This document shows positions 1-64,000 of a stretch of DNA of 64,000 nucleotides, one piece after another. The position numbers were made by a program, and so were the translations under genes. This stretch comes from Synechococcus sp. BIOS-E4-1. Lineage in GTDB: Bacteria > Cyanobacteriota > Cyanobacteriia > PCC-6307 > Cyanobiaceae. The stretch's first letter is position 1; each line of letters begins with the position of its first letter. The notes below the pieces were generated by a model that made no database searches, had not been told where the DNA came from, and worked only from the letters and a program-made list of their open reading frames with translations. Location of the stretch: assembly GCF_014279995.1 (NCBI RefSeq), contig NZ_CP047935.1, forward strand, positions 2,749,494 through 2,813,493, given 5' to 3'.

Positions 1-1025
1 TCGAGGGGGAAGTTGTGAGCGTTGCGCTCGTGCATCACTTCCATGCCGAGGTTGGCGCGGTTCAGCACATCAGCCCAGGTGTTCAGGACACGGCCCTGAC
101 CATCAAGGATGGACTGGTTGAAGTTGAAACCGTTCAGGTTGAAGGCCATGGTTGACACGCCCAGGGCGGTGAACCAGATGCCGACAACGGGCCAGGCAGC
201 CAGGAAGAAGTGCAGGCTACGGCTGTTGTTGAACGATGCGTATTGGAAGATCAGGCGACCGAAGTAACCGTGGGCAGCCACGATGTTGTAGGTCTCTTCC
301 TCTTGGCCGAACTTGTAGCCGTAGTTCAGTGAATCGTTCTCAGTGGTTTCGCGAACCAAGGAGGAGGTCACCAGTGAACCGTGCATGGCGGAGAACAGTG
401 AACCACCGAAGACGCCAGCCACACCAAGCATGTGGAAGGGGTGCATCAGGATGTTGTGCTCGGCCTGGAACACCAACATGAAGTTGAAGGTGCCGGAGAT
501 GCCCAGGGGCATGCCGTCAGAGAAGGAACCCTGACCGAAGGGGTACACCAGGAACACGGCGGAGGCAGCAGCCACAGGTGCGCTGTAAGCAACGCAGATC
601 CAGGGGCGCATGCCAAGGCGGTAGGAGAGTTCCCACTCGCGACCCATGTAGCAGAAGATGCCGATCAGGAAGTGGAAGACAACCAGCTGGTAAGGACCGC
701 CGTTGTACAGCCACTCGTCGAGAGAAGCAGCTTCCCAGATGGGATAGAAGTGAAGGCCGATGGCGTTCGAGGAGGGCACAACAGCACCGGAGATGATGTT
801 GTTGCCGTAGATCAGGGAGCCGGCGACGGGCTCACGGATGCCGTCGATGTCGACGGGGGGTGCTGCGATGAACGCAACGATGAAGCAGGTGGTGGCAGCC
901 AGCAGGGTGGGGATCATCAGCACACCGAACCAGCCCACATAGAGGCGGTTGTTGGTGGAGGTGACCCACTCGCAGAACTGCTGCCAGCCATTAGCGCCGG
1001 AGCGCTGCTGAATGGTGGTGGTCAT
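1..1025 (-). CDS. psbA: Photosystem II reaction-centre protein D1, 3' end cut by window edge
   Basis: Encodes the D1 core subunit of photosystem II in the thylakoid membrane, which binds P680, pheophytin, QB and most ligands of the Mn4CaO5 cluster. Reading from ATG at 1025, 341 codons are present and match D1 numbering exactly, ending at Leu341. His332, Glu333 and His337 are visible in the motif MHERNAH; the last few residues, including Asp342 and Ala344, and the C-terminal extension lie beyond base 1. Residue 130 is Glu (motif [10 protein letters not shown]), the form associated with the high-light D1:2 type; the low-light D1:1 type has Gln. The identification is certain. The isoform call rests on residue 130 and established knowledge of cyanobacterial D1 variants. 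Confidence 0.98.
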
Positions 1026-1066
1026 GAGAACGGAAAAGAAGGTCTCCGAAGAGACGGTTACGGAAG

Positions 1067-1095
1067 GGCAGGAAGCCCTGCCAGTTGTGATTGTA
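1067..1095 (-). promoter_or_regulatory. psbA upstream region: 5'-UTR hairpin and candidate -10
   Basis: On the minus strand a candidate -10 box TACAAT lies at 1095-1090, about 65 bases before the psbA ATG. Between them is a perfect six-base-pair hairpin, GGCAGG-GCTT-CCTGCC (1082-1067). A convincing -35 at 16-17 bases spacing is not visible. The hairpin may affect stability or translation of the psbA leader; this is inference. Confidence 0.45.
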
Positions 1096-1236
1096 AAGCA
1101 ACATTGCGCAAGATGTCGGCTGCTTTATGAAGCTGTCGTGAAGAACCATTGAGACCTCGCTCAGGCGCGGCCCAGGCCGAAGAGAGACCCCTAAAGGATC
1201 GCTTAAGATTCTCAGGTTGTGTCCCAGGAGACGCTC

Positions 1237-1377
1237 GTGGTCCTGATTCGTTGGTTGATCGCAGGACAGCGTCTGGAGGCAACCGTGCCCACCAAGGATG
1301 CGCGCCACAGGCGACATGAACTGGAGGCGCAGGGTGCGGTTGTTTATTGGAGTGAACGTCTGGTCGAAACTGGCTGA
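1237..1377 (+). CDS. Small unknown protein, 46 aa
   Basis: A short open frame starts at GTG 1237 and is preceded by a good ribosome-binding site (AGGAG at 1226-1230, seven bases upstream). It encodes 46 residues. A hydrophobic start (VLIRWLIAGQRLE) is followed by a charged middle rich in Lys, Arg and His, and a Tyr-Trp containing C-terminus. No family is recognised. It lies between the divergent psbA promoter and the lipoprotein gene at 1414, with 36 bases to the latter, so the two could be co-transcribed. Codon use resembles the core genes. Confidence 0.55.
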   Translation: MVLIRWLIAGQRLEATVPTKDARHRRHELEAQGAVVYWSERLVETG

Positions 1378-1413
1378 ACACCCACACTGGAACCATCAAC
1401 AACCGCTGCGGTC

Positions 1414-1767
1414 ATGCACCCGTCTTCAGCCCCCGCCGTTCGATCGCTGGCCATCGCTTTGACCGCCGTGATGACAGCTGTGCTCGTTAGTGCCTGTCAG
1501 AAGAAGTCCGACACTCAGCCTTCAACAGACATCAGTCGCGACGCACAGATCAGTGAGCTGAAAAGCCGCCTTGACCAGCTTGAACAACGGGTGAACAAGG
1601 GAATGCCTGGCAGTGACGACAGTGGAGAGCGAGTCCCGCCAGGACCGGTCAAATCCATCACATTCCGCAGCGGCACCGCCGACGACCGGCTGAGGATCTA
1701 CTGGGAAAACGGCAAGGTGAGCAGTCTTCCCTGCACGCTGGAACAGGGCACCTGGGCCTGTGGATGA
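1414..1767 (+). CDS. Putative lipoprotein with short coiled coil
   Basis: 117 residues. An N-terminal hydrophobic segment (about residues 10-27) ends in VSAC, a plausible lipobox, so the mature protein would be anchored to a membrane through Cys28. Residues 41-62 form a heptad-like stretch (ISELKSRLDQLEQRV) predicted to be a short coiled coil, followed by a Pro/Gly-rich linker. The C-terminal 45 residues have the look of a small beta domain ending in a second pair of cysteines (about residues 109 and 116). No known family recognised; role unknown. Confidence 0.8.
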   Translation: MHPSSAPAVRSLAIALTAVMTAVLVSACQKKSDTQPSTDISRDAQISELKSRLDQLEQRVNKGMPGSDDSGERVPPGPVKSITFRSGTADDRLRIYWENGKVSSLPCTLEQGTWACG

Positions 1768-1878
1768 GCCTGTTCAGCAGGAGTGGATCAACAGTCACAA
1801 CAAGACATGCGTTTGCAGTTTCGAGAAACACCATTCACTGAGCATGGGCATCAGGCTGTTGGCCCATCAAAGAAACCC

Positions 1879-2238
1879 ATGAACCGAATGCTGAAAGCGG
1901 CCGTCGGGCTTGCCCTCACCCTGGGAGGCATCGGTGCAATCGAAGCAGCACCCTCCCTGCCACTCGCACAGCCCAAGGCAGCAAACCTGGCAAGGATGAA
2001 AGCGGAATCCTTGAACGGCGGCCTTGGCTCTTACCGGGCCGCAGCCTGCATGTATGAAACAGGGGCAAGTTCATGCCTGATCTCCAAATCGGACCAGGGT
2101 TTTCTGTTCCGTTTCCGCGGCGGTCCACCAGGCTGGGAGAAGCAATCGCCCCCAAGTCCCACTCTTGAAACAAGAGTTCTCGTCTCACTCAATGGAGAGA
2201 GAATCCTGGCTGTTCCTTACAACGGTCCGATCCCATGA
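1879..2238 (+). CDS. Small secreted protein, tandem paralogue A
   Basis: 119 residues from ATG 1879; an earlier in-frame start gives a longer product that masks the signal peptide. Residues 1-22 look like a cleavable signal peptide (MNRMLKAAVGLALTLGGIGA). The mature part contains NLARMKAESLNGGLGSYR, two cysteines, then FLFRFRGGPPGW and a terminal VPYNGP. This layout is shared with the next gene (2320-2688): same order of an N-terminal NLAR helix, a Cys pair, a FRFxGGxPGW core and a YNG end. The pair is therefore a tandem duplication of a small periplasmic or secreted protein. Function unknown. Confidence 0.8.
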   Translation: MNRMLKAAVGLALTLGGIGAIEAAPSLPLAQPKAANLARMKAESLNGGLGSYRAAACMYETGASSCLISKSDQGFLFRFRGGPPGWEKQSPPSPTLETRVLVSLNGERILAVPYNGPIP

Positions 2239-2319
2239 ACCCACTGGTCAACAGACCACAACGGATTAGTTGACAGACGCTGGTGCTCTGTCTCCGATAG
2301 AAGAGTCTTCCCAAAGGTC

Positions 2320-2688
2320 ATGAACCTCTCCTCTTTAACCGCCCTGGCTGTGATCGCTGGAACGGGCGCTTTTGCTGGCGCCCCAGTGGTGGCTCAGGCA
2401 CCCGTTCCAGCCTCCCAGGTGCGTGCACTGAACCTGGCCCGCAACACAGCTGTGACCGAAAACGGTGGGCTCAGCGTCTATCGCCCCCAACCTTGCATGT
2501 TCCAGACCAGCTCGGGCGGCGGAGACTGTCTTGTGGATGATTCACCAAGCGGATACACCTTCAGATTCCTGGGTGGCGACCCTGGATGGCCTGAAGACGG
2601 CAGTGATGCCACCACGGAAACCGAAATTCAGATCGCTCCCGACGGTCGCAGTGTCCTCAGCATCATCTACAACGGCTCTCCACGCTGA
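2320..2688 (+). CDS. Small secreted protein, tandem paralogue B
   Basis: 122 residues with a signal peptide (about residues 1-26, ending in VVAQA). The mature part has [19 protein letters not shown], two cysteines 12 residues apart, [12 protein letters not shown] and a YNGSP end, matching the upstream paralogue throughout. The two Cys in each protein (ACMYE/SSCLI and PCMFQ/GDCLV) probably form a disulfide in the periplasm. The 3' end overlaps the convergent aspartoacylase gene by 22 bases. Function unknown. Confidence 0.8.
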
Positions 2689-3617
2689 TTCCCGTTCAGC
2701 ATCACGGCAAGGGCCTCTGTCCAGCTTTGGGACAGGGGCCACTGTTCACGGCTCGTGAGGCTGAGTGCAATGGCCTTTTCCGCGTAAGCCGCTTCGTTGA
2801 TAAACACAGGGACGGCTCCGTCCAGCCCCTCGTAAGCGATGGTTGTTCCCTGAGCCGAAACAAACAGCGGATCACCGCAGCGCAGGGGAATCCAATCGCG
2901 GTCCTGAAGCTGCGGATGTATCAAGGCTGCAACCTCACCGGAGGCCTGTCGAGGCAGATCAAGGCTTTTGAGGTGACGGTGAAGCAAAAGCTGGCGTGGA
3001 TAGCTGGCTTTGCCAGAAACGACATCAGCAATGGCCTGAAACACCGCCTGAAGCGCCAGCCGCGTCTGCTGGACAATGTCATGCCGGCGAACGCCCTGAG
3101 GCACGGGCCCCACCTCAATCACAAGCCCACAGGGCCAGCGCTCCACCATGAAACCCTGCTGAGCGGCATCGGCTTCATGCAGATAAACCTGCAACCCCAG
3201 CGATGACTGGACCAGCGCGGCCAGGGCCAGATCAGCTGGCCTGCGGCCATACACCACCAGGCAGTTGCCCATCGCCGCTGTGGTGCTGTGCAGGTCAACC
3301 ACCAGATCACAGGGTCTTTGTCCTTCAGGCCCGAACTTGCGCAACAGCTCCAGAGCCCTGAGCATTTCATGATCACTGCATTCGGGGTGGGTCTCGCTCC
3401 GCTGCAGGAGATCGGGACGGAAAGAACGATTGAGATCGCGATCGAGATAACGCCGACCCTGAGCACGAGCGTCGGGATTTCCGATCACCGTTTGGACGCA
3501 ACATCCACACGAATCGATCAGCTCATTTTGAGAACTCCATTGCTCCAGAAGCCAGGGGGCATTGACTTCATTGCCATGGGTACCTGCCACCACCAGCACT
3601 CGGGGGCTTGTCATCAG
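2667..3617 (-). CDS. Aspartoacylase-family zinc hydrolase (AspA/AstE-like)
   Basis: 316 residues from ATG 3617 ([16 protein letters not shown]). This is the zinc-carboxypeptidase-like fold of the aspartoacylase/succinylglutamate desuccinylase family, which hydrolyses N-acyl amino acids. Visible signatures: GTHGNE (zinc His and Glu near residue 11-14), [20 protein letters not shown] (substrate binding), [11 protein letters not shown] (second zinc His) and [10 protein letters not shown]. Marine picocyanobacteria commonly carry a gene annotated putative aspartoacylase, and this fits that group. The true substrate is unknown. An in-frame extension to 3770 exists but lacks family similarity. Divergent from the GST gene with about 50 bases between starts. 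Confidence 0.9.
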
Positions 3618-3669
3618 GTCACTGCACTCATCCACAGCCTGAAGGACAATGCCTTGAAACGGAACCGTG

Positions 3670-4659
3670 ATGTCGATTCCTCCGCTGATCGTTCGCAGTG
3701 TGCGAAAGGGCTGGCAGTGGCAGTGGCAACGCCTGATGACAGGGTTGGGGCCAGCGGATGGCCAAGGCAACTACAAGAGACCGGACAGCGCACCGATGTC
3801 AACATCGGTTCCCGAGACTGAGGATCTGCAGGGGCGTGAGCCCGCTCGTCGACCGCGGCTGCTGATCGGCCGCAGCTGTCCATGGGCACACCGCACCTGG
3901 CTGATGGTGAAACTGCGTGGTCTTGAGAGCACGCTCGAGGTAATGACAGCAAAGGCTGACCACGAGGAAGGACTATGGCGGCTGGATCCCAGCTGGCTGG
4001 AATGCTCCAGCCTGCTGGAGCTGTATCGCTGCTGCGGGGCTGAACCCAGTTTGCGGGCGACAGTGCCGGTGCTTGTGGACCCTGGTCGCGACGAACAGCA
4101 CGAACCACATCTTCTCGGCAACGACAGCACACCACTGACATTGGCGTTGAATCGGTGGCCTGCCGGAGCTGAAGCACCCGATCTGGCTCCTGCCAGCCTG
4201 CAGGAACGGATTGAAAGCTGGCAGCAGCTTTTACAGCCAGCTGTGAACGACGGGGTTTACCGCTGCGGCTTTGCGCGGAACCAATCGGCTTACAACAGGT
4301 CAAGTGCCGCCATGGCCGATGCTCTCCAAGAGCTGGAACGAAGCCTCAGGCAGGAAGGTCCGTGGCTCTGCGGAGCCACCCTCACCCTTGCCGATGTGCG
4401 CCTTTTCCCGACCCTGATCCGCTGGGAAACGGTTTATTCCCCCCTGTTCGGATGCAGCGCCAGCCCGCTGTGGATGCTGCCGGAACTGTGGAAATGGCGG
4501 CAACGGTTCCTGGCGTTACCAGGAGTGGAGGCCACCTGCGATGCCGCTGCCTGGCGCCATGACTACTTCGGCGCTCTGTTTCCCCTGAATCCAGGCGGAA
4601 TCGTTCCAGATGGCCCAAAGCTGAGCACACTGGTGAACAGCACCATTCCCTTGCCATGA
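3670..4659 (+). CDS. Xi-class glutathione transferase (glutathionyl-hydroquinone reductase type)
   Basis: 329 residues from ATG 3670, with a GTG directly before it. The N-terminal thioredoxin-like domain carries [11 protein letters not shown], the hallmark of Xi-class (YqjG/ECM4) enzymes, whose Cys attacks glutathionyl-hydroquinones and releases glutathione plus quinol. The C-terminal all-helical GST domain includes [15 protein letters not shown]. Family members act in the cytosol on quinone detoxification; the physiological substrate in cyanobacteria is not established. The stop overlaps the next start (ATGA), which suggests co-translation with the membrane protein downstream. Confidence 0.88.
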
Positions 4660-5294
4660 CTACCGCCGATCCCCAGTTCGACGGAATGTATGGATCTTTC
4701 ACCATCACCTCGACAGACAGGCTGGAAGTGCAGCGCTACAGGATCTGCCTGCTGATCAGCGGAGCATCGCTGAGCGCAGGCCTGCTGCAGTGGTGGCTGG
4801 CTGGCGGTGAGTGGGCATGGCTGTGGCTTCTGCCCCTTTGCGGCAGCCTTGGACTGGCACTCCATTGGATTCATATCTACCTGCGTCCGCTGCATCGGGC
4901 ACTGCAGCTGTTCTGGCTGTTCGGCTGTCTTGGATGGCTGGTGCTGATGCTTCAGGGATCAGTCAATGCAACTCTCGACACACTGGCGAGTCAGCCGCTG
5001 TGGATTCTTGCCGTTGGGCCGATGTTTGCAGCTCTCACCGGCATCGGCTTCAAGGAGTTCTTCTGCTTCCGGCGACCGGAGGCCATCGGCCTCACCCTGC
5101 TGCTTCCCGTTGCACTCCTTGGACGGTTACTGGGGCTGATTGGTAACGGCCCCTGCTGGTTTCTGGTGCTGTTCGCGGGATTGCTGCTGGTGGTGCTTGC
5201 CGTTCGGAAATTCGGCATGGAGGCAGCAGCCGATGTGGGAGACAAGAGCGTGTTTGCTTATTTGGACGCGCAGCGCGAGGTCGCAGGCCCGTGA
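4656..5294 (+). CDS. DUF2301-type integral membrane protein
   Basis: 212 residues with about six hydrophobic segments (around residues 30-50, 53-72, 78-100, 113-130, 142-163 and 166-182). It has the look of the cyanobacterial DUF2301 family, including the motif GIGFKEFFCFRRPEA between two membrane spans. Function is unknown. It overlaps the GST gene upstream (ATGA) and the ABC-F gene downstream (GTGA), making a three-gene translationally coupled run. Confidence 0.78.
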   Translation: MTTADPQFDGMYGSFTITSTDRLEVQRYRICLLISGASLSAGLLQWWLAGGEWAWLWLLPLCGSLGLALHWIHIYLRPLHRALQLFWLFGCLGWLVLMLQGSVNATLDTLASQPLWILAVGPMFAALTGIGFKEFFCFRRPEAIGLTLLLPVALLGRLLGLIGNGPCWFLVLFAGLLLVVLAVRKFGMEAAADVGDKSVFAYLDAQREVAGP

Positions 5295-7207
5295 GTCTGA
5301 TCAGCCTGGTTGAGGCCTCCAAGGATTTCGGAATCCGAACCCTGTTCGAGAACCTCACGCTGCACATTCGTGAAGGTGACAGGGTTGGACTGATCGGACC
5401 GAATGGAGCGGGCAAATCAACCCTGCTGCGTGTGCTGTCAGGGAAGGAACCGCTTGGGGGGGGAGAGCGGCGCTGCTCCTCCCGTTTGCGAATTGAGCTG
5501 GTCGGTCAGGACAGCACGGTGGAGCCAGGACTCACCGTGCTCGAACAGGTGCTGGCCGGCTGTGGGGAAAAGCGCGAGCTGCTGCTGCGTTTCAGCGCGG
5601 TGTCTGAAGCGGTCGCCCAGTCTCCAGACGACACAACGCTGATGCGGGAACTCGGGGCTCTCAGTGAGCGCATGGATGAAGAGGGCGCCTGGGGGCTCGA
5701 GCAACAGTGCCAGGAAGTGCTTCAGCGCTTGGGAATCAGCGACCTTCACCGCCCCGTGGAGGATTTGTCTGGGGGTTATCGCAAACGGGTGGGGCTTGCT
5801 TCAGCGCTGGTTGCCAGCCCTGATGTGCTGCTGCTCGATGAGCCGACGAACCACTTGGATGCAGCGGCTGTGGAATGGCTGCAGAGCTGGTTGGATCGCT
5901 ACCCGGGAGCTGTGGTTTTGGTCACCCACGACCGCTATGTGCTCGACCGTGTGACTCGCCGAATTGTGGAGGTGGAGCGAGGACAAGCCTCCAGCATTGA
6001 CGGGAATTACAGCGCCTATCTGCAACGAAAAGCGGACCAGGAAGTCTCAGAAGCCGCGGAAGCAGCCCGATTTAAAAGCGTGATGCGACGGGAACTGGCT
6101 TGGTTGCGCCAGGGCCCTAAGGCAAGGAGCACCAAGCAGAAAGCACGCATCCAGCGCATCGAGGCGATGCGGGCTGCGCCCTTGAAAACCAATCGCAGCC
6201 AGCTGGAGATGAGCAGTGTTAGCCGTCGGATCGGCAAGCTCGCCATTGAAGCGGAGGATCTCATGGTCACCGCGGATGGCCAGGCCGACGGGCCCGTGCT
6301 GCTGAAGGATTTCAGCTACAGCTTCAGTCCGGAAGACCGGGTTGGCATCATCGGTCCCAACGGCAGCGGCAAATCCACCCTGCTTGACCTGATCGCCGGC
6401 CGGCGGCAGGCCACCGCTGGCAGCCTGCGTCTTGGGGAAACGGTGCATCTCGGTTATCTCGATCAGCACACCGATGCACTCAGCGAAGGACGTGGTCTGG
6501 AACGCAAGGTGATCGAATTCGTCGAGGAGGCCGCATCTCGGATTGACCTGGGAGGGGAACAGCTGAGTGCCTCCCAGCTGCTGGAGCGCTTTCTGTTTCC
6601 GCCCGCTCAACAGCACAGCCCGCTCAGCAAGTTGTCAGGAGGAGAGCGACGCCGGCTGAGTCTGTGTCGGATGCTGATCCAGGCTCCCAACGTCTTGCTG
6701 CTGGATGAACCCACCAATGATCTCGATGTTCAAACGCTGAGTGTGCTGGAAGACCTGCTCGAAGACTTCCGAGGCTGCGTGGTTGTGGTTTCTCACGACC
6801 GCTACTTCCTGGATCGAACGGTGGATCGTCTGTTCTGCTTCGAGGAAGGACGTCTCCAGCGCTTTGAAGGCAACTACAGCTCTTTTCTCGACCATCGCCG
6901 GGACAAGGAAAGGACTGCTGCGGCAGAGAGCAATCGCAACCGCTCCAACAGTGTTCAAACCAGCCAGGATCAGTCCCCGCACAACCAGAACCAGGGCCGA
7001 CGTCGGCGCAGTTTCAAGGAATCGCGTGAACTGGAAGCAATTGAACGTGAACTGCCTCAGATGGAGCAACGCAAAGCAGACCTGGAGCAGGCCATCTCCA
7101 ACGGCCAGGGAGACCTCACAGACCTCAGCCAGGATCTGGCCAGCCTGCTGGAAGCGCTCGAAACCAGTGAGGAACGCTGGCTGGAACTCAGTGAACTGGT
7201 TCCCTGA
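5291..7207 (+). CDS. ABC-F family ATPase (Uup/EttA-like)
   Basis: 638 residues with two ATP-binding cassettes and no membrane spans. Cassette 1: Walker A GPNGAGKST at 36-44, signature LSGGYRKRV near 160, Walker B VLLLDEPTNHLD. A charged interdomain linker follows (about 240-300, including LRQGPKARSTKQKARI). Cassette 2: GPNGSGKST near 355, LSGGERRRLS and VLLLDEPTNDLD. The C-terminal 90 residues form a coiled coil, as in Uup. ABC-F proteins act on ribosomes to ease stalling or, for Uup, affect DNA transposition; which applies here cannot be told. Start is GTG overlapping the previous stop. Confidence 0.92.
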   Translation: MSLISLVEASKDFGIRTLFENLTLHIREGDRVGLIGPNGAGKSTLLRVLSGKEPLGGGERRCSSRLRIELVGQDSTVEPGLTVLEQVLAGCGEKRELLLRFSAVSEAVAQSPDDTTLMRELGALSERMDEEGAWGLEQQCQEVLQRLGISDLHRPVEDLSGGYRKRVGLASALVASPDVLLLDEPTNHLDAAAVEWLQSWLDRYPGAVVLVTHDRYVLDRVTRRIVEVERGQASSIDGNYSAYLQRKADQEVSEAAEAARFKSVMRRELAWLRQGPKARSTKQKARIQRIEAMRAAPLKTNRSQLEMSSVSRRIGKLAIEAEDLMVTADGQADGPVLLKDFSYSFSPEDRVGIIGPNGSGKSTLLDLIAGRRQATAGSLRLGETVHLGYLDQHTDALSEGRGLERKVIEFVEEAASRIDLGGEQLSASQLLERFLFPPAQQHSPLSKLSGGERRRLSLCRMLIQAPNVLLLDEPTNDLDVQTLSVLEDLLEDFRGCVVVVSHDRYFLDRTVDRLFCFEEGRLQRFEGNYSSFLDHRRDKERTAAAESNRNRSNSVQTSQDQSPHNQNQGRRRRSFKESRELEAIERELPQMEQRKADLEQAISNGQGDLTDLSQDLASLLEALETSEERWLELSELVP

Positions 7208-7685
7208 GAGAACGCCGGCGGCGACGTGGATGCGCCAGATCCTCGCCAGTGTCACCAACAAGACCCGTGTTGGCATTCACCAGGGGAACAGGACAGCTCA
7301 GTGAGGTGGAGGGGCGACCACTCCAGGGAGCTGGTCTCACGACTCGACCAGCAGCTTCGGCAAGCTTCATGACAGTGGGTCTGTAATCGTCCGCTGAGCG
7401 ATGCAGGGCCATCTGATCACCCATCCGACGCAGATAAAGATCATGAGACCAGAAAACCTGGTTGTGCTCGAAGGCCTCGCAGGCGGCCTGTAGTGAGCCA
7501 AAGCGCTGACTCACCAGCCCTGAAGGCGCACATTGCTTCCAGTCAAGAACCTCCTGAAAACTCAGACCGCAGCGCCACTGTCGCTGTTCTGAGAGGTAGC
7601 AGAAATTCTCCGGACCATTGATCCAGAACATGCGTCCCTCTTCATCCATGAAGTGGCGCCCCTGTCGTTGCCTGATTCGCACCAT
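7188..7685 (-). CDS. Conserved-looking hypothetical protein
   Basis: 165 residues from ATG 7685 (a GTG at 7691 is the alternative). The first 110 residues look like a compact domain rich in Trp, Phe, Tyr and Arg (MFWINGPENFCYL, FQEVLDWKQC, FWSHDLYLRRMGDQMALH). The last 40 residues are low in structure and end in a run of arginines. The tail overlaps the 3' end of the ABC-F gene by 20 bases on the opposite strand, so the real stop could be less conserved. No family recognised. Confidence 0.6.
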   Translation of the reverse strand: MVRIRQRQGRHFMDEEGRMFWINGPENFCYLSEQRQWRCGLSFQEVLDWKQCAPSGLVSQRFGSLQAACEAFEHNQVFWSHDLYLRRMGDQMALHRSADDYRPTVMKLAEAAGRVVRPAPWSGRPSTSLSCPVPLVNANTGLVGDTGEDLAHPRRRRRSLREPVH

Positions 7686-7842
7686 GACCACGAACCCTGT
7701 CTTCTTTGCTGGTAGCCGAGGTCACTCGACCAGGTCATGAGTGTTGATACGGAAACGAGGTCGCATCTCTGGCGACTGGCAGCACAGCGCAACAGCCGTA
7801 TGGTGTGTGCGTCGACATTGGTTGGGACACGCCAACGATTCC

Positions 7843-8061
7843 ATGAAATCCATCGACGAACACATCAAGAAGGATCAGAGCGAACTCGAAGCTGCCAAAG
7901 CCGAAGGCAACGATGCCAAGGTTCGCCACTTCAGCGAGGAGCTTGAGTCCCTGCAGGAGTACAAGAAGGAGCATCCAGGCGACAGCCACGATCCAACTCC
8001 CATTGAGCTCTATTGCGAAAACAACCCTGAAGCCGATGAATGCCGGGTTTATGACGACTGA
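7843..8061 (+). CDS. cp12: CP12-family Calvin-cycle regulator, C-terminal Cys pair only
   Basis: 72 residues from ATG 7843. The C-terminus (PIELYCENNPEADECRVYDD) is the signature of CP12, the disordered protein that binds GAPDH and phosphoribulokinase into an inactive complex when its C-terminal disulfide forms in the dark. The two C-terminal cysteines are present. The usual N-terminal Cys pair is absent, and the AWD_VEEL core motif is replaced by a divergent helix (HFSEELESLQEY). It should still bind GAPDH by the C-terminal loop; redox control through the N-terminal half is not possible. A strong terminator follows directly. Confidence 0.87.
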   Translation: MKSIDEHIKKDQSELEAAKAEGNDAKVRHFSEELESLQEYKKEHPGDSHDPTPIELYCENNPEADECRVYDD

Positions 8062-8082
8062 GACATTTTCAACAACATGAGC

Positions 8083-8120
8083 GCAATAAAAAGCGGGGAA
8101 GCATCCCCGCTTTTTATTGC
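8083..8120. terminator. Strong bidirectional rho-independent terminator
   Basis: A 17-base-pair perfect inverted repeat (GCAATAAAAAGCGGGGA and its complement TCCCCGCTTTTTATTGC) around a four-base AGCA loop. It has a T-run on either strand, so it can end transcription of cp12 from the left and of the minus-strand gene ending at 8166 from the right. Confidence 0.92.
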
Positions 8121-8165
8121 GACACCACGATCAAGTGCTCTGCACGATGAGCCGTGCTGTCTCAC

Positions 8166-8348
8166 TCACTGGTCTTCGTTGAAATCAGCAGGGCTGCCTG
8201 TAAGGCTGCAGACCACAGCCTCTTCTGGCTTCATCGCATGCACACCGGCAATCGGACGTCCGCGGCGGCGCAGGGCCTCGATTTGCTCGGGCGTTTGACA
8301 GCGGGCGATCAACTGGCCCTGGGAGTCGAAACAAGTGAAGAAGGTCAT
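8166..8348 (-). CDS. Small unknown protein, 60 aa
   Basis: 60 residues from ATG 8348 (MTFFTCFDSQGQLIARC). A helix-rich middle (QTPEQIEALRRRGRPIAGV) is followed by an acidic tail. An upstream ATG at 8363 would add five residues. It lies downstream of obgE on the same strand and ends just before the shared terminator at 8083. It resembles small conserved proteins of marine Synechococcus, but no functional family is recognised. Confidence 0.6.
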   Translation of the reverse strand: MTFFTCFDSQGQLIARCQTPEQIEALRRRGRPIAGVHAMKPEEAVVCSLTGSPADFNEDQ

Positions 8349-8451
8349 CGGACGTTCTCTCATTGCTCCTGTTATCGCCATGCCAAGCGCAACGCACAAG
8401 TCCTGATGCGATCGCCAACATGGTTCGCGATAAATGGCTGAACCCCAAGGC

Positions 8452-9441
8452 TCAGACGCCAAGCTCCATCCAGACCTGATTCAACAGCTCTTTGAGTCCT
8501 TGGCCCATCACCGCTGAAATCAACAGTGGAGTCCGACCACTCACTCGATCCAGATCGGCCACCAATGCCTCACGCCGCGACTCATCCAGAAGCTCAAGCT
8601 TGTTGACGACAAGCAAGCGCTGGCGATCGACCAGGCCATGGCCATAAGCCTCGAGCTCTTTCTCCACCACTTGCAGATCACCCAGAGGATCATCCGCGCC
8701 TCCATCCACCACGTGAATCAGCAGACGGGTGCGCTCGATATGGCGAAGAAAATCGTGCCCGAGTCCGGCACCCTGGGCAGCACCGGCAATCAGGCCAGGG
8801 ATATCGGCAAAGACCGTGCCATCCCCGCTCGGACGGCGCACCACACCGAGGTTCGGCACCAGCGTGGTGAAGGGATAGTCGGCGATCTTGGGACGGGCTG
8901 CGGACAAGACGCTGATGAGGGTGCTTTTGCCTGCGTTGGGCAGACCGATGATTCCGACCTCTGCCAGCAGCTTCAATTCGAGCTGGAGAGGCCACTCCTC
9001 TCCGTCACGTCCCTCGGTGCACTTTTCAGGCGCACGGTTGCGGTTGCTCAGATAGTGGGCGTTTCCCAGGCCGCCGCGGCCTCCGAACGCCACCGTGAGC
9101 TGTTCCCCTGGCGCGGTCAAATCGCCCATGAGGATTCCCGTGGTGAGATGTCGCACCTCCGTGCCGCAGGGAACGTGAATGACCAGAGGCTGGCCTGACG
9201 CACCGGTACAGCGATTGGGACCGCCACGGCGACCGTCAGTTCCAGCAAACAATCGCTTGTACTTGAAATCCAGCAACGTCTGGAGATTCGAGTCAGCCTC
9301 CAGGATCACGTGGGATCCATGCCCCCCATCACCTCCTGAGGGACCACCGGCTGGGACATACTTTTCACGACGGAAGGCCACGATGCCATCACCGCCACGG
9401 CCGCCACGGACAGTAATGCGCGCCTGGTCGATGAACTGCAC
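8452..9441 (-). CDS. obgE: Obg GTPase (ribosome assembly)
   Basis: 329 residues from GTG 9441 (reads [18 protein letters not shown], the normal Obg N-terminus). The glycine-rich Obg domain covers residues 1-155. The G domain then shows [10 protein letters not shown] (G1), TTLVPN (G2), DIPGLI (G3) and NKLEL (G4). The extra C-terminal domain of some Obg proteins is absent, as is usual in cyanobacteria. Obg is a GTPase needed for 50S ribosome maturation. The in-frame extension to 9489 is not part of the family. Only 54 bases separate its start from the divergent ABC gene. Confidence 0.96.
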
Positions 9442-9495
9442 GAAAAGCTTCGATCGGGACCAGTCACCAACCCTAGGATCGCGGAGCACGGGAGA

Positions 9496-10734
9496 TTGAG
9501 CTTGGCCGGCGTTCGCTTTGAGGCGCTCAGCAAGAACTATCCAGGTCGTGGTGGTGAGAACCCCGTTGAGGTGATTCGTGACCTCTCACTATCGATTGAA
9601 GATGGTGAGTTTCTGGTGCTGGTCGGTCCTTCCGGCTGCGGCAAGAGCACATTGCTCAGGTTGATGGCAGGCCTTGAGACACCCAGCGCTGGTGAAATCC
9701 TGGTGGGGAAGCAGGCCGTAACCAAGCTGAGACCAGCCAAGCGCAATGTGGCGATGGTGTTCCAGAGCTATGCGCTCTACCCGCATCTCAGCGTTCGCGA
9801 CAACCTGGCGTTCGGACTGCGTCGCAGCCACCGGCGAAGTGCCATGCAGCAGCTCCATGACCAGTTGCATCGAAACACGCGCGAGCTGCCTCGCCTGCTT
9901 CAGGTTCGATCTGAAAGGGAATCCAAGGTTGAACATCGGGTGATGGAGGTGGCCCACGCCCTGGAGTTGGATCAGCTGCTGGATCGACGCCCCAAAGAGC
10001 TTTCCGGAGGTCAGAAACAACGCGTGGCCCTTGGGCGGGCCATGGCGCGTCAGCCGGATGTCTTTCTCATGGATGAACCGCTGAGCAATCTCGATGCAAA
10101 GCTGCGCGGCAGCACCCGCACTCGCATCGTGGACCTCCAGCGAAAGCTGGGTACCACCACCCTGTACGTGACCCACGATCAGGTGGAGGCCATGACCATG
10201 GGTCACCGAATCGCCGTACTCAATCAGGGGCGATTGCAGCAGCTGGGCACACCAATGGAGCTCTACCGCTGGCCATCAAACCTGTTTGTGGCGCAGTTCA
10301 TCGGCAGCCCACCCATGAATGTTCTTCCAGTCCAGGTGGGGCGCAGCCAGACACTCCACCTGGGTGAACGACGTATGAGCGTGGAGGGCCCACTCACCGC
10401 TGCACTCGAAGGCCTCGAGGGGAGAGGGCTCAATGGCGGCATCCGTCCGGAAGATCTACGGGTGGCACCTGCCACCAACCGAAACCTTCAGGCAGACATC
10501 AGTCACAGCGAAGTGCTGGGCAATGAGCAGCTGATCACCTGCAGGCTGCTCGATGGGGAGCATTTGGTTCAGGTCAGAGCCGATCCGGGCCTCAGAGCGA
10601 TACCAGGCAGTCGCATTCATCTGGATGCTGATCCGCGTGGATGGCGCCTATTTGACGACCAGGGGAACGCGATTCCCGTGCCGATACCCCCATCAGAGCG
10701 AGACGAGACACCAGTGCTTCCCGATCTGAACTGA
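9496..10734 (+). CDS. MalK/UgpC-type sugar ABC transporter ATPase
   Basis: 412 residues from TTG 9496. Walker [10 protein letters not shown] (near residue 42), Q-loop, signature [17 protein letters not shown], Walker [15 protein letters not shown] and the switch His in [12 protein letters not shown] are intact. A C-terminal TOBE-like regulatory domain follows (IRPEDL). An insertion of about 45 residues rich in Arg, His and Gln sits between the Q-loop and the signature. Such lone ATPases usually serve several sugar or compatible-solute permeases encoded elsewhere; in cyanobacteria GgtA (glucosylglycerol/trehalose uptake) is the best candidate, but no permease is adjacent to prove it. Confidence 0.88.
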
Positions 10735-10747
10735 AAGAAAACCCGCT

Positions 10748-13123
10748 TCAGCGCACCCAGATGACACTGCATCCGGCGCCGCCATCACCCTGCTCCGCAT
10801 CCACCACACGCTCGACATAAGCCAGTGAAGCCAACCAGTCGCGCAAGCCACGTTTCAGGCGACCGGAGCCGATGCCATGGATCACCCAAACAGGGCCATT
10901 GGCTCCACGCAAAACGTCGTCAACAGCAGCCTCAGCCTCGTGCACGCGCATGCCACGCACATCGATCGTGTTGCGGGAGGTCCGCACCTCAGCAGAGCCG
11001 CTGCCTCGGCGCGCCTTGATCTGAACCACCGGTGCCGGGGGCTCAGGTTTGCGTCCATCAAGACTCTCCACTGCCGAGAGCTCAACGGTGCTGCGCATCA
11101 CGCCACAGCGCACCTTTAGCTGCAAGCCATCGTCGGAAACAGCAAGCACTTCGGCAGCTTTGCCGAGTGCCAGCACACGGATGCGATCACCCACCTCAGG
11201 GCGCCAACCCAGATGCTGTCGTCGCTCTTGCTCAAGTCGATAACGATCTTCCAGCTTGCGCAGGCGCTGACCGGCCTTCCGTGCCGTTTCACCATCGGCC
11301 TGATCATCACGGAGACGGCGGATCAGCTGACGCACTTCCTTCTGTCCGGAGCGAATGGAGGTCTCGAGGCGCTGCCTGCCCCGTTCCTGCCGTTCAGCGG
11401 AGTGTTGCTTCTGTGTCTCCCACCGCGCCAGCAGCTCTTCATGCAGCAATTCAGTGCGCGCCAAAAGGGCAGCCGCATCCTCGGCAGCCGCCTGCTGACG
11501 CTGACGCTGTTCCTCGAGACCACGGATCACGCTGTTGGCCTCACCGTCTCCTCGCGGGGAAAGAAGACTGCGCGCCTGGGTGATCACTCCTTCATCGAGG
11601 CCGAGCCGAGTCGCGATGGCAAGAGCATTGCTGCGACCCGGAATTCCCCAGAGCAGGTGATACGTCGGCGAGAGAGTTTCACTGTCGAAAGCGACCGATG
11701 CATTTTCGAAACGGGAATCGCTGTACTTGAGAGCCTTGAGCTCACCGAAGTGGGTTGTCGCCACGGTGAGCCGGGCCCGATCGGCCAGCGCCCGCAGCAG
11801 AGCCGTGGCCAGAGCACTGCCCTCGCTTGGATCAGTCCCTGCTCCAACTTCATCAAGCAGCACCAGAGCAGGAGCTGGGCCCGAATCGATGGCCGCCAGG
11901 ATGCGCCCGATGCGCCTCACATGGCCACTGAAGGTGGACAAGCTCTGCTGCAGTGATTGTTCATCACCAATGTCAGCAAGTACCTGGGCGCACCACGGCA
12001 GGATTGGACTGCCACTGCAGGGGAGCCAGAGGCCTGCACGCGCCATCAGTGCAGCGAGTCCAAGACTCTTGAGCGTGACGGTCTTGCCTCCGGTGTTCGG
12101 ACCCGTAATCGCAACCACCCTCAGAGAAGGTGAGACCTCAATGCTGACAGGGACCACTGCTGGACCCTGTTCCTTGCGCTCCTGCCACACCAGCAGAGGA
12201 TGGCGGAGATTCTGAAGCGTGAACGGAGCATCGCTGGCGGCCTCGAGCCGCGGGGGGACAGCACCGAGCCATTGCCCGTAACGACCTCGGGCCAGCGCCA
12301 AATCCAGATGCAACAGCACCGCCATCAGTGCGAGCAAACCATCGACCTGCTCCGCCACAGCAGTACTGAGTTCGGCGAGAACGCGCTGCTCCTCCTCACG
12401 GATCCTGCCGTCGAGATCCGCCAATCGATTGCCCAGATCGACCACCGACTTGGGCTCCACAAACACTGTGCTGCCCGAGGCGGAACTGTCATGAACCATT
12501 CCCGGACATTGGCCGCCGGCCCCCGCCTTCACCGCCAGCACAGGTCGTCCATTCCGCTCAGCGATCACCGTGTCCTGAAGGTGTGCCGACCAGCGCCGGA
12601 TCACATCCTGCAACTTGTCGCGTCTGCGAGAACGCAGCTCCTGCCATTGCCGACGCAGTCCCTCCAGCGCGGTACTGGCGCGATCGGCCACACGACCGCC
12701 TTCCTCAATGGCGAACTTGAGGCGTTGTTCCAGCTCCGGCAGGGTGGCCACATCAGAGAGCAGAGCCGTGCAAACCGGCCTCAGCTCAGGTTCATCGATC
12801 TGCCGGCGCAGACGACGAGCTGCGCCCAGGGTGTCGGCCACTGCGAGCAGCTCTTCACCAGAGGCAACACCTCCCTTGCTGCAACGCAACAGAATCACGT
12901 CAAGATCACCCACCCCCTGGAAGCTCAGGCCCCCATCCAAGAGACCGTCCAGACTCGCCATCTCCTGCGTTCTCGCCTGAAGGGTGAGGCTTTCAGAGAG
13001 AGATTCCGGCAGTGAGCCTCGGCAGCAGTGACGTCGCCCCTGGTGTGTGCTGGTGAAGCTGGAGAGATGCTGGCAGAGACGCGGCCACTCGAGCAGCTCC
13101 AGTGTTTCCTCAAGAGCGGACAT
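10748..13123 (-). CDS. mutS2: MutS2 ATPase/endonuclease
   Basis: 791 residues from ATG 13123, which overlaps the stop of the upstream gene (TGATG). Order: N-terminal core and clamp helices (1-300), MutS ATPase with Walker A ITGPNTGGKTVTLKSLG and Walker B VLLDEVGAGTDPSEG, a long coiled coil (about 520-620), a KOW-like patch, and a C-terminal Smr endonuclease domain with IDVRGMRVHEAE and VIHGIGSGRLKRG. MutS2 does not do mismatch repair; it limits homologous recombination and, in some bacteria, acts on collided ribosomes. Confidence 0.96.
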   Translation of the reverse strand: MSALEETLELLEWPRLCQHLSSFTSTHQGRRHCCRGSLPESLSESLTLQARTQEMASLDGLLDGGLSFQGVGDLDVILLRCSKGGVASGEELLAVADTLGAARRLRRQIDEPELRPVCTALLSDVATLPELEQRLKFAIEEGGRVADRASTALEGLRRQWQELRSRRRDKLQDVIRRWSAHLQDTVIAERNGRPVLAVKAGAGGQCPGMVHDSSASGSTVFVEPKSVVDLGNRLADLDGRIREEEQRVLAELSTAVAEQVDGLLALMAVLLHLDLALARGRYGQWLGAVPPRLEAASDAPFTLQNLRHPLLVWQERKEQGPAVVPVSIEVSPSLRVVAITGPNTGGKTVTLKSLGLAALMARAGLWLPCSGSPILPWCAQVLADIGDEQSLQQSLSTFSGHVRRIGRILAAIDSGPAPALVLLDEVGAGTDPSEGSALATALLRALADRARLTVATTHFGELKALKYSDSRFENASVAFDSETLSPTYHLLWGIPGRSNALAIATRLGLDEGVITQARSLLSPRGDGEANSVIRGLEEQRQRQQAAAEDAAALLARTELLHEELLARWETQKQHSAERQERGRQRLETSIRSGQKEVRQLIRRLRDDQADGETARKAGQRLRKLEDRYRLEQERRQHLGWRPEVGDRIRVLALGKAAEVLAVSDDGLQLKVRCGVMRSTVELSAVESLDGRKPEPPAPVVQIKARRGSGSAEVRTSRNTIDVRGMRVHEAEAAVDDVLRGANGPVWVIHGIGSGRLKRGLRDWLASLAYVERVVDAEQGDGGAGCSVIWVR

Positions 13124-13521
13124 CAATCAGGCTGAGTGACTCCAGGTTGATTCGTGGGGATTCCTCCCGGAGGCTCATAGAGCATCTCCAGCCAGTTTCC
13201 TTCGGGATCGCGCAGGTAAAACGATGCCGTGCCGTCGCGGTGGTCATGGACCCCACCGACCGCGACACCCGAAGCCTTCAATCGGTCATGCACCACATCA
13301 ACTTCTGCCCGATCGCGAAAGTGAAAGGCGAAATGGGGACCTGCAGCCTTGTATTTAGGACCCAGCAGCGCCAGGCCGTCTCGGGAATCACCTGCTTCGA
13401 GATAGCACCAGTCATCGGCTTCCCAAACCATGCGCATGCCGAGCCCGGTGTAAAAACTCACAGCCCGTTCCATGTCGTTCACGCGGATGGCGACATGACC
13501 AAGGCGCTGAACCGCAGACAT
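13123..13521 (-). CDS. Glyoxalase I-like VOC-family protein
   Basis: 132 residues from ATG 13521 (GTG 13527 possible). A single vicinal-oxygen-chelate module pair: LGHVAIRVNDMERAVSFYTGLGMRMVW at the N-terminus and FYLRDPEGNWLEMLYEP at the C-terminus, placing metal ligands at His and Glu as in lactoylglutathione lyase. It probably converts the methylglyoxal-glutathione adduct, although VOC proteins have many activities. It is translationally coupled to mutS2 downstream. Confidence 0.85.
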   Translation of the reverse strand: MSAVQRLGHVAIRVNDMERAVSFYTGLGMRMVWEADDWCYLEAGDSRDGLALLGPKYKAAGPHFAFHFRDRAEVDVVHDRLKASGVAVGGVHDHRDGTASFYLRDPEGNWLEMLYEPPGGIPTNQPGVTQPD

Positions 13522-13685
13522 GAGCACCTCATCAAGCCCTCACATTCTGTAGGGCATCTGCAGCCAAAACGTGAGTGATTCAGCAAGGATGAGCCTTTGC
13601 AGGGCGATGAAGCAGCACAGATCCAGATGAATGTGGAGCTCAGCAAAGAAACAACGGAGAATGCCAAGGCCAACACTCCTGCACG

Positions 13686-15251
13686 GTGACTGCGACCCCA
13701 GCCAATCAATCGAGAAGCTTCTGGCAAACGAACCGAGGTGTTCTGGCACTTTGCTTTGTCCTCTTAGAGCTGCTTTTTTTCGCGACCGATTCCGTAGGAG
13801 TCCCTGCCCATACCTACGTAAGCGGTGATGTCGGGGGTACGCCATACCAATCTGACTGGTTCGAGGTTTCGTTCCTCATTCCGGCAGCATTGGTGATGCC
13901 TGTGGTCGGCAGCCTCAAAGCCCGCTTTGGTGCAAAAACCCTGGCCATCTTTGGTCCTGGCCTGTTTGGTATCGCTTGCTTAGTCAGCTCGACAGCTCAA
14001 GATCCGCAACTGTTTATGGCGATGCGGATGTTGCAGGGAATCGGCGGGGGCTTTATCCCGGCAATAGCCGGAGGCTATTTGGGCGCCGAACTGGGAAAGG
14101 AATACACCACCATGGGCAAGGGGATGGTGGCGCTTGCTTGCGTCTCAGGCGCATGCATCGGAATCCCGATTTCAGCACTGATCACTTGGCATCTGAGCTG
14201 GCGTTTTCTGTACGTCTTGATCGGAATCCTTGCACTCATTGCAGTCTCAATAATTTTCAAATTAATGCCACAAACTGGCGGTGATTCACAATACGAAATC
14301 GACTGGTTGGGCTATGGCTTTATGAGTGGAGGCTTCGGTCTTCTTAGCCTCTCTCTGATCGTTGGCAATCAACAAGAGTGGTTTGCAGATCCAATTTATG
14401 TAGCAATGCTATGGACATCAATTCTTTTGCTTGGCCTTTTTGCCTGGCGCATGGCCACCAAACCAAAACTCATCGACCTGCGAATTTTTAAAGACATCAA
14501 TTACTGCGTTGGTGTCATAACACTGAGCTCAGTGGCATTCTTTTTATTCATGGTCTTCGCCCTGGTCCCCCGCTTTTTAGTCATTGCAACGAACAATACG
14601 ATTGAGAACTACGCCCTAACATTCATACCCTTTAGCTTTGCAGCCATAATCACTGGAGCCTTTGCATCTCCAGGGATCAGCCCACTTGTGCTGGCTAAAA
14701 CAATAGCCCAGAAGAAAAAGATTTGTTCAGCAGCAATTTTCGCGTTTGCCCTCAATTCTCTTTGGATGGCGAACACCAGCTCGCACCAGGACAACATCAA
14801 TATTGGAATTCAACTGGTCATCATTGCCTCTTGCTTTGCCTTAATATGCTGTATGGAAATTCAGATGGCATTAACAACGATGCCTGCTGAGTTGCTGGTT
14901 AGCGCCAGCTCCATACTCTTTTTTGGAACCAACATTGCGAAAGCCCTGTCAGGGGGGGTCACCAGTGCAATTTTCACAGTCACCAGCCAGGGCAGCTGGG
15001 CGCGATTCCGAGAGCAAATCCATCCAAGCAATACCGCCCTGGAACCTTTTCTCCAACAACTCCATGGACATGGCCAGGGCATTAGAGGCGTCATGTGGTC
15101 CCAGGGCTCCCTGGAACTGATCAACAAAGAAATCGCACGGCAGGCCGAGGTCGTGAGCTACATCAACATCGCAACCATGGTTGGATTCGTTTTACTTTTA
15201 CTCTGCGTATTACCCCTATTCCACCGTCCGGCAGAGGCCCGGAAAACATGA
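13686..15251 (+). CDS. MFS drug exporter, DHA2 (EmrB/QacA) family
   Basis: 521 residues from GTG 13686 with about 14 hydrophobic segments. The N-terminal half shows the DHA2 motifs around YVSGDVGGTPYQSDWFEVSFLI and KARFGAKTLAIFGPGLFGIACLVSS. It would use the proton gradient to export small molecules. The next gene is a HlyD/EmrA adaptor, and a TolC-type channel lies convergent beyond it. Together these make an Emr-type tripartite pump across both membranes. The region is less GC-rich than its flanks. Confidence 0.9.
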   Translation: MTATPANQSRSFWQTNRGVLALCFVLLELLFFATDSVGVPAHTYVSGDVGGTPYQSDWFEVSFLIPAALVMPVVGSLKARFGAKTLAIFGPGLFGIACLVSSTAQDPQLFMAMRMLQGIGGGFIPAIAGGYLGAELGKEYTTMGKGMVALACVSGACIGIPISALITWHLSWRFLYVLIGILALIAVSIIFKLMPQTGGDSQYEIDWLGYGFMSGGFGLLSLSLIVGNQQEWFADPIYVAMLWTSILLLGLFAWRMATKPKLIDLRIFKDINYCVGVITLSSVAFFLFMVFALVPRFLVIATNNTIENYALTFIPFSFAAIITGAFASPGISPLVLAKTIAQKKKICSAAIFAFALNSLWMANTSSHQDNINIGIQLVIIASCFALICCMEIQMALTTMPAELLVSASSILFFGTNIAKALSGGVTSAIFTVTSQGSWARFREQIHPSNTALEPFLQQLHGHGQGIRGVMWSQGSLELINKEIARQAEVVSYINIATMVGFVLLLLCVLPLFHRPAEARKT

Positions 15252-15307
15252 GATGAAGGCATTTGATGAAATCAAGTTAAAATCGTGGGAACAGAAAAGT
15301 TCAAGCG

Positions 15308-16327
15308 GTGACTGACAGCGACCCTAAGCAGACAGCCGAGAAACCTCGTCGGCCCTGGCGGACAAGGATCATGATCGGAGGAGCAGTCGTAGCAGTGGGG
15401 GCTGGCCTGACGGGTTATTTTGTGCGCAATCATTATTATCCAGGCACCAATGATGCCTATGTTCATGCATATACGATCACCATATCTCCGTATGTGGAAG
15501 GATACATCAAGAAAGTTCATGCTTCACCCAATGAATTCGTCAAAAAAGGGCAACTCATCTATGAGATCACCCCACTACCGTTTGAGCTGAAAGTAGAACA
15601 GCAAGAACATCGACTAAAAGCCGCGATTGCCAAAAAATCATCATTAAAGGAAGCACTCTTACAATCAAAACAAAGACTCAAGGATCAGCAAGCCAGCCAA
15701 TGGATTATTGACCTCAACGAAAAGCGTTATGCTTACTTACAACAACAGCAGGTTGTTGCACTCGCCAAAGCCCAAGAATTCCAGGCATCCAAACTGGAAG
15801 CCCTCGCCAAAACAAAAGCAGCAACAATCGATATTTCACAGTTAGAGAAAGACATTCTCCAACAACAAGCGATAATCGACGCACTCCGAGCCGAAATTGG
15901 GCAGGCAAAGGTAAATCTAGGCTATACACGCTATTATGCACCAATGGATGCATATGTCAGCAATAATTTCAGCATCCGAACAGGTCAATACGTCAAGCCA
16001 GGGCAAGCTCTATTCAAGCTAATCGACAACAGCAAATGGTGGGTGGATGCCAATTTTCGTGAATCCCAAATCCACCGTATTCGCATGGGGATGCACGCCA
16101 ACATCTCTCTGGACATGTATCCCAACAAGACCTTCAAAGGAAATGTGATCAATATCAGTCGAGGCAGCGGAGCCTATGAGTCATTGCTTCCCCCAGAAAA
16201 TGCCACTGGAAACTGGGTCAAGGTACCGCAACGATTCCCAGTACGAATCTTACTCAAACAGAATGATCAACATCCATTACGCGCAGGCGCAACTGCTCAT
16301 GCCAGAGTTAACACAGTTCAACCCTAA
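15308..16327 (+). CDS. HlyD/EmrA membrane-fusion protein
   Basis: 339 residues from GTG 15308. One membrane anchor (about residues 22-40) is followed by the first lipoyl half (GTNDAYVHAYTITISPYVEGYIKKVHASPNEFVKKGQ region), a long alpha-hairpin (about 100-205) and the second lipoyl/beta-barrel part (YVSNNFSIRTGQYVKPGQ, WWVDANFRESQIHRIRMG). This is the EmrA layout. It bridges the MFS pump upstream to an outer-membrane TolC channel. Its last four bases overlap the convergent TolC-type gene. Confidence 0.92.
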   Translation: MTDSDPKQTAEKPRRPWRTRIMIGGAVVAVGAGLTGYFVRNHYYPGTNDAYVHAYTITISPYVEGYIKKVHASPNEFVKKGQLIYEITPLPFELKVEQQEHRLKAAIAKKSSLKEALLQSKQRLKDQQASQWIIDLNEKRYAYLQQQQVVALAKAQEFQASKLEALAKTKAATIDISQLEKDILQQQAIIDALRAEIGQAKVNLGYTRYYAPMDAYVSNNFSIRTGQYVKPGQALFKLIDNSKWWVDANFRESQIHRIRMGMHANISLDMYPNKTFKGNVINISRGSGAYESLLPPENATGNWVKVPQRFPVRILLKQNDQHPLRAGATAHARVNTVQP

Positions 16328-17964
16328 GTTTGCGGCAAAGTAATCGGCAAATCCACAGCATCTTCCGGATTTCGAGGCACATCAACCAGCTCTCTGAGCA
16401 ATTGAGCGTAGCTCAAATTAGCAAATGTCATCGCCTCAGCCTTTTGCTCCATTGCTCGTGTCAATGAACTGATCGTATCCGCAAGGTCTGTAAAGTCAGC
16501 CAAGCCAAATTCAAAACGAGCTCTCGTATCGCGATAAGCTTCTCGTGCAGCCTTGTAAGAAGCATTGGCAGCAATGATCTGACTCAAAGCTGCACGATGC
16601 TCGTAGTAAGCACTTTCAAGTTTCTGGCGGATCGCATTCCTTTCTGCAGCTTCAGCCTGTAGAACCTGATCAGCGGCCGCTTTGCTCGCTTCAACTGCAC
16701 CTGCAGTGATTCCACCATCAAAAAGACGCCAATTCAAACGCAAACCTGCCGCCCAATCATTGCTCTGAGAATTCAAAATTGGGATCGTCACAGATGCACA
16801 GCAGCCATCCAAATCAATCTCAGGTGACCGTGATTGGCCTGCAACATAGCCAGCTTCTGCAAACAACCCAATCCGTGGCAACAGTTCCGCAGCTTGCCGA
16901 TCGGCTTGGCGTAAAAGAGCAGATCGAGCAGCCTGCAAGGCCTGCAATTGCGGGTTGTCCTTGAGACCTCTTACGATCGTTTCGTCCAAATCCAAAGGCC
17001 AGGGCTGCTGCAAGCTCACCTGCTCACGAGCTTCAAGTGTGACCTTGAAAGGAACATTCACAAGATTGCTGAGACGCCTTTGACTACTCAGCAACTGTGC
17101 CTCCGCCTGTTCCAGCAAAAAGCGCTGTTGTTGCAAGCTTGCTTCCGCACGTAACACATCCACACGCGGAACTAGACCCGCTACCTTCATCGCAAGAACC
17201 TGATCAAGAATGACCTCGTCATTCGAGACCACAACCTGCCGAATCAGTCGTAATTGGCTGGATAATTGCAGTTGATAATAAGCTTCACTGACATTCAACT
17301 GCAACTCGCGCAATCGGTTGCCATAAAGTTCACGCGCATTCTCGAGATCAGCTCCCAACTCAGCCAATGCAGCATTGCGCACAAAACTGAGCAGCTCGTA
17401 ATCAACCCTCAGTCCTGCAAAGCCTGTTGCGATATTTGTTTGGACAAGATTTTGGCCTCCAGAGGCAACATATAAAGGAGAGTCCGTACCAATATCAAGG
17501 AGAGAACTGTTACCCTGAAGAGCAAAATTCTTTTGAAATTCTTGATTATAACCAGCGCCAAGATTGAAACTCACCGTCGGATAAAGACGTCCTTGAATTG
17601 AACGCAACAACCCTTGTTGCTCGCGCACACCACCAATGCTTTTCTGAAGCGATGGATCATTACGAACAGCCAGATCGATGGCTTGGGGAAGATCCACGCG
17701 AACGCGCTGATCGATCTTCACATCGACCGGCAAGATCGGCAGCTCAGCTGCAGCAGGGGCAGGAAGTGCCGGAAGCACACTTTGGCCTTGATCAGGAGAA
17801 CCCTTTCCCCAGACCTGATCAAGTCGCTCAAGATCCCGGGCGTAAGCCTCAAAACTCCTCATCAAAGGAGCGAGAGCTGCTGGATCACCTGCAGCTCTTG
17901 CAATCGACCCTGTCAGGACAAGGAACAGGGCCGTAATGCCTAATGGCACGCTCGACGGCGGCAT
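16324..17964 (-). CDS. TolC-family outer-membrane efflux channel
   Basis: 546 residues from ATG 17964, with a signal peptide at residues 1-24 (MPPSSVPLGITALFLVLTGS, ending ARA). Two repeats of the outer-membrane efflux domain follow, with the typical long helices and a second-repeat strand around LNWRLFDGG. An extra low-complexity Pro/Ala segment lies near residues 60-80. It would form the trimeric outer-membrane duct for the MFS/HlyD pair, although it is transcribed from the other strand and must have its own promoter, since hemB upstream is 28 bases away. Confidence 0.9.
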   Translation of the reverse strand: MPPSSVPLGITALFLVLTGSIARAAGDPAALAPLMRSFEAYARDLERLDQVWGKGSPDQGQSVLPALPAPAAAELPILPVDVKIDQRVRVDLPQAIDLAVRNDPSLQKSIGGVREQQGLLRSIQGRLYPTVSFNLGAGYNQEFQKNFALQGNSSLLDIGTDSPLYVASGGQNLVQTNIATGFAGLRVDYELLSFVRNAALAELGADLENARELYGNRLRELQLNVSEAYYQLQLSSQLRLIRQVVVSNDEVILDQVLAMKVAGLVPRVDVLRAEASLQQQRFLLEQAEAQLLSSQRRLSNLVNVPFKVTLEAREQVSLQQPWPLDLDETIVRGLKDNPQLQALQAARSALLRQADRQAAELLPRIGLFAEAGYVAGQSRSPEIDLDGCCASVTIPILNSQSNDWAAGLRLNWRLFDGGITAGAVEASKAAADQVLQAEAAERNAIRQKLESAYYEHRAALSQIIAANASYKAAREAYRDTRARFEFGLADFTDLADTISSLTRAMEQKAEAMTFANLSYAQLLRELVDVPRNPEDAVDLPITLPQT

Positions 17965-17991
17965 CAAAATCTCACTGGGTTGGAGCCATCA

Positions 17992-18990
17992 TCACTGCTT
18001 CAGCCATTCAGCGGCATCGCAGGCGTGATAAGTGAGGATCAGATCCGCTCCAGCCCTTTTGAAGCTGAGCAGCGTCTCAAGAACCACCGAACGCTCATCA
18101 ATCCATCCTTTCTCCGCCGCTGCTTTCACCATCGAATATTCACCACTGACGTTGTAGGCGGCGATGGGAAGCTGAGACTCCGTACGCAGACGGTGAATAA
18201 TGTCGAGGTACGCAAGACCTGGCTTCACCATCATGATGTCAGCTCCTTCCTGCTCATCGAGCTGTGCCTCGGTGATGGCCTCCCTGGCATTGGCGGGATC
18301 CATCTGATAGGTGTCCTTGTTTTTAGGAATCGGCTTGCTGCCCGTCGCACGGGGCGCTGAATCAAGTGCTTCACGAAAGGGCCCGTAATACGCAGAGGAA
18401 TATTTCGCCGTGTAGCTGATCACACCCACGTGCTCGAAGCCTTCGTCATCAAGGGCTTCGCGGATGGCGCCGACACGGCCATCCATCATGTCGCTTGGAC
18501 CGATGAGATCTGCACCGGCACGGGCCTGCATCACAGCCTGCTTGCAGAGCTGCTCAATGGTTTCATCGTTGAGCACAACACCCTGCTCACTCACGATGCC
18601 GTCATGGCCATCGCAGGAATAAGGATCAAGTGCGACGTCGGTCATAATCGCCATCTCAGGGATCTCCTGCTTCAGCTGGCGGATGGCACGAGGGATCAAA
18701 CCACTTTCGTTAAAGCACTCGGCCCCATCCTCGGTTTTGAGTCCTTCAGCCACCTTGGGAAAAAGCACCACGCAACGGATGCCCAAATCCCAGGCGCGCT
18801 TCACCTCTCCTGTGAGTTGATCGAGGCTCCATCGACTGGCACCCGGCATGGCGCCAATCGGCTCAACTCCGGCACCTTCATGCACAAACAATGGGTAGAT
18901 GAAGTCTGCTGAAGAAAGACTGGTTTCACGAACCATGGCACGCAACGCCGGCGAGCGACGCAGGCGACGCGGGCGGTAAGTGAGGTCCAT
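17992..18990 (-). CDS. hemB: Delta-aminolevulinic acid dehydratase (porphobilinogen synthase)
   Basis: 332 residues from ATG 18990 (MDLTYRPRRLRRSPALRAMVRET). HemB condenses two 5-aminolevulinate molecules to porphobilinogen, the committed step to heme, chlorophyll and bilins. Conserved parts visible: IYPLFVHEG, TDVALDPYSCDGHDG (Asp-rich rather than Cys-rich metal site), SYTAKYSSAYYGPFREA (first active-site Lys) and MVKPGLAYLD (second, Schiff-base Lys). The replacement of the zinc cysteines by an Asp-rich segment points to the Mg-dependent type usual in phototrophs. Confidence 0.97.
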   Translation of the reverse strand: MDLTYRPRRLRRSPALRAMVRETSLSSADFIYPLFVHEGAGVEPIGAMPGASRWSLDQLTGEVKRAWDLGIRCVVLFPKVAEGLKTEDGAECFNESGLIPRAIRQLKQEIPEMAIMTDVALDPYSCDGHDGIVSEQGVVLNDETIEQLCKQAVMQARAGADLIGPSDMMDGRVGAIREALDDEGFEHVGVISYTAKYSSAYYGPFREALDSAPRATGSKPIPKNKDTYQMDPANAREAITEAQLDEQEGADIMMVKPGLAYLDIIHRLRTESQLPIAAYNVSGEYSMVKAAAEKGWIDERSVVLETLLSFKRAGADLILTYHACDAAEWLKQ

Positions 18991-19042
18991 GAGCAACCTT
19001 GATCAGTGCTGGAGATCGTAAGCGTCAACCTCCGGACGCTCT

Positions 19043-20050
19043 TCAGAGGCGAGCGCTCTGTAGCCAGTCGCTACGGGGATCGTCCGTTCGGGCTTCCCTG
19101 AGCTTTTCCAGCAGATTGCGCTGCTCATCCGACCATTGGTTGGGCCACTGCACGCTGAGATTGAGCAGCAGATCACCACGACCTGCTTTTAAAGGCCAGC
19201 CTTTCCCTTTGAGGCGAAGACTCCTGCCTGGAGACGTGCCGGGGGGAATCGATACCTCCGCCTCACCGTCAGGTGTCATGACTTTCACGTTGCCTCCGAG
19301 TGCAAGCTCATCGATGGAGACGGGCAGCTCCGCTCGCAGCTGATCACCATCGAGACGCCAGACCGGGTGCGGCTGCACCTCGAGATTGAGATAAAGGTCA
19401 CCACGGCGTCCGGTTCCCGGCTGAAGATTTCCCTTGCCTTTGAGCCTCAGTCTGGACCCTGTTTTGACCCCAGGTGGGATTCTGACTTGGACTCGCTCAT
19501 CATTGACAGACAACGTCCTCTCAGCACCTCTGAAGGCCTCGGCAAAGCTCACTTTCACGCTGGCTTCAGCATCGAGATTCAAGGGAGTCCTCGAGGCCCC
19601 TCGGGGGAAACCACCACCGCCGGCGAACCCTCCGCCCGGGAAGCCCCCACCAGGAAAACCACCGCCGGCGAATCCGCCTGGGCCACCTCCAAAGCCTGCA
19701 TTACCAGGGCTGCCGAAACGACCGAGCAGGTCATTGATGAAATCGTCGAAGTTGCCGTATCGGCCAAAATCAACATCAAACCCTCCGGCTCCAGCCCCAG
19801 AACCAGCAGCCCCAGCCTGATTCCAGTACTGACCAAACTGTTCATATCGACGGCGCTTGTCCGGATCGGAAAGCACCTCATAGGCCTCGCTCACCTCCTT
19901 GAATTTGGCCTCAGCATTGGCGTCTCCAGGATTCACGTCAGGGTGGTATTGACGCGCCAACTTGCGAAAAGCCCTCTTGATCGCATCGGCATCAGCATTG
20001 CGCTCTACCCCGAGCACCTTGAAGTAATCGCGGTATCCACTGCCGGCCAT
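19043..20050 (-). CDS. DnaJ/CbpA-type co-chaperone without zinc finger
   Basis: 335 residues from ATG 20050. J domain at 1-70 ([35 protein letters not shown] motif intact), a long Gly/Phe-rich region (about 85-180, with repeated GGGFPGG units), then two C-terminal substrate-binding beta domains. No CxxCxGxG zinc-finger repeats, so this is a type II (CbpA-like) protein. It delivers substrates to DnaK and stimulates its ATPase. Longer in-frame starts up to 20272 overlap the divergent thioredoxin-like gene and lack similarity. Confidence 0.93.
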
Positions 20051-20167
20051 TGTGATCGCTGAGCTCCAGGAGCTCCGGTTGGTCTCAGTGTCCCAGTTCC
20101 GTCCGGGGTTCGGCACCGATTGAGGAGGCCGGATGCCCGTACGTCGGAACACACGTACATTTCGCGA

Positions 20168-20536
20168 ATGCTCAAAGTTCTTCTGCTTGCCGCACTCAGC
20201 AGTGCCACCATCGCTTTGGTGGGAAGTGGCTCTGCCAAAGCAGCCCCCGACCCTGGAGCTCTTGCTGATCACCTGAGCCGAACCAAGGTCACGTATTACG
20301 GATCATGGCGTTGTCCAGCCTGTCAGCACCAGGGACGTCTGTTCGGCGACGCAGCGATACGTCTTCCCTATGTGGAATGCGCCAAACCTAAGGAACTGCC
20401 GATCCAGGCAGCTGCCTGCAAGCAAGAGAAAATCCAGGCCTATCCCACCTGGATCCTGCCGAACGGTGAGCGACGGGTAGGAGTTCAATCCCTGGAGGAT
20501 CTGCAGATCTGGTCGGGAATGCCCCGGAACCCCTGA
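20168..20536 (+). CDS. Secreted thioredoxin-like protein, VKOR-partner type
   Basis: 122 residues from ATG 20168. Signal peptide or anchor at residues 1-26 ([20 protein letters not shown]). The mature domain carries [17 protein letters not shown], a CPAC redox site, then YVECAKP, a second cysteine in AACK and the cis-Pro motif [22 protein letters not shown]. This is the thioredoxin domain found fused to vitamin K epoxide reductase in many cyanobacteria, here as a stand-alone lumenal or periplasmic protein. It probably passes oxidising equivalents to new disulfides. It is four bases upstream of bicA. Confidence 0.88.
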
Positions 20537-20540
20537 AACC

Positions 20541-22211
20541 ATGTCCGCGAGCAGGCATCCCCTGATCAACGGGTTTCATTGGCGACACTGGCGAGGAGAT
20601 CTCACAGGTGGTGTCACTGCTGCTGTGGTGGCCCTACCGCTCGCCCTCGCATTCGGTAATGCGGCACTGGGGCCAGGAGGTGCGATTTACGGTCTCTACG
20701 GAGCAATCATCACGGGATTTCTTGCCGCACTGTTTGGGGGTACACCAGCCCAAGTCAGCGGCCCAACAGGCCCGATGAGTGTCACAGTCGCCGGCGTCGT
20801 CAGCAGTCTTGCTGCTGTGGGGACAAGCCGTGAACTCAGTCAGGGAGACATGCTCTCCATGGTGATGGCGGCTGTGGTTCTTGGAGGGTTGCTGCAGATC
20901 CTGATGGGGGTGCTTCGCTTGGGGCGTTACATCACCCTGGTGCCCTACTCAGTGGTTTCCGGATTCATGTCGGGGATCGGCGTGATTATCTTTTGCCTCC
21001 AGATTGGCCCTCTCCTGGGGATCAGCAGCCAGGGAGGAGTTGTGCCATCACTGCAGATGGTGAGCTCCAATTTCACGCCAAACCCTGCAGCAGTAGCAGT
21101 GGGCATCGCAACACTTGTGGTGGTTTTCGCTACGCCAAGACGGATTACCAAGGTGATTCCTTCACCTTTGTTGGGCCTTCTACTGATTACACCTATAGCT
21201 CTTTGGCTGTTTCCAGAAAACATTCCACGAATTGGGTCAATCCCTGAGGGTGGACTCAGCTTCAACTCTCCGGACTGGAGCAACCACCTACCGCTGTTGC
21301 TGAAAGCGGGAATCGTGCTCGCAGTGCTCGGAGCCATTGATTCCTTGCTGACATCACTGGTCGCTGACAACATCAGTCAGAGCCGCCATCGCTCAGACCG
21401 GGAACTGGTGGGTCAAGGCATTGCCAACAGCATCTCGGGACTATTCAGCGGGCTCCCGGGCGCAGGCGCAACGATGCGAACTGTGATCAACGTCCGGTCA
21501 GGAGGAAAGACTCCGCTCTCCGGCATGACCCATTCCGTGGTCCTGCTTGTTTTGCTCTTAGGCGCCGGTCCTCTGGCCGAAGGGATCCCCACAGCACTGC
21601 TGGCGGGAATCCTGATCAAGGTTGGACTCGACATCATCGACTGGGGCTTCCTGCTGCGGGCCCACAGACTTTCATTCAAGACCGCCCTGGTGATGTGGGG
21701 AGTTCTGTTGATGACAGTGTTCTGGGACCTGATTGGCGCGGTGCTTATCGGAATGTTCGTGGCCAATCTGCTCACCATTGAATCGCTAACCCAACATCAG
21801 CTCGGCAACATGGACACAGGAACAGGACATCTCACGACGCGAGAGCAAGATTTGCTGAAACGTTGCGGTGACGATCTCATTCTGTTCCGCATGCAGGGCC
21901 CCTTGAGTTTTGGCGCAGCGAAGGGAATCAGTGAAAGAATGATGTTGGTGAGGAAATATAAAGTCTTACTTCTTGATATCACTGATGTGCCACATCTAGG
22001 AGTCACGGCAAGCCTGGCCATCGAGCGAATGGTCAAAGAAGCCGAGCGACAACAGAGAACAGTTCTTGTGGCAGGTGCAAGCGGCAAAGTGAAACATCGA
22101 CTGGCCCAGTTTGGAATCGAGCATCTCGTCGACAACAGAGATCAAGCATTGGAACAGGCCGCAAATCGAATCAACAAGAAGAACGAACAAATCACTTGTG
22201 AAAAAGATTAA
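20541..22211 (+). CDS. bicA: SulP-family bicarbonate transporter, BicA-like
   Basis: 556 residues: about 12-14 membrane spans (1-420) and a C-terminal cytoplasmic STAS domain (about 440-545, with LLLDITDVPHLGVTASLAIERM). The N-terminus (GDLTGGVTAAVVALPLALAFG) and ISGLFSGLPGAGATMRTVINVRSGG match my recollection of Synechococcus PCC 7002 BicA closely. BicA is a sodium-dependent, low-affinity, high-flux HCO3- importer of the plasma membrane that feeds the carboxysome. Other SulP members move sulfate, so the substrate is inferred from similarity. Confidence 0.88.
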   Translation: MSASRHPLINGFHWRHWRGDLTGGVTAAVVALPLALAFGNAALGPGGAIYGLYGAIITGFLAALFGGTPAQVSGPTGPMSVTVAGVVSSLAAVGTSRELSQGDMLSMVMAAVVLGGLLQILMGVLRLGRYITLVPYSVVSGFMSGIGVIIFCLQIGPLLGISSQGGVVPSLQMVSSNFTPNPAAVAVGIATLVVVFATPRRITKVIPSPLLGLLLITPIALWLFPENIPRIGSIPEGGLSFNSPDWSNHLPLLLKAGIVLAVLGAIDSLLTSLVADNISQSRHRSDRELVGQGIANSISGLFSGLPGAGATMRTVINVRSGGKTPLSGMTHSVVLLVLLLGAGPLAEGIPTALLAGILIKVGLDIIDWGFLLRAHRLSFKTALVMWGVLLMTVFWDLIGAVLIGMFVANLLTIESLTQHQLGNMDTGTGHLTTREQDLLKRCGDDLILFRMQGPLSFGAAKGISERMMLVRKYKVLLLDITDVPHLGVTASLAIERMVKEAERQQRTVLVAGASGKVKHRLAQFGIEHLVDNRDQALEQAANRINKKNEQITCEKD

Positions 22212-22652
22212 AGCCAGAATTCAGTGAACAAAAAACAAATCGAGGAAATAAAATTGCAATCAAAAATAACTCACACTGAGCCTTGAAACCCAAAAAACGC
22301 CTCAGCCTCAAGTCAGAATCAAAGTAGAATAAACAATAAGAAAAACCCATTCAGTCGAAGCGCAAGCGCTGCCAACAGAAAACAAAATGAACAATCAGCG
22401 AGGTTTCAGTAACACACTGATAACAAAATCGACCCGAAGTCCAACAATCGAGCGAAAATCGGCTATCGATACCAAGGGACTGAAACGAAAGCAAAAAGCA
22501 ACGATGAAAATTTCCTAAACTCGCAGCGCAAAAAAGTTCTTGACCTTCTAAACCTCAAAACAGTACCCCGACAATCGATACATAGCCGCGTAAAAGTCAA
22601 GCCAAAAATAAGAGCACCGAAGGATATAGTTTATCGAGAAAAGCAGGTGGGC
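22212..22652. other. AT-rich intergenic stretch
   Basis: 441 bases, rich in A on the plus strand. It marks the shift from GC-rich core DNA to the AT-rich region. A 43-codon frame at 22387-22518 (very basic, Lys/Arg/Thr-rich) exists but has no clear ribosome-binding site. No repeats, RNA genes or convincing hairpin seen. The promoter for the small gene at 22653 should lie at its right end. Confidence 0.5.
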
Positions 22653-22820
22653 ATGGCTCTGGCAGGCAAGGAGACTCTGGAAGCATTTATTGACTACATC
22701 GAATCTGATTCCCTGGAACGCAAGCACTGGTTAACGAGGGTCAGAGAGGTTGGTTTCGACCAGGTACTGTCGGAATATCGCGAATTGGCAACGAGAAAAC
22801 AGATGCCGTTACGGATTTGA
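22653..22820 (+). CDS. Small acidic/helical protein, 55 aa
   Basis: 55 residues from ATG 22653, ending at TGA 22820. The start is preceded by a purine-rich AAGCAGGTGGGC. The sequence is a likely two-helix protein: ALAGKETLEAFIDYIESDS, then HWLTRVREVGFDQVLSEYRE, then a basic tail. Its codon use is GC-rich compared with the surrounding AT-rich DNA, which supports that it is real. No family recognised. It is followed 150 bases on by flavodoxin, so a role in iron stress is possible but unproven. Confidence 0.6.
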   Translation: MALAGKETLEAFIDYIESDSLERKHWLTRVREVGFDQVLSEYRELATRKQMPLRI

Positions 22821-22920
22821 CTGTAATCGCGCAAAAACAGCAGGCTCAACACAAAATGTCACAAGGTTGTAGCAAAATCACAACCCAATGTGTCGCATAC
22901 AACCAAGCAGCGCGTCAAAA

Positions 22921-22936
22921 GCGGGAACAGTCCCGC
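22921..22936 (+). promoter_or_regulatory. Hairpin in the isiB leader
   Basis: A perfect six-base-pair hairpin, GCGGGA-ACAG-TCCCGC, lies 37 bases before the flavodoxin ATG. It is not followed by a T-run, so it is not a standard terminator. It may be a leader structure that protects or regulates the isiB message, or the 3' end of the small upstream gene's transcript. No iron-regulator (Fur) box could be assigned with confidence around it. Confidence 0.4.
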
Positions 22937-22973
22937 CCTGAAGCAAGGATGATGATTCAGTTATCCAATTCCT

Positions 22974-23480
22974 ATGGCTTTCACGATTTTCTTTGCAACA
23001 TCAACGGGCAAAACGGAAGATATAGCCGATCGCCTGAAGGAACTCCTGGGGACTGATGCCAAAGACGTTGACAGCATCAGCGGTGTAGACGAATTGGCTT
23101 CTGCAGAAGCCCTCGTCTGCTGCATTCCAACATGGAATACAGGTGCTGATGAAGCACGTTCAGGCACAGCCTGGGACGATCTCATTACTGAAATTCCCGG
23201 TCAAGATTTTGGCGGCAAGCCCGTTGCCATCCTTGGGCTGGGCGACTCTTCCGGTTACGGAGACTATTTTTGCGACGCCATGGAAGAGCTGTACAGCGCA
23301 TTCCAAAAATCTGGCGCGAAAATGATCGGCCAAGTGTCACCTGAAGGTTATACCTTCGATGAATCAAAGAGCGTGATCGACGGTAAGTTCTGTGGACTGC
23401 CTATTGACGAAGATAACGAGTCTGAATTGACCGATCAGCGCCTGTCTGCCTGGGTGCAGCAAATCAATTCTGAAGCCTGA
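22974..23480 (+). CDS. isiB: Flavodoxin
   Basis: 168 residues. Long-chain flavodoxin: phosphate-binding loop FFATSTGKTEDIAD (9-22), IPTWNTG (FMN-stacking Trp region), LGLGDSSGYGDYFCDAMEEL (second FMN loop with Tyr) and the long-chain insertion (about 120-145). FMN-bound flavodoxin replaces ferredoxin as electron carrier from photosystem I under iron starvation. It sits beside a block with isiC-like and isiA genes, which fits an iron-stress cluster. A terminator follows 26 bases later. Confidence 0.96.
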   Translation: MAFTIFFATSTGKTEDIADRLKELLGTDAKDVDSISGVDELASAEALVCCIPTWNTGADEARSGTAWDDLITEIPGQDFGGKPVAILGLGDSSGYGDYFCDAMEELYSAFQKSGAKMIGQVSPEGYTFDESKSVIDGKFCGLPIDEDNESELTDQRLSAWVQQINSEA

Positions 23481-23506
23481 TTTACGTTCAGAATTTAGAG
23501 CTAACC

Positions 23507-23530
23507 AAAAGCGCCCTCGGGCGCTTTTTT
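23507..23530. terminator. Bidirectional terminator between isiB and the convergent flavoprotein gene
   Basis: AAAAGCGCCC-TC-GGGCGCTTTTTT: an eight-plus base-pair GC-rich stem with a T-run on the plus strand and a shorter T-run on the minus strand. It ends isiB from the left and probably the minus-strand gene ending at 23565 from the right. Confidence 0.9.
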
Positions 23531-23564
23531 ATGTTTCGATGAAAGCCGAAAGATTGGGACTCCT

Positions 23565-24524
23565 TTAGCGATGAACCCAATCGACCCGGATTTCCTTACG
23601 TTGATTCAAAAACTTATCAATAGACATGGCTGCGATACAGCCGTCGGAACAAGCAACAACGGCCTGCTTGAAGGGCGTATTACGAATATCACCAATAGCC
23701 CAAACTCCATCGAGGCTAGTCATCATGTCGTCGTTGACCACAACACCACCTTCTTCATTCAAAGGAATCAGTCCATGTAAATAATCGGTAATTGGCAAAC
23801 TACCAGACGAGTAAACAAAAACACCATTAACATCCAAATGAGTGTCTTCTTGGCTGCCTGATTCTTGGAGCTTGACAGCTGTGACGCCCGAATCATCACC
23901 ATCAACAGAAGTCAAGCGTGTACGCTTCCAATGCTGAACATTAGGAGAAGCTTGAAGCTGAGATAGACCCGTACTGTTTGCGTTTGGCTTACTATTGGTA
24001 ATCCAATGAACAGTTGAAGCAAATTTAGTCAAAACAAGAGCCTCATCAATAGCTTCTTGATTAGAGCCATAAACTGCTACTTGCTGATTCTTATAAAATG
24101 CACCATCACAGGTAGCACAATAACTAACTCCTCGCCCAAGGTACTGATCTTCTCCGGGAAGTGTTGATGTACGCCCCATTGCCCCAGTGGCAAGAACAAG
24201 AGTTTTTCCTTTAAAGGTGCCCTCTGGTGTATAAACAGTTTTTTCAGGTCCAGATAAATCAATTCCATAAACTTGCACTTGCTGATAATTAGCCCCATAA
24301 CTAACCGCTTGATCTCTCATCGTTTTGAGCAGGTCCGCGCCAGACGTATCTGCCGGCACACCAGGATAATTTGCGATCTTATGAGTAATGGCAAGGGCTC
24401 CCACTGCTGGATTTTTATCTAAAATATAAGTCTTTAACGAAGAACGAGCGGTGTAAAGAGCACATGCGCATCCGGCTGGACCACCACCAACGATAATGAC
24501 ATCGGCTTCAAAGATATCTGACAT
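23565..24524 (-). CDS. Thioredoxin-reductase-like flavoprotein with CATC active site
   Basis: 319 residues from ATG 24524, which follows the upstream stop by two bases and has GGAG at the right distance. FAD site VIIVGGGPAGCACALYTAR, FAD motif LATGAMGR, redox site SYCATCDGAFYKNQQVAVYG, C-terminal GVWAIGDIRN. The NAD(P)H-binding motif is weak: YGSNQEAIDEALVLTKFA lacks the classic GGGxSA and the HRR arginines of NADPH-dependent enzymes. This resembles DDOR-type oxidoreductases described in cyanobacteria, so the electron donor may not be NADPH. It is operonic with the isiC-like gene. Confidence 0.88.
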   Translation of the reverse strand: MSDIFEADVIIVGGGPAGCACALYTARSSLKTYILDKNPAVGALAITHKIANYPGVPADTSGADLLKTMRDQAVSYGANYQQVQVYGIDLSGPEKTVYTPEGTFKGKTLVLATGAMGRTSTLPGEDQYLGRGVSYCATCDGAFYKNQQVAVYGSNQEAIDEALVLTKFASTVHWITNSKPNANSTGLSQLQASPNVQHWKRTRLTSVDGDDSGVTAVKLQESGSQEDTHLDVNGVFVYSSGSLPITDYLHGLIPLNEEGGVVVNDDMMTSLDGVWAIGDIRNTPFKQAVVACSDGCIAAMSIDKFLNQRKEIRVDWVHR

Positions 24525-24526
24525 AA

Positions 24527-25288
24527 TCAGCTCCAAGCGAGAGAAGTAAAATCATTGGCATTAAGCTCACGATTAATCCATTCACCAGGAACCATTTGAA
24601 TGAAAGCAATAATTAAATCTGCAGCTTGTTGAGCCTGGTCAAACTGAAAGAAATGACGCCCTTTTTTCATACAAACATAACGATCTCCAGATTTTAGCGT
24701 TTCAGACCAGCGGTCGTGCGCATTACTGTCAACAACAAAATCAAATTCGCCATTTAAGACAAAAGTTGGGACTTCTGGAGCGTGTAAATTCTTGGTAGTT
24801 TGTTGATTAACAATAGAACCTTGAATGAAATCAGTATCTAAGCACTTAGCAAGAAGGCAAGGAAGTATCTCACCAGCACGCGCATTGTTACTGGAGAAGA
24901 GCAAGGACGACAGATGACTCAAAATGGCTTGCCTCGAAGTTGGCAATTGACTCCGCAGGTCCAGGTAATGAGAGGACCAGTGATTGACTGAAAGAGTATC
25001 GACAGAGAGCAATGTAAGAGATTTTACCAGGCTAGGGTACTTTTCTGCAAAAAGGCAGGCAACCGTGCCGCTGATGCCGTGGCCAACCAGGTGCATTGGC
25101 TCAGAAGACGCAACAAAGGTCTGTCGAAGCAAGTCCAGAACAGTGGTTACAGAACATGACTCATCCAGATCATGCTGGAAGGACCAACGCTGAACAGCGA
25201 ACGACCGACTTAATAATTGAGCAACACGTTTATTGAGGCAATGCAAGGTCGGCTGCAGATCAATCCAAAGGACCTTGTCTTGAGGCAT
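24527..25288 (-). CDS. isiC: IsiC-like alpha/beta hydrolase
   Basis: 253 residues from ATG 25288 (MPQDKVLWIDLQPT); ATGs or TTG further up are possible. Alpha/beta-hydrolase features: HLVGHGISGTVACLFAEKYP, where the nucleophile position reads GHGISG (Gly-His-Gly-Ile-Ser, so the elbow is shifted from GxSxG), a C-terminal acid in NGEFDFVVD, and a terminal His in KKGRHFFQFDQ. IsiC follows isiAB in the iron-stress operon of freshwater cyanobacteria. Naming here rests on fold plus the isiA and isiB neighbours; the enzymatic substrate is unknown. Confidence 0.68.
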   Translation of the reverse strand: MPQDKVLWIDLQPTLHCLNKRVAQLLSRSFAVQRWSFQHDLDESCSVTTVLDLLRQTFVASSEPMHLVGHGISGTVACLFAEKYPSLVKSLTLLSVDTLSVNHWSSHYLDLRSQLPTSRQAILSHLSSLLFSSNNARAGEILPCLLAKCLDTDFIQGSIVNQQTTKNLHAPEVPTFVLNGEFDFVVDSNAHDRWSETLKSGDRYVCMKKGRHFFQFDQAQQAADLIIAFIQMVPGEWINRELNANDFTSLAWS

Positions 25289-25391
25289 ATGTTGCACCAT
25301 TTCAATTATTTTGAAAGAGCGCAGCACTGCCAAGAATGCACAACTAACAAGCTGTTGTATAAAATGGACTCACAGAAAGCAGATGATACAA

Positions 25392-25619
25392 CTATGCCGC
25401 GGAATTAATCACAGCGATTGAGCCCTGCAAAATGCGGCGTTTTAAATGCTGAATGAGCTTTTGATCGATCTTGTCAGCAGATGCCTCAAGACAGATTAGA
25501 GACTCATAAGCACTGCCCGAAATGGAGCCAGAACAAGTTGTTTCAAGGTACAAATCAACAACCTTGGAACACGAGGAGAGCAATTCAGATTGACCGTTGA
25601 ACAAAAGAGCAAGAAGCAA
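25392..25619 (-). CDS. Doubtful small ORF between isiC and isiA
   Basis: 75 residues from TTG 25619. A hydrophobic start (LLLALLFNGQ), two Cys and a C-terminal helix (ASADKIDQKLIQHLKRRIL). No good ribosome-binding site at a proper distance and no recognised family. It is on the same strand as isiA and isiC and could be a real small gene or the remnant of a longer one. The rest of the 660-base gap between isiC and isiA holds only AT-rich sequence and the isiA terminator. Confidence 0.3.
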   Translation of the reverse strand: MLLALLFNGQSELLSSCSKVVDLYLETTCSGSISGSAYESLICLEASADKIDQKLIQHLKRRILQGSIAVINSAA

Positions 25620-25940
25620 TCCTTAAACAAAAATAAATGCACGCGGGTCGCCCCGGTCGCATCAAATGAAATGCAGCCACGAGTCTTATATTGCCTTAGA
25701 TCGTCCAAAAAAAAGGGCGGTCACATCAGATCATCAGAGCATAACTAGCTCGGTCAATTCATAGCCCAGGACGGCTTACTCAGAAAGAGCAGAGAGATCG
25801 TGACAATGACTAAGTCGTCACAAAACGGACTGAAAGAATGGCAAATCCAAGTGTCATTGGTCTCAAACAAAAGCGCATGGCCAAGTCAAAAATAGATGGC
25901 TCAAAACAATTCGAAGATGCAAGTCTCAAAACAAATAGAC

Positions 25941-25970
25941 AAAAAAAAGCCCCTGACTAGAGGAGCTTTA
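25941..25970 (-). terminator. Terminator of isiA
   Basis: On the minus strand: AAAGCTCCT-CTAGTC-AGGGGCTTT followed by a run of T. It lies 23 bases after the isiA stop. It implies isiA has its own transcript end, so isiC and the flavoprotein gene need either readthrough or a separate promoter. Confidence 0.85.
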
Positions 25971-25992
25971 GAACAGAACGATTGATTAGAAA

Positions 25993-27027
25993 TCAGTTGA
26001 TTTTAGCTTTGTCCATGGATTCAAAAGCATTAACAACACTCTTGAAGTTGAAACCCATGCCTCTCAGAGCATGCCAGAGATGTCCCTGAAGGAAGAAGAA
26101 GGCAAGATAGAAATGAGTATTTGCCAGCCATGCACGAGCAGTGTGGGCATCTCCGGGCAGTGTGGAGGTGTCAGTGAAATATGGGGAGAATGCAAAATTG
26201 AGCTTCAAAGGAGCTCCATACAATTCCACCGGATAGATCGTCGTGTTTTGTGCACACCAAATGGCAGTTACAAAACCCATCAATGCGATGCCTGCAAGCG
26301 AGTAGGAAAGGATCGACTCACCGTTGTAAATCAGGACTTTCTTGAAAGGACCAAAGGGGGAACTGATGATATGCCAAACGCCACCAATCGTGAGAATGAA
26401 TGCCAGAACAGCATGGCCACCCATCACATCTTCAAGACTGCTAATGGTCAGGAAGTTGGTTTGATAACCCCAGACCATTCCGAGATCGATGTTTGGTTCA
26501 ACAGTGCGGACAGCTCCAAGCGAAGCATCATAAATTCCGTGAACACGAGCCCATTCAACGAATGCGATGACTCCAAGACCAAGGAAAATCAGGTGGTGAC
26601 CAAGAATGAAGGTCAGCTTTTTAGGGTCGTCCCAGGTGAAATCAAACTTTTTGGCACGGCCTGTGGTCTCTGAAAGGTCCTTGGGGCAACGAAGCGTATG
26701 CCAGATACCGGCGGCGCCTAACACCGCTGATGAAACAAGGTGAGTCGCAGCAACAACGATCAGTGGCTGCTGGTCAACAATAACCCCACCATCACCAACG
26801 CCCATACCTAAACCGGCGAGGTGAGGGATGAGGATCAGGCCCTGTTCACCCATTGGTAGGGAGCCGTCGTATCGAGCGAGTTCAAAGAGAGTGAATGCTC
26901 CGGCCCAGAACATGATGAGACCGGCATGGGCAGCATGCGCAGCGATGAAAGAGCCGGAGCGCTTCGCTACTCCAGAATTTCCCGCCCACCAGTCATAAGT
27001 GACTGATGAATTTCCATACGATTGCAT
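25993..27027 (-). CDS. isiA: Iron-stress chlorophyll-binding protein IsiA (CP43')
   Basis: 344 residues from ATG 27027 (MQSYGNSSVTYDWWAGNSGV); ATG 27045 adds six residues. Six membrane spans with paired chlorophyll-ligand histidines (AAHAAHAGLIMFWAGA, ATHLVSSAVLGAAG, ILGHHLIFLGLG, GHAVLAFILTIGGVWH, NTHFYLAFFFLQGHLWHALRG). It lacks the large lumenal loop of CP43, as expected for the IsiA/Pcb family. Under iron limitation IsiA forms rings around photosystem I and dissipates energy. Its isi neighbours favour IsiA over a constitutive Pcb antenna. Confidence 0.93.
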   Translation of the reverse strand: MQSYGNSSVTYDWWAGNSGVAKRSGSFIAAHAAHAGLIMFWAGAFTLFELARYDGSLPMGEQGLILIPHLAGLGMGVGDGGVIVDQQPLIVVAATHLVSSAVLGAAGIWHTLRCPKDLSETTGRAKKFDFTWDDPKKLTFILGHHLIFLGLGVIAFVEWARVHGIYDASLGAVRTVEPNIDLGMVWGYQTNFLTISSLEDVMGGHAVLAFILTIGGVWHIISSPFGPFKKVLIYNGESILSYSLAGIALMGFVTAIWCAQNTTIYPVELYGAPLKLNFAFSPYFTDTSTLPGDAHTARAWLANTHFYLAFFFLQGHLWHALRGMGFNFKSVVNAFESMDKAKIN

Positions 27028-27045
27028 TGGGAAAATGAAAGGCAT

Positions 27046-27753
27046 TCACAACCTAATAACCAATCAATATGCTCTAATCATCCGTTAACAATAGTTTTCA
27101 ACCTAAAAATTTATGAGACATGTGGAAATTTCTTTTGTAACCCTTGCTAGTAGCGTATGACAACCCTTTAGCCGAAACGGCATTGAGGTCGGGCAAAACC
27201 TTGTGAAAGGTAAATGTTGCTTGGCGGAATGCAATACATGCTGTAAGGAACGAAAAAGGAAGGCGCCAAAAGCCCTCAAAAGCAGTCTGAGCCTAAGATG
27301 CAGAACAAATTTAAGATATTCGAATCAAATCAGATCATCACACAAACCAGACTAAAATTGAAGCAGGTGGGAATGTCCGCATAAAAGTAAAATCAAAAGA
27401 ACAAAAGACTAACCAATGCATGCAAAATCGAGAATTATTACATAAAACTAGCTGCCTGTATCGAATGAATTTCAACCTCACGCTCGCAAACCCGAGAGAG
27501 TAAGATGAAAATAAATTAATAATATTATAATCAAATCAACGGTATTGATAACAACAAAAGAATGTGATTTGATTAAATCAGACCACCTGAAAGCAAGCTC
27601 GCGTCACCTCAATCACCCCGAGCCGGATTATACGATGCCGTAAAAATCAGCTCTACAGGACTCTTATCGAACAGAGAGAACAAAAGATAGGCCGAAGATG
27701 TAAAGCACCAGCTCAATTGCAAAATTCATAATCTACAGAGGATTCAATCATTA
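27046..27753. other. Long AT-rich intergenic region upstream of isiA
   Basis: About 700 bases without a supported gene. It must contain the minus-strand isiA promoter and leader near 27046-27130 and the plus-strand promoter of the gene at 27754. No clear Fur box, long repeat or hairpin terminator could be picked out by eye. A-rich tracts dominate. Confidence 0.5.
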
Positions 27754-28014
27754 TTGACATGGAACCGTCACTCGGAAGCCGATAATCAAACAATCGATAA
27801 TCCGCGAATATCAGTGAGCTCACCAAATCAGATATCAAGACGATTAGGGCCAAGCGAGGGTTGGAGAAGCAAGCGCGTGAGAATAGCCATGGCCCTCAGG
27901 CAGCAAGGTTGGACTTACAAAACAATTTCTGAGCATTTGTTTGTCTCACAAAAATCAATTATGCGAGATATTAAATGCTTTGTAATCAATCCCAGAAATT
28001 TACCACGACCTTAA
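27754..28014 (+). CDS. Small putative helix-turn-helix protein
   Basis: 86 residues from TTG 27754. The region from residue 41 (RVRIAMALRQQGWTYKTISEHLFVSQKSIMRDIKCF, given here as positions 42-77) has the spacing of a helix-turn-helix like those of resolvases and sigma-factor region 4: a first helix ending in QGWTYKTISEHL, a turn, then VSQKSIMRDIKC as recognition helix. The N-terminal 40 residues are polar and probably disordered. It may be a DNA-binding regulator. The AT-rich context and isolation suggest acquired DNA. No operon partners. Confidence 0.55.
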   Translation: MTWNRHSEADNQTIDNPRISVSSPNQISRRLGPSEGWRSKRVRIAMALRQQGWTYKTISEHLFVSQKSIMRDIKCFVINPRNLPRP

Positions 28015-28051
28015 AAAACAATAAAATAACTTAAAAAAATACTTTGCTTAA

Positions 28052-28174
28052 ATGACTCTTTTTATAAGTTCAACAACTAAGACTGTTTGGAAATGGATCG
28101 AGGAGTTGTCAGCCCGACAACTCCTTAATCCCGATGCCGGTGCCCACCTGCATCATACTCAAGTCAGCTGTTGA
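28052..28174 (+). CDS. Doubtful 40-aa ORF containing a strong inverted repeat
   Basis: An open frame of 40 residues (TKTVWKWIEELSARQLLN in the middle) starts at ATG 28052. Bases 28101-28125 form a near-perfect inverted repeat, GGAGTTGTC-AGCC-CGACAACTCC, with no T-run on either side. Either the repeat belongs to a small peptide gene by chance, or the site is a structured RNA or a protein-binding site. Evidence is thin for both. Confidence 0.3.
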   Translation: MTLFISSTTKTVWKWIEELSARQLLNPDAGAHLHHTQVSC

Positions 28175-28714
28175 CTGAAAGAGCAGCGATTATCCAAGTC
28201 GCCTTTAAATTGTGGTCGAGAAACCAGCGAGGATCACAACATTTTTAACAAAGCGGAGAATCATCATATCAAGCCAAGGGCGCAAGATGCTACAAATCAG
28301 CAGAGCCTGCTTAGAAAAAAGCTAATAGACGCCATTTGAAGAGCTCTCAAATAGTGACTGGAGAAAAAAGCAAAAATAAAACCAAATGAATGAGTGATTC
28401 AGATGGACAGAGTAGTTGAAATTTATAAAAATTGCTTCATTTCTAAAATCACCATTGATTAGCTCGCGCATCATTCACAAAAAGGTTAGAGAAACGACCG
28501 ATGGGTGCGTTTGTTGAACGAACAGCATCGAGAACAACATAATCAGATCAAGACTGGCCAAATATCTTAAGCCTCAAAAAAAACGATTGGCACGTTAACG
28601 TCCGAACCTGGGTTGAAGAAGTCTCTTAAGGTGATCATATCAACCAGTGGTTGCTTGCTACATAATGCCCCACCCCATTCAGTGAGGCATTGTATGGATC
28701 TTAATGATTAATGA
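28175..28714. other. AT-rich intergenic stretch with a weak terminator
   Basis: 540 bases with no supported gene. At 28664-28691 the minus strand reads AATGCCTCAC-loop-GTGGGGCATT, an imperfect hairpin 24 bases after the stop of the DUF3303 gene, which could end that transcript although it lacks a T-run. Nothing else seen. Confidence 0.45.
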
Positions 28715-28987
28715 TCAACTGTATGCCTTAGCAATCAGTGGACCGGCCTGTTCATCAGTAAGAACTGGTGTCACTTCCCAATCAAGACATTCTGCCCATT
28801 CAGCAGCATGTTCATAACAGGCATCAGCGCTGTCGGCCTCGACAAGGATCCAACCCTCAACAGAACCTGGGCCATGAAAACGCTTCCAGGACTTGCAAGC
28901 TGGAAAAGGGGCTCCAGTTGACAAAAATTTCTTGGCTGCGATCTCGTGATATCCGGTCTTAAAAGACCAATGCATCAAAAAAGTCAT
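28715..28987 (-). CDS. DUF3303-family protein
   Basis: 90 residues from ATG 28987 (MTFLMHWSFKTGYHEIAAKKF). It has the look of the small alpha/beta DUF3303 family common in marine picocyanobacteria, with FLSTGAPFPACKSWKRFHGPGSVEGWILVEADSAD positions 22-56 and a WEVTPVLTDEQAGP end. The fold resembles a ferredoxin-like dimeric barrel. Function unknown. A longer in-frame start at 29026 is unlikely. Confidence 0.82.
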   Translation of the reverse strand: MTFLMHWSFKTGYHEIAAKKFLSTGAPFPACKSWKRFHGPGSVEGWILVEADSADACYEHAAEWAECLDWEVTPVLTDEQAGPLIAKAYS

Positions 28988-29157
28988 AGGAAAATCGTTG
29001 ACTCGAGTAGGATCGCACAAAATCAAAGAAAAAGGAAGTGATCAAGAGTCGTGAAAAGGTACAAGCAATCTATAGAATGATGTAATTCAAAAAATCAATC
29101 AATGTGGTTCTGAAAGAAGCCGTTCAATGACTCAGCTAAAGTTGATTAGCCAAAATT

Positions 29158-29514
29158 TTAGTCGATAAGCCGATCAAAGTACATTCGCATCTCATACTCA
29201 TCAACCGATAAATCGATCTCACTATGTGTAATCCGAAGGGGTAGATCGGGATCAGCCCAATGATGTAAAAATAAACAAACTGATGCCAAAAGCCAGAAAA
29301 AGCTACGGCTCAACGAAGACATCAATGATAAAACATATTCACATGAAGCAGACAGAATCAATAAACTCGACGTCAAAGTCAAGGCTTGATAACGATGAGT
29401 TGACCATAGGAGCAAAGACTGGAGATCAACAATTAATTGATTGATAGCTTGGTTAACGTCATACGAGCTGCAAAAAACCTGGCAAAAGGGCAATGTAAAT
29501 AAAAATACAGTCAA
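29158..29514 (-). CDS. Hypothetical membrane protein
   Basis: 118 residues with an N-terminal hydrophobic stretch (about 1-15) and two further hydrophobic helices (about 45-65 and 68-84), then an acidic tail (HSEIDLSVDEYEMRMYFDRLID). It lies 59 bases beyond the next minus-strand gene and could share its transcript. No family recognised. AT-rich codon use like the neighbours. Confidence 0.45.
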   Translation of the reverse strand: MTVFLFTLPFCQVFCSSYDVNQAINQLIVDLQSLLLWSTHRYQALTLTSSLLILSASCEYVLSLMSSLSRSFFWLLASVCLFLHHWADPDLPLRITHSEIDLSVDEYEMRMYFDRLID

Positions 29515-29573
29515 ATAGTAATAATTAGCTGGCTAAAAGGGGTGCAATTTCCCATTCGCAATGATTATCTCTA

Positions 29574-30050
29574 TTATCCTTCAATACCACGCTCCAATGG
29601 AAGTATGTCCTCATCAGAAGAATCTTTGGAAATTGTTGGAACCGGTATTGCGACCTTAGCTTTTGCTTTTTTAATCGTGAAGGGAGGAACTGCAAAGGAT
29701 GGAATTGGTACACGTACAGAGAATTGACTAGTGCCTACGGGCACGTTATTGATAGAACCGATCCTAGGTCGGTTTGGCAATACTTCCTCACCAGAAGCAT
29801 CATAAATAAATGCAAAAACATCAACGTCCTTAATCAAACTTTTAGCGGTGCTCTTAATCTGTCCTTTCAAGATATAACATCCAGAACGATAACCTTTCGG
29901 CTGTTTAGAAGCAGGATCAGCAGTATCGCATTTCATGAGATCTAGTTGACTTAGCTCAAAATCAAGTGCATGAACAGGAGTAACAGCGACTGTGAAAATC
30001 AAGAAAAAAATTAAAAAAATTGAAAAAACCTGGCTTTTCAAGAAACCCAT
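29574..30050 (-). CDS. Hypothetical secreted protein
   Basis: 158 residues with a clear signal peptide (residues 1-28, hydrophobic core IFLIFFLIFTVAVT, cleavage near VHA). The mature domain is about 100 residues with two Cys (KCDTAD and GCYILKG) and a beta-rich pattern (GQIKSTAKSLIKDVDVFAFIYD, VPVGTSQFSVRVPIP). This layout resembles FxLYD-like extracellular domains, in which GxIxNxS is followed by DVxVxAxIYD. The C-terminus is acidic and Ile-rich. Function unknown. Confidence 0.7.
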   Translation of the reverse strand: MGFLKSQVFSIFLIFFLIFTVAVTPVHALDFELSQLDLMKCDTADPASKQPKGYRSGCYILKGQIKSTAKSLIKDVDVFAFIYDASGEEVLPNRPRIGSINNVPVGTSQFSVRVPIPSFAVPPFTIKKAKAKVAIPVPTISKDSSDEDILPLERGIEG

Positions 30051-30360
30051 GATGGATACACTTTCAAATCAACATTGGTGCATACCAAGAGAATCGGCAA
30101 CTGCAAATTAGCAAGGACATGTATCGATTGACGCACTTGGATAACACAGCGAGGAAATTCAGCATACAAAACAAGGCATACTTAAATGAAAGCAATCATA
30201 TAAAGAACTTAAAGGTGGTCAACAAGAAATGAACAACAAGCCTTGCCACTAAATAATGTTTATAGTGCAACAGTGGCGCAAAACTGAGGAACAATATTAT
30301 GACGATTCAGATTCTATTGAGTGTCAGTGATTTAGGCAATGAACTGACGATAGTTCATCA
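30051..30360. other. Intergenic, nothing recognised
   Basis: 310 AT-rich bases. A 37-codon frame from 30119 has no support. It should contain the promoter of the minus-strand secreted-protein gene near 30060-30120. No repeats or hairpins of note. Confidence 0.4.
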
Positions 30361-30624
30361 TTATTGTTTTGAATAAAAGCCACGACGCTCAACACGTCTC
30401 TTGAAATATTTTGATTCGTATAGCCAAAACTTTTCTTTGTCTAGGACAAACCCCTCGCTCAAGGCAATTGCAACAACATGATCTTCGTTATTTGCCTTGC
30501 TGATTTGATGTTGAAGAGCGTCATCCTGCTTGAGGCGAGAAAGGAAAGCGCAGAGATCTTGTTCTGACTGCTGACACTTTTTCAATCTGCCCATATAAAA
30601 GGGGACAGGATCGTGATGATTCAT
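30361..30624 (-). CDS. Nif11-domain protein without a leader cleavage site
   Basis: 87 residues (ATG 30624; ATG 30594 is an alternative). Residues 21-65 match the Nif11 domain: DLCAFLSRLKQDDALQHQISKA and DHVVAIALSEGFVLDKEKF. It lacks the double-glycine motif and Cys-containing core that define prochlorosin-type precursors, and it ends in a basic, Arg- and Tyr-rich tail (RRVERRGFYSKQ). It may be a stand-alone Nif11 protein of unknown role. Compare the four full precursors at 58-60 kb. Confidence 0.75.
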   Translation of the reverse strand: MNHHDPVPFYMGRLKKCQQSEQDLCAFLSRLKQDDALQHQISKANNEDHVVAIALSEGFVLDKEKFWLYESKYFKRRVERRGFYSKQ

Positions 30625-30870
30625 AAAAAAGAAGGAAGCAAGCTCAAGCTACAAGCAATTAATGCCTTGGTTAGAAAAAAATAAATATCTTAAATGAAGA
30701 TAAGCACTGAAGCTGTTGAGCTTTATTGAACAATTTGGTTTTAAACCCTGTTAAGAGGTGTCTAGAGTCGCTCAGAAAACGAAAGTCGGTTGTTTTGTGT
30801 AAATCAATACTGAGTAGAAGCTGAAAGATTTATATTAACTACTCTAACTTGAAGAAATCTGGGTATTGAT

Positions 30871-31128
30871 TTATTTCACAAGGTTGATTGTCCATCTCCT
30901 ACCTCCCATTCGATCATCCTCTGAATAACAATTTGCCAACAATTCTCCCTTAGCACTGCGCACCATACACTCAAGTCCGTCTTTGGTTGTAATGAAACTG
31001 GAAGCATTGGGACAAATAAGTTTGGAAAAATCACTGCTCATCTCTTCAACAATCTTCCCCCAGACGAGGTCAATATTTTCATCAGAAGCCGCAACAAAGT
31101 GCATGATACTGAGATTGAATTTAATCAA
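30871..31128 (-). CDS. Hypothetical protein, 85 aa
   Basis: 85 residues; ATG 31104 (MHFVAASDENIDLVWGKIVEEM) is an equally good start, giving 77. The pattern is alpha/beta with two Cys (KLICPNASSF and LECMVRSAKG) and a C-terminal strand RRWTINLVK. No family recognised. Single gene on the minus strand. Confidence 0.5.
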   Translation of the reverse strand: MIKFNLSIMHFVAASDENIDLVWGKIVEEMSSDFSKLICPNASSFITTKDGLECMVRSAKGELLANCYSEDDRMGGRRWTINLVK

Positions 31129-31287
31129 CCCTAAGCAGGTTCACGAATATAGCAACGTTCAGATTTTCAGCTAGGGTGTCAATTATGGACAAGTCAACAG
31201 TTCGTTTGAGAAAAGACTCAAGAAATAATCAAGAGGAATTATAAATACTAAAAACTGATTGGATCCCAAAGATCAAGGAGTTCGTTT

Positions 31288-31482
31288 TTACTTTTTGATC
31301 CGTGATGCAACATCCATATAGTCAAAGCCATCAAAATGATTAATTTCTTGCGGCGCAAAGCCTAGTGGCTGAACGGTTTTCGCCATACTCAGGAACTCAC
31401 TGATGTAACCGCGGCGGAGAGTACGCGCAGGGATGCGCTTAGGAGAAAGGTCGCTAATGATCAAAAGCTCAATTGCAGTCAT
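31288..31482 (-). CDS. Hypothetical protein, 64 aa
   Basis: 64 residues starting MTAIELLIISDLSPKRIPA and ending FDGFDYMDVASRIKK. Mixed helical and basic. No family recognised. The start codon lies near an A-rich leader without a strong ribosome-binding site. Supported only by length and a normal amino-acid composition. Confidence 0.45.
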   Translation of the reverse strand: MTAIELLIISDLSPKRIPARTLRRGYISEFLSMAKTVQPLGFAPQEINHFDGFDYMDVASRIKK

Positions 31483-31727
31483 TATAGAACTTCATGAATT
31501 CATACGAAGAATGATTTTGCACAAATCGGCCTGTACAAACAAACATTTTTGCCAGCGAAGCCAGTCTCAGCAGCAGGCTTATGGGTTGCACTGACAAGCA
31601 AGATGCAATAAAAGCTGGTCAAGGCACGAATTGAATCTGAATAGGAAAAGATATCTCGAAAAAGTTGAATTACCCGAATCTAATCAAGAAGACATTTAAT
31701 CCAATGTTTTCAGGATAATACTCCTTC

Positions 31728-32054
31728 TTAGACAACATCACTCAGAGCATATCTCAGGAAATTAAATAAAGAAATCGGATTTAAAGTCAACCAAATCTCT
31801 GATATTGTCAGCCGATCGGAAGATACAAAGCACTGCGATTCATAACGCCGATTAAAATCATCTCGCCGCAGAGCCTGATCTTGGCTCTGCTTAAGTTGCT
31901 TGTGCAGATTCGCCAGGTTTTCCTGATCGATAATTTCCTCATCAATCACCAAAAACCAGCGATCATCTCCCTTCAGGAGATTGACGAGAGTTTGCAGGAA
32001 GCTGCTGATCAAAGAAAGTAAATTTTGCATCTTATCCAGAAGACATCTGATCAT
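31728..32054 (-). CDS. Hypothetical protein, about 100 aa
   Basis: 108 residues from ATG 32054, or 100 from ATG 32030 (MQNLLSLISSFLQTLVNLLKG). A hydrophobic N-terminal helix is followed by WFLVIDEEIIDQENLANL, a Gln/Lys-rich coiled segment and a hydrophobic C-terminus. The N-terminus could associate with membranes. No family recognised. Confidence 0.5.
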   Translation of the reverse strand: MIRCLLDKMQNLLSLISSFLQTLVNLLKGDDRWFLVIDEEIIDQENLANLHKQLKQSQDQALRRDDFNRRYESQCFVSSDRLTISEIWLTLNPISLFNFLRYALSDVV

Positions 32055-32144
32055 AAGACCTGTTCTTCAGTGCCACTTGTGCCGCGGAATACATAGGCAT
32101 CAAATTATCCGTTGCTAAGGAGGAATGTGGTTTGATCTTATCCT

Positions 32145-32234
32145 GTGAACAAGCGAATCATGTTGATCTATGCAGGTATTTTCATTGCAGGTTTTCTATT
32201 CGTCTCGACAGGGCTTGCCTACGACACCTTCTAA
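32145..32234 (+). CDS. Putative 29-aa single-span membrane peptide
   Basis: An open frame from GTG 32145 (or ATG 32160) encodes a peptide with a short basic start (MNKR) and one hydrophobic helix of about 20 residues (LIYAGIFIAGFLFV), ending AYDTF. This is the usual shape of small membrane subunits in cyanobacteria. Just upstream, a strong AAGGAGG at 32117-32123 directly precedes a seven-codon frame (ATG 32124 to TGA) whose stop overlaps the GTG (CTGTGA), so translation could be coupled. No homologue recognised. Confidence 0.4.
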   Translation: MNKRIMLIYAGIFIAGFLFVSTGLAYDTF

Positions 32235-32626
32235 ATGATTTTTACAGCAATATGACTTGTTCTACTGGCATTCAATACAGACCATGGCTAATGCAAGAAA
32301 GCATCCTAAAGAAGAGCGCATTGGAGTCATAGCGAAAAACGAATAAGAAATATATATTACCGTTTCACCAAAAAAATTTTACCTAAATAATACGAGATGA
32401 TTATGATGAGGATACAAGCATGCATTGAGTCGGACATATTGAGTGACGCCTGGAGGCATTGTGGATTGATAAAGACCAGATTCAATCCAAGACTGTGCTT
32501 AAGAACTCATACAGACAGAGGATATATACAATATCAAATCATCCTCGCCTGACAGACAATATTAGGTCTACAATTATTGCAGGACAGCATTTGATGCTAA
32601 CACTTGCAAAATTGAAGGATTGACCG
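32235..32626. other. Intergenic, nothing recognised
   Basis: About 390 AT-rich bases without a supported gene, clear hairpin or repeat. The right end must hold the promoter of the 55-aa gene at 32627. Confidence 0.4.
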
Positions 32627-32794
32627 ATGAATGATTCAGAACAACGAGACTACCCGAAAACGGTCTATGAAAATGCCTGGGAAGATCTGGATGTGATGTA
32701 CGAAAGCTGGAAAACAGTGCATGGAGTAGACCGCAAATTCTGCGTCAGTTTAATCAGAAAATTCGCCAACTATCTTGAAGCTGAGTGCAGCTAG
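32627..32794 (+). CDS. Small acidic protein, 55 aa
   Basis: 55 residues from ATG 32627 to TAG 32794. Sequence: acidic N-terminus, then YENAWEDLDVMYESWKTVHG and RKFCVSLIRKFANYLEAECS, which suggests two amphipathic helices and two cysteines near the C-terminus. The leader contains AAGGATTGACCG upstream of the ATG. No family recognised; a good candidate for a real small gene. Confidence 0.55.
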   Translation: MNDSEQRDYPKTVYENAWEDLDVMYESWKTVHGVDRKFCVSLIRKFANYLEAECS

Positions 32795-32914
32795 TCAACG
32801 AAGAATGATTCAATATAATTCGTAGAAGGATAGATTCGATTCAAATCAAAGAAGTGACAAAAAGACAAATCGATTCCAATATACGAATGCAAACAAATAA
32901 GTATCAATTCACAT

Positions 32915-33361
32915 TTAAGTCATCGCCGAGAAGCATAGTCCATAAAGAATGCCACTGCAAAGCAAACCGAAAGCCCAGCATATCGATCTTAAAGCTGGAA
33001 TATTTCCAATGTAAGCAATAATGTAAATAGCACGAAGAATTGGATGAGCAATGGCAACAAAAATAGCAAGAGAAGAAAGAGTAATGCCATTCATAACAGT
33101 AAGAATGGCAAGAAGAGCCGCGGGAGCATGAAGCGTGAATGATTCAAAACTGTTTTGCTGAGCCCAGCTGGCCCGTTTCCCCCAGGCTGGATAACGATCA
33201 AACATTGAACGTAGAGATGACAGATTACTCATCTCGAACTGAGATTGAAATCGGGCCGCATAGAGAGGTGCAATACTCAAAATGACCATTACAAACGACA
33301 GCACAAGCGACCAGATGTATGGAGTGACATCGGCGTGGGTTGACAACTGTTCAAAAAACAT
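32915..33361 (-). CDS. MAPEG-family membrane protein
   Basis: 148 residues with four hydrophobic helices (about 14-36, 72-92, 95-115 and 122-145). The pattern FESFTLHAPAALLAILTVMNG followed by ILRAIYIIAYIGNIPALRSICWAFGL matches the MAPEG family (membrane-associated eicosanoid/glutathione metabolism) as seen in cyanobacteria. The Arg in the RAIYIIAYIG helix is conserved in the family. Activity (glutathione transferase or peroxidase) is not known for this branch. Confidence 0.82.
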   Translation of the reverse strand: MFFEQLSTHADVTPYIWSLVLSFVMVILSIAPLYAARFQSQFEMSNLSSLRSMFDRYPAWGKRASWAQQNSFESFTLHAPAALLAILTVMNGITLSSLAIFVAIAHPILRAIYIIAYIGNIPALRSICWAFGLLCSGILYGLCFSAMT

Positions 33362-33443
33362 TGGTCTAAGGAATGGATTGATCTCATCAACACCACGATT
33401 TTAAAGAATCATCTCCAATTGAACAAATCAATCTATTCACTCA

Positions 33444-33659
33444 ATGAAAGAGCAGAATGTGCTACAGGAGAGAAATATCCCTCAAATGGGGGATGAGATA
33501 AGCAGGCCCTCTACTAACAAGTGCGGGCTGCCAACTGAAGAGGATGAACGCCTAAAAATCACGCAGGCAAGTGCCAAAAGCACAAGCAAAGCAAGAAATC
33601 TGGATCTTTTTTTGAACAAAAACCAAAGGAATCGTATTCCCATGGCAGAATTGATCTAA
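33444..33659 (+). CDS. Doubtful ORF, 71 aa
   Basis: 71 residues, highly polar (Lys, Asn, Gln, Glu, Ser), without an evident folded core. The start MKEQNVLQERNIPQ follows an AATGAAAGAG context. It may be a small disordered protein or non-coding AT-rich DNA. No family recognised. Confidence 0.3.
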   Translation: MKEQNVLQERNIPQMGDEISRPSTNKCGLPTEEDERLKITQASAKSTSKARNLDLFLNKNQRNRIPMAELI

Positions 33660-33739
33660 CAAGTCAAATCAATTCGAGCTAAGCAGAATTGCATTCAAGC
33701 TGCGTACTCACTAAAGTGAATTGAAATGATGTCCAGCGC

Positions 33740-34444
33740 GTGCTCATCAACCCAAACGAACTTCCTCTCAAGCAAGCCGCAAATCAATGCCAAGCGCTGC
33801 TGAGCAACAAAAGAGTATTGGTCTGTAGCAAAAACCGATTGACCTTAGCTGCATTATGTCTTTGCACACCAATTCTCCAATCACTGATTGGAGGGGCAAC
33901 GACTGAAGATGAAGGCTTAGATTTGCAGCTTAAATTTAATCCAGACATCTTGATCACAAGCGAAGATCTTGAAAAAGGCTATGGAATTCGTCTTGTGGAA
34001 AGGGTTAAACAACACAATCCAAAGATCACAACGCTTATTTTTCTAGGGCGAGAAACAACCGACGTTGTTCATGAAGCCATGGATGCTGGAGCAGACGGGG
34101 TCATGTTCGTCTCATCGGTAGGATCGGGAAACGGAGACTTCATTAAGGCACTCACTACAACTAACGATGGTGGTGTGTACTACCCAAAATCAGTTCGTGC
34201 TGCAGCTACGGCCAAGGTCAAACAACCACCTGAGCTCATTGATCCACTATCTGAACGGGAGCGTGAGGTTCTTCGCTGCATTATTCAGGGAATGAAAAAT
34301 TCAGAAATTGCAGAATCATTATTCCTTTCTTCAGAAACGATCAAAAGCCACGTCAGCACAACAATCCAAAAACTAGGGGTTAGAGACAGAACTCAAGCTG
34401 CTGTGTTTGCTCTCACTCATGGTTTGGTCGACGCCGATCTTTAG
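33740..34444 (+). CDS. LuxR/NarL-type regulator with degenerate receiver domain
   Basis: 234 residues from GTG 33740. The C-terminal HTH is a clear LuxR type: DPLSEREREVLRCIIQGMKNSEIAESL and SSETIKSHVSTTIQKLGVRDRTQAAV (about 168-228). The N-terminal 140 residues keep the response-regulator fold (KRVLVCSKNRLTLAALC, FNPDILITSEDLEKGYGIRLVERV, AMDAGADGVMF). However, the acidic pair reads Ser-Lys, the phospho-acceptor position reads Ser74, and the Lys near position 115 is lost. It therefore cannot use standard Asp phosphorylation. It may respond to a ligand or be constitutive. Confidence 0.88.
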   Translation: MLINPNELPLKQAANQCQALLSNKRVLVCSKNRLTLAALCLCTPILQSLIGGATTEDEGLDLQLKFNPDILITSEDLEKGYGIRLVERVKQHNPKITTLIFLGRETTDVVHEAMDAGADGVMFVSSVGSGNGDFIKALTTTNDGGVYYPKSVRAAATAKVKQPPELIDPLSEREREVLRCIIQGMKNSEIAESLFLSSETIKSHVSTTIQKLGVRDRTQAAVFALTHGLVDADL

Positions 34445-34750
34445 ATTTCAACTTGTGATAGACATGTGACAACTACAGACAAATCACCACAACAAACCAT
34501 CTAAGGTCATAATGCTCTGCATTGAATTCTCTGGCGTTGTTATACTGTTTATGCGTAGAAATGAATCTTCCCGATCCTGTAGGGCGAAGAATTAGGTCAG
34601 AGCTTTTAAAAGCTTTTTGAACAACTCTGGGACAATTGCTCTTCTGGTCAAGAGAAAAGCAGTCATGTTGAAACATCCAGCACACCCGGACCGGACTGAC
34701 TCGCGGCAAAAGCATTGAACCCTTAGAGTATTTATACTTAATCGAACTCC
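34445..34750. other. Intergenic, nothing recognised
   Basis: 306 bases between the regulator and the 30-aa membrane peptide. An 80-codon minus-strand frame (34473-34715) lacks support. The right end has TATTTATACTTAATC close to 34730-34745, which may include a -10 for the small gene at 34751. Confidence 0.4.
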
Positions 34751-34843
34751 ATGACCAGTTCCAGTCTGCTTGTTCTTTTTGTCAGTTTTTCAACTGCCTG
34801 CCTCGTGCTGAGCATTTACAAAATCAACCAGACAGCTCAATGA
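34751..34843 (+). CDS. Putative 30-aa single-span membrane peptide
   Basis: From ATG 34751 to TGA 34843. One hydrophobic helix (SLLVLFVSFSTACLVLSIY) is followed by a short polar tail KINQTAQ. Size and layout are those of small thylakoid or plasma-membrane subunits, but the sequence does not match PsbN, PsbM, PetN or other peptides I know. No strong ribosome-binding site is seen. Confidence 0.5.
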   Translation: MTSSSLLVLFVSFSTACLVLSIYKINQTAQ

Positions 34844-34907
34844 GTCGACGCTGACGATTGTGCCGACGGAATTCTGGCCAAAAGATGATTTTTGGCAAGA
34901 GTCACAC

Positions 34908-35903
34908 TCACATCACACTCCAATTGATCAAGGGTTGTATTCCCAGTGCGATCAAAAGACTAACAATTAATCCTACAGAGGCTTTTCCGACATCGCCGCC
35001 AATCACCTTCACAAGGCTTCCATGTGCCTTGTTCGTGAAAACAGTAGTTTGTTGAATCTCTCTAATGCGCAGGGCTAATTCCCGGCCTGCGAGTAATCCA
35101 AGAAACACCCAGGTTGTACTTAGAGGGAAACTACTAACAAACGCTTCATACAGTAAACAAATTCCAAACATGAAGTCGATGACACTTGCTGATCGCAAAT
35201 CCGACGTATTTGTTTTTGAACGCAATACACCCTGAATCGGCCCCCCTCCAATCACGATGAGCATGCAAAGACCCATACAAAGAATTAGAGTACATACACA
35301 CATCGAAATGAGATTGAGGTTACGTGGTAGATAAACAAAGATATTCGCCATGTCCTGAACCAACCACATACTCCATAAAAAACCAGTCGAAAACCACTGG
35401 ATTGCATACCAAATTTTGTTGATCTCTTTTGAATCCTGATTTCGTCTAAAAATCCATCGTTCTAAAAGCCATACTCCCAAGCCCCAGGCAGCAAGACCGA
35501 GAAACAGTGCCATGACATATCCGGAAATTGAACTCCCTAAAAGTCTTCCAATGTTTTCAGGGACGAAAGAGGAAAGCACCAGAAATGAAGTACTCACGGG
35601 TGCACCCCAAGCCGTCAGAGCCAACACTGCAATCGGAGGAATAATGTAAGCCCAGGTGAAGGGTTCAGGTACTGGAAATGACTCAAGACGACCCCAAGCA
35701 GGTTCACCTTGATTCACCGACCAACCCAGAAAAAGTACGGCAATCGTGAGACCACAAACAAAAACCATCTGAACACTCCTGGGCGTTCGCTGCCGATTCG
35801 AAGCGATATACGTGCCGAGTGTTTGCAGAGAGTCATTGGAAACAACCGAAAAGGCTGCAAGCAGAAACCCGATGATCATCCAGACATTGATATCAATCAC
35901 CAA
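34908..35903 (-). CDS. PiT/PHO4-like permease
   Basis: 331 residues with about nine hydrophobic segments. Two inverted halves each carry a PiT-like motif: SNDSLQTLGTYIASNRQR near residue 23, and VQDMANIFVYLPRNLN near 183, followed by TAWGAPVSTSFLVL (compare the PiT motif GAPVSTTH) and SSFPLSTTWVFLGLLAGREL. This suggests a diverged inorganic phosphate (or other anion) symporter. The invariant GANDVANA signature is not intact (NDSLQT, QDMANI), so the substrate is uncertain. Confidence 0.68.
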   Translation of the reverse strand: MVIDINVWMIIGFLLAAFSVVSNDSLQTLGTYIASNRQRTPRSVQMVFVCGLTIAVLFLGWSVNQGEPAWGRLESFPVPEPFTWAYIIPPIAVLALTAWGAPVSTSFLVLSSFVPENIGRLLGSSISGYVMALFLGLAAWGLGVWLLERWIFRRNQDSKEINKIWYAIQWFSTGFLWSMWLVQDMANIFVYLPRNLNLISMCVCTLILCMGLCMLIVIGGGPIQGVLRSKTNTSDLRSASVIDFMFGICLLYEAFVSSFPLSTTWVFLGLLAGRELALRIREIQQTTVFTNKAHGSLVKVIGGDVGKASVGLIVSLLIALGIQPLINWSVM

Positions 35904-36536
35904 CAGGACTGCTTACTGACATCGTTCGATCATCGCATCGCCCGCAGACACTCCAGGAAGGGAGTAAAAACACAAAGCCATCAGGAGGACATTCGTCAGA
36001 GGCTGCGAAACAGCGCTTTGATGGCTGAACAACACAGCTTACGGCGAAGTTTTTGACCTCAGTCAGTCGTTGTTCGCTATCGATGATTGGTGCCAGCTCA
36101 AGAAAGGTCTATGAGCTTCCCCGGCCACGCCATAAATCGCTGTTGCCATCGACATAGTTTGGAACGAAGCAGCATCCAAGCAGTCGTGGAGCACTTCGGC
36201 AGGTCGATGAAGCAACTTTGGATCAATTCCGGTGCTTGCGCATCAGGAGCAACAGCAGGCGACAACATGGAGCGCCTTTACATTTCGCAGCAAGAGGTTC
36301 AAACTTTCAACGGCAAAATCATCCCGTTCGGAATCATGGACCCGCTTGTTCTGAGGGTTAACTTTCAAGCAGCCTGCTTCTCGCCCTGGCTCTACAAAAG
36401 CCAATAAGCAATTCGCTGCTCAACAGCTCGTGGCCTGCCTTAATTGCACTAGCACAAACAGGCTCAAGCTAATTTGGCATAGCTGTGAACTTCCAATGTA
36501 AGATCTTGCACATACCAAGGGTCATCAAGAATCCAA
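35904..36536. other. Intergenic stretch with one weak ORF
   Basis: About 630 bases. A 66-codon frame at 36207-36407 (plus strand; start MKQLWINSGACASGATAGDN, end ACFSPWLYKSQ) is the only candidate gene, with a weak ribosome-binding site and no known family. Nothing else is seen. The left end must hold the minus-strand promoter of the PiT-like gene. Confidence 0.35.
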
Positions 36537-37271
36537 TCAGCGCATACAAGTCGAGGGGTAGTCCTTCGGTAAGTCTTCCCCCCATTCGTTATGAGGAAGT
36601 TTATTAAATGGTGAAGGGTAAACCTGCTTGACCATTTGAAAACGACTGGGAGCTTCCGAATCATTCGGATCGTAATCAATGATCCAAAAATAATCATAGT
36701 TGTCATTCCATTTCTCTGGAACTCCCTCTAATTGGTCAAGATTCAGCAGCTGACGAAGAGTGACTTTCTGAGCTGAATACAGCCGCTCTAATCTTGGGCT
36801 AGCGATGTGGTGGTGTTCCCAGAACATCAAAACAATACGGTCGTGCCATCTGGGATTTCCGAGTACATCTGCTGCAGCTGCCCGAGTAGCACTGTTTTTT
36901 TCTGAAATTTTTGTCATGCCATTTTCACCAGGCATTGCTGCATAAGTCTTGATTGGCAGCGCCCAGCTGACAGCAGTCTGACCTGCCGTTTCAAGCGTAT
37001 GCAGAGTGATCGCAAAAATTGCAGCAGGTGCCTGACCTTCAAGCAGTGACTGATCCGTCGCGTTCTGGCCAAGATAATGTTGGCGTAACGCAATCGCCCG
37101 TCTCAACCCAATCCCACAAAGCGCATGAGAATTTGCCTTTTCGCCATGACGCAGAAGAATAATCCGACGAGGCACGGCCCGTACAGATGGTCCATGCAGA
37201 ATGATGACAGTGCAGAGGAAAGCTGCCGCCGTCAGTATGCCTAGCCATTTAGGTCTTTTTGCACATGTCAC
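36537..37271 (-). CDS. Exported histidine-phosphatase-superfamily protein
   Basis: 244 residues with a signal peptide (about 1-32, core LGILTAAAFLCTVIILHG, end VRA). The catalytic motif LLRHGEKAN (RHG, residues 40-42) is followed by GLRRAIALRQHYLG and a second conserved His in FWEHHHIASPRL, as in branch-1/2 histidine phosphatases. The substrate is unknown; the signal peptide places it in the periplasm or outside, where it could release phosphate from organic compounds. Confidence 0.82.
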   Translation of the reverse strand: MTCAKRPKWLGILTAAAFLCTVIILHGPSVRAVPRRIILLRHGEKANSHALCGIGLRRAIALRQHYLGQNATDQSLLEGQAPAAIFAITLHTLETAGQTAVSWALPIKTYAAMPGENGMTKISEKNSATRAAAADVLGNPRWHDRIVLMFWEHHHIASPRLERLYSAQKVTLRQLLNLDQLEGVPEKWNDNYDYFWIIDYDPNDSEAPSRFQMVKQVYPSPFNKLPHNEWGEDLPKDYPSTCMR

Positions 37272-37438
37272 CGATCAATCCTGTCTGGACTCCATTGGTA
37301 GCAGCGCACGAATCACTTGAGTGTGGAAGCTGGCCGACCAATGCTCAGAATCAGCCAACAGACTTGAGCCCTGAATAGCCAAAAAACCATTCAAAGCTCT
37401 CCTGAAAGACAGGAGCAGTACAACTGTTTCGCAATCAT

Positions 37439-37720
37439 CTAGTTAGCAAGCCAACGCGTGATCACCGTTCCGTCGTAAACATGGCCAGAGGCCTCAACAA
37501 TGGGTTTGGTCTGCGGGTTCGTGAAAATGTCATACAGAACATTTTCCTGACCTTGAAACATCACAGTTGCCCTCTTCGGGTCCTCTTTAGAAACACCAAG
37601 ATAAAAGATCTTGACACCCATTTCTAAGAACATCGCCTGCTAATCAGGTGCTTCCATATGGTCTCTGTACTCTTCGAAGGTCTTGCTGAGCTTGAAATCA
37701 AGAACAGTGGTTTCAATCAT
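37439..37720 (-). pseudogene. DUF3764-family gene interrupted by an in-frame amber codon
   Basis: Reading from ATG 37720, 26 codons (ETTVLDFKLSKTFEEYRDHM, EAPD) are followed by TAG at 37642-37640. The same frame then continues for 66 codons (QAMFLEMGVKIFYLGVSKED ... VITRWLAN) to a stop at 37439. The two parts together have the length and motif order of intact DUF3764 proteins. The TAG replaces what is probably Gln or Glu (CAG or GAG, one base change). So this is a recent nonsense mutation, a sequencing error, or a readthrough site. An ATG at 37633 could restart the C-terminal 64 residues. Confidence 0.8.
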
Positions 37721-38870
37721 CGCCAACAAGAGAAAAGAAGTATTTCGCAAAGGATATTCACTTAGAGCAATGATGGCGAAGGTCGATTCAAGGGCGCACT
37801 CGTCGCACCTAGCTCGAACAGGTGTGCATTGGCCCACACACTCTGCTGTTTTTCTAGACGACAGCTAACCCTTGAAGAGTAGGCGTGTGGCAAAGACAAC
37901 GATGGAGAGAGGCTTGCAGACAGATCGAAAAGCTTGGCCATGTGAGCCCTCAGTGGCATTCACAGCTCAGGACATCAAGCCGACGCCAACCGGCAACTCA
38001 ACCAAGTGGAAGCAGCTCTGGGCCCAGTCCCAGCATGCCTATCGCGGTGGGACAGCGTTTGACAAAATCTGAGCCAACCGTGGTTGAAATTTTGAGCTGC
38101 CCCCTTACTGCAGCATGAGTAAAAATTGTCATTGCACCTTGACTGTTCCCGAGGCATTTCTAGAACTCTGAAAGAGGCACGATTCGTATGGAAATCCACA
38201 CTGCCCACGCCGAACCAATTGGTGAGTTCATTCGTGAGGGACATCACAAACCATTTCGTGCTTTGGCTTGCCCAATTGGCCCCAGCTGCAAACTTGCAGG
38301 ACCTAAAGCACCGGCCCAAGAGAGCTAAGGCCGAGAGACAGACGTCACTGGCAAGTGATTCTCGAGCAATCAGTCAAAACTGAGATTTCGCAGTGGCGAA
38401 AGAGAGACCCGCCATTCGACAACACAATTCAACTTGTGCACTGGTCTCAATTCAGATGCCTACATGGGCGCTATAGCAAATTTCAAGTGAGACCACAAAA
38501 ATTGAGAGCATTTCAGACTTGATCTTGCTTTTGATACGCCTGAGTGCATTCATTTTTATTCACCAACCAAAACAAATTTTATGATAAAAAGAAAGGATTG
38601 GGAATGATGAAGCCAGCAATACCTGGATCATTAAATTTTGGCAAAAATCGCCGAAGTCTTTCTGTTAAGTGCAGCACCATGCAATCCTCCTTATCGAGCC
38701 AGCTGGCGTTGGTTGGTTGAAAAGCAAAGGAAAGGGCTGCTCTCGATGCTTTTGGATTCATTGCGAACTGCCAGCTCAACTATCCAGAGGTAAAAAATGT
38801 ATTGAGAAGCTTCAAAGACGAGAACAGAGCGTGTGAGACGCGATGATCAAGGAGCACTCAGCTTCGATTG
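37721..38870. other. Long stretch without a convincing gene
   Basis: About 1,150 bases. Several overlapping frames of 60-115 codons on both strands show no consistent coding signal. The best single candidate is 38188-38328 (plus, 46 aa, MEIHTAHAEPIGEFIREGHH), with AGAGG ten bases before ATG. The segment may be decayed genes. No hairpin, repeat or RNA gene recognised. Confidence 0.4.
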
Positions 38871-39212
38871 ATGGCTTCTAAGTTCTTCCACGTTCACCAT
38901 GAGTTTCGGGCTGGGAAATCCCAGCAATGGTGGGAGACTGCTCAAAACGCAATGGCTCCGGGCGGAGGCTGGGATGATGCAGTCGCCAACAACTTGAAGG
39001 CTGGTTTCTATAACCACTGCTTCTGCCCTGTTGGTCCTGAAGGCCCAGCGTTCTGCATCTGGGAAGTGCGTGAAGGCATCACTGCTCAGGAGTTCCAGGA
39101 CTTCATCGATGGTCCAAACGGTGTGAACTTTGGACTTGGTGCCTGGATGAATATCTGCAAAGAGATCAACGTTGAGCTGGCTGGAAATCCCCCTTACCCG
39201 CGGAAATTCTGA
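38871..39212 (+). CDS. Conserved hypothetical protein, 113 aa
   Basis: 113 residues from ATG 38871 (TTG 38868 precedes it). Sequence with strong tertiary look: FFHVHHEFRAGKSQQWWETA, CFCPVGPEGPAFCIWEVREG, TAQEFQDFIDGPNGVNFGLGAWMN. The two-strand/helix pattern resembles small dimeric alpha-beta barrels, with His-x-His and a Cys pair. I recall similar proteins in marine Synechococcus but no functional name. GC-richer than the DNA to its left, so probably a core gene. Confidence 0.75.
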   Translation: MASKFFHVHHEFRAGKSQQWWETAQNAMAPGGGWDDAVANNLKAGFYNHCFCPVGPEGPAFCIWEVREGITAQEFQDFIDGPNGVNFGLGAWMNICKEINVELAGNPPYPRKF

Positions 39213-39361
39213 ACACCACTGGCACATTGACCTGGATCAACCCCGGGTCAATTCATCCAAAATTCGGCTTTGGCCATCTCAAGGCGACCTGGTCGACAGG
39301 ACATGCCGCCTCCTCATCGCTTCGGTCTCTGAGCGATGAAAGCGATTCGTGAGATCAGGGC

Positions 39362-39490
39362 CTAGTGAACCGAATCAAACGTGATTCCCATGACTCTTGT
39401 GAGAAAGAGATAGCCGCCCCAAGTGATGACGTTCAGTCCGATCACCCAGAACCAGACAGTTTTTGTGGTTTTGCTGCTGTCTTCATCCAT
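39362..39490 (-). CDS. Putative 42-aa single-span membrane protein
   Basis: From ATG 39490 to TAG 39362. Polar N-terminus (MDEDSSKTTKT), one hydrophobic helix (VWFWVIGLNVITWGGYLFL) and a short tail (TRVMGITFDSVH). The shape and acidic N-terminus are typical of small photosynthetic-membrane proteins; no specific family recognised. Confidence 0.6.
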   Translation of the reverse strand: MDEDSSKTTKTVWFWVIGLNVITWGGYLFLTRVMGITFDSVH

Positions 39491-39543
39491 GAGTCCTCTG
39501 CTCATCAGCCCGTTACCAGCACAGGGTGCTGATCAATCACTGC

Positions 39544-39768
39544 TCAGGCGGCAGTCTGCTCAGTCGTGTTGCGAAGGACCTTCTCTTGAAGTTGCTTGAC
39601 AGCGCAAAGAGCCTCATGGGCAGGCCAGCCATGGTTGTTCATCAACTCCTCCACCAGATAGTCAGGAGAGTTGGAGATTCGAGCGTTGAGATCAGCCACA
39701 GCCCTGTCGTCACGGGCTAATGCATCGAGTCGGAGTGATCGCAGTTTTTGAATACTTGGCTGATTCAT
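39544..39768 (-). CDS. Hypothetical protein, 74 aa
   Basis: 74 residues from ATG 39768 (ATG 39783 also possible). Helical and charged: QPSIQKLRSLRLDALARDDR, DYLVEELMNNHGWPAHEALC, AVKQLQEKVL. It may be a small helical protein; no family recognised. Normal codon use for the core genome. Confidence 0.6.
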   Translation of the reverse strand: MNQPSIQKLRSLRLDALARDDRAVADLNARISNSPDYLVEELMNNHGWPAHEALCAVKQLQEKVLRNTTEQTAA

Positions 39769-39874
39769 GCCCATACTCTGCATGTTGGCGGTGCCTGAGC
39801 GCCATCAAATGACAATCGAACAAAGATCAAAGGGGCGCGCCCGGGGCTGAGGCACTGTGTTCTGAACTGGTGGT

Positions 39875-40148
39875 GGGGCCCTTCCAGGCCCCATGAGTCA
39901 TTTGGGTGATAAGGCTGACTTCACCCCATCTCCCTTAAAGGGTCAGGCAGCAACAGGGGCTGCTTGACGGGAGAAACGAACGATGTTGTTCGCAGTTACG
40001 GGTTTGCTCTTACCGAGCAGGCTTCAGTCACCCTCCTCATGCCCCGTCGAAACCATTGCAGCCCCGAAAAGAGGGAATGGAGCTGAGCGGAATCGAACCG
40101 CTGTCCGAAACACTGGTGTGGATCACCTAGTCCGGTCGAGACCGGACG
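39875..40148 (-). ncRNA. ssrA: Transfer-messenger RNA, circularly permuted two-piece form
   Basis: Minus strand, 5' to 3': the acceptor piece comes first (about 40148-40078) with the T arm GGTTCGATTCC and acceptor 3' strand CAGCTCC plus discriminator A. A 12-base intervening segment (40077-40066) follows, then the coding piece beginning GGGGCTGCAATGGTTTCGAC (from 40065). GGGGCTG pairs with CAGCTCC to close the acceptor stem, so the natural ends are swapped in the gene. The tag frame, 39993-39943, reads ANNIVRFSRQAAPVAA-stop. CCA is not encoded. A GC-rich hairpin at 39875-39892 is near the 3' end; exact mature ends are not fixed by eye. tmRNA frees stalled ribosomes. Confidence 0.93.
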
Positions 40149-40236
40149 TTGTCATTCTGACAGCAGTGGTGAAGTGGAGCAGAGAATCTTGGGGAGTGAG
40201 TCCCGACATGCGTCGCTGCCGATCCAGGGCGTCGCC

Positions 40237-41382
40237 GTGTTGCCCCAGGGGCTCGAGGACATCGGCAGCAAGGAATTGCAGGCACTCGGGGCCAAACAGA
40301 TCACACCACGACGACGTGCTGCATCGTTCGCATCCGACATGGCCTGTTTCTACAGGCTTCACCTGCAGTGCCGGCTGCCCTTCAGGTTGCTGCGGGAGAT
40401 GGCACGCTTCCACTGCGATGGTCGCGATTCTCTGTACGACGGCGTTCAACAGGCCCTCGACTGGGAACGCTGGCTTCATCCATCGATGAGCTTCCGCGTG
40501 GATGTGACCGGCACAGCCCCCGGACTCAATCACAGCCACTACACCGCGCTTCAGGTGAAAAATGCGTTGATTGATCGTCAACGTGATCTCTGGGGACAAC
40601 GGTCATCCATCGATCTGAACGAACCCGATCTCTGCCTGCATGTTCACCTGCATCGAGGTGAGGCGATCCTGAGCCTGGACGGCAGCGGTGGCAGCCTGCA
40701 CCGCAGAGGATACCGAGCCGCCGTGGGTGTGGCTCCGCTCAAGGAGAACCTGGCCGCAGGACTGATCAGGCTGACAGGCTGGAACGGAAGCACCCCACTG
40801 ACCGATCCCTGCTGCGGCTCGGGAACGCTGCTGATTGAGGCCGCAGCGATGGCACTGCAGCGATTCCCCGCTCTGCATCGCCGCTTCCTGCTCGAGTCAT
40901 GGGCGGATTTCGAAGGGGATCTGTGGGATGCAGAACAGCGAAGAGCCCGGAAACGGCAGCAGCCCACGAACAAAGCTCCACGAATCCTGGGCTATGAGCA
41001 GAACGCAAAGATTGCCCAGCAGGCACGCGACAACATCAGCGCAGCAGGCCTGGAGGAGGTGATCGAAATCGTTCAAGCCGATTTCAGAGATGCTCCGGCT
41101 CCGGAGAAGGACCACGGTGTCGTGGTGTGCAATCCGCCCTATGGCGTGCGACTGGGCGACAGCTCTGAACTTCAAGAGCTCTATCGAGAGCTGGGAGCAG
41201 TCCTGAAAAAAGACTATGGAGGCTGGGATCTGTGGCTGCTCAGTGGCAATCGAGAATTAACCGCAGCTCTGCGTCTCAAGGCAAAGCGAAGAATCCCTGT
41301 GAGCAACGGTGGATTGGATTGCCGTTGGCTGCATTACGAGTTGAACAGGCGCTCAGCGGATCCCATCCCCCAGGGGAACTGA
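40237..41382 (+). CDS. THUMP-domain class I SAM-dependent rRNA methyltransferase (RlmL-like)
   Basis: 381 residues from GTG 40237 (reads LPQGLEDIGSKELQALGA after the start); longer starts up to 40174 run into the tmRNA promoter area. The N-terminal THUMP/ferredoxin-like part (1-165) precedes a methyltransferase domain: DPCCGSGTLLIEAA (SAM motif I), GYEQNAKIAQQARDN, QADFRD and the N6-adenine/guanine type catalytic VVCNPPYGVRLGD. This is the RlmL/YpsC family that methylates a guanosine of 23S rRNA. The exact target is inferred. Confidence 0.88.
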   Translation: MLPQGLEDIGSKELQALGAKQITPRRRAASFASDMACFYRLHLQCRLPFRLLREMARFHCDGRDSLYDGVQQALDWERWLHPSMSFRVDVTGTAPGLNHSHYTALQVKNALIDRQRDLWGQRSSIDLNEPDLCLHVHLHRGEAILSLDGSGGSLHRRGYRAAVGVAPLKENLAAGLIRLTGWNGSTPLTDPCCGSGTLLIEAAAMALQRFPALHRRFLLESWADFEGDLWDAEQRRARKRQQPTNKAPRILGYEQNAKIAQQARDNISAAGLEEVIEIVQADFRDAPAPEKDHGVVVCNPPYGVRLGDSSELQELYRELGAVLKKDYGGWDLWLLSGNRELTAALRLKAKRRIPVSNGGLDCRWLHYELNRRSADPIPQGN

Positions 41383-41393
41383 ACGCAGGCGAT

Positions 41394-41792
41394 TCATTTG
41401 CCCAGGACAGCCCGCGTGGTGCGCAGCAGACCATCGAGTGTCTGAGGCAGATACGGTCCTTTGGCGAGCTGACCGCCAATCCGCAGGCTGAATCCGGCCA
41501 CCACAAGATTGAGAATCACCATCGCCAGCAGCGATTGAATCAACGACCACCCCCAGGACTCCATCATCCACACCAGCAAGGCGGCTTCTCCTGCCACGAG
41601 AGCCATCAGCATCAAGGTGCCACCCATGGCCAGAAACACACCACCACTGATCAGGCGCCGTTTCTCGCGATCCACCTCCTGCAAGGCAATACGGACATGC
41701 AGGTCCATCACCGAGCCCGCAAGTGCCGTGACCCGGGCGGCAGCTCCAAGTCCTCTGGAGCGCGATTGCTCGGAACGGGGCAGTTCACTCAT
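41394..41792 (-). CDS. Phage-holin-family (DUF1469-like) membrane protein
   Basis: 132 residues with two membrane helices (about 50-72 and 80-102) between a charged N-terminus and a short tail. The layout RVTALAGSVMDLHVRIALQEVDREKRR before the helices is that of the DUF1469/holin-X family of cellular, not phage, proteins. It overlaps the upstream gene by four bases. The two often occur together as membrane-stress proteins of unknown role. Confidence 0.78.
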   Translation of the reverse strand: MSELPRSEQSRSRGLGAAARVTALAGSVMDLHVRIALQEVDREKRRLISGGVFLAMGGTLMLMALVAGEAALLVWMMESWGWSLIQSLLAMVILNLVVAGFSLRIGGQLAKGPYLPQTLDGLLRTTRAVLGK

Positions 41793-42229
41793 GAGGATCT
41801 CCGTCCACCGGTCAGTAGAGCACCCACCAGAATCCCTACACCAGCAGCAACCGCCAGTGACATCAGGGGTCTGTCGCGCACCGGTTTCTCAAGCTTCGGC
41901 CTGAGAGTGCGGTTGAGCTCATCGAGCAGATGCTCAAGCTGCTCCTCCAGCGGATCAAGGTTGTCAGCGAGGTTGCGGGTGCGATCTCCGGCCTGATGCA
42001 GCAACTCCTCAAGCTGGACAGTGACGAGGCTCGCAGCCCGGTCGCTCTGGGCAGAAATCAGATGAACCACCTCATCGAAACTGCCACGGGTGGCTTCAAG
42101 GGCTTGATGGGTGACTTCAGGCCAGCGCTTTTGGATCTCTGGCAAGAGACTCTCAAAGCGATCCCGAAAGCGGTAGGCCAGATCCTGTGAATCCGCAGGC
42201 GCATCGGCTGATGAAGGAGCTGATTCCAT
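41789..42229 (-). CDS. DUF883/ElaB-like protein with C-terminal membrane helix
   Basis: 146 residues from ATG 42229 (TTG 42247 is an alternative). A long amphipathic helical region (about 15-120, LDPLEEQLEHLLDELNRTLR) is followed by one membrane helix near the end (MSLAVAAGVGILVGALLTGG) and a basic tail. This is the ElaB/YqjD layout: a helical rod anchored in the inner membrane, in some bacteria binding ribosomes. It is coupled to the holin-like gene downstream. Confidence 0.75.
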   Translation of the reverse strand: MESAPSSADAPADSQDLAYRFRDRFESLLPEIQKRWPEVTHQALEATRGSFDEVVHLISAQSDRAASLVTVQLEELLHQAGDRTRNLADNLDPLEEQLEHLLDELNRTLRPKLEKPVRDRPLMSLAVAAGVGILVGALLTGGRRSS

Positions 42230-42284
42230 GGCGATCCTGACGGCCAACCGCAGGGTAAGGGTGGTAACTCTGAGATGAAACCCA

Positions 42285-42704
42285 TTGGCATTGGTGGGGC
42301 ATCAGTTGCGCTACGCCTTGTTGGAGCATTTAGGGGCCCCGGATGACCCGGGCGGCTGCCACCTCGACCTGTTGCTTGAGGACGGAGACAGCTGCCGCAG
42401 CTGGCGTCTGCAAGCGATTCCGCGTTTGAACGGTCCCGCGGTGAGGGCCACGCCATTGCCTCCCCACCGACTGGTGTGGCTGGACCGGAAGGCAGCCTCC
42501 GTGTCCGGCAACAGGGGTTGGGCGCGACGAGTCGTGGCGGGCAAAATGCGAAGCGGTCTGCCCGCCGATGCCAATCAGCCCATCCAGGTGGAGCTGGAAG
42601 GGATGGCCGTCATCGGCCTTAGCGAGCCGGTTGTTCTGGAAATCACAGCAGATCAGTGCCGCATGCGCACTCCCTTTGACCAGGGCACTACAAACAGCAC
42701 TTGA
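42285..42704 (+). CDS. Hypothetical protein, 139 aa
   Basis: 139 residues from TTG 42285 (ALVGHQLRYALLEHLGAPDD). The sequence looks like a single beta-rich domain: CHLDLLLEDGDSCRSWRLQ, PLPPHRLVWLDRKAA, VELEGMAVIGLSEPVVLEI. No family name recalled with confidence, though the length and gene order before smc look conserved in marine Synechococcus. Separated from smc by 50 bases. Confidence 0.65.
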   Translation: MALVGHQLRYALLEHLGAPDDPGGCHLDLLLEDGDSCRSWRLQAIPRLNGPAVRATPLPPHRLVWLDRKAASVSGNRGWARRVVAGKMRSGLPADANQPIQVELEGMAVIGLSEPVVLEITADQCRMRTPFDQGTTNST

Positions 42705-42754
42705 GCTTTTTCAAGGCTCCGCTAATTTCAGACGGCTGACAGCCGTGGCCCCTG

Positions 42755-45700
42755 TTGGTACACATCAATCAGGTCGGGCTGACACAGTTCAAGTCCTTCG
42801 GGGGGGCGATGAGCATCCCCCTCGAACCCGGTTTCACTGTGGTGACCGGGCCGAACGGATCCGGCAAGAGCAACATTCTCGATGGAGTGTTGTTCTGTCT
42901 TGGCTTAGCCAACAGCAAAGGCATGCGTGCTGATCGCCTGCCCGATCTGGTCAACAGCAATGTGCTCAAGGCCGGCAAGTCAGCCGAAACCACGGTGAGT
43001 GTTCGTTTCGACCTGTCCGAATGGCAACCTGACGCCGCTGAGGAAGGACTGGAGCCCCCTGAGGAGGGGCCATGGATCCGCTCTGATCAAACGGAATGGA
43101 CCGTCACACGCAAGTTGCGGGTGATGCCAGGAGGCTCCTACAGCAGCAGCTACAGCGCCGACGGGGTCCCATGCAATCTCCAGCAATTGCAAACCCAGCT
43201 GCGCCGACTTCGCATCGACCCTGAGGGCAGCAACGTGGTGATGCAGGGGGACGTGACCCGCATCGTTTCGATGAGCAACCGCGATCGTCGCGGCCTGATC
43301 GATGAGCTGGCCGGTGTGGCACTTTTTGACACCCGCATTGAACAGACCCGGCGCAAACTCGATGAGGTTCAGGAGCGCCAGGAGCGCTGCCGCATCGTTG
43401 AGCAGGAACTGCTGACGGCTCGGCAGCGACTTGAAAAAGACTGTGCCAAAGCCAGGGCCTATCAGGAACTCAAAGAGCAGCTGCAGCTCGGGCGGCGACA
43501 GGAGCTGGTGTTGGCCTTCGAAGCGGCTCAAGCCGAACGTCGACGCCTTCAGCAGCGCCAGGAACAGCTGATCACCAAGGAGGAGAGTGATGCCCGGTCG
43601 ATCGAGCATCGTGACATCAGCCTTCAGGATGCGGCGAAGCGGCTGCAGACCCTTCAGGAGAGCGTCAAGGCCCTCGGTGAGGACCAGCTGCTGAGTGTGC
43701 AGGCAGAACTGGCCGGGCTGGATCCACAGAGCCGCGAACTGGAGCGGCAGGCAGGCCAGCATCAACAGGAGGCTGAACGTCTTCAGGGACTGCGCCATCA
43801 GCTGCAAGCCCGTCGCGGCCAGCTTCTGGCTGAAACGGAAGATTTGCGCCTGAACACCAACAACGGATTGCTGGAGAAAGCCGAGCAGGACTGCAGAGAT
43901 GCCGAAGCCGCAGTGGAGCTCTCCCGGCGGCGGCTGGGAGAAGTGGCAGGACGCTCAGGCACCTGGCTCGAAGAGCAGAAGCAGCGCTCCGGCCAACGTC
44001 AGAACCTTCAAGCTCGCGTCATACCGCTTCAGGAGGAACGTCAACAGCTGCTGGAACGACTCCGGCAGGACGAAGAACGACAGCTGGATCTGGAGCAGGA
44101 ACGGGACCAGGACGGAGCGGAAGATCAGCGGGTCCAGTCCCTGCTGGAGCAACTCGAGAGCGAGTGGCAGACGCTGCTGGAGTCGATCCGCTGTGGCAGA
44201 GAGCAACTTCAGCAACTGCTGGAGTCGGTTGCCATTCAGCAGCGAACCCGTTCCAGGCTCGAACAGGAACAGACGCGGCTCGAGCGCGACATTGCCCGCC
44301 ACGACAGCCGCCGGGAAGCTCTTCAGGAAAGCAGGGGCACAGGTGCACTGAGGCTGCTGCTCGAATCGGGCCTGGAAGGGATCCATGGCCATGTTGCGCA
44401 GCTTGGTGAGGTTGATGAACGCCATCGCCTGGCTCTGGAAGTGGCTGCCGGCGCAAGAATGGCTCAGGTGGTGGTTGACGATGACCGCATCGCGGCTCGT
44501 GCGATTGATCTTCTGAAAAGTCGCCGCGCCGGTCGACTCACCTTCCTGCCGCTCAACAAGATCCGAGCTCCTGGCGGGGGGGCTGTGGCTGCAATAGCTC
44601 GTGGGCGCCGACCCCAGGCGGGCGAGGGGGGCGGCCTGGTCGGACGCGCTGTCGACCTGATCCGCTACGAAGCGATCTATGCAGACGTGTTCGCCTATGT
44701 CTTCGGTGACACGCAGGTGTTCAGCGATCTGGGCAGTGCCAGACAATTCCTCGGTCGCTCGCGGGCCGTCACCCTCGAGGGTGAGCTGCTTGAAAAAAGT
44801 GGAGCCATGACAGGCGGTAGCTTCTCGCAGCGAGGAGGCGGGCTGAGCTTTGGTGCCAGCAGTGATGGCGATGAAGCGGCCCCACTGCGTCAGCGACTGC
44901 TGGAACTGGGAGAGAGCCTGGCCGCCTGTCGACGGGAAGAACAGAGGCTGGTGGATGCCGTGGATCAGCAGCGGCCAGTACTGCGCCAACTGGAGCAGCG
45001 CCAGGCAGCTCTGGAAGCAGAACGCCAGGCCGCCAAGCGCTCCCATGGTCCACTGCTCGAACGCGTGCAGCAGCGTCAGCGCAAACTCAGCGAGCTGCAG
45101 CAGGCCCAGCAGAAACACCGTCTCAGGCTTGATCAGCTGGAGACGAGCCTGAGCCCGCTGCAAACGGAACTCAATCAGCTCAATTCCCAGGAATCCAGCC
45201 TCGAAGCCAATGGTGATGCCGAGGGCTGGCAAGCGCTGCAGCAGAACCTGGAGCGGGTGGATTCTGGCCTTGAGGCCGCACGGCAGCAACGCGATGCACT
45301 GCTGCAGCAGGAACGCGACCGACAGCTGTCCCAACAGAGACTCGGAGATCAGCAGCAGGCCATTGAGCGAGAGGAAACGTCGCTTCAGCAGGCGGTTCAG
45401 GCCCTCTCAGAAGCACATGGCCGCTGGCGTGAACAGCAACAGGCGTTGAAGACCCGCAGGAATGCACTGGAAACTCAGCAACAGGAACTGCAAACGCGCT
45501 TCGGGGAAGAACGACGCGCCAGAGATGAAGCCGAGGCTGCCGTCGCTGAGCAGAGGCAGGCACTGCAGCAGGCCCGTTGGGAACTGGAGCGCCTTCGCGA
45601 GGAGCGAACCTCACTCGAAGAGCAACTGCGCAACGGCGGACTCCGATTGGAGGAGCTGCGGACGACGCTGCCTGATCCACTGCCGGAGATTGCCGACGAG

Positions 45701-46360
45701 CTGCGCGAAAGTGGCCTGGAAAGCCTTCAGGAACGCCTGCAGCAATTGCAGTTGCGTATGGAAGCCCTGGAACCGGTCAACATGCTTGCCCTGGAGGAGC
45801 TGGAAGAACTCGAACAACGCCTCGGCGACCTCGGGGAACGGCTGGATGTGCTCAGCCAGGAGCGGGAAGAACTGCTGCTGAGGATTGAAACCGTGGCCAC
45901 GCTGCGCCAGGAAGCCTTCATGGAAGCCTTTGAAGCAGTCGACAGCCATTTCCGCGAAATCTTCGCCAGCCTTTCTGATGGCGATGGCAAGCTTCAGCTC
46001 GACAATCCGGATGACCCTCTCGAGGGTGGCCTCACACTCGTGGCCCATCCCAAGGGCAAGGCCGTCAGACGTCTGGCGGCGATGTCCGGTGGAGAGAAGT
46101 CGCTCACCGCTCTCAGCTTTCTGTTCGCTCTGCAGCGCTTCCGTCCATCACCGTTCTATGCCCTCGATGAGGTCGACAGCTTCCTGGACGGCGTCAATGT
46201 GGAACGCCTGGCGGCCCTGATTGCCCGCCAGGCCGAACAGGCTCAATTCCTGGTGGTGAGCCACCGCCGCCCCATGATCGGAGCCTCCACACGGACCATT
46301 GGCGTCACCCAGGCGCGCGGTGCCCACACTCAGGTGGTGGGCCTTCCTGATGCAGCCTGA
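42755..46360 (+). CDS. smc: Chromosome segregation protein SMC
   Basis: 1,201 residues from TTG 42755. N-terminal head with Walker A TGPNGSGKSN (31-40); two long coiled-coil arms (about 170-510 and 690-1030), rich in Gln, Glu, Arg and Leu; a hinge at about 530-680 (GLEGIHGHVAQL, GRLTFLPLNKIRAP and Gly-rich turns); C-terminal head with signature MSGGEKSLTALSFLFALQ and Walker B FYALDEVDSFLDGVN. Bacterial SMC with ScpA/ScpB compacts and segregates the origin region. The long reverse-strand frames opposite it are shadows of the coiled-coil composition. Confidence 0.97.
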   Translation: MVHINQVGLTQFKSFGGAMSIPLEPGFTVVTGPNGSGKSNILDGVLFCLGLANSKGMRADRLPDLVNSNVLKAGKSAETTVSVRFDLSEWQPDAAEEGLEPPEEGPWIRSDQTEWTVTRKLRVMPGGSYSSSYSADGVPCNLQQLQTQLRRLRIDPEGSNVVMQGDVTRIVSMSNRDRRGLIDELAGVALFDTRIEQTRRKLDEVQERQERCRIVEQELLTARQRLEKDCAKARAYQELKEQLQLGRRQELVLAFEAAQAERRRLQQRQEQLITKEESDARSIEHRDISLQDAAKRLQTLQESVKALGEDQLLSVQAELAGLDPQSRELERQAGQHQQEAERLQGLRHQLQARRGQLLAETEDLRLNTNNGLLEKAEQDCRDAEAAVELSRRRLGEVAGRSGTWLEEQKQRSGQRQNLQARVIPLQEERQQLLERLRQDEERQLDLEQERDQDGAEDQRVQSLLEQLESEWQTLLESIRCGREQLQQLLESVAIQQRTRSRLEQEQTRLERDIARHDSRREALQESRGTGALRLLLESGLEGIHGHVAQLGEVDERHRLALEVAAGARMAQVVVDDDRIAARAIDLLKSRRAGRLTFLPLNKIRAPGGGAVAAIARGRRPQAGEGGGLVGRAVDLIRYEAIYADVFAYVFGDTQVFSDLGSARQFLGRSRAVTLEGELLEKSGAMTGGSFSQRGGGLSFGASSDGDEAAPLRQRLLELGESLAACRREEQRLVDAVDQQRPVLRQLEQRQAALEAERQAAKRSHGPLLERVQQRQRKLSELQQAQQKHRLRLDQLETSLSPLQTELNQLNSQESSLEANGDAEGWQALQQNLERVDSGLEAARQQRDALLQQERDRQLSQQRLGDQQQAIEREETSLQQAVQALSEAHGRWREQQQALKTRRNALETQQQELQTRFGEERRARDEAEAAVAEQRQALQQARWELERLREERTSLEEQLRNGGLRLEELRTTLPDPLPEIADELRESGLESLQERLQQLQLRMEALEPVNMLALEELEELEQRLGDLGERLDVLSQEREELLLRIETVATLRQEAFMEAFEAVDSHFREIFASLSDGDGKLQLDNPDDPLEGGLTLVAHPKGKAVRRLAAMSGGEKSLTALSFLFALQRFRPSPFYALDEVDSFLDGVNVERLAALIARQAEQAQFLVVSHRRPMIGASTRTIGVTQARGAHTQVVGLPDAA

Positions 46361-46420
46361 ACAGCCAGCGCAGGGTCCTTGCGCCAAAATGTCACGAATC
46401 CCTCCGGCTGAGGCCCGCGG

Positions 46421-47596
46421 TTGAGCTTGTCGTCAACTCCGAATGACCCCCTGGCGAACGTGCCCAGTGACCGCCTCTGGTTGAGGTCGGAACTGATGGG
46501 TACGCAGGTCATCACCCGCGATAGCGGACGACGCCTGGGCGTTGTGGGTGAAGTGGTCGTGGACATTGACCGCCGTGAAGTGGTGGCCCTGGGATTACGC
46601 GACAACCCGCTCACCAGGTTCCTGCCAGGCCTGCCGCGCTGGATGCCCCTCGACCGCATCCGCCAGGTGGGGGACGTGATCCTTGTCGACTCAGCCGACT
46701 CCCTGAGCGAAGGCTTTGCCGCTGATCGTTACAGCCGAATCATCAATTGCCAGGTCATCACGGAATCAGGCCAGCAACTCGGCCGAGTCTTGGGCTTCTC
46801 GTTCGACATTGAAACCGGTGAACTGACCACTCTGGTGATGGGGGCGTTGGGTGTGCCACTGCTGGGGGAAGGGGTGCTGAGCACCTGGGAGATTCCCGTC
46901 GACGAGATTGTCAGCAGCGGTGCTGACCGGATCATCGTTTACGAGGGCGCTGAAGACAAACTCAAACAACTCAACAGTGGATTCCTGGAAAAGCTTGGAG
47001 TGGGAGGAGCCAGCTGGGAAGAGCAGGAGAGGGAGCGATACCGCCTGAACGTGGTGCCCGTCGAAAACCAGCTCAGCTCTGGTCAGCCAGCTGAGACGGC
47101 ACCACGCCAGCTGGAGGCCTCTCAGAGCGAACGGTTTGAGGCCGAACAACCGGAACTCGAATATGTGGAGCTGGAACAGCCACGGGAACAGGACGTGCGC
47201 CGACGCCGCTACCTCGATGAACTGCCCATCGATGAACCCGAGCCCTACAGGGATCCAGAGCGCTATTCCAGACGCGAGCCGGAGCTTGACGATCGTCGTT
47301 ACCGGACTCAAGACCAGGACGAACGGGCTTACCGGGAGCCCGAGCCCTCCCGCTATGCAAACCCCATCGGCGAACGCGACTCATCCAGCTATGAGGAACG
47401 TCCTCGCTACGACGATCGTCCCCGCCCGGCTTCAAGGCGGCCTGTAGAGCGCCCCGGGGCTCCACTGGATGTGGAACCGATGGATGTTGAGCCATTCGAG
47501 CGCCAGCCCCTGGACCTGGAGCCAAAGCCACTCGACACGTGGAACAACGACCGACCGCAAGGGGCTCCCGGCGAGCCCGTTGAAGATCCCTGGTGA
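46421..47596 (+). CDS. PRC-barrel protein with disordered acidic C-terminus
   Basis: 391 residues from TTG 46421. Two PRC-barrel modules at about 20-95 (LMGTQVITRDSGRRLGVVGE) and 105-180 (NCQVITESGQQLGRVLGFSF). The remaining 200 residues are Arg/Glu/Asp/Tyr/Pro-rich and look disordered, with repeated DRRYR and EPYRDPERY units. PRC-barrel proteins bind partners in photosynthetic membranes (reaction-centre H subunit) and RNA-processing factors (RimM). The tandem arrangement is common in cyanobacteria; role unknown. Confidence 0.88.
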   Translation: MSLSSTPNDPLANVPSDRLWLRSELMGTQVITRDSGRRLGVVGEVVVDIDRREVVALGLRDNPLTRFLPGLPRWMPLDRIRQVGDVILVDSADSLSEGFAADRYSRIINCQVITESGQQLGRVLGFSFDIETGELTTLVMGALGVPLLGEGVLSTWEIPVDEIVSSGADRIIVYEGAEDKLKQLNSGFLEKLGVGGASWEEQERERYRLNVVPVENQLSSGQPAETAPRQLEASQSERFEAEQPELEYVELEQPREQDVRRRRYLDELPIDEPEPYRDPERYSRREPELDDRRYRTQDQDERAYREPEPSRYANPIGERDSSSYEERPRYDDRPRPASRRPVERPGAPLDVEPMDVEPFERQPLDLEPKPLDTWNNDRPQGAPGEPVEDPW

Positions 47597-47638
47597 ATCA
47601 ATCAGGGCAGCGCAAGAGTCCGATCAGGAACAATCCAA

Positions 47639-48064
47639 TCAGGAATGAGCACCATCCTTGAACTGCAATGACGCGCTGTTGACGCAATAGCGCTGTCCGG
47701 TGGGGGCTGGTCCATCGCTGAAGACGTGTCCCAGATGTGAATCGCAGCGTGCACAGAGGATTTCTCTGCGCACCATTCCATGGCTGAAATCTTCCTTGGT
47801 GACGATGGCCCCGGAACTGACTCCCTGCCAGAAACTGGGCCAACCGGTACCCGATTCAAATTTGGTGCTGGAGCTGAACAATGGGGTATCGCAGCAAATG
47901 CAGTGGTAGGTGCCGTCGCCCTTGTGGTTCCAGTAAGCACCAGTGAAGGCTCGTTCAGTGCCTCCTCGGCGAGCCACCTGGAACTGCTCAGGAGTCAGTT
48001 GCCGCTTCCACTCCTCAGGGGAGCGTTCAACGCGATCGCCGCCGGAGGTTGATGAAATGGTCAT
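47639..48064 (-). CDS. msrB: Peptide methionine-R-sulfoxide reductase MsrB
   Basis: 141 residues from ATG 48064. Motifs: [21 protein letters not shown], zinc pairs CICC and CARC, GTGWPSF, and the catalytic Cys in RYCVNSASL. It reduces Met-R-sulfoxide in damaged proteins with thioredoxin. All four zinc cysteines and the catalytic Cys are present. Three bases and a stop separate it from the LpxB-like gene's end (27 bases). Confidence 0.96.
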
Positions 48065-48091
48065 GCACTGATCGGGGATGCGTATCAAAAG

Positions 48092-49345
48092 CTAGTCGGA
48101 AAGAGCCTTTGGCAGCAGGCACCTCACCTCTTCAGCCAGAGCCGCCACCGCTCCCGGCTGTCCGCGCAGCGCCCTGAGATCCTCACGCTGACCCTGCAGC
48201 CGCTCGGGCTGCTGCAACCAGCCCGATGCTTCGGCTGCGATCTGCTCGGGTGTGATGGCGCCTACCCGCTCAGGAACCAGCATCCGACCTGCGGAAATAT
48301 TCGGCCATGCCAGCAGACCATGGTTTCTCATCCTCCAGGCGCTGAGCAGAAGACCGATCAGTCGCCGCAGTCCAGGCAAGCGGGCCAACAGTCCCATCCA
48401 GCCGTCCCAGGCCTGCATCACACCCAGATGCTGGGTGGGCACCAGCACGATCATGGGCACTCCCAGAGCTCCCAGTTCAGCCGTGTTGGCACCCACTGTG
48501 GTGAGTGCCAGGGAACATTGACTCAGCACTCCATGGGCAGGCGGGTCCTCCTGAAGATGGATCAGTGTGCCGGCCTCAGTCAGCAATCGCCTCCAGGGCC
48601 AGCCATCCCCGGGAGGGAGCACCTCGCTGACACCGGCCGCATAACCCTCCGCGATGCGATTGGCAGGGCCCAGGTAACGGAGAAGGTCCTCAGCACTGGT
48701 GGTGGGCGCAACGGGCAAAAGGAATCGACAGCCCGGGCGTTGAGCCCTCAAGCGATCGGCGGTTTCAAACAGAAAAGGAACACCCACGCTGAGTTTGGCT
48801 GGCTTGGATCCCGGCAGCAGCGCCACCCATTCCCCTTCAGGCAGAGGATCGCTTGCTCTGGCATGGCTGGACAGGTCGGCCATCAGATCGCCAACAACAC
48901 GGCAACGCGAACGAAAGCGCTTCGGCAACTGCTGCTGAACCTCTGGTGCCATGGCTGCAATGCGGTCATTCCAACGCGGCCAGCGGGCCACCCATTCGGC
49001 ATAGGTGATGTGCCGATAGCCAAGCCTTGCTGAGAGCAACACACTCCAGAACTGATCGCCACCGAGAAAGACCACCACTCCTCGGTTTGGCCAGTGGCAG
49101 AACCGATCCGGATGAAGCAACACACCCCAGAACTGAGCCGCAGGAATGATGCGATCGAACTGCTGCCAGCGACCGGCAGCCTCGGCCTCCATGCCTGTGG
49201 CATTAGGGCATGGGACCAGCACCAGCCTCAGGCTGAGAGGCGAATGCATGGCTCTGGGTCTGAGCAGCAATTGCCGGTGGAGCTGTTCCGCCAGCGGACG
49301 AACCCAGGTACTCAGCTCGCCGGGTCCGTTGGAAACGAACACCAC
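48092..49345 (-). CDS. Lipid-A-disaccharide-synthase-related glycosyltransferase-like protein
   Basis: 417 residues from GTG 49345 or 49342 (reads VFVSNGPGELSTWVRP). The frame stays open to 49516, but that part covers the tRNA-Leu gene and is not coding. It has a GT-B look: N-terminal SNGPGELSTW, a central GDLMADL, and VALLPGSKPAKL plus LTTVGANTAELGALGVPMIVLVP in the C-terminal domain, as in the LpxB-related family of cyanobacteria. It may transfer a sugar to a lipid carrier; the substrate is not known, as marine Synechococcus lipid A is simplified. Confidence 0.82.
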   Translation of the reverse strand: MVFVSNGPGELSTWVRPLAEQLHRQLLLRPRAMHSPLSLRLVLVPCPNATGMEAEAAGRWQQFDRIIPAAQFWGVLLHPDRFCHWPNRGVVVFLGGDQFWSVLLSARLGYRHITYAEWVARWPRWNDRIAAMAPEVQQQLPKRFRSRCRVVGDLMADLSSHARASDPLPEGEWVALLPGSKPAKLSVGVPFLFETADRLRAQRPGCRFLLPVAPTTSAEDLLRYLGPANRIAEGYAAGVSEVLPPGDGWPWRRLLTEAGTLIHLQEDPPAHGVLSQCSLALTTVGANTAELGALGVPMIVLVPTQHLGVMQAWDGWMGLLARLPGLRRLIGLLLSAWRMRNHGLLAWPNISAGRMLVPERVGAITPEQIAAEASGWLQQPERLQGQREDLRALRGQPGAVAALAEEVRCLLPKALSD

Positions 49346-49406
49346 CGAGAGCGTTGGATCCGTGGATCGGAGCGTCAAGCGAAACGGATCGGCTTTTGGG
49401 AAAAAA

Positions 49407-49488
49407 TGCGGATGGCGAGACTTGAACTCGCAAGGCCGAAGCCACACGCCCCTCAAACGTGCGTGTCTACCAATTCCACCACATCCGC
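49407..49488 (-). tRNA. tRNA-Leu (GAG)
   Basis: 82 bases. Acceptor GCGGATG pairs with CATCCGC, discriminator A, D arm GTGGAATTGGTAGACAC, anticodon loop TTGAGGG with anticodon GAG (codons CUC/CUU), a long variable arm (GTGTGGCTTCGGCC region) and T arm GTTCAAGTC. Class II tRNA structure is complete; CCA is not encoded. Confidence 0.97.
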
Positions 49489-49636
49489 GTGGTCGATTCA
49501 GCCCCTCGGGCTTCATCGGGGACCGATCATACCGGCTGGGGTGCCCGTTAATGCCCTGCCCGCAGACCCTGCAGGAAACGGATCAACTCCCATGCACGGA
49601 CACTGATACGATCCGCCCTGGCCTGGAATCTGCGGG

Positions 49637-50983
49637 ATGCCCATCGGCAAGGTGCTGATCGCCAACCGCGGCGAAATTGCTCTCAGAATCCTGAGAAGCT
49701 GCCGGGAGATGGGCATCGCCACGGTGGCGGTTTACAGCACCGTTGATCGCAACGCCCTGCACGTACAACTTGCAGATGAAGCGGTTTGCGTCGGCGAAGG
49801 ACCCAGCAACCGCAGCTATCTGAACGTTCCCAACATTCTTGCGGCAGCCACTTCCAGAGGTGTTGACGCCATCCATCCCGGATACGGATTTCTAGCCGAA
49901 AACGACAAGTTCGCGGAAATGTGCCGCGACCACGGCCTCACCTTTGTCGGACCATCGCCGCACGCGATCCGCTCGATGGGTGATAAGTCCACCGCCAAGA
50001 CCACCATGCAATCGGTGGGGGTTCCCACCGTTCCCGGCAGCGAAGGGCTGCTTTCAGGAACCAAGGAAGCGGCAGAACTTGCAGCCAGCATGGGCTACCC
50101 AGTCATGATCAAGGCCACAGCCGGTGGGGGTGGACGAGGCATGCGCCTCGTCCAGAGCCATGATCAGCTCGATACTCTCTTCAAGGCGGCACAGGGAGAG
50201 GCCGAAGCGGCATTCGGCAATCCTGGCCTCTATATGGAGAAATTCATCGACCGCCCGCGTCACGTTGAAGTGCAGGTGTTGGCCGATCGCCATGGCAACG
50301 TCGTTCACCTCGGCGAACGCGACTGCTCGATTCAACGCCGCCACCAGAAACTTCTGGAAGAGGCTCCAAGCCCGGCGCTTGACCCTGAGCTGCGTCGACG
50401 CATGGGCGAAGCGGCAGTGGCGGCAGCGCGCAGTATCGATTACGAGGGTGCCGGCACGGTCGAGTTCCTGCTGGACCGCAGCGGCGGGTTTTATTTCATG
50501 GAGATGAACACCCGCATTCAGGTGGAACACCCTGTCACCGAAATGGTCACAGGCGTTGACCTGATCACTGAGCAACTGCGCATCGCCGGAGGCGAGCCGA
50601 TCAGCGTTGTTCAGAAAGACATCCAGTTGCGTGGTCATGCGATCGAATGCCGCATCAATGCAGAGGATGCCCGCCACAACTTCCGTCCCGCACCGGGACG
50701 GATCACCGGCTGGCTACCCCCAGGAGGTCCTGGAGTGCGCGTCGACAGTCACGTGTACACCGGTTATGACATCCCACCCTTTTACGACTCGCTGATCGGC
50801 AAGCTGATTGTTTGGGGAACCGATCGCACCCATGCGTTGTCACGCATGAAGCGTGCCCTCAACGAGTGCGCCGTCACTGGAATCCCCACAACGGTCGACT
50901 TCCATCTGGAGATGATCGAGCGGCCGGAATTCATCAACGGCGACGTCCATACAAAATTCGTCGAGCAGGAAATGCTCCCCTGA
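49637..50983 (+). CDS. accC: Acetyl-CoA carboxylase, biotin carboxylase subunit
   Basis: 448 residues from ATG 49637 ([20 protein letters not shown]). Biotin carboxylase N-domain, ATP-grasp domain with GGGGRGMR (Gly-rich loop) and [26 protein letters not shown] (catalytic Glu, Asn, Arg), and C-domain ending VEQEMLP. It carboxylates the biotin of AccB, the first step of fatty-acid synthesis. Full length for the family. Confidence 0.98.
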
Positions 50984-51005
50984 ACCGAGCGCGGACGCTC
51001 GCCAT

Positions 51006-51368
51006 TCAAGCGATGGCTTGGGAACGCATCAGGATCTGTGAGAGCACACCCTGCTGGCCGACCAACAGCTCACGCACGAGGCTGACCAGGCCAAGCCAGA
51101 TGACCGGTGTGACATCCACACCGCCGATCGGTGCCACAACACGGCGAGTGAGAGCCAGAACAGGCTCCGTCAGCCAGATCACCACAGCCCAGACCCCTGA
51201 TTTGGAGTCAACCTTCGGGTACCAAGTGAGCACGATCCGCATCAGAAACATCAGGCTCCATGCAGCCAGCAGCAGACCCAGGATCAGATGCACTGTCGGC
51301 AGAACCTGAAGCAGGGTCGGCGTCACAAAGCTCAAAGCAACGGGATCAGCATCGTAGAAAGTCGCCAA
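51006..51368 (-). CDS. YggT-family membrane protein
   Basis: 120 residues from TTG 51368. Two YggT-type hydrophobic helices (LILGLLLAAWSLMFLMRIVL and a second near residues 85-105) and the family motif LTRRVVAPIGGVDVTPVIWL. In cyanobacteria and chloroplasts relatives (YCF19/CCB3) act in thylakoid biogenesis and cytochrome b6 maturation. It is opposite to psbX, starting 56 bases before it. Confidence 0.9.
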   Translation of the reverse strand: MATFYDADPVALSFVTPTLLQVLPTVHLILGLLLAAWSLMFLMRIVLTWYPKVDSKSGVWAVVIWLTEPVLALTRRVVAPIGGVDVTPVIWLGLVSLVRELLVGQQGVLSQILMRSQAIA

Positions 51369-51424
51369 CGATCCCTAAGATCGCTGTTGCCTTGCATCCA
51401 GGGTTTGGTTCCGGCCCGATCGCT

Positions 51425-51547
51425 ATGACTCCCTCCCTCACCAATTTCCTTCTCAGCCTGGTCGCGGGTGCCGTGATCGTGGTTGTACCAGCTTCCATTG
51501 CTCTGTTCCTCTTCAGCCAGACCGACCAGGTGGACCGAAAGCTCTGA
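51425..51547 (+). CDS. psbX: Photosystem II subunit PsbX
   Basis: 40 residues: MTPSLTNFLLSLVAGAVIVV, then VPASIALFLFSQTDQVDRKL. One membrane helix. PsbX sits next to the QB side of photosystem II near cytochrome b559 and affects quinone exchange. The sequence is the standard PsbX pattern. It precedes ycf66 by 80 bases on the same strand. Confidence 0.95.
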   Translation: MTPSLTNFLLSLVAGAVIVVVPASIALFLFSQTDQVDRKL

Positions 51548-51627
51548 AGGACCTGGCGCACTTCGTAAACTTGAATCAACTGTTCCCGGACATAAAAAAC
51601 CGGTGAACGCACTTCGAGGTCCTGATC

Positions 51628-52575
51628 GTGGTTAACGCCAGTCTTAATTGGGCCAGCATCGTTGGCATCGTGCTGGCCGTTGGCGGCGCGATGCTCTATT
51701 TCATGCGCAGTTTCAAGCCTGCGCTCGCCCGCGATTACGACGTTTTCTTTGCGGCCATCGGCCTGCTGTGCGGCGGAATCCTCTTCTTCCAGGGCTGGAG
51801 ACTCGATCCGATTCTGCAGTTCGGACAATTTCTGTTGGCCGGCACAACGGTGTTTTTCGCCTACGAAAGCGTCCGCCTGCGAGGAATTTCAGCAGAGCAG
51901 GCTCGCCGCTCGGCCTACTTCGATGACGAGCCGCCTGCCAGGGGACAAGCTCCAGGGATGCGTGGCGGATATGACGACTCCTACGACAGCTTCGACGAAC
52001 CTCAGCCGCTGAGACGCCGCTTTGCAGGACAGGAATTCGACCGCAGTGAAGGTCAGGACGACGACTTCTATCGCCCTCGCCGAAATTCCAGAGCAGCCAT
52101 TCCTGAACAAGCCGCCAGTCGACGACGCGGCCGCCCTGAAGAACCCTCCAGCTGGAGTCAGGACAGTGAGCAGGACCGCCGCATGGCCCGCTTCGGCAAT
52201 CGGGACGACGATCGCCCAGCCTCTGGTCCCAGCTTCGGTGATCGCCGCAATCAACGTGAGGATCAGCGACGCGGCAGCAGACCCAGCGCTGCTTCTGCAC
52301 GCACTGGGTCCCCTTCAACCACCTCCTCGCGTCCAAGCGAAGAACCACAGGGAGGAGTGTCCCGCTCACCTTTTATCAACCGGTCCGCAGCGGCAAATCC
52401 GCCTGGAATTCCTCAGGGAACACCGTTCCGCCAGGCTGCTGAAGATGCGGCCTACAGCCCGAGCCGACGTCAACCTGGCCAGGAGTCCCCGCCCAACTCG
52501 CGTCCACAGGATTCAGGACGCACCCCTCCCCGCAGTTCGCGTCCACGGGATAACAGCTCCCGCTTCGACGACTGA
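51628..52575 (+). CDS. ycf66: Ycf66-family protein with long disordered tail
   Basis: 315 residues from GTG 51628. Three hydrophobic helices in the first 90 residues (WASIVGIVLAVGGAMLYFMR, DVFFAAIGLLCGGILFFQGW, FGQFLLAGTTVFFAYESVRL) make the Ycf66 domain. The remaining 220 residues are disordered, rich in Arg, Asp, Ser and Pro. Ycf66 is conserved in chloroplasts and cyanobacteria and implicated in phototrophic growth; mechanism unknown. Its stop overlaps the start of the next frame (CTGA). Confidence 0.92.
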   Translation: MVNASLNWASIVGIVLAVGGAMLYFMRSFKPALARDYDVFFAAIGLLCGGILFFQGWRLDPILQFGQFLLAGTTVFFAYESVRLRGISAEQARRSAYFDDEPPARGQAPGMRGGYDDSYDSFDEPQPLRRRFAGQEFDRSEGQDDDFYRPRRNSRAAIPEQAASRRRGRPEEPSSWSQDSEQDRRMARFGNRDDDRPASGPSFGDRRNQREDQRRGSRPSAASARTGSPSTTSSRPSEEPQGGVSRSPFINRSAAANPPGIPQGTPFRQAAEDAAYSPSRRQPGQESPPNSRPQDSGRTPPRSSRPRDNSSRFDD

Positions 52576-53099
52576 TCCGCTTCCCTGCGCTGCTGCTGGT
52601 TGGCCTGTTGATGGTCGGATGTAGCGGCATAACTCAGCGAGCTCCGGGATCCCTTCTGGCTGAGCAGCAGCAGGAGCCCGCTATCAGTGGAGACGGCAGC
52701 AAGCTGGCCGTGATTGTTGACCAGCGCGGCAGACCCACCGTGCAGTTGAAGGACCTGCGTGGCGGCGGTCGTCTGCCACTGCGCCATCTGAACCGACAAC
52801 AGCCCCACAGCTCCCCCTCTCTGAGCTGGAACGGTCGCTATCTGGCCGTGATTGTTCAGCGTGGCAACCGAAGGCTTGTTCTGATCGAAGACCGACTCAG
52901 CGGTCGAGCCCATCCGCTTCGCCTTCCCTCAGGTCGTTCTCCCATCCGAGTGAGCCTCGCACCGGATGGCCGTCAGCTGGCAGTCCAGACCGCCGATCGA
53001 GGTCGTTGGCAGGTGGAACTGCTTGATCTCAGCGGCCTGCTGGAACCGGATCGCCCCGGCGGACTGCGCAGGTCAACTCCAGCAGAGCCTCAGCCATGA
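52572..53099 (+). CDS. Beta-propeller-like lipoprotein with a probable CTG start
   Basis: 175 residues if translation begins at CTG 52572, which overlaps the ycf66 stop (CTGA). That start gives a complete lipoprotein signal: IRFPALLLVGLLMVGC with Cys lipobox. The only ordinary start, TTG 52608, leaves MMVGC, too short to be a signal; no ATG/GTG/TTG lies between the TAA at 52551 and 52608. The mature part has TolB-like repeats (ISGDGSKLAVIVDQRGRPTV, LSWNGRYLAVIVQRGNRRLV, LAPDGRQLAVQTADRGRWQV), i.e. about three propeller blades. Paralogue follows directly. Confidence 0.72.
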   Translation: MIRFPALLLVGLLMVGCSGITQRAPGSLLAEQQQEPAISGDGSKLAVIVDQRGRPTVQLKDLRGGGRLPLRHLNRQQPHSSPSLSWNGRYLAVIVQRGNRRLVLIEDRLSGRAHPLRLPSGRSPIRVSLAPDGRQLAVQTADRGRWQVELLDLSGLLEPDRPGGLRRSTPAEPQP

Positions 53100-53584
53100 C
53101 AGTTCACTGGCCACGAATCACGGCACTGCTGTTTGGACTCTGCCTGATGAGCTGTGGTCCATCAGGCCTGCGTCCTGAGCAGGGCATCAACAGCGCACTG
53201 CAGCGCAGCGCTGAAAGCAGGCGATGGCCTTCCATGGGCAACCGCTGGTTGGCATCGATCGCCAGTCGCAACGGGCGGGAACGGGTGGAGCTTGTGAATT
53301 TGCGCAATGGTCAGCCTGTGCCGCTGCCTGGCATCAATCAGGCGGATGCGCAGCCGATCAGTGTCAGCGTCAGCGCAGATGGCAATCGCATTGCCCTGGT
53401 CCGCAGCCGTGATGGACGCACGGAGCTGATGCTCTACCGCCGTGGTGTGGGAATGCTTCAACGCTTACCCCTGGAACCTGCCGGAGTCCCCAGGGAGGTC
53501 AGCCTGGATGGATCAGGGCGCCTGCTGGCGGTGCAGGTGAGCCGTCAGGGGCGATGGGACGTGGATCTGATCCGTCTGCCTTGA
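53096..53584 (+). CDS. Beta-propeller-like lipoprotein, paralogue of the preceding gene
   Basis: 162 residues from ATG 53096 overlapping the previous stop (ATGA). Signal with lipobox LMSC (about residue 20). Three repeats like those of its neighbour: SMGNRWLASIASRNGRERVE, VSADGNRIALVRSRDGRTEL and LDGSGRLLAVQVSRQGRWDV. It is likely co-produced with the neighbour and may be half of a larger propeller complex. Function unknown. Confidence 0.78.
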   Translation: MTVHWPRITALLFGLCLMSCGPSGLRPEQGINSALQRSAESRRWPSMGNRWLASIASRNGRERVELVNLRNGQPVPLPGINQADAQPISVSVSADGNRIALVRSRDGRTELMLYRRGVGMLQRLPLEPAGVPREVSLDGSGRLLAVQVSRQGRWDVDLIRLP

Positions 53585-53598
53585 GCAGCTGGTCCCGC

Positions 53599-53808
53599 TC
53601 AAGGAATCAGACCAGCCCAGTGCAGGAAGGTGTCGCGGCTGAGCGCTTCCACAAGCAGCACCGCAAGAAAGCCGATCATGGCGAAACGACCATTGACACG
53701 CTCCGCATAGCCGCTCCAACCGAACGCAGGGACATCACGCGTTGTCGCGGAGGGTGTCTGGTCGGCAAGAGCCTCAGGCTGCTTCGCTGGGTCGGTCTCG
53801 GAAGTCAT
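53599..53808 (-). CDS. High-light-inducible (Hli/SCP) chlorophyll-binding protein
   Basis: 69 residues. The single helix motif GYAERVNGRFAMIGFLAVLLVEAL carries the ELIP/Hlip chlorophyll ligands (Glu-x-x-Asn-Gly-Arg). These proteins bind chlorophyll and carotenoid near photosystem II assembly factors and protect under high light. It lies six bases after the ABC transporter gene on the same strand, an unusual operon partner. Confidence 0.95.
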   Translation of the reverse strand: MTSETDPAKQPEALADQTPSATTRDVPAFGWSGYAERVNGRFAMIGFLAVLLVEALSRDTFLHWAGLIP

Positions 53809-53814
53809 CGGGGA

Positions 53815-55821
53815 TCAGACGCGGCCGAATTCATAGCCTGCCGCGGGGAGCAAACGCCATCCTCCCTTGCCGTCAAGTTCGAGAACCGTGTCGTGGAATT
53901 CACGCAGGGTGGGTCTGTGACCGACGCTGATGAATGAGATTTCGCGTCGACAGAGCAGTTCATACAGGTGACGCTCGGTGGAGACGTCGAGAGCGCTGGT
54001 TGCCTCATCAAGAACCAGCATGTGGGGAGCATTGAGCAGCAAGCGGGCAAAGGCAAGACGCTGCTGCTCGCCAAGGGACAACAGTCGCGGCCAGTCCTGC
54101 TTCACATCCAAATCGGGATAGCGGTTGACCAGATCAGGCAGCCGCACTTCCTGGAGAACGGAACGGAACTGATCATCATCAAAGCGATCAGGCTGGAGCG
54201 GATAGGCCAGCTGCTCACGGAGCGAACCCAGCAGCATGTAAGGCTTCTGCGGGATGAAGAGCATGTCGCCAGCGGGAGGACGCTCCAGGTGACCGTCACC
54301 ACTGACCGGCCAGAGTCCGCTCGCCAGCCGCAGGAATGAGGTCTTGCCGCAGCCGGAAGGACCTACCACCAGGAGCCGTTGGCCAGCCTCCAGGCTGATG
54401 CTGAGGTCCTTGATCAGAACGCGGTCGCTCTGAGGTGGCACCAGATCAACATGACTGATCAGCAGCCGATTTGCCTCGACCTGCTGGACGTTGGGCAGGC
54501 TGCTGAGTTGATCATCTTCACTGCTGTGGGTGATCTCATCAACTCTGCCCTGGAAGCCCTCCAGACGGGAGATGCTGGCTGAAAAGGCTGCAAGACGATC
54601 AATGTTATTGACGATGTAACTGACCGAAAAAAGCACCTGGGAGAAGGCGATGCTGGCCTGTCCAAAAACACCGAAATCAACCTCCTTGGCGAAGTAGATG
54701 GGTGCGATCACCAGCCAGGGAAGAAAACGAGAGAAATAGTCGTAGGAACGCTGGATCACACTGATCAGCGCCTCCCAGATGATCAGTCGGTTGTAGTTCG
54801 TGATAGCGCCGTCCAGTCGACGATTCGCCTCCTTTCCCTCTTGCTTTTCGCCGCCGTAGAAGGCAATCGACTCGGCGTTGTCCCGAATATGGACTAGGCC
54901 GTAACGGAAGTCGGCTTCCAGCTTGAGCTGCTGATAATTCAAGGCCACAAGCTTGCGGCTGGCGTAGACGATCAGGGTGGTTCCAACCACGGAGTACACG
55001 ATCAGCAACTGGGCAAGACGGCCATTGATGCCCCACAACACAAGAATGAAACTGAAGAAGGTGAGCAGAGCCGTGATCACCTCCACCACCACACTCAAGC
55101 TGGTGATCGTGAAACTGCGGGTATCGTCAGCAATCCGCTGGTCCGGATTGTCGATATCGGAAGCGTTCTCATCATTGGGATTGAGAACGTAATAGGCCCG
55201 ATTGGAGAGATAGCGACCCAGCAGACGTGAGCTGAGCCAGCGCCTCCACATCAGACCCACCTTGGGGATCAGATAGCTCTGTACCGCTCGGATCGGCAGC
55301 GCCAGCACCAGACAGAACGCATAGATGGCAACGATGTTCCAGAAACTGGACTCGTCGTAGGCAACCAGTGCGTTCTCGATGTTGCGGGCGATGTAACTGA
55401 TGCCCACGTTGATGCCGTTGATCACCAGGATCAGCAGAGCAATCACTCCGAGCAGCAGCCACGGAAGCCAGCGCCCCTGACGCAGCTTGCTGCGGAAGGC
55501 GATGAAGAAGGCCGCACCGGCCAGAGCGCACGCCGACACCACAGGGCCGATCCAGCCCGACCAGATGGAATGGACAATCTCTTCGACACCGGGAAGAAAG
55601 CGTTCCTGCAGTGTCGGAATCAGCTGGTTGCTCAGGGCCACAACAGCTGTGAGCAGCGCCAGCGTGACCCCGATCACTACAAGCAGCAGTGAGAGAACCA
55701 ACAACAGGAACTGCCAGGTGCGGGTTTCCTCCACAGGGAGGAAATAGGGCTGGGCCAGACGCTGCAACTTGCCCAGCTGCGCGCCCAGTCCCTGGGCAGG
55801 ACGCCGAGGGGTGGTTGTCAT
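53815..55821 (-). CDS. ABC transporter with fused membrane and ATPase domains (SbmA/ABCD type)
   Basis: 668 residues. Six or so membrane spans (about 35-400) belong to the SbmA/BacA-like ABC_membrane_2 class, followed by the ATPase: Walker A GPSGCGKTSF (near 485), signature LSLGEQQRLAFARLLL and Walker B MLVLDEAT. Family members include peroxisomal fatty-acyl and vitamin B12 or peptide importers. Substrate not known here. Confidence 0.9.
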   Translation of the reverse strand: MTTTPRRPAQGLGAQLGKLQRLAQPYFLPVEETRTWQFLLLVLSLLLVVIGVTLALLTAVVALSNQLIPTLQERFLPGVEEIVHSIWSGWIGPVVSACALAGAAFFIAFRSKLRQGRWLPWLLLGVIALLILVINGINVGISYIARNIENALVAYDESSFWNIVAIYAFCLVLALPIRAVQSYLIPKVGLMWRRWLSSRLLGRYLSNRAYYVLNPNDENASDIDNPDQRIADDTRSFTITSLSVVVEVITALLTFFSFILVLWGINGRLAQLLIVYSVVGTTLIVYASRKLVALNYQQLKLEADFRYGLVHIRDNAESIAFYGGEKQEGKEANRRLDGAITNYNRLIIWEALISVIQRSYDYFSRFLPWLVIAPIYFAKEVDFGVFGQASIAFSQVLFSVSYIVNNIDRLAAFSASISRLEGFQGRVDEITHSSEDDQLSSLPNVQQVEANRLLISHVDLVPPQSDRVLIKDLSISLEAGQRLLVVGPSGCGKTSFLRLASGLWPVSGDGHLERPPAGDMLFIPQKPYMLLGSLREQLAYPLQPDRFDDDQFRSVLQEVRLPDLVNRYPDLDVKQDWPRLLSLGEQQRLAFARLLLNAPHMLVLDEATSALDVSTERHLYELLCRREISFISVGHRPTLREFHDTVLELDGKGGWRLLPAAGYEFGRV

Positions 55822-55845
55822 GAGGTCATTCTCACTGAATCTGCA

Positions 55846-56187
55846 TCAACCGGGGGGCCAATCCAGAGCACGACCTCCGATCACATGCACATGCAGGTGA
55901 AACACTGTCTGGCCTGCAGCAGCACCACTGTTAATCACCGTTCGCCAGTCCTTCAGTCCCTCTTGCTTAGCCACTCTGGCTGCGATCAGCAGCAGATGTC
56001 CCAGCAGAGCGGCATGCTCCTCGCCGACGTCATGAAGGCTCGGGATCGGTTCACGCGGGATCACCAGCACATGAACTGGTGCCTGGGGAGCGATGTCGCG
56101 AAAGGCGAGGCAATGCTCATCGCTGTAGACCTCGTCGCAAGGAATCTCACCCCGCAGGATGCGGGAAAAGATTGTGTCCTCGGCCAT
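55846..56187 (-). CDS. HIT-family nucleotide-binding hydrolase
   Basis: 113 residues from ATG 56187 (MAEDTIFSRILRGEIPCDEV). The C-terminal motif HLHVHVIGG is the HIT triad of histidines. Hint-type enzymes hydrolyse AMP-lysine and related nucleotide conjugates. Start choice rests on the family N-terminus. It is divergent from the broken comM start at 56260. Confidence 0.93.
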   Translation of the reverse strand: MAEDTIFSRILRGEIPCDEVYSDEHCLAFRDIAPQAPVHVLVIPREPIPSLHDVGEEHAALLGHLLLIAARVAKQEGLKDWRTVINSGAAAGQTVFHLHVHVIGGRALDWPPG

Positions 56188-56259
56188 GGCACTAGGGCTG
56201 GGGGGGGGCAGTGAATGGGACAGGCAGGGCATCAGATCCATGCACCGCTCATCACTCCA

Positions 56260-56370
56260 ATGCTGGCACGCTGCCTCAGTGCATCCCTGCTCGGATTCGA
56301 CGCCATTCCCGTGACCGTTGAGGTGGATCTATTTCCAGGCTTGCCAGGCCTGCAGAGCGCGGTGAGCTGA
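56260..56370 (+). pseudogene. comM: ComM/YifB fragment: N-terminal codons truncated at element boundary
   Basis: ATG 56260 begins [20 protein letters not shown], then [12 protein letters not shown], the start of the AAA+ Mg-chelatase-like ComM/YifB family. After about codon 32 the frame departs from the family (SAVS) and stops at 56370. An intact protein has about 500 residues. ComM is a helicase that helps integrate DNA in natural transformation. The break coincides with the serine-recombinase gene at 56395, so the gene is split by an inserted element. The missing C-terminal part would lie at the element's other end, outside the window. Confidence 0.85.
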
Positions 56371-56394
56371 CACCTAAATACTACTTACAATCCA

Positions 56395-57945
56395 ATGAGT
56401 GGGAAGGGCGGATTAGTGCGGGTTGCTTTGTATGCCCGTGTGAGCACCGGCAGCGAAGAACAATCTCAAGCGCTCGAGCAGCAACTGGCCCGGCTCGAGG
56501 CCTCAGCCGCCAGCCACAACGATCCAGATCCCGAGCGGTTCATCGATATCGCCAGCGGGTCACGGGACGACCGGCCGGAGCTGGCAAGGCTGCTGGCCAC
56601 CTGCAGCCAGGGGACCATCGGCACGGTGATCGTCACCCGACTGGATCGCCTCAGCAGAAGCAGCGCCCATGGAGCTCAGCTGCTTCGATATTTCAGCGAA
56701 GCCAGGACACCGAACCTCATCGCCCTTGACGATTCCATCGACCTGAGCACATCTAGCGGCAGGTTTATGGCGAGGAACTTAATTAGTTGGGCAGAGGCTG
56801 AAAGCGATCGGCTAGGCGAGCGCACACGTCATGGCCAGGCCTTTCGCAGAACACAACGGAAGCCCTTCGGATCAGTACCGCTTTGGGGTTATCGCTTCAC
56901 CGAGAACCGCGATCGCCTGGAGCCAGATCCCGACCTGTTCCCGATCGCCCAGCAGGCGGTTGCCAAATTCCTCGAAGATCCACGCACCAACACCTTGATG
57001 ACGTGGTTTCACAAGGAACACGGGATCCGCTGGGGGAGCAACTACTCCTTGCGGAGGTGGCTCTGTAACCCAACGCTCACCGGAGCCAGGGCCTATGGCC
57101 AGCAGATCAGAGAGGTTGATCCATTGACTGGCCGTAAGCGGAATATCTCAAGACCGCCTGGTGACTATGCCGAGATCCACTGGGCGGATGAAGAGGGCCA
57201 ACCCTTTCAGACGTCACTGCTGACAAGGGTGCAGCACGCCCGGATCCTGGCGGTGTTCCATGCAAGATCACGACCGAGCACTAGGCCCCTGGCGGAGGGG
57301 AACACAAGACCTCTCACCGGACTGATCACCTGCGCCGACTGCGGGCGGAACATCCACCACCATCGGCCGGGCAAAGGTGCGAGTTATTGGTGCATGCGGT
57401 GCGTCACGACCGGATGCCCCTCCCAGTACAAAACGCTCCGCGAGCAGGAGATCCGCTTCGCTCTGTTGGCATTCCTGCAGCAACACGCCGAACAGCTGGT
57501 CAGACACGTTGACGAGATGAAGGCTCTTCAAGACGGGAAGCTCAGCCCCGAGGCCGAGGCCCTGCGCGAAACAATCATGAAGCTCGAGGCGATGGATGAC
57601 CCAGACCTTCAGCCAGTCCTCGATAAAAAGAAAGCGGCACTGGCCGTGATGATCGAGTCGGCCGCTGCCGGCGGGGCCGAGGCCGCAGCCTTCCTGGAGC
57701 AGGTCAAGACCTTTCAGCTGCCGGAGATAGGCCTGGCCTCTGAGCAGGATCCGGAGAACACCCGGCGGATCCTGAAGCGCTTCATCACCGCCGAGGCCAG
57801 GGCCGGTGAGCTCGTGACCATGACCGTGGCGGAATCCATCCGGCGGCCAGGCATGTCGGCGACATTCAACTGTGAGGGCATGGGCCTAGGCCGGAAGCCA
57901 TCGAATAAAACTCAAACGGCACCAATGCCAGGGAGTCGGAGTTGA
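56395..57945 (+). CDS. Large serine recombinase (XisF-like integrase/excisionase)
   Basis: 516 residues. Resolvase catalytic domain 10-155 with LYARVSTGSEEQ (catalytic Ser17), TRLDRLSRS and ISWAEAESDRLGERTRHG; recombinase domain about 170-290 with FGSVPLWGYRF and GARAYGQQI; zinc ribbon near 320-350 (CADCGRNIHHH ... CMRC ... CPSQYK); a coiled coil about 385-430. This is the class that moves phages and elements (fdxN element XisF, phiC31 Int). It probably integrated this element into comM. It uses short att sites, so no long direct repeats are expected. Confidence 0.95.
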   Translation: MSGKGGLVRVALYARVSTGSEEQSQALEQQLARLEASAASHNDPDPERFIDIASGSRDDRPELARLLATCSQGTIGTVIVTRLDRLSRSSAHGAQLLRYFSEARTPNLIALDDSIDLSTSSGRFMARNLISWAEAESDRLGERTRHGQAFRRTQRKPFGSVPLWGYRFTENRDRLEPDPDLFPIAQQAVAKFLEDPRTNTLMTWFHKEHGIRWGSNYSLRRWLCNPTLTGARAYGQQIREVDPLTGRKRNISRPPGDYAEIHWADEEGQPFQTSLLTRVQHARILAVFHARSRPSTRPLAEGNTRPLTGLITCADCGRNIHHHRPGKGASYWCMRCVTTGCPSQYKTLREQEIRFALLAFLQQHAEQLVRHVDEMKALQDGKLSPEAEALRETIMKLEAMDDPDLQPVLDKKKAALAVMIESAAAGGAEAAAFLEQVKTFQLPEIGLASEQDPENTRRILKRFITAEARAGELVTMTVAESIRRPGMSATFNCEGMGLGRKPSNKTQTAPMPGSRS

Positions 57946-58030
57946 TTGCTGCCGCTGAACGAGTATTGGCCGGAGTTGCTAGTTGATTGCAGACTTGATT
58001 GCTAATTAAGCCCTGACTATCTCTGCTCAA

Positions 58031-58122
58031 CTGCGCTCAATCGTGCCAGGTATTGAAGGCTGATTTATGGGGTCAGTCAGACCATTGAAGCAATAAAAAA
58101 CCCCTGTCAATGCAGGGGCTTT
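58031..58122 (-). repeat. Orphan copy of the procA spacer-terminator cassette
   Basis: Starts CTGCGCTCAATCGTGCCAGG and ends with the terminator hairpin AACCCCTGTCAATGCAGGGGCTT. Sequence to the left of 58031 does not continue the cassette, so a further precursor gene may have been lost here. On the minus strand the hairpin at 58122-58093 ends the procA gene at 58150-58410; the remainder is the start of the next unit's leader without its gene. Confidence 0.75.
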
Positions 58123-58149
58123 CGCGGGTGTGTAAAAATGGTTATACCC

Positions 58150-58410
58150 TCAGTTCCAGGTGTCTACACAGGCAGTTGGCACCGGAATCAGTTGGCACCA
58201 ACCACCTTCACCAGCAGCTGCGCCCTCCAATTCCTCATCTGAAAGCTCTGTGACTTGAGCGTTCTTCAAGTCTTCAGCAGAAATCATAAAACCAGCCTCT
58301 TTCGCAATCGCAAGAACAGCATCAACATCAGCTGCGGCTTTGAGTTTTTCTTGAAGGCTTGAGTCTCCTTTGATTTTTTCGAGGAAAGCTTTGAATTGTT
58401 CTTCTGACAT
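58150..58410 (-). CDS. procA: Prochlorosin-type lanthipeptide precursor, copy 1
   Basis: 86 residues. Nif11-type leader at 1-65: MSEEQFKAFLEKIKGDSSLQ, EKLKAAADVDAVLAIAKEAG, ELSDEELEGAAAG, with the double-glycine-like cleavage site. The core peptide is EGGWCQLIPVPTACVDTWN, with Thr and two Cys that could form lanthionine-type rings. In marine picocyanobacteria one ProcM synthetase modifies many ProcA precursors, and the leader is removed on export. The modifying enzyme is not in this window. A terminator follows at 58122-58093. Confidence 0.9.
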   Translation of the reverse strand: MSEEQFKAFLEKIKGDSSLQEKLKAAADVDAVLAIAKEAGFMISAEDLKNAQVTELSDEELEGAAAGEGGWCQLIPVPTACVDTWN

Positions 58411-58473
58411 AGGTATCAGGAGTCTTTAACGGTTATAGCAACGGTCTACTGCAGCGTCTTTGGCTAATAATTA

Positions 58474-58565
58474 CTGCGCTCAATCGTGCCAGTTATTGAA
58501 GGCTAATTTGTGGGCTATTTGGGGTGATTGAAGAAATAAAAAGCCCCTGCCGTTGCAGGGGCTTT
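58474..58565 (-). repeat. procA spacer-terminator cassette, copy 2
   Basis: Similar to 58031-58122 over its whole length: CTGCGCTCAATCGTGCC at the start and hairpin AAGCCCCTGCCGTTGCAGGGGCTTT at 58541-58565. On the minus strand the hairpin ends the precursor gene at 58630-58875, and the other part together with 58411-58473 forms the upstream leader of the gene at 58150-58410. Confidence 0.85.
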
Positions 58566-58629
58566 GATGAGTAGGCTCAGAATCCATCCACAACCAATCA
58601 AAGGCAGCCAGGCTTCATCAACAACACCG

Positions 58630-58875
58630 TCAGCAATACCCGTACGACTTCCCCAGCAGCATTCTCCATTCGACCCCTCCACCAGCCACGCCTTCCAGCT
58701 CCTCTGCAGAAATTTCTGATTGAGCGTTCTTCAAGTCATCAGCAGAGATGCTAAACCCAGCGTCTTTCGCAATCGCAGCAACAGCATCATTGTCAGCCGC
58801 TGCTTTGAGCTTTTCCTGAAGGCTGGTGTCGACTTGGACCTTTTCCAGGAAGGCTTTGAGTTGCTCTTCTGCCAT
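58630..58875 (-). CDS. procA: Prochlorosin-type lanthipeptide precursor, copy 2
   Basis: 81 residues. Leader MAEEQLKAFLEKVQVDTSLQ, EKLKAAADNDAVAAIAKDAG, ISAEELEGVAGG is very like copy 1. The core after GVAGG is GVEWRMLLGKSYGYC: one Cys and one Ser, so at most a single thioether ring. The 5' leader (58876-58938) is similar to those of copies 1 and 3, which implies a shared promoter and ribosome-binding site (GGAGTCTTTA context read on the plus strand; AGACTCC on the coding strand). Confidence 0.9.
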   Translation of the reverse strand: MAEEQLKAFLEKVQVDTSLQEKLKAAADNDAVAAIAKDAGFSISADDLKNAQSEISAEELEGVAGGGVEWRMLLGKSYGYC

Positions 58876-58938
58876 GGGTATTGGGAGTCTTTATCGGTTG
58901 TAGCAATAATGCCTTGAAGTGTCTTTGGCTAATACTTA

Positions 58939-59030
58939 TTGCGCCCAATCGTGGCAGGCAGTGAAGGCTGGTTTATGGGGTTATTCAGGCTGTTGAAGTA
59001 ATAAAAATTCCCCATCAATGCAGGGGCTTT
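58939..59030 (-). repeat. procA spacer-terminator cassette, copy 3
   Basis: TTGCGCCCAATCGTGGCAGG at the start, ending in CCCCATCAATGCAGGGGCTTT at 59010-59030. The hairpin is weaker than in the other copies (4-5 base pairs plus mismatch), but the T-run is kept. It sits downstream of the precursor gene at 59095-59370 on the minus strand. Confidence 0.8.
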
Positions 59031-59094
59031 GAGTGTGTAAGCTTTGGAAAGTGAGGCAGTTGTGTTCAATCACAGCATTGTGCACCACAGATTG

Positions 59095-59370
59095 TCAGTG
59101 TGTATCAAAACAACATTCTGGAGAGTTACAGCACCTATCGTAACTACTGGTGCTCACAGGATCGTAAGCACCTCCCCCAGAAGCCCTTTCCAGTTCCGCG
59201 TCTGACAATTTTGATTGAATATCTTCTGCGGTAATTGCGAACCCAGCTTCTTTTGCAATTGCAGTAACAGCATCGGCATTAGCAGCTGCTTTCAGCTTCT
59301 CCTGAAGGCTGGTGTCTGCTTTGACCTTCTGAATGAACGCCTTAAGTTGTTCTTCTGACATGGGTTTCAA
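59095..59370 (-). CDS. procA: Prochlorosin-type lanthipeptide precursor, copy 3 (Cys-rich core)
   Basis: 91 residues. Leader MSEEQLKAFIQKVKADTSLQ, EKLKAAANADAVTAIAKEAG, LSDAELERASGG, preceded by three codons (MKP) so the true start is ATG 59361 or 59370. The core of about 25 residues begins GAYDPVSTSSYDRCCNS and contains four Cys in two adjacent pairs, five Ser and two Thr. It could form several lanthionine rings or disulfides, more complex than the other copies. Confidence 0.88.
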   Translation of the reverse strand: MKPMSEEQLKAFIQKVKADTSLQEKLKAAANADAVTAIAKEAGFAITAEDIQSKLSDAELERASGGGAYDPVSTSSYDRCCNSPECCFDTH

Positions 59371-59424
59371 GAGTCTTTAACGGTTATAGCAATGTTCTTC
59401 TGCAGTGTCTTTGGTTAATACTTA

Positions 59425-59516
59425 CTGCGCTCAATTGTGCCAGGTATTGAAGGCTTATTCATGAGCATTTAGGAGTGATTGAAGCAATAAAAAGCCCCTG
59501 CGGTTGCAGGGGCTTT
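59425..59516 (-). repeat. procA spacer-terminator cassette, copy 4
   Basis: CTGCGCTCAATTGTGCCAGG at the start and hairpin AAGCCCCTGCGGTTGCAGGGGCTTT near 59491-59516. It lies between the precursor gene at 59095-59370 (as its upstream leader) and the one at 59581-59808 (as its terminator). Confidence 0.85.
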
Positions 59517-59580
59517 GCAATGAGTAGGTTCTGTAGGCTGTTAATTTTAGTTGGCTGTTAAAATTTTGATTTTATTGTTA

Positions 59581-59808
59581 TTAGGGTATATTGACTGTGA
59601 TGCATTCCTTGTTCCAAGTTCCCACCCCATCCACGCCTTCCAACTCCTCTGCACTGAGCTGGCTGATATGTTCAGTGCCAAAATTGTGACCGTGCTCCTT
59701 GGCAATAGAAACAACATCTTCAGGTGACTTAGCTGCTTTTAGTTTCTCCTGAAGGCTGGAATCGCCTTTGACTTTGGAGAGAAATGCCTTTAGTTGCTCT
59801 TCTGACAT
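59581..59808 (-). CDS. procA: Prochlorosin-type lanthipeptide precursor, copy 4 (divergent)
   Basis: 75 residues from ATG 59808; the frame is open to 60000 but without family signal. Leader MSEEQLKAFLSKVKGDSSLQ, EKLKAAKSPEDVVSIAKEHG, LSAEELEGVDG. The cleavage motif reads GVDG, not GVAGG. The core VGTWNKECITVNIP has one Cys and two Thr. Upstream sequence is not the conserved leader of copies 1-3; instead the gene follows a Cys-rich ORF by 46 bases and may be read from its promoter. Confidence 0.85.
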   Translation of the reverse strand: MSEEQLKAFLSKVKGDSSLQEKLKAAKSPEDVVSIAKEHGHNFGTEHISQLSAEELEGVDGVGTWNKECITVNIP

Positions 59809-59854
59809 GGGTGACTGGCCAGTACAGAAGACTTTGCCATGGCCAGCAGCAGCG

Positions 59855-60088
59855 TCACCCGTACTCAGGGCACCATCCGGCCTGGTCCTGCCAGGTGGGT
59901 GACCAGTGGCGGCAACGCTTGAGCAGATGGTCACCTTGCTGGATCTGCTGCTGCCTGAGATTGCAGGCCACCATCGTTCGGCAGTGAGCATCCACGCCAT
60001 AGGCGAAGTGCTGACAGGTCAGACAGATCCGGGCTCCTTTCCAGTTCTGAAGCTCCCGCTCATCGACAAAATCCCACTCCTCCATCAC
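59855..60088 (-). CDS. Cys-rich small protein, possible zinc knuckle
   Basis: 77 residues. ICLTCQHFAYGVDAHCRTMV, ACNLRQQQIQQGDHLLKRCR, HWSPTW: four or five Cys in CxxC...C...C...C spacing, then WCPEYG. This could bind zinc, but no known domain matches by eye. It lies just upstream of the fourth precursor and on the same strand, so the two may be one transcript. Confidence 0.6.
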   Translation of the reverse strand: MMEEWDFVDERELQNWKGARICLTCQHFAYGVDAHCRTMVACNLRQQQIQQGDHLLKRCRHWSPTWQDQAGWCPEYG

Positions 60089-60165
60089 TCCTCTCTGCTG
60101 TAGTACAGCCGTACTAAGACAGGAGGGGAGTGGTGGTCAAGCCCTGCGCTCGGCAGGGCGCCTGA

Positions 60166-60306
60166 TCACTTGCCGCGAGCCTTGTCGGCTCGCTCATTCA
60201 CCGAGGGGATGATCAGATCTGAAGCCCTGGTGCCATCTCCAGGGCGCGATGGCTGTGGAGAGGGAATGCTGTCCCAGGGATTGCGGGCGGTTTTGGGTTC
60301 GGACAT
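60166..60306 (-). CDS. Small unknown protein, 46 aa
   Basis: From ATG 60306 to TGA 60166. Polar and Pro-rich: MSEPKTARNPWDSIPSPQPS, then GTRASDLIIPSVNERADKAR. Likely disordered. The start is preceded by AACCCCTCTCACTAAACCA (coding strand), with no strong ribosome-binding site. Similar short proteins occur in accessory regions of marine Synechococcus. Confidence 0.5.
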   Translation of the reverse strand: MSEPKTARNPWDSIPSPQPSRPGDGTRASDLIIPSVNERADKARGK

Positions 60307-60425
60307 TGGTTTAGTGAGAGGGGTTAAGTCCATTCTGACAAGGTTTATATCCCGAATTCAGCCCACCAACTGATGGGCGACTAATGTCAACTGATCATTC
60401 CTAAAAAACTCCACCGGACAAGTCA

Positions 60426-61037
60426 TTGTTTTTTGTTGTTTTACTACTGGCACACATACAGGCAGTTCTTATTCCAGCTTGGATTGCAAGTCGTATAAGC
60501 TCAAGAAAATCAACAATGCGTACTGTTTTACCAAATGGCGGCATCTCGTTGCTTTTATTTGGCTTTACTTGTTTCAGCATTGCTGCTTTTGCGGAAATGT
60601 TGGATCACACAGAAACAAACTGGATCTACATCAATCGTTTAAGTGGTTGGAACGGACTTTTTTATGCAGGCCTTGCAGGAGGCCTGGCGAGCTTGACTGC
60701 ATCTGTCACTGCAAACAAAATACTCCGAGTGTTGCTCTATGTGCTTGTGATCGCAGGAATTGTGGCATATCCGCTTCTCGGAAAAGGTGTCACAATTTCG
60801 CTTCAATCAATCATAACAATCATATTTTTGGCTCAATGGTGGAGACGTTTTCATGATCCAATTCTTTGGATCTATCCGATTTGCGGGGTTGTGCTTACAA
60901 CGGTTTTTGGAGGCATGCTTAGCTCCAGTGGTAATCAGATATGGCATGTATTTATAGGTCCAGCCGGATCGATCAGTCTGATTACACTTTGGATACTTCT
61001 GAATCGCGCTGAAAGGAAACAAAATTTCTCTAATTGA
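60426..61037 (+). CDS. Hypothetical multi-span membrane protein
   Basis: 203 residues from TTG 60426; no ATG upstream in frame. About six hydrophobic helices (1-20, 38-58, 75-95, 100-120, 125-140, 150-195). AT-richer than its neighbours. No family recognised. An isolated gene inside the element. Confidence 0.65.
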   Translation: MFFVVLLLAHIQAVLIPAWIASRISSRKSTMRTVLPNGGISLLLFGFTCFSIAAFAEMLDHTETNWIYINRLSGWNGLFYAGLAGGLASLTASVTANKILRVLLYVLVIAGIVAYPLLGKGVTISLQSIITIIFLAQWWRRFHDPILWIYPICGVVLTTVFGGMLSSSGNQIWHVFIGPAGSISLITLWILLNRAERKQNFSN

Positions 61038-61120
61038 ATACACAAACAACAATCAGAGAGAAGCTGGAATGACGCCGCATTTACATCGTGGATGGAGGGG
61101 CGAGGCATAAGGCCTAGACC

Positions 61121-61414
61121 TCAGGCCAAGCGCCGGAGCAAGGAGCGGGCGAGCAGAACAGCGTCACCGGCCCTGAGCACGACCGGATCACCTGGTGAGG
61201 CTGTTGATGGAGTCTTCTCAAGCGCAGTCCTCAGCCGCTCGAGTGAGGTGAGGTTCATCGCTGCTCTGAGGTGGTGGTTCTCCTCTGAGAGGCGAGTGGT
61301 CCAGTTCAGGTCGGCATCACACTCAACATGATCAATTCCGACAACAACATCCCAGAGAGTGTCGATCGGGATTGAAGGCTGATTCTGTTCATTTTCAGAT
61401 GCAGTGTCTGACAT
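61121..61414 (-). CDS. Hypothetical protein, 97 aa
   Basis: 97 residues from ATG 61414 (MSDTASENEQNQPSIPIDTL). The middle WDVVVGIDHVECDADLNW and helical tail NLTSLERLRTALEK, GDAVLLARSLLRRLA suggest a compact alpha/beta domain. No family recognised. The longer frame start at 61489 would overlap the divergent gene at 61464. Confidence 0.55.
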   Translation of the reverse strand: MSDTASENEQNQPSIPIDTLWDVVVGIDHVECDADLNWTTRLSEENHHLRAAMNLTSLERLRTALEKTPSTASPGDPVVLRAGDAVLLARSLLRRLA

Positions 61415-61463
61415 GGGCACCCACCATTTCTGACTTAAAATATAAATACCGCAAAAGGCGAAG

Positions 61464-61988
61464 ATGACCCACGGACTTTCCTCAAACATCTCTTGCTTAA
61501 AGAGATGGGCTCAGCACAATCCTGAACTTCCGATGCCAGAGGACTGGTCCACATTTAGCAAAACAAACCCAGAAGATGCGATCCGGATGAAAATGCAGGA
61601 TCCTGAACTTGTTTTACTCCTAAACAACTCGGCATCGGCACAGCTCAAAGCGGATGCACTCTCCGGCTCTTTCCCTGACAAAGCTCCTACAGAGCAAGAG
61701 AGAGCTGAAGCACAGCGAAGAGCTCGCGTTCAAGAGATCTTTGATCAGAAGCCTTTCGGCGGTAACGGTCGCCCAATGAACATGAGTCTGTGCTTGGAGC
61801 TGGCCAAGCTTGACCCTGCCCTGCATGCACAACTTGAAGCTAATTTCAGACAATCAGGGCCTAGCGAAGATGAACTCTTGGTTCAGCAAGCTCAGCGGAA
61901 AGCAGCCCATGAAAGAGCTCGGCATGAATCTCAATTAAAGGGTGTGCAGTTGGCACAGGCCGAGACCATGCGCCGGAGGTTCCGTTGA
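61464..61988 (+). CDS. Hypothetical protein, 174 aa
   Basis: 174 residues. N-terminal helix-rich region (LKRWAQHNPELPMPEDW), a central Glu/Arg/Gln coil (EQERAEAQRRARVQEIFDQK) and a C-terminal coil (RKAAHERARHESQLKGVQLA). No family recognised; composition suggests a rod-like or phage-type protein. The stop overlaps the next start (TTGA), so the two are probably co-translated. Confidence 0.6.
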   Translation: MTHGLSSNISCLKRWAQHNPELPMPEDWSTFSKTNPEDAIRMKMQDPELVLLLNNSASAQLKADALSGSFPDKAPTEQERAEAQRRARVQEIFDQKPFGGNGRPMNMSLCLELAKLDPALHAQLEANFRQSGPSEDELLVQQAQRKAAHERARHESQLKGVQLAQAETMRRRFR

Positions 61989-62515
61989 GCGTCACTTATC
62001 GCGGCGATGTACTCGAGCTGCACGGTTCAACGTGGGATCTCCCCGAGGGGATGCCCATCGAGAAGGCAGCCAGCTGGATCGAAGACCAGTGGATCAAAAG
62101 CGAGATGGAGCAGGCCACAGCAGAGCTCGAGGCCGAGGCCTCTGCCGCTGTGGTGATTGAGGAGCCAGAACCTGAGGCCGAGCCGCAACCGGAGCCAGAG
62201 GCCGCACCCCCGGTACCGGCATCGATTGGCGCTGCTGATGCGATCGCTATTCACACCGCTCTCAGCAAGAGCCGCGATGAGGCCAGGAACGCTGCATGTG
62301 AAAACCAGAAGATCCTCAGCGAGATCCGCGAGGCCCAGGCCAGCGTGGCTTCAGAGAAGGCCGAGATCATTCGGCTCACAAAGACAAACCAGCGGCTGAT
62401 GAATGAAGCGTTTGGCTCCTATGCCAAGCGACTGAAGGAAGCACAGGTTGAGCTCGAGATGCTGCACCACAAGATCGCGGAGCTCAAACAGACAAGTGGT
62501 GGGCGCGCGCCCTGA
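61985..62515 (+). CDS. Acidic coiled-coil protein, 176 aa
   Basis: 176 residues from TTG 61985. Short N-terminal domain (SVTYRGDVLELHGSTWDLPE), a Pro/Glu-repeat linker (PEPEAEPQPEPEAAPPVPA) and a long coiled coil (about 105-170, ASVASEKAEIIRLTKTNQRL). No family recognised. It probably partners the preceding gene. The Pro-Glu linker resembles structural or secretion-related proteins but gives no function. Confidence 0.6.
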   Translation: MSVTYRGDVLELHGSTWDLPEGMPIEKAASWIEDQWIKSEMEQATAELEAEASAAVVIEEPEPEAEPQPEPEAAPPVPASIGAADAIAIHTALSKSRDEARNAACENQKILSEIREAQASVASEKAEIIRLTKTNQRLMNEAFGSYAKRLKEAQVELEMLHHKIAELKQTSGGRAP

Positions 62516-62703
62516 GGCGTCAGTGACCCTCTCTGTGGTCCACCACGGTCGGCCTTGTGGGGGCACTTGGCCGGCCACCCCAATCACAACAGCGACATGC
62601 AAGATCCCAGAGATTCGAGAAATCCCCCGATTAGGTGATGTCTTGATGCCTACCCCTGGCGCATTCTCAACAGATGTGTTCTTAGTCGTCTGGAGGCCCA
62701 CAT

Positions 62704-63420
62704 TTGAATTTCAAGCAACCGCTTCTGCTGGTCGGATCACTTGTAGTGATTGGAGGAGCTTCTGCTCTCGTTGCGTGCGATTCCAACTCCGTAAAAGACC
62801 CGATCCAGAAGAAATCTGGTCTCAAGGCAGCCACAACCAAAACACCAGCTGTGAAAAAGGAAGCGCCATATCAAGCACCAATCTCTGAATACGCCACAAA
62901 GCCCTACACAGCAGCAGGCGGCTACGAAAAAACCGTCGCCAAGTACGGCCCACGATTGGGCGAGCTGCAGGCATATAGGGAGAAGGCAGCTGATGTTGCC
63001 AGCCGAGACCGCTCCTGTGATTCGGTCATCGCCGCTGAAATCTCCTCGATGCGTGGTGGTCTTAACGACATGCATTTTTGGGTTGATTGCGAAAACGGCA
63101 CCCGCTTCCGCTTCAGCGAAAGTGAGCTCAATCAAGCGAATGTCGTCGCTGTCTCTGAAGCCGACAAGGTGATCAGCGAAGACCTGGCCGTAGATCGCTG
63201 CGAGGAGATGATCGCTAACAGCGTCACCCATCCCAGCACTGTCGGCATCAACCGCTTTGCCGGATACAACTACGGGAAGTTTGATCAGACCGGTGCTGCC
63301 TCGGTGAATCTGCTGTTCTCCGCGAAAAACAGCTTCGGCACCGAGTTGAAATTCAACGCCCGGTGCACCTTCCAATCAGACGGATCCGGTGAGATCACCA
63401 TTAAGGAGCGGACCAGCTGA
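62704..63420 (+). CDS. Putative lipoprotein, 238 aa
   Basis: 238 residues from TTG 62704. Signal with lipobox: LLLVGSLVVIGGASALVAC. The mature part has a Lys/Thr/Pro-rich linker followed by a domain of about 160 residues with Cys at several places (SCDSVI, WVDCENG, DRCEEM, ARCTFQ), probably disulfide-bonded. No family recognised. Function unknown. Confidence 0.68.
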   Translation: MNFKQPLLLVGSLVVIGGASALVACDSNSVKDPIQKKSGLKAATTKTPAVKKEAPYQAPISEYATKPYTAAGGYEKTVAKYGPRLGELQAYREKAADVASRDRSCDSVIAAEISSMRGGLNDMHFWVDCENGTRFRFSESELNQANVVAVSEADKVISEDLAVDRCEEMIANSVTHPSTVGINRFAGYNYGKFDQTGAASVNLLFSAKNSFGTELKFNARCTFQSDGSGEITIKERTS

Positions 63421-63440
63421 TGCCGCGTTTTTAGAACCCA

Positions 63441-63722
63441 GTGAACGGCCACATTGTTCATGTCGACACAACAATGGTCTGGCTCGGCGCACTCCTGTTT
63501 GGCCCGATCTTCTTCCTGTGTATTGGAGAGATCGGCCACGGTTTGGCCAACTTCCTCCTCGGCCTTGCTTTGTGGGCCGTTTTCCTGGGCTGGATTGTTT
63601 GGATCGTCTGGGCCATCGCCGCGCCCGGAATTGTTCGCCAAAAGTGGCTGAGCAAGGGTTACCGGGAAATGGATGCCGCAGAGCCTTCTAACTACAGAGG
63701 TCCATCAAATAAGGCAAGTTGA
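63441..63722 (+). CDS. Small membrane protein, 93 aa
   Basis: 93 residues from GTG 63441. Two hydrophobic helices (about 12-30, FGPIFFLCIGEIG, and 35-62, FLLGLALWAVFLGWIVWIVW), then a basic/polar tail. No family recognised. It follows the lipoprotein gene by 20 bases, so they may form an operon. Confidence 0.65.
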   Translation: MNGHIVHVDTTMVWLGALLFGPIFFLCIGEIGHGLANFLLGLALWAVFLGWIVWIVWAIAAPGIVRQKWLSKGYREMDAAEPSNYRGPSNKAS

Positions 63723-63774
63723 CGTTCTATCCGCGACTCATCTAGTCGAGCTCGTTAACCCAAAGCTCTCAGGA

Positions 63775-64000
63775 TTAACTCCCAGGAGCGATCTCCCAGA
63801 AATGGGAATAACTCGGCCGGTTCCATTCATCGTTTCGGCCGTAGCGATGGCTTCGCTCAACAGCGGAGTGCTTCAGGTTCCACTGGCGCCACCAGGTGAA
63901 GGGATGGCCCAACAGCTCGAGCTCATCACGATGGACGCTGGTGGTCATCTCCAGCTGTGGCTGATGGGGATCCTTTGTCAGGTAGTGGATCCGAATCCAG
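63775..64000 (-). CDS. C-terminal part of an unknown protein, 5' end beyond window
   Basis: About 74 codons on the minus strand end at TAA 63775. The visible part (HQPQLEMTTSVHRDELELLG, HPFTWWRQWNLKHSAVERSH, WNRPSYSHFWEIAPGS) is rich in His, Trp and Arg. No family recognised. Its start lies beyond base 64000. Confidence 0.6.
   Translation of the reverse strand, partial: WIRIHYLTKDPHQPQLEMTTSVHRDELELLGHPFTWWRQWNLKHSAVERSHRYGRNDEWNRPSYSHFWEIAPGS

Follow-up and report, generated by a model that had tools for sequence, protein, structure and literature searches.

The fdxN element of heterocyst-forming cyanobacteria splits a chromosomal gene and has a large serine recombinase (LSR), XisF; heterocyst elements and the comK prophage of Listeria are precedents for excision that restores a gene. 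Serine integrases usually have an attP made of a long inverted repeat with a two-base core at its centre, and excision by an LSR normally requires an accessory factor. In the excerpted text of Durrant et al. 2022 (PMC10083194), genes annotated as 'magnesium chelatase/ATP-dependent protease', a class that we infer from the annotation to be ComM/YifB, are the target of 12.4% of the predicted site-specific integrases, and competence genes are enriched among the targets. LSR insertion in this gene class is thus already published as very common; words starting with cyanobacteri- are absent from the main text of that paper. Mobile elements have also been described in comM of Aggregatibacter, Acinetobacter, Mannheimia, Francisella and Pseudomonas, where they were interpreted as an attack on transformation (PMC4774983, presumably Croucher et al. 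2016). In A. baumannii, transformation is depressed by the AbaR island in comM; curing the cells of the island restored comM and increased transformation about 300- to 1000-fold (PMC7508600). Marine picocyanobacteria have been described as not known to be competent, and PilA3 strains carry comEA and comEC (PMC7994388). A search of the open-licence literature, with subscription papers and supplements outside its scope, found no description of mobile elements inserting into comM in picocyanobacteria; comM as a whole word is absent from PMC6907783, PMC4701971 and PMC5357655, and the matches to 'comm' in the excerpted text of PMC3146451 are 'common', 'commonly' and 'pers. comm.'.

The locus described here lies in the one-contig genome of Synechococcus sp. 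BIOS-E4-1 (G000; 3,314,220 bases, 99.99% complete). The window, that is, the whole stretch of DNA analysed, comprises 64,000 nucleotides (G000:C1:2749494-2813493); positions past its end are given on the same scale. The features at the two ends of the insertion are as follows.

56260 to 56352, plus strand: comM codons 1-31 (the 5' stub), a frame uninterrupted here in 11 relatives
56353 to 56355, plus strand: core CAG of attL, which is comM codon 32 (Gln32) and the left end of the element
56356 to 56375, no strand: element-side arm of attL, AGCGC plus GGTGAGCTGACACCT, a near-inverted repeat of AGGTGCCAACTCACC at 74307-74321
56395 to 57945, plus strand: large serine recombinase, 516 aa, with PF00239 and PF13408 over cut-off and a match to the phrog_95 integrase
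74328 to 74330 on the window scale (L005:3328-3330), plus strand: core CAG of attR, after which comM codons 33-516 continue in frame

The frame at 56260-56370 holds 32 ComM codons followed by 4 foreign codons and a stop, and the LSR start comes after 39 bases of element DNA counted from the core. The distal part of comM (484 codons) was found 10.3 kb past the end of the window, 17,975 bp from the stub and in frame with it; its stop ends at 75785, outside the window. When G000 was searched with the TIGR00368 profile, a single match exceeded the cut-off; it covers profile positions 24-499 at G000:C1:2823809-2825248 (74316-75755 on the window scale), and the first part is absent. Two further matches, in other open frames, reached only 18-22 bits, and no second copy of comM was found in this whole-genome search. 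Joining the flanks at the CAG gives a single 516-codon ORF whose sole stop is its own. The comM gene of G000 is single-copy and is broken by a precise site-specific insertion.

At the left end the sequence is ...GGCCTG-CAG-AGCGC-GGTGAGCTGACACCT..., and at the right end it is ...AGGTGCCAACTCACC-ACACTC-CAG-CTGGTGGGC.... The arms of the attP reconstructed from these ends mirror each other about the CA of the CAG at 18 of 24 positions, which makes this attP a near-palindrome. In 2000 shuffles of its bases such symmetry was never equalled, so that the junction exceeds chance; attB shows no special symmetry, as 1629 of 2000 shuffles did equally well. A short core shared by the two ends, together with a near-palindromic attP some 50 bp long, marks an LSR element, and both are present here. 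The 17,975-bp element would have entered comM by LSR-catalysed recombination of attP with attB at the CA of the Gln32 CAG, and its excision would restore comM exactly. Taken as a whole, LSR-catalysed entry into comM, with the consequences discussed below, is very probably the best explanation of the locus.

The recombinase has the catalytic Resolvase and zinc-ribbon domains of an LSR and aligns with gamma-delta resolvase and the TP901-1 integrase. Its residues R15, S17, D84, R85 and R88, which are invariant in 20 aligned LSR relatives, align with gamma-delta Arg8, Ser10, Asp67, Arg68 and Arg71, which we take to be the catalytic residues of that enzyme. From this alignment the LSR looks intact, with its catalytic residues in place. 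It is 24-31% identical to five proteins named XisF and scores 236.4 bits against the XisF equivalog NF041201, below the curated cut-off of 375. In the family set of 400 genomes, LSR matches at E <= 1e-20 occur in 7, and close ones in two: G000 itself and Synechococcus sp. A15-24 (G139; 57%). Six genomes with more distant LSRs (G275, G304, G076, G130, G093 and G010) keep comM over the cut-off, the match in G130 starting only at profile position 128; the comM site may thus belong to this LSR lineage rather than to all LSRs, two insertion sites of the lineage having been found here. Single-sequence scans of genome_contigs and viral_contigs found no close relatives of the LSR. An alignment-based scan of genome_contigs kept 80 loci, all of them distant recombinases (<=39%), and in viral_contigs the same scan found 38 loci, 37-54% identical, where no ComM or other element genes were found in the stretch examined (tblastn, E <= 1e-3).

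The site was compared with that of relatives in a genus set of 31 genomes, G000 included. In 27 of the 31, ComM can be read in a single frame without a break from residue 1 to residue 510 or beyond. The exceptions are G000 itself, G021, where comM is in two frames with one stop, G013, where it runs off the contig, and G017 (80% complete), which yielded just a weak hit on a different AAA protein. At the DNA level the comparison covered 11 of the 27 intact loci; the 120 bases round the site aligned gap-free over at least 98 bases in all 11, at 76-88% identity. The uninterrupted frames and the gap-free site together indicate that intact comM is the genus norm, and the relatives thus show the empty site expected of an LSR insertion. 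The earlier note had claimed that comM breaks after 32 codons just before an LSR and that a serine-recombinase element is inserted there. The first claim agrees with the 24 bases between the stop of the stub and the LSR ATG at 56395, and the second is upheld by the two junctions, the attP palindrome and the empty site. The remainder of comM and the matching core for which it proposed looking downstream of the window are present at the positions given above, its proposed comparison with relatives found their comM intact, and the restored 516-codon ORF agrees with its claim that precise excision would repair the gene. It had named two findings as contrary: a second, complete comM with no distal part beyond the element, and relatives with the same 36-codon ORF and no element. 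We found no second copy, and the gene of the relatives is uninterrupted.

At one stub codon of comM an Ala is changed to Phe in G000 only, among five genomes compared. Over the 484 distal codons, the unique amino-acid changes number 11 in G000, 10 in G028, 1 in G016, 10 in G025 and 16 in G008. The dN/dS of distal comM is 0.188 for the pair G000-G028, the top of ten pairs (the others range from 0.128 to 0.159), a value that could reflect slightly relaxed selection and speaks weakly against full constraint. Since the separated part is without clear decay, the insertion into G000 comM is probably fairly recent. The ABC transporter gene adjoining comM (53815-55821) has a dN of 0.02 to G008 and of about 0.40 to G028, G016 and G025; it is close to G008 while comM is not, so that replacement by recombination (or a paralogue match) is likely for this gene.

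The second close LSR is found at the same place in comM. In A15-24, a HIT-family gene, a 34-codon comM stub and the LSR (P0008, 57%) occur in the same order as in G000, and the stub is 82% identical to that of G000 over 34 residues. The junction reads CAG, five bases, then GGTGAG..CACACCT, so that an arm related to that of G000 recurs at the same 5-nt spacing. Because the bases after the CAG also agree with comM there (CAGCTGGTGG), the crossover is fixed only within ten bases; the arm spacing fits a crossover at the CAG. In the 25 bases past the core, A15-24 agrees with G000 at 14 positions, which was equalled by 11 of 5000 random offsets, and the distance from core to LSR start is 54 bases. 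Neither the remaining comM, sought in the complete A15-24 genome (E <= 0.001), nor the right end (attR) of its element was found, and the insertion therefore looks permanent. A tblastn comparison of a 34-kb stretch of A15-24 found no G000 element gene shared other than the LSR, and the genes that follow comM in G000 sit 3-4 kb downstream of the A15-24 LSR (the first recognised by eye). The simplest reading is that a related integrase made an insertion of its own in A15-24, and that distal comM and most of the element were lost afterwards. The reduced element of A15-24 has an ORF that by eye resembles part of a type I restriction methylase (R coordinates 17464-18492, merged L154/L155).

Across the family set, comM was detected at E <= 1e-15 in 211 of the 400 genomes and exceeded the cut-off in 193. 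It was re-examined in 25 genomes with a split or partial match, the outcomes below leaving aside G248 and G357. In G172 the gene is interrupted near codon 305, within the conserved GVLFLDE stretch, and its remainder begins 16.8 kb further on; the break in G208 is at that place too, with about 8.3 kb before the gene continues. Both inserts encode a tyrosine integrase of 470-471 aa, the two being 64% identical to one another and lying 1.1 kb (G172) and 0.3 kb (G208) from distal comM. The G172 insert (L223, G172:C1:1172301-1191800) also encodes a single-subunit T7-type RNA polymerase (PF00940). By eye, the G208 insert (L224, G208:C1:2473201-2484200) encodes four similar-looking small proteins in tandem, each 110-116 aa long and with a signal-like start. 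In G264, an insert of 0.5 kb occupies this same position in comM. Inspection by eye suggests a short core at both insert ends (TTCTCGACGAG in G172), and a script found no direct repeats of at least 12 bases at the inserts of G172, G208 and G264. Stops or frame breaks in the absence of an insert were found in G021, G100, G117, G147, G235, G251, G285, G294 and G335, some of the single breaks possibly being sequencing errors, and comM of G227 is truncated inside a contig. The candidate insertions in G158, G252 and G351 were dropped as their breaks fall at contig ends; comM of G013, G103, G286, G289 and G330 is cut at or near contig ends, and G083 and G211 were dropped as broken genes as comM is one open frame in both. 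The tyrosine-integrase elements near codon 305 in two further genomes make comM a recurrent target in the family; judging from these genomes, comM is a repeated integration target in this marine picocyanobacterial family. That comM is a shared target had been claimed in advance, and A15-24, G172, G208 and the published cases agree.

The integrated element of G000 contains the following features in addition to the LSR.

56353 to 64000, no strand: part of the integrated element inside the window (the whole, 17,975 bp, extends to 74327 on the window scale)
58150 to 58410, minus strand: Nif11-leader (prochlorosin-type) precursor 1, TIGR03798 85 bits (cut-off 32.3)
58630 to 58875, minus strand: Nif11-leader precursor 2, TIGR03798 84.9 bits (cut-off 32.3)
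59095 to 59361, minus strand: Nif11-leader precursor 3, TIGR03798 88.7 bits (cut-off 32.3)
59581 to 59808, minus strand: Nif11-leader precursor 4, TIGR03798 81.8 bits (cut-off 32.3)
59855 to 60088, minus strand: 77-aa cysteine-rich small ORF, with a 45% identical relative in the G304 LSR island and no family match
60426 to 61037, 61464 to 61988, 61985 to 62515, 62704 to 63420 and 63441 to 63722, plus strand: ORFs
61121 to 61489, minus strand: ORF
63775 to 64293, minus strand: unassigned 172-aa ORF, which leaves the window at 64000
64659 to 66104, minus strand: TerL, phrog_2 at 4.7e-19, no Pfam match
66661 to 67080, plus strand: 139-aa ORF
67198 to 67860, plus strand: tyrosine recombinase of 220 aa, internal to the element, PF00589 at 9.9e-25
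67862 to 68449, minus strand: HTH protein, sub-cut-off matches
68932 to 72801, minus strand: 1289-aa replication-type protein, no family match
73253 to 73834, minus strand: DUF6011 protein
74109 to 74285, minus strand: Arc-like 58-aa protein, beside attR

The ORFs of 60426-63722 matched no Pfam family over cut-off, and their PHROGs matches were only to families of unknown function. The 1289-aa protein, which starts with a zinc-finger-like CPIC...C and contains a VVIDE motif as well as a TSGTGSGKT motif recognised by eye, is probably a replication helicase; a comparison with solved structures gave no match at E <= 0.1. Searches of viral contigs for close relatives of this protein and of TerL found none. 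Among the 18 element proteins, PHROGs searches found no capsid, portal or tail families, although undescribed families could escape such a search. The element thus has a packaging gene, the sign of which is the phrog_2 match of TerL alone, and no recognised structural genes. With its terminase, a replication-type protein and no recognised capsid or tail gene, it would be phage-satellite-like and might, with less certainty, spread by packaging with a helper phage.

The set of terL, ORF, tyrosine recombinase and HTH gene recurs in G000 (TerL 83% identical, at 1169467) and in G016 (83%); it recurs away from the LSR and so looks like a separately travelling module. G304 and G093, both with intact comM, each have an island that combines a relative of the LSR with a relative of the 1289-aa protein. 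Those islands (L176 and L177, respectively) lie near tRNA-Phe, in opposite orientation relative to the tRNA. An LSR relative (P0002) and a relative of the 1289-aa protein (P0167) are each recorded with nine contigs, the longest being 15,790 bases in both cases, and probably belong to the same element. No defence genes were reported by PADLOC among the 10 element proteins given to it, no RNA families reached the gathering score in L004, and no tRNAs were found in 55001-81000 (window scale; L004 and L005), the nearest in the window being at 49407-49488. The GC content is 38-54% at 13000-19000 and 21000-40000 of the window and near 60% elsewhere, a composition suggesting that the low-GC stretches are further islands.

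The peptides that the element had been claimed to carry are the four TIGR03798 precursors at 58150-59808. All four match the Nif11 leader and LanM is encoded in the same genome, the combination expected for prochlorosins; a GG-type leader end was seen by eye in 3 of the 4, and the Cys counts of precursors 1-4 are 2, 1, 4 and 1. Two full LanM enzymes are encoded elsewhere in G000, where a further LanM match stays below cut-off, so that the element peptides can be matured in trans; the four precursors would depend for this on the two LanM enzymes of the host. At least 150 Nif11-leader matches were counted in G000 (150 of 276 candidates scored), in 35 clusters and a few of them with internal stops, and by this count the predicted lanthipeptide set of the strain is very large. 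TerL copies lie at 944355, 1169467, 2504822 and 2814155 of G000:C1, the last being that of this element. All four loci are within 10.4 kb of a Nif11 precursor, and about 26% of random positions are within 12 kb of one; this is a post hoc comparison with n=4, one of the four being the comM element itself. The precursors may travel with terminase-bearing elements. Recombinases and integrases were noted in precursor clusters in the excerpted text of a 2023 prochlorosin survey (PMC10783134). The element suggests a route by which lanthipeptide precursors could move without their modifying enzyme.

The role of ComM has been established in proteobacteria (PMC7508600) and is transferred here by analogy. 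A ComM deprived of its first residues, whether by the split or through translation from a GTG, would work poorly, and incorporation of incoming DNA would be reduced, uptake genes such as comEC remaining. A ComEC domain is present in 30 of the 31 genus genomes, G000 included, so that DNA uptake may persist. Impaired natural transformation is, by this analogy, likely in G000. The short distances between core and LSR (39 bases in G000 and 54 in A15-24) imply that the comM 5' region probably contributes to transcription of the LSR; a consensus scan found no sigma-70-like promoters near comM or the LSR. Promoter capture might go further, such that the LSR is transcribed through the comM 5' region and the element senses the competence programme of its host: induction of comM would lead to LSR synthesis and, together with a directionality factor (perhaps the Arc-like protein), to exit of the element and restoration of comM, a scheme that we regard as unlikely. 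In the same speculative vein, the repeated attack on comM, at two codons and by two integrase classes, would point to natural transformation in marine picocyanobacteria. Repeated insertion into this gene, which serves the recombination of incoming DNA, hints indirectly that transformation is, or once was, of importance to picocyanobacterial mobile elements.

Other readings of the locus differ in what they make of the choice of comM and of its state. The choice of site could be neutral, with conserved coding sequence providing a stable attB in a dispensable gene, and neither selection nor a switch involved. We treat this as a serious contender that we are slightly inclined to doubt. Both target sites in comM lie in conserved stretches, and comM went undetected at E <= 1e-15 in 189 of the 400 genomes of the family; among the 20 of these that were listed, 19 are of 1.2-1.9 Mb and one of 2.0 Mb. 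The gene is also apparently broken or reduced with no visible element in several family genomes, and such breaks suggest that loss of comM needs no element, which weakens the view that insertion was selected for its effect. A neutral choice is harder to reconcile with the convergence of two integrase classes on one competence gene, with the mobile elements that strike comM in proteobacteria too (PMC4774983) and with the enrichment of competence genes among LSR targets (PMC10083194), as far as the excerpted text of these papers goes. A single ancestral insertion common to the two genera and lost many times would account for the same codon and the related LSRs in G000 and A15-24 but not easily for intact comM in 27 of 31 genus genomes or for an LSR that is the only element gene shared in the 34-kb A15-24 stretch (tblastn), and is very improbable in place of two insertions.

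The insertion might also have no phenotype at all if distal comM were re-expressed inside the element as a working short ComM. An in-frame GTG at 74334 gives 483 aa that include the whole AAA+ part, but the conserved N-terminal stretch would be missing and L005:2900-3700 has no promoter-like site, although the consensus scan found none before comM itself either; we think this reading unlikely. The earlier note had gone further and proposed a competence switch, in which regulated excision restores comM under defined conditions. Excision would be seamless by geometry, the LSR looks intact, distal comM is not clearly decaying, and the Arc-like small protein beside attR could regulate or direct recombination; by its position it is perhaps a candidate directionality factor. 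Against this, neither a directionality factor nor an excised form nor any regulation of excision was seen, the change looks permanent in A15-24, where neither attR nor the remaining comM was found, and recency alone accounts for the absent decay. The switch proposal was therefore not sustained, and we consider it improbable. LSR-catalysed entry into comM, probably fairly recent and with impaired transformation as its likely effect, is the reading that we carry forward.

Like XisF of the fdxN element, the G000 LSR is a large serine recombinase of a cyanobacterium and interrupts a gene of the chromosome. The kinship of the two is only distant, however (236 vs 375 bits), which tells against the comparison with heterocyst elements drawn in the earlier note, and developmental excision is a feature of the fdxN and heterocyst elements, whereas in G000 only the geometry allows precise excision. 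With the elements of Durrant et al. (PMC10083194), as excerpted, the G000 element shares the LSR, the target gene class and the attL/attR geometry; it adds to them the host, the cargo and recurrence at one codon across two genera. The comM islands of proteobacteria and AbaR likewise interrupt comM, but they are proteobacterial, and the excerpted text of PMC4774983 and PMC7508600 mentions neither an LSR nor lanthipeptide cargo. In the excerpted descriptions, tycheposons, VEIME and PICMI are, like the G000 element, cargo-bearing integrative elements of marine bacteria, and a terminase without recognised capsid genes is a trait shared with marine phage satellites. Tycheposons have a tyrosine recombinase and a tRNA gene, in contrast to the LSR at the edge and the comM site of the G000 element, which is not a tycheposon by these marks. 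What is new here is the host family, the lanthipeptide cargo, the second site and the repeated use of a single codon in different genera: comM codon 32/33 is an LSR site in two genera, and codon ~305 is a tyrosine-integrase site in two genomes. The strain allows comM-split and comM-intact sister species to be compared.
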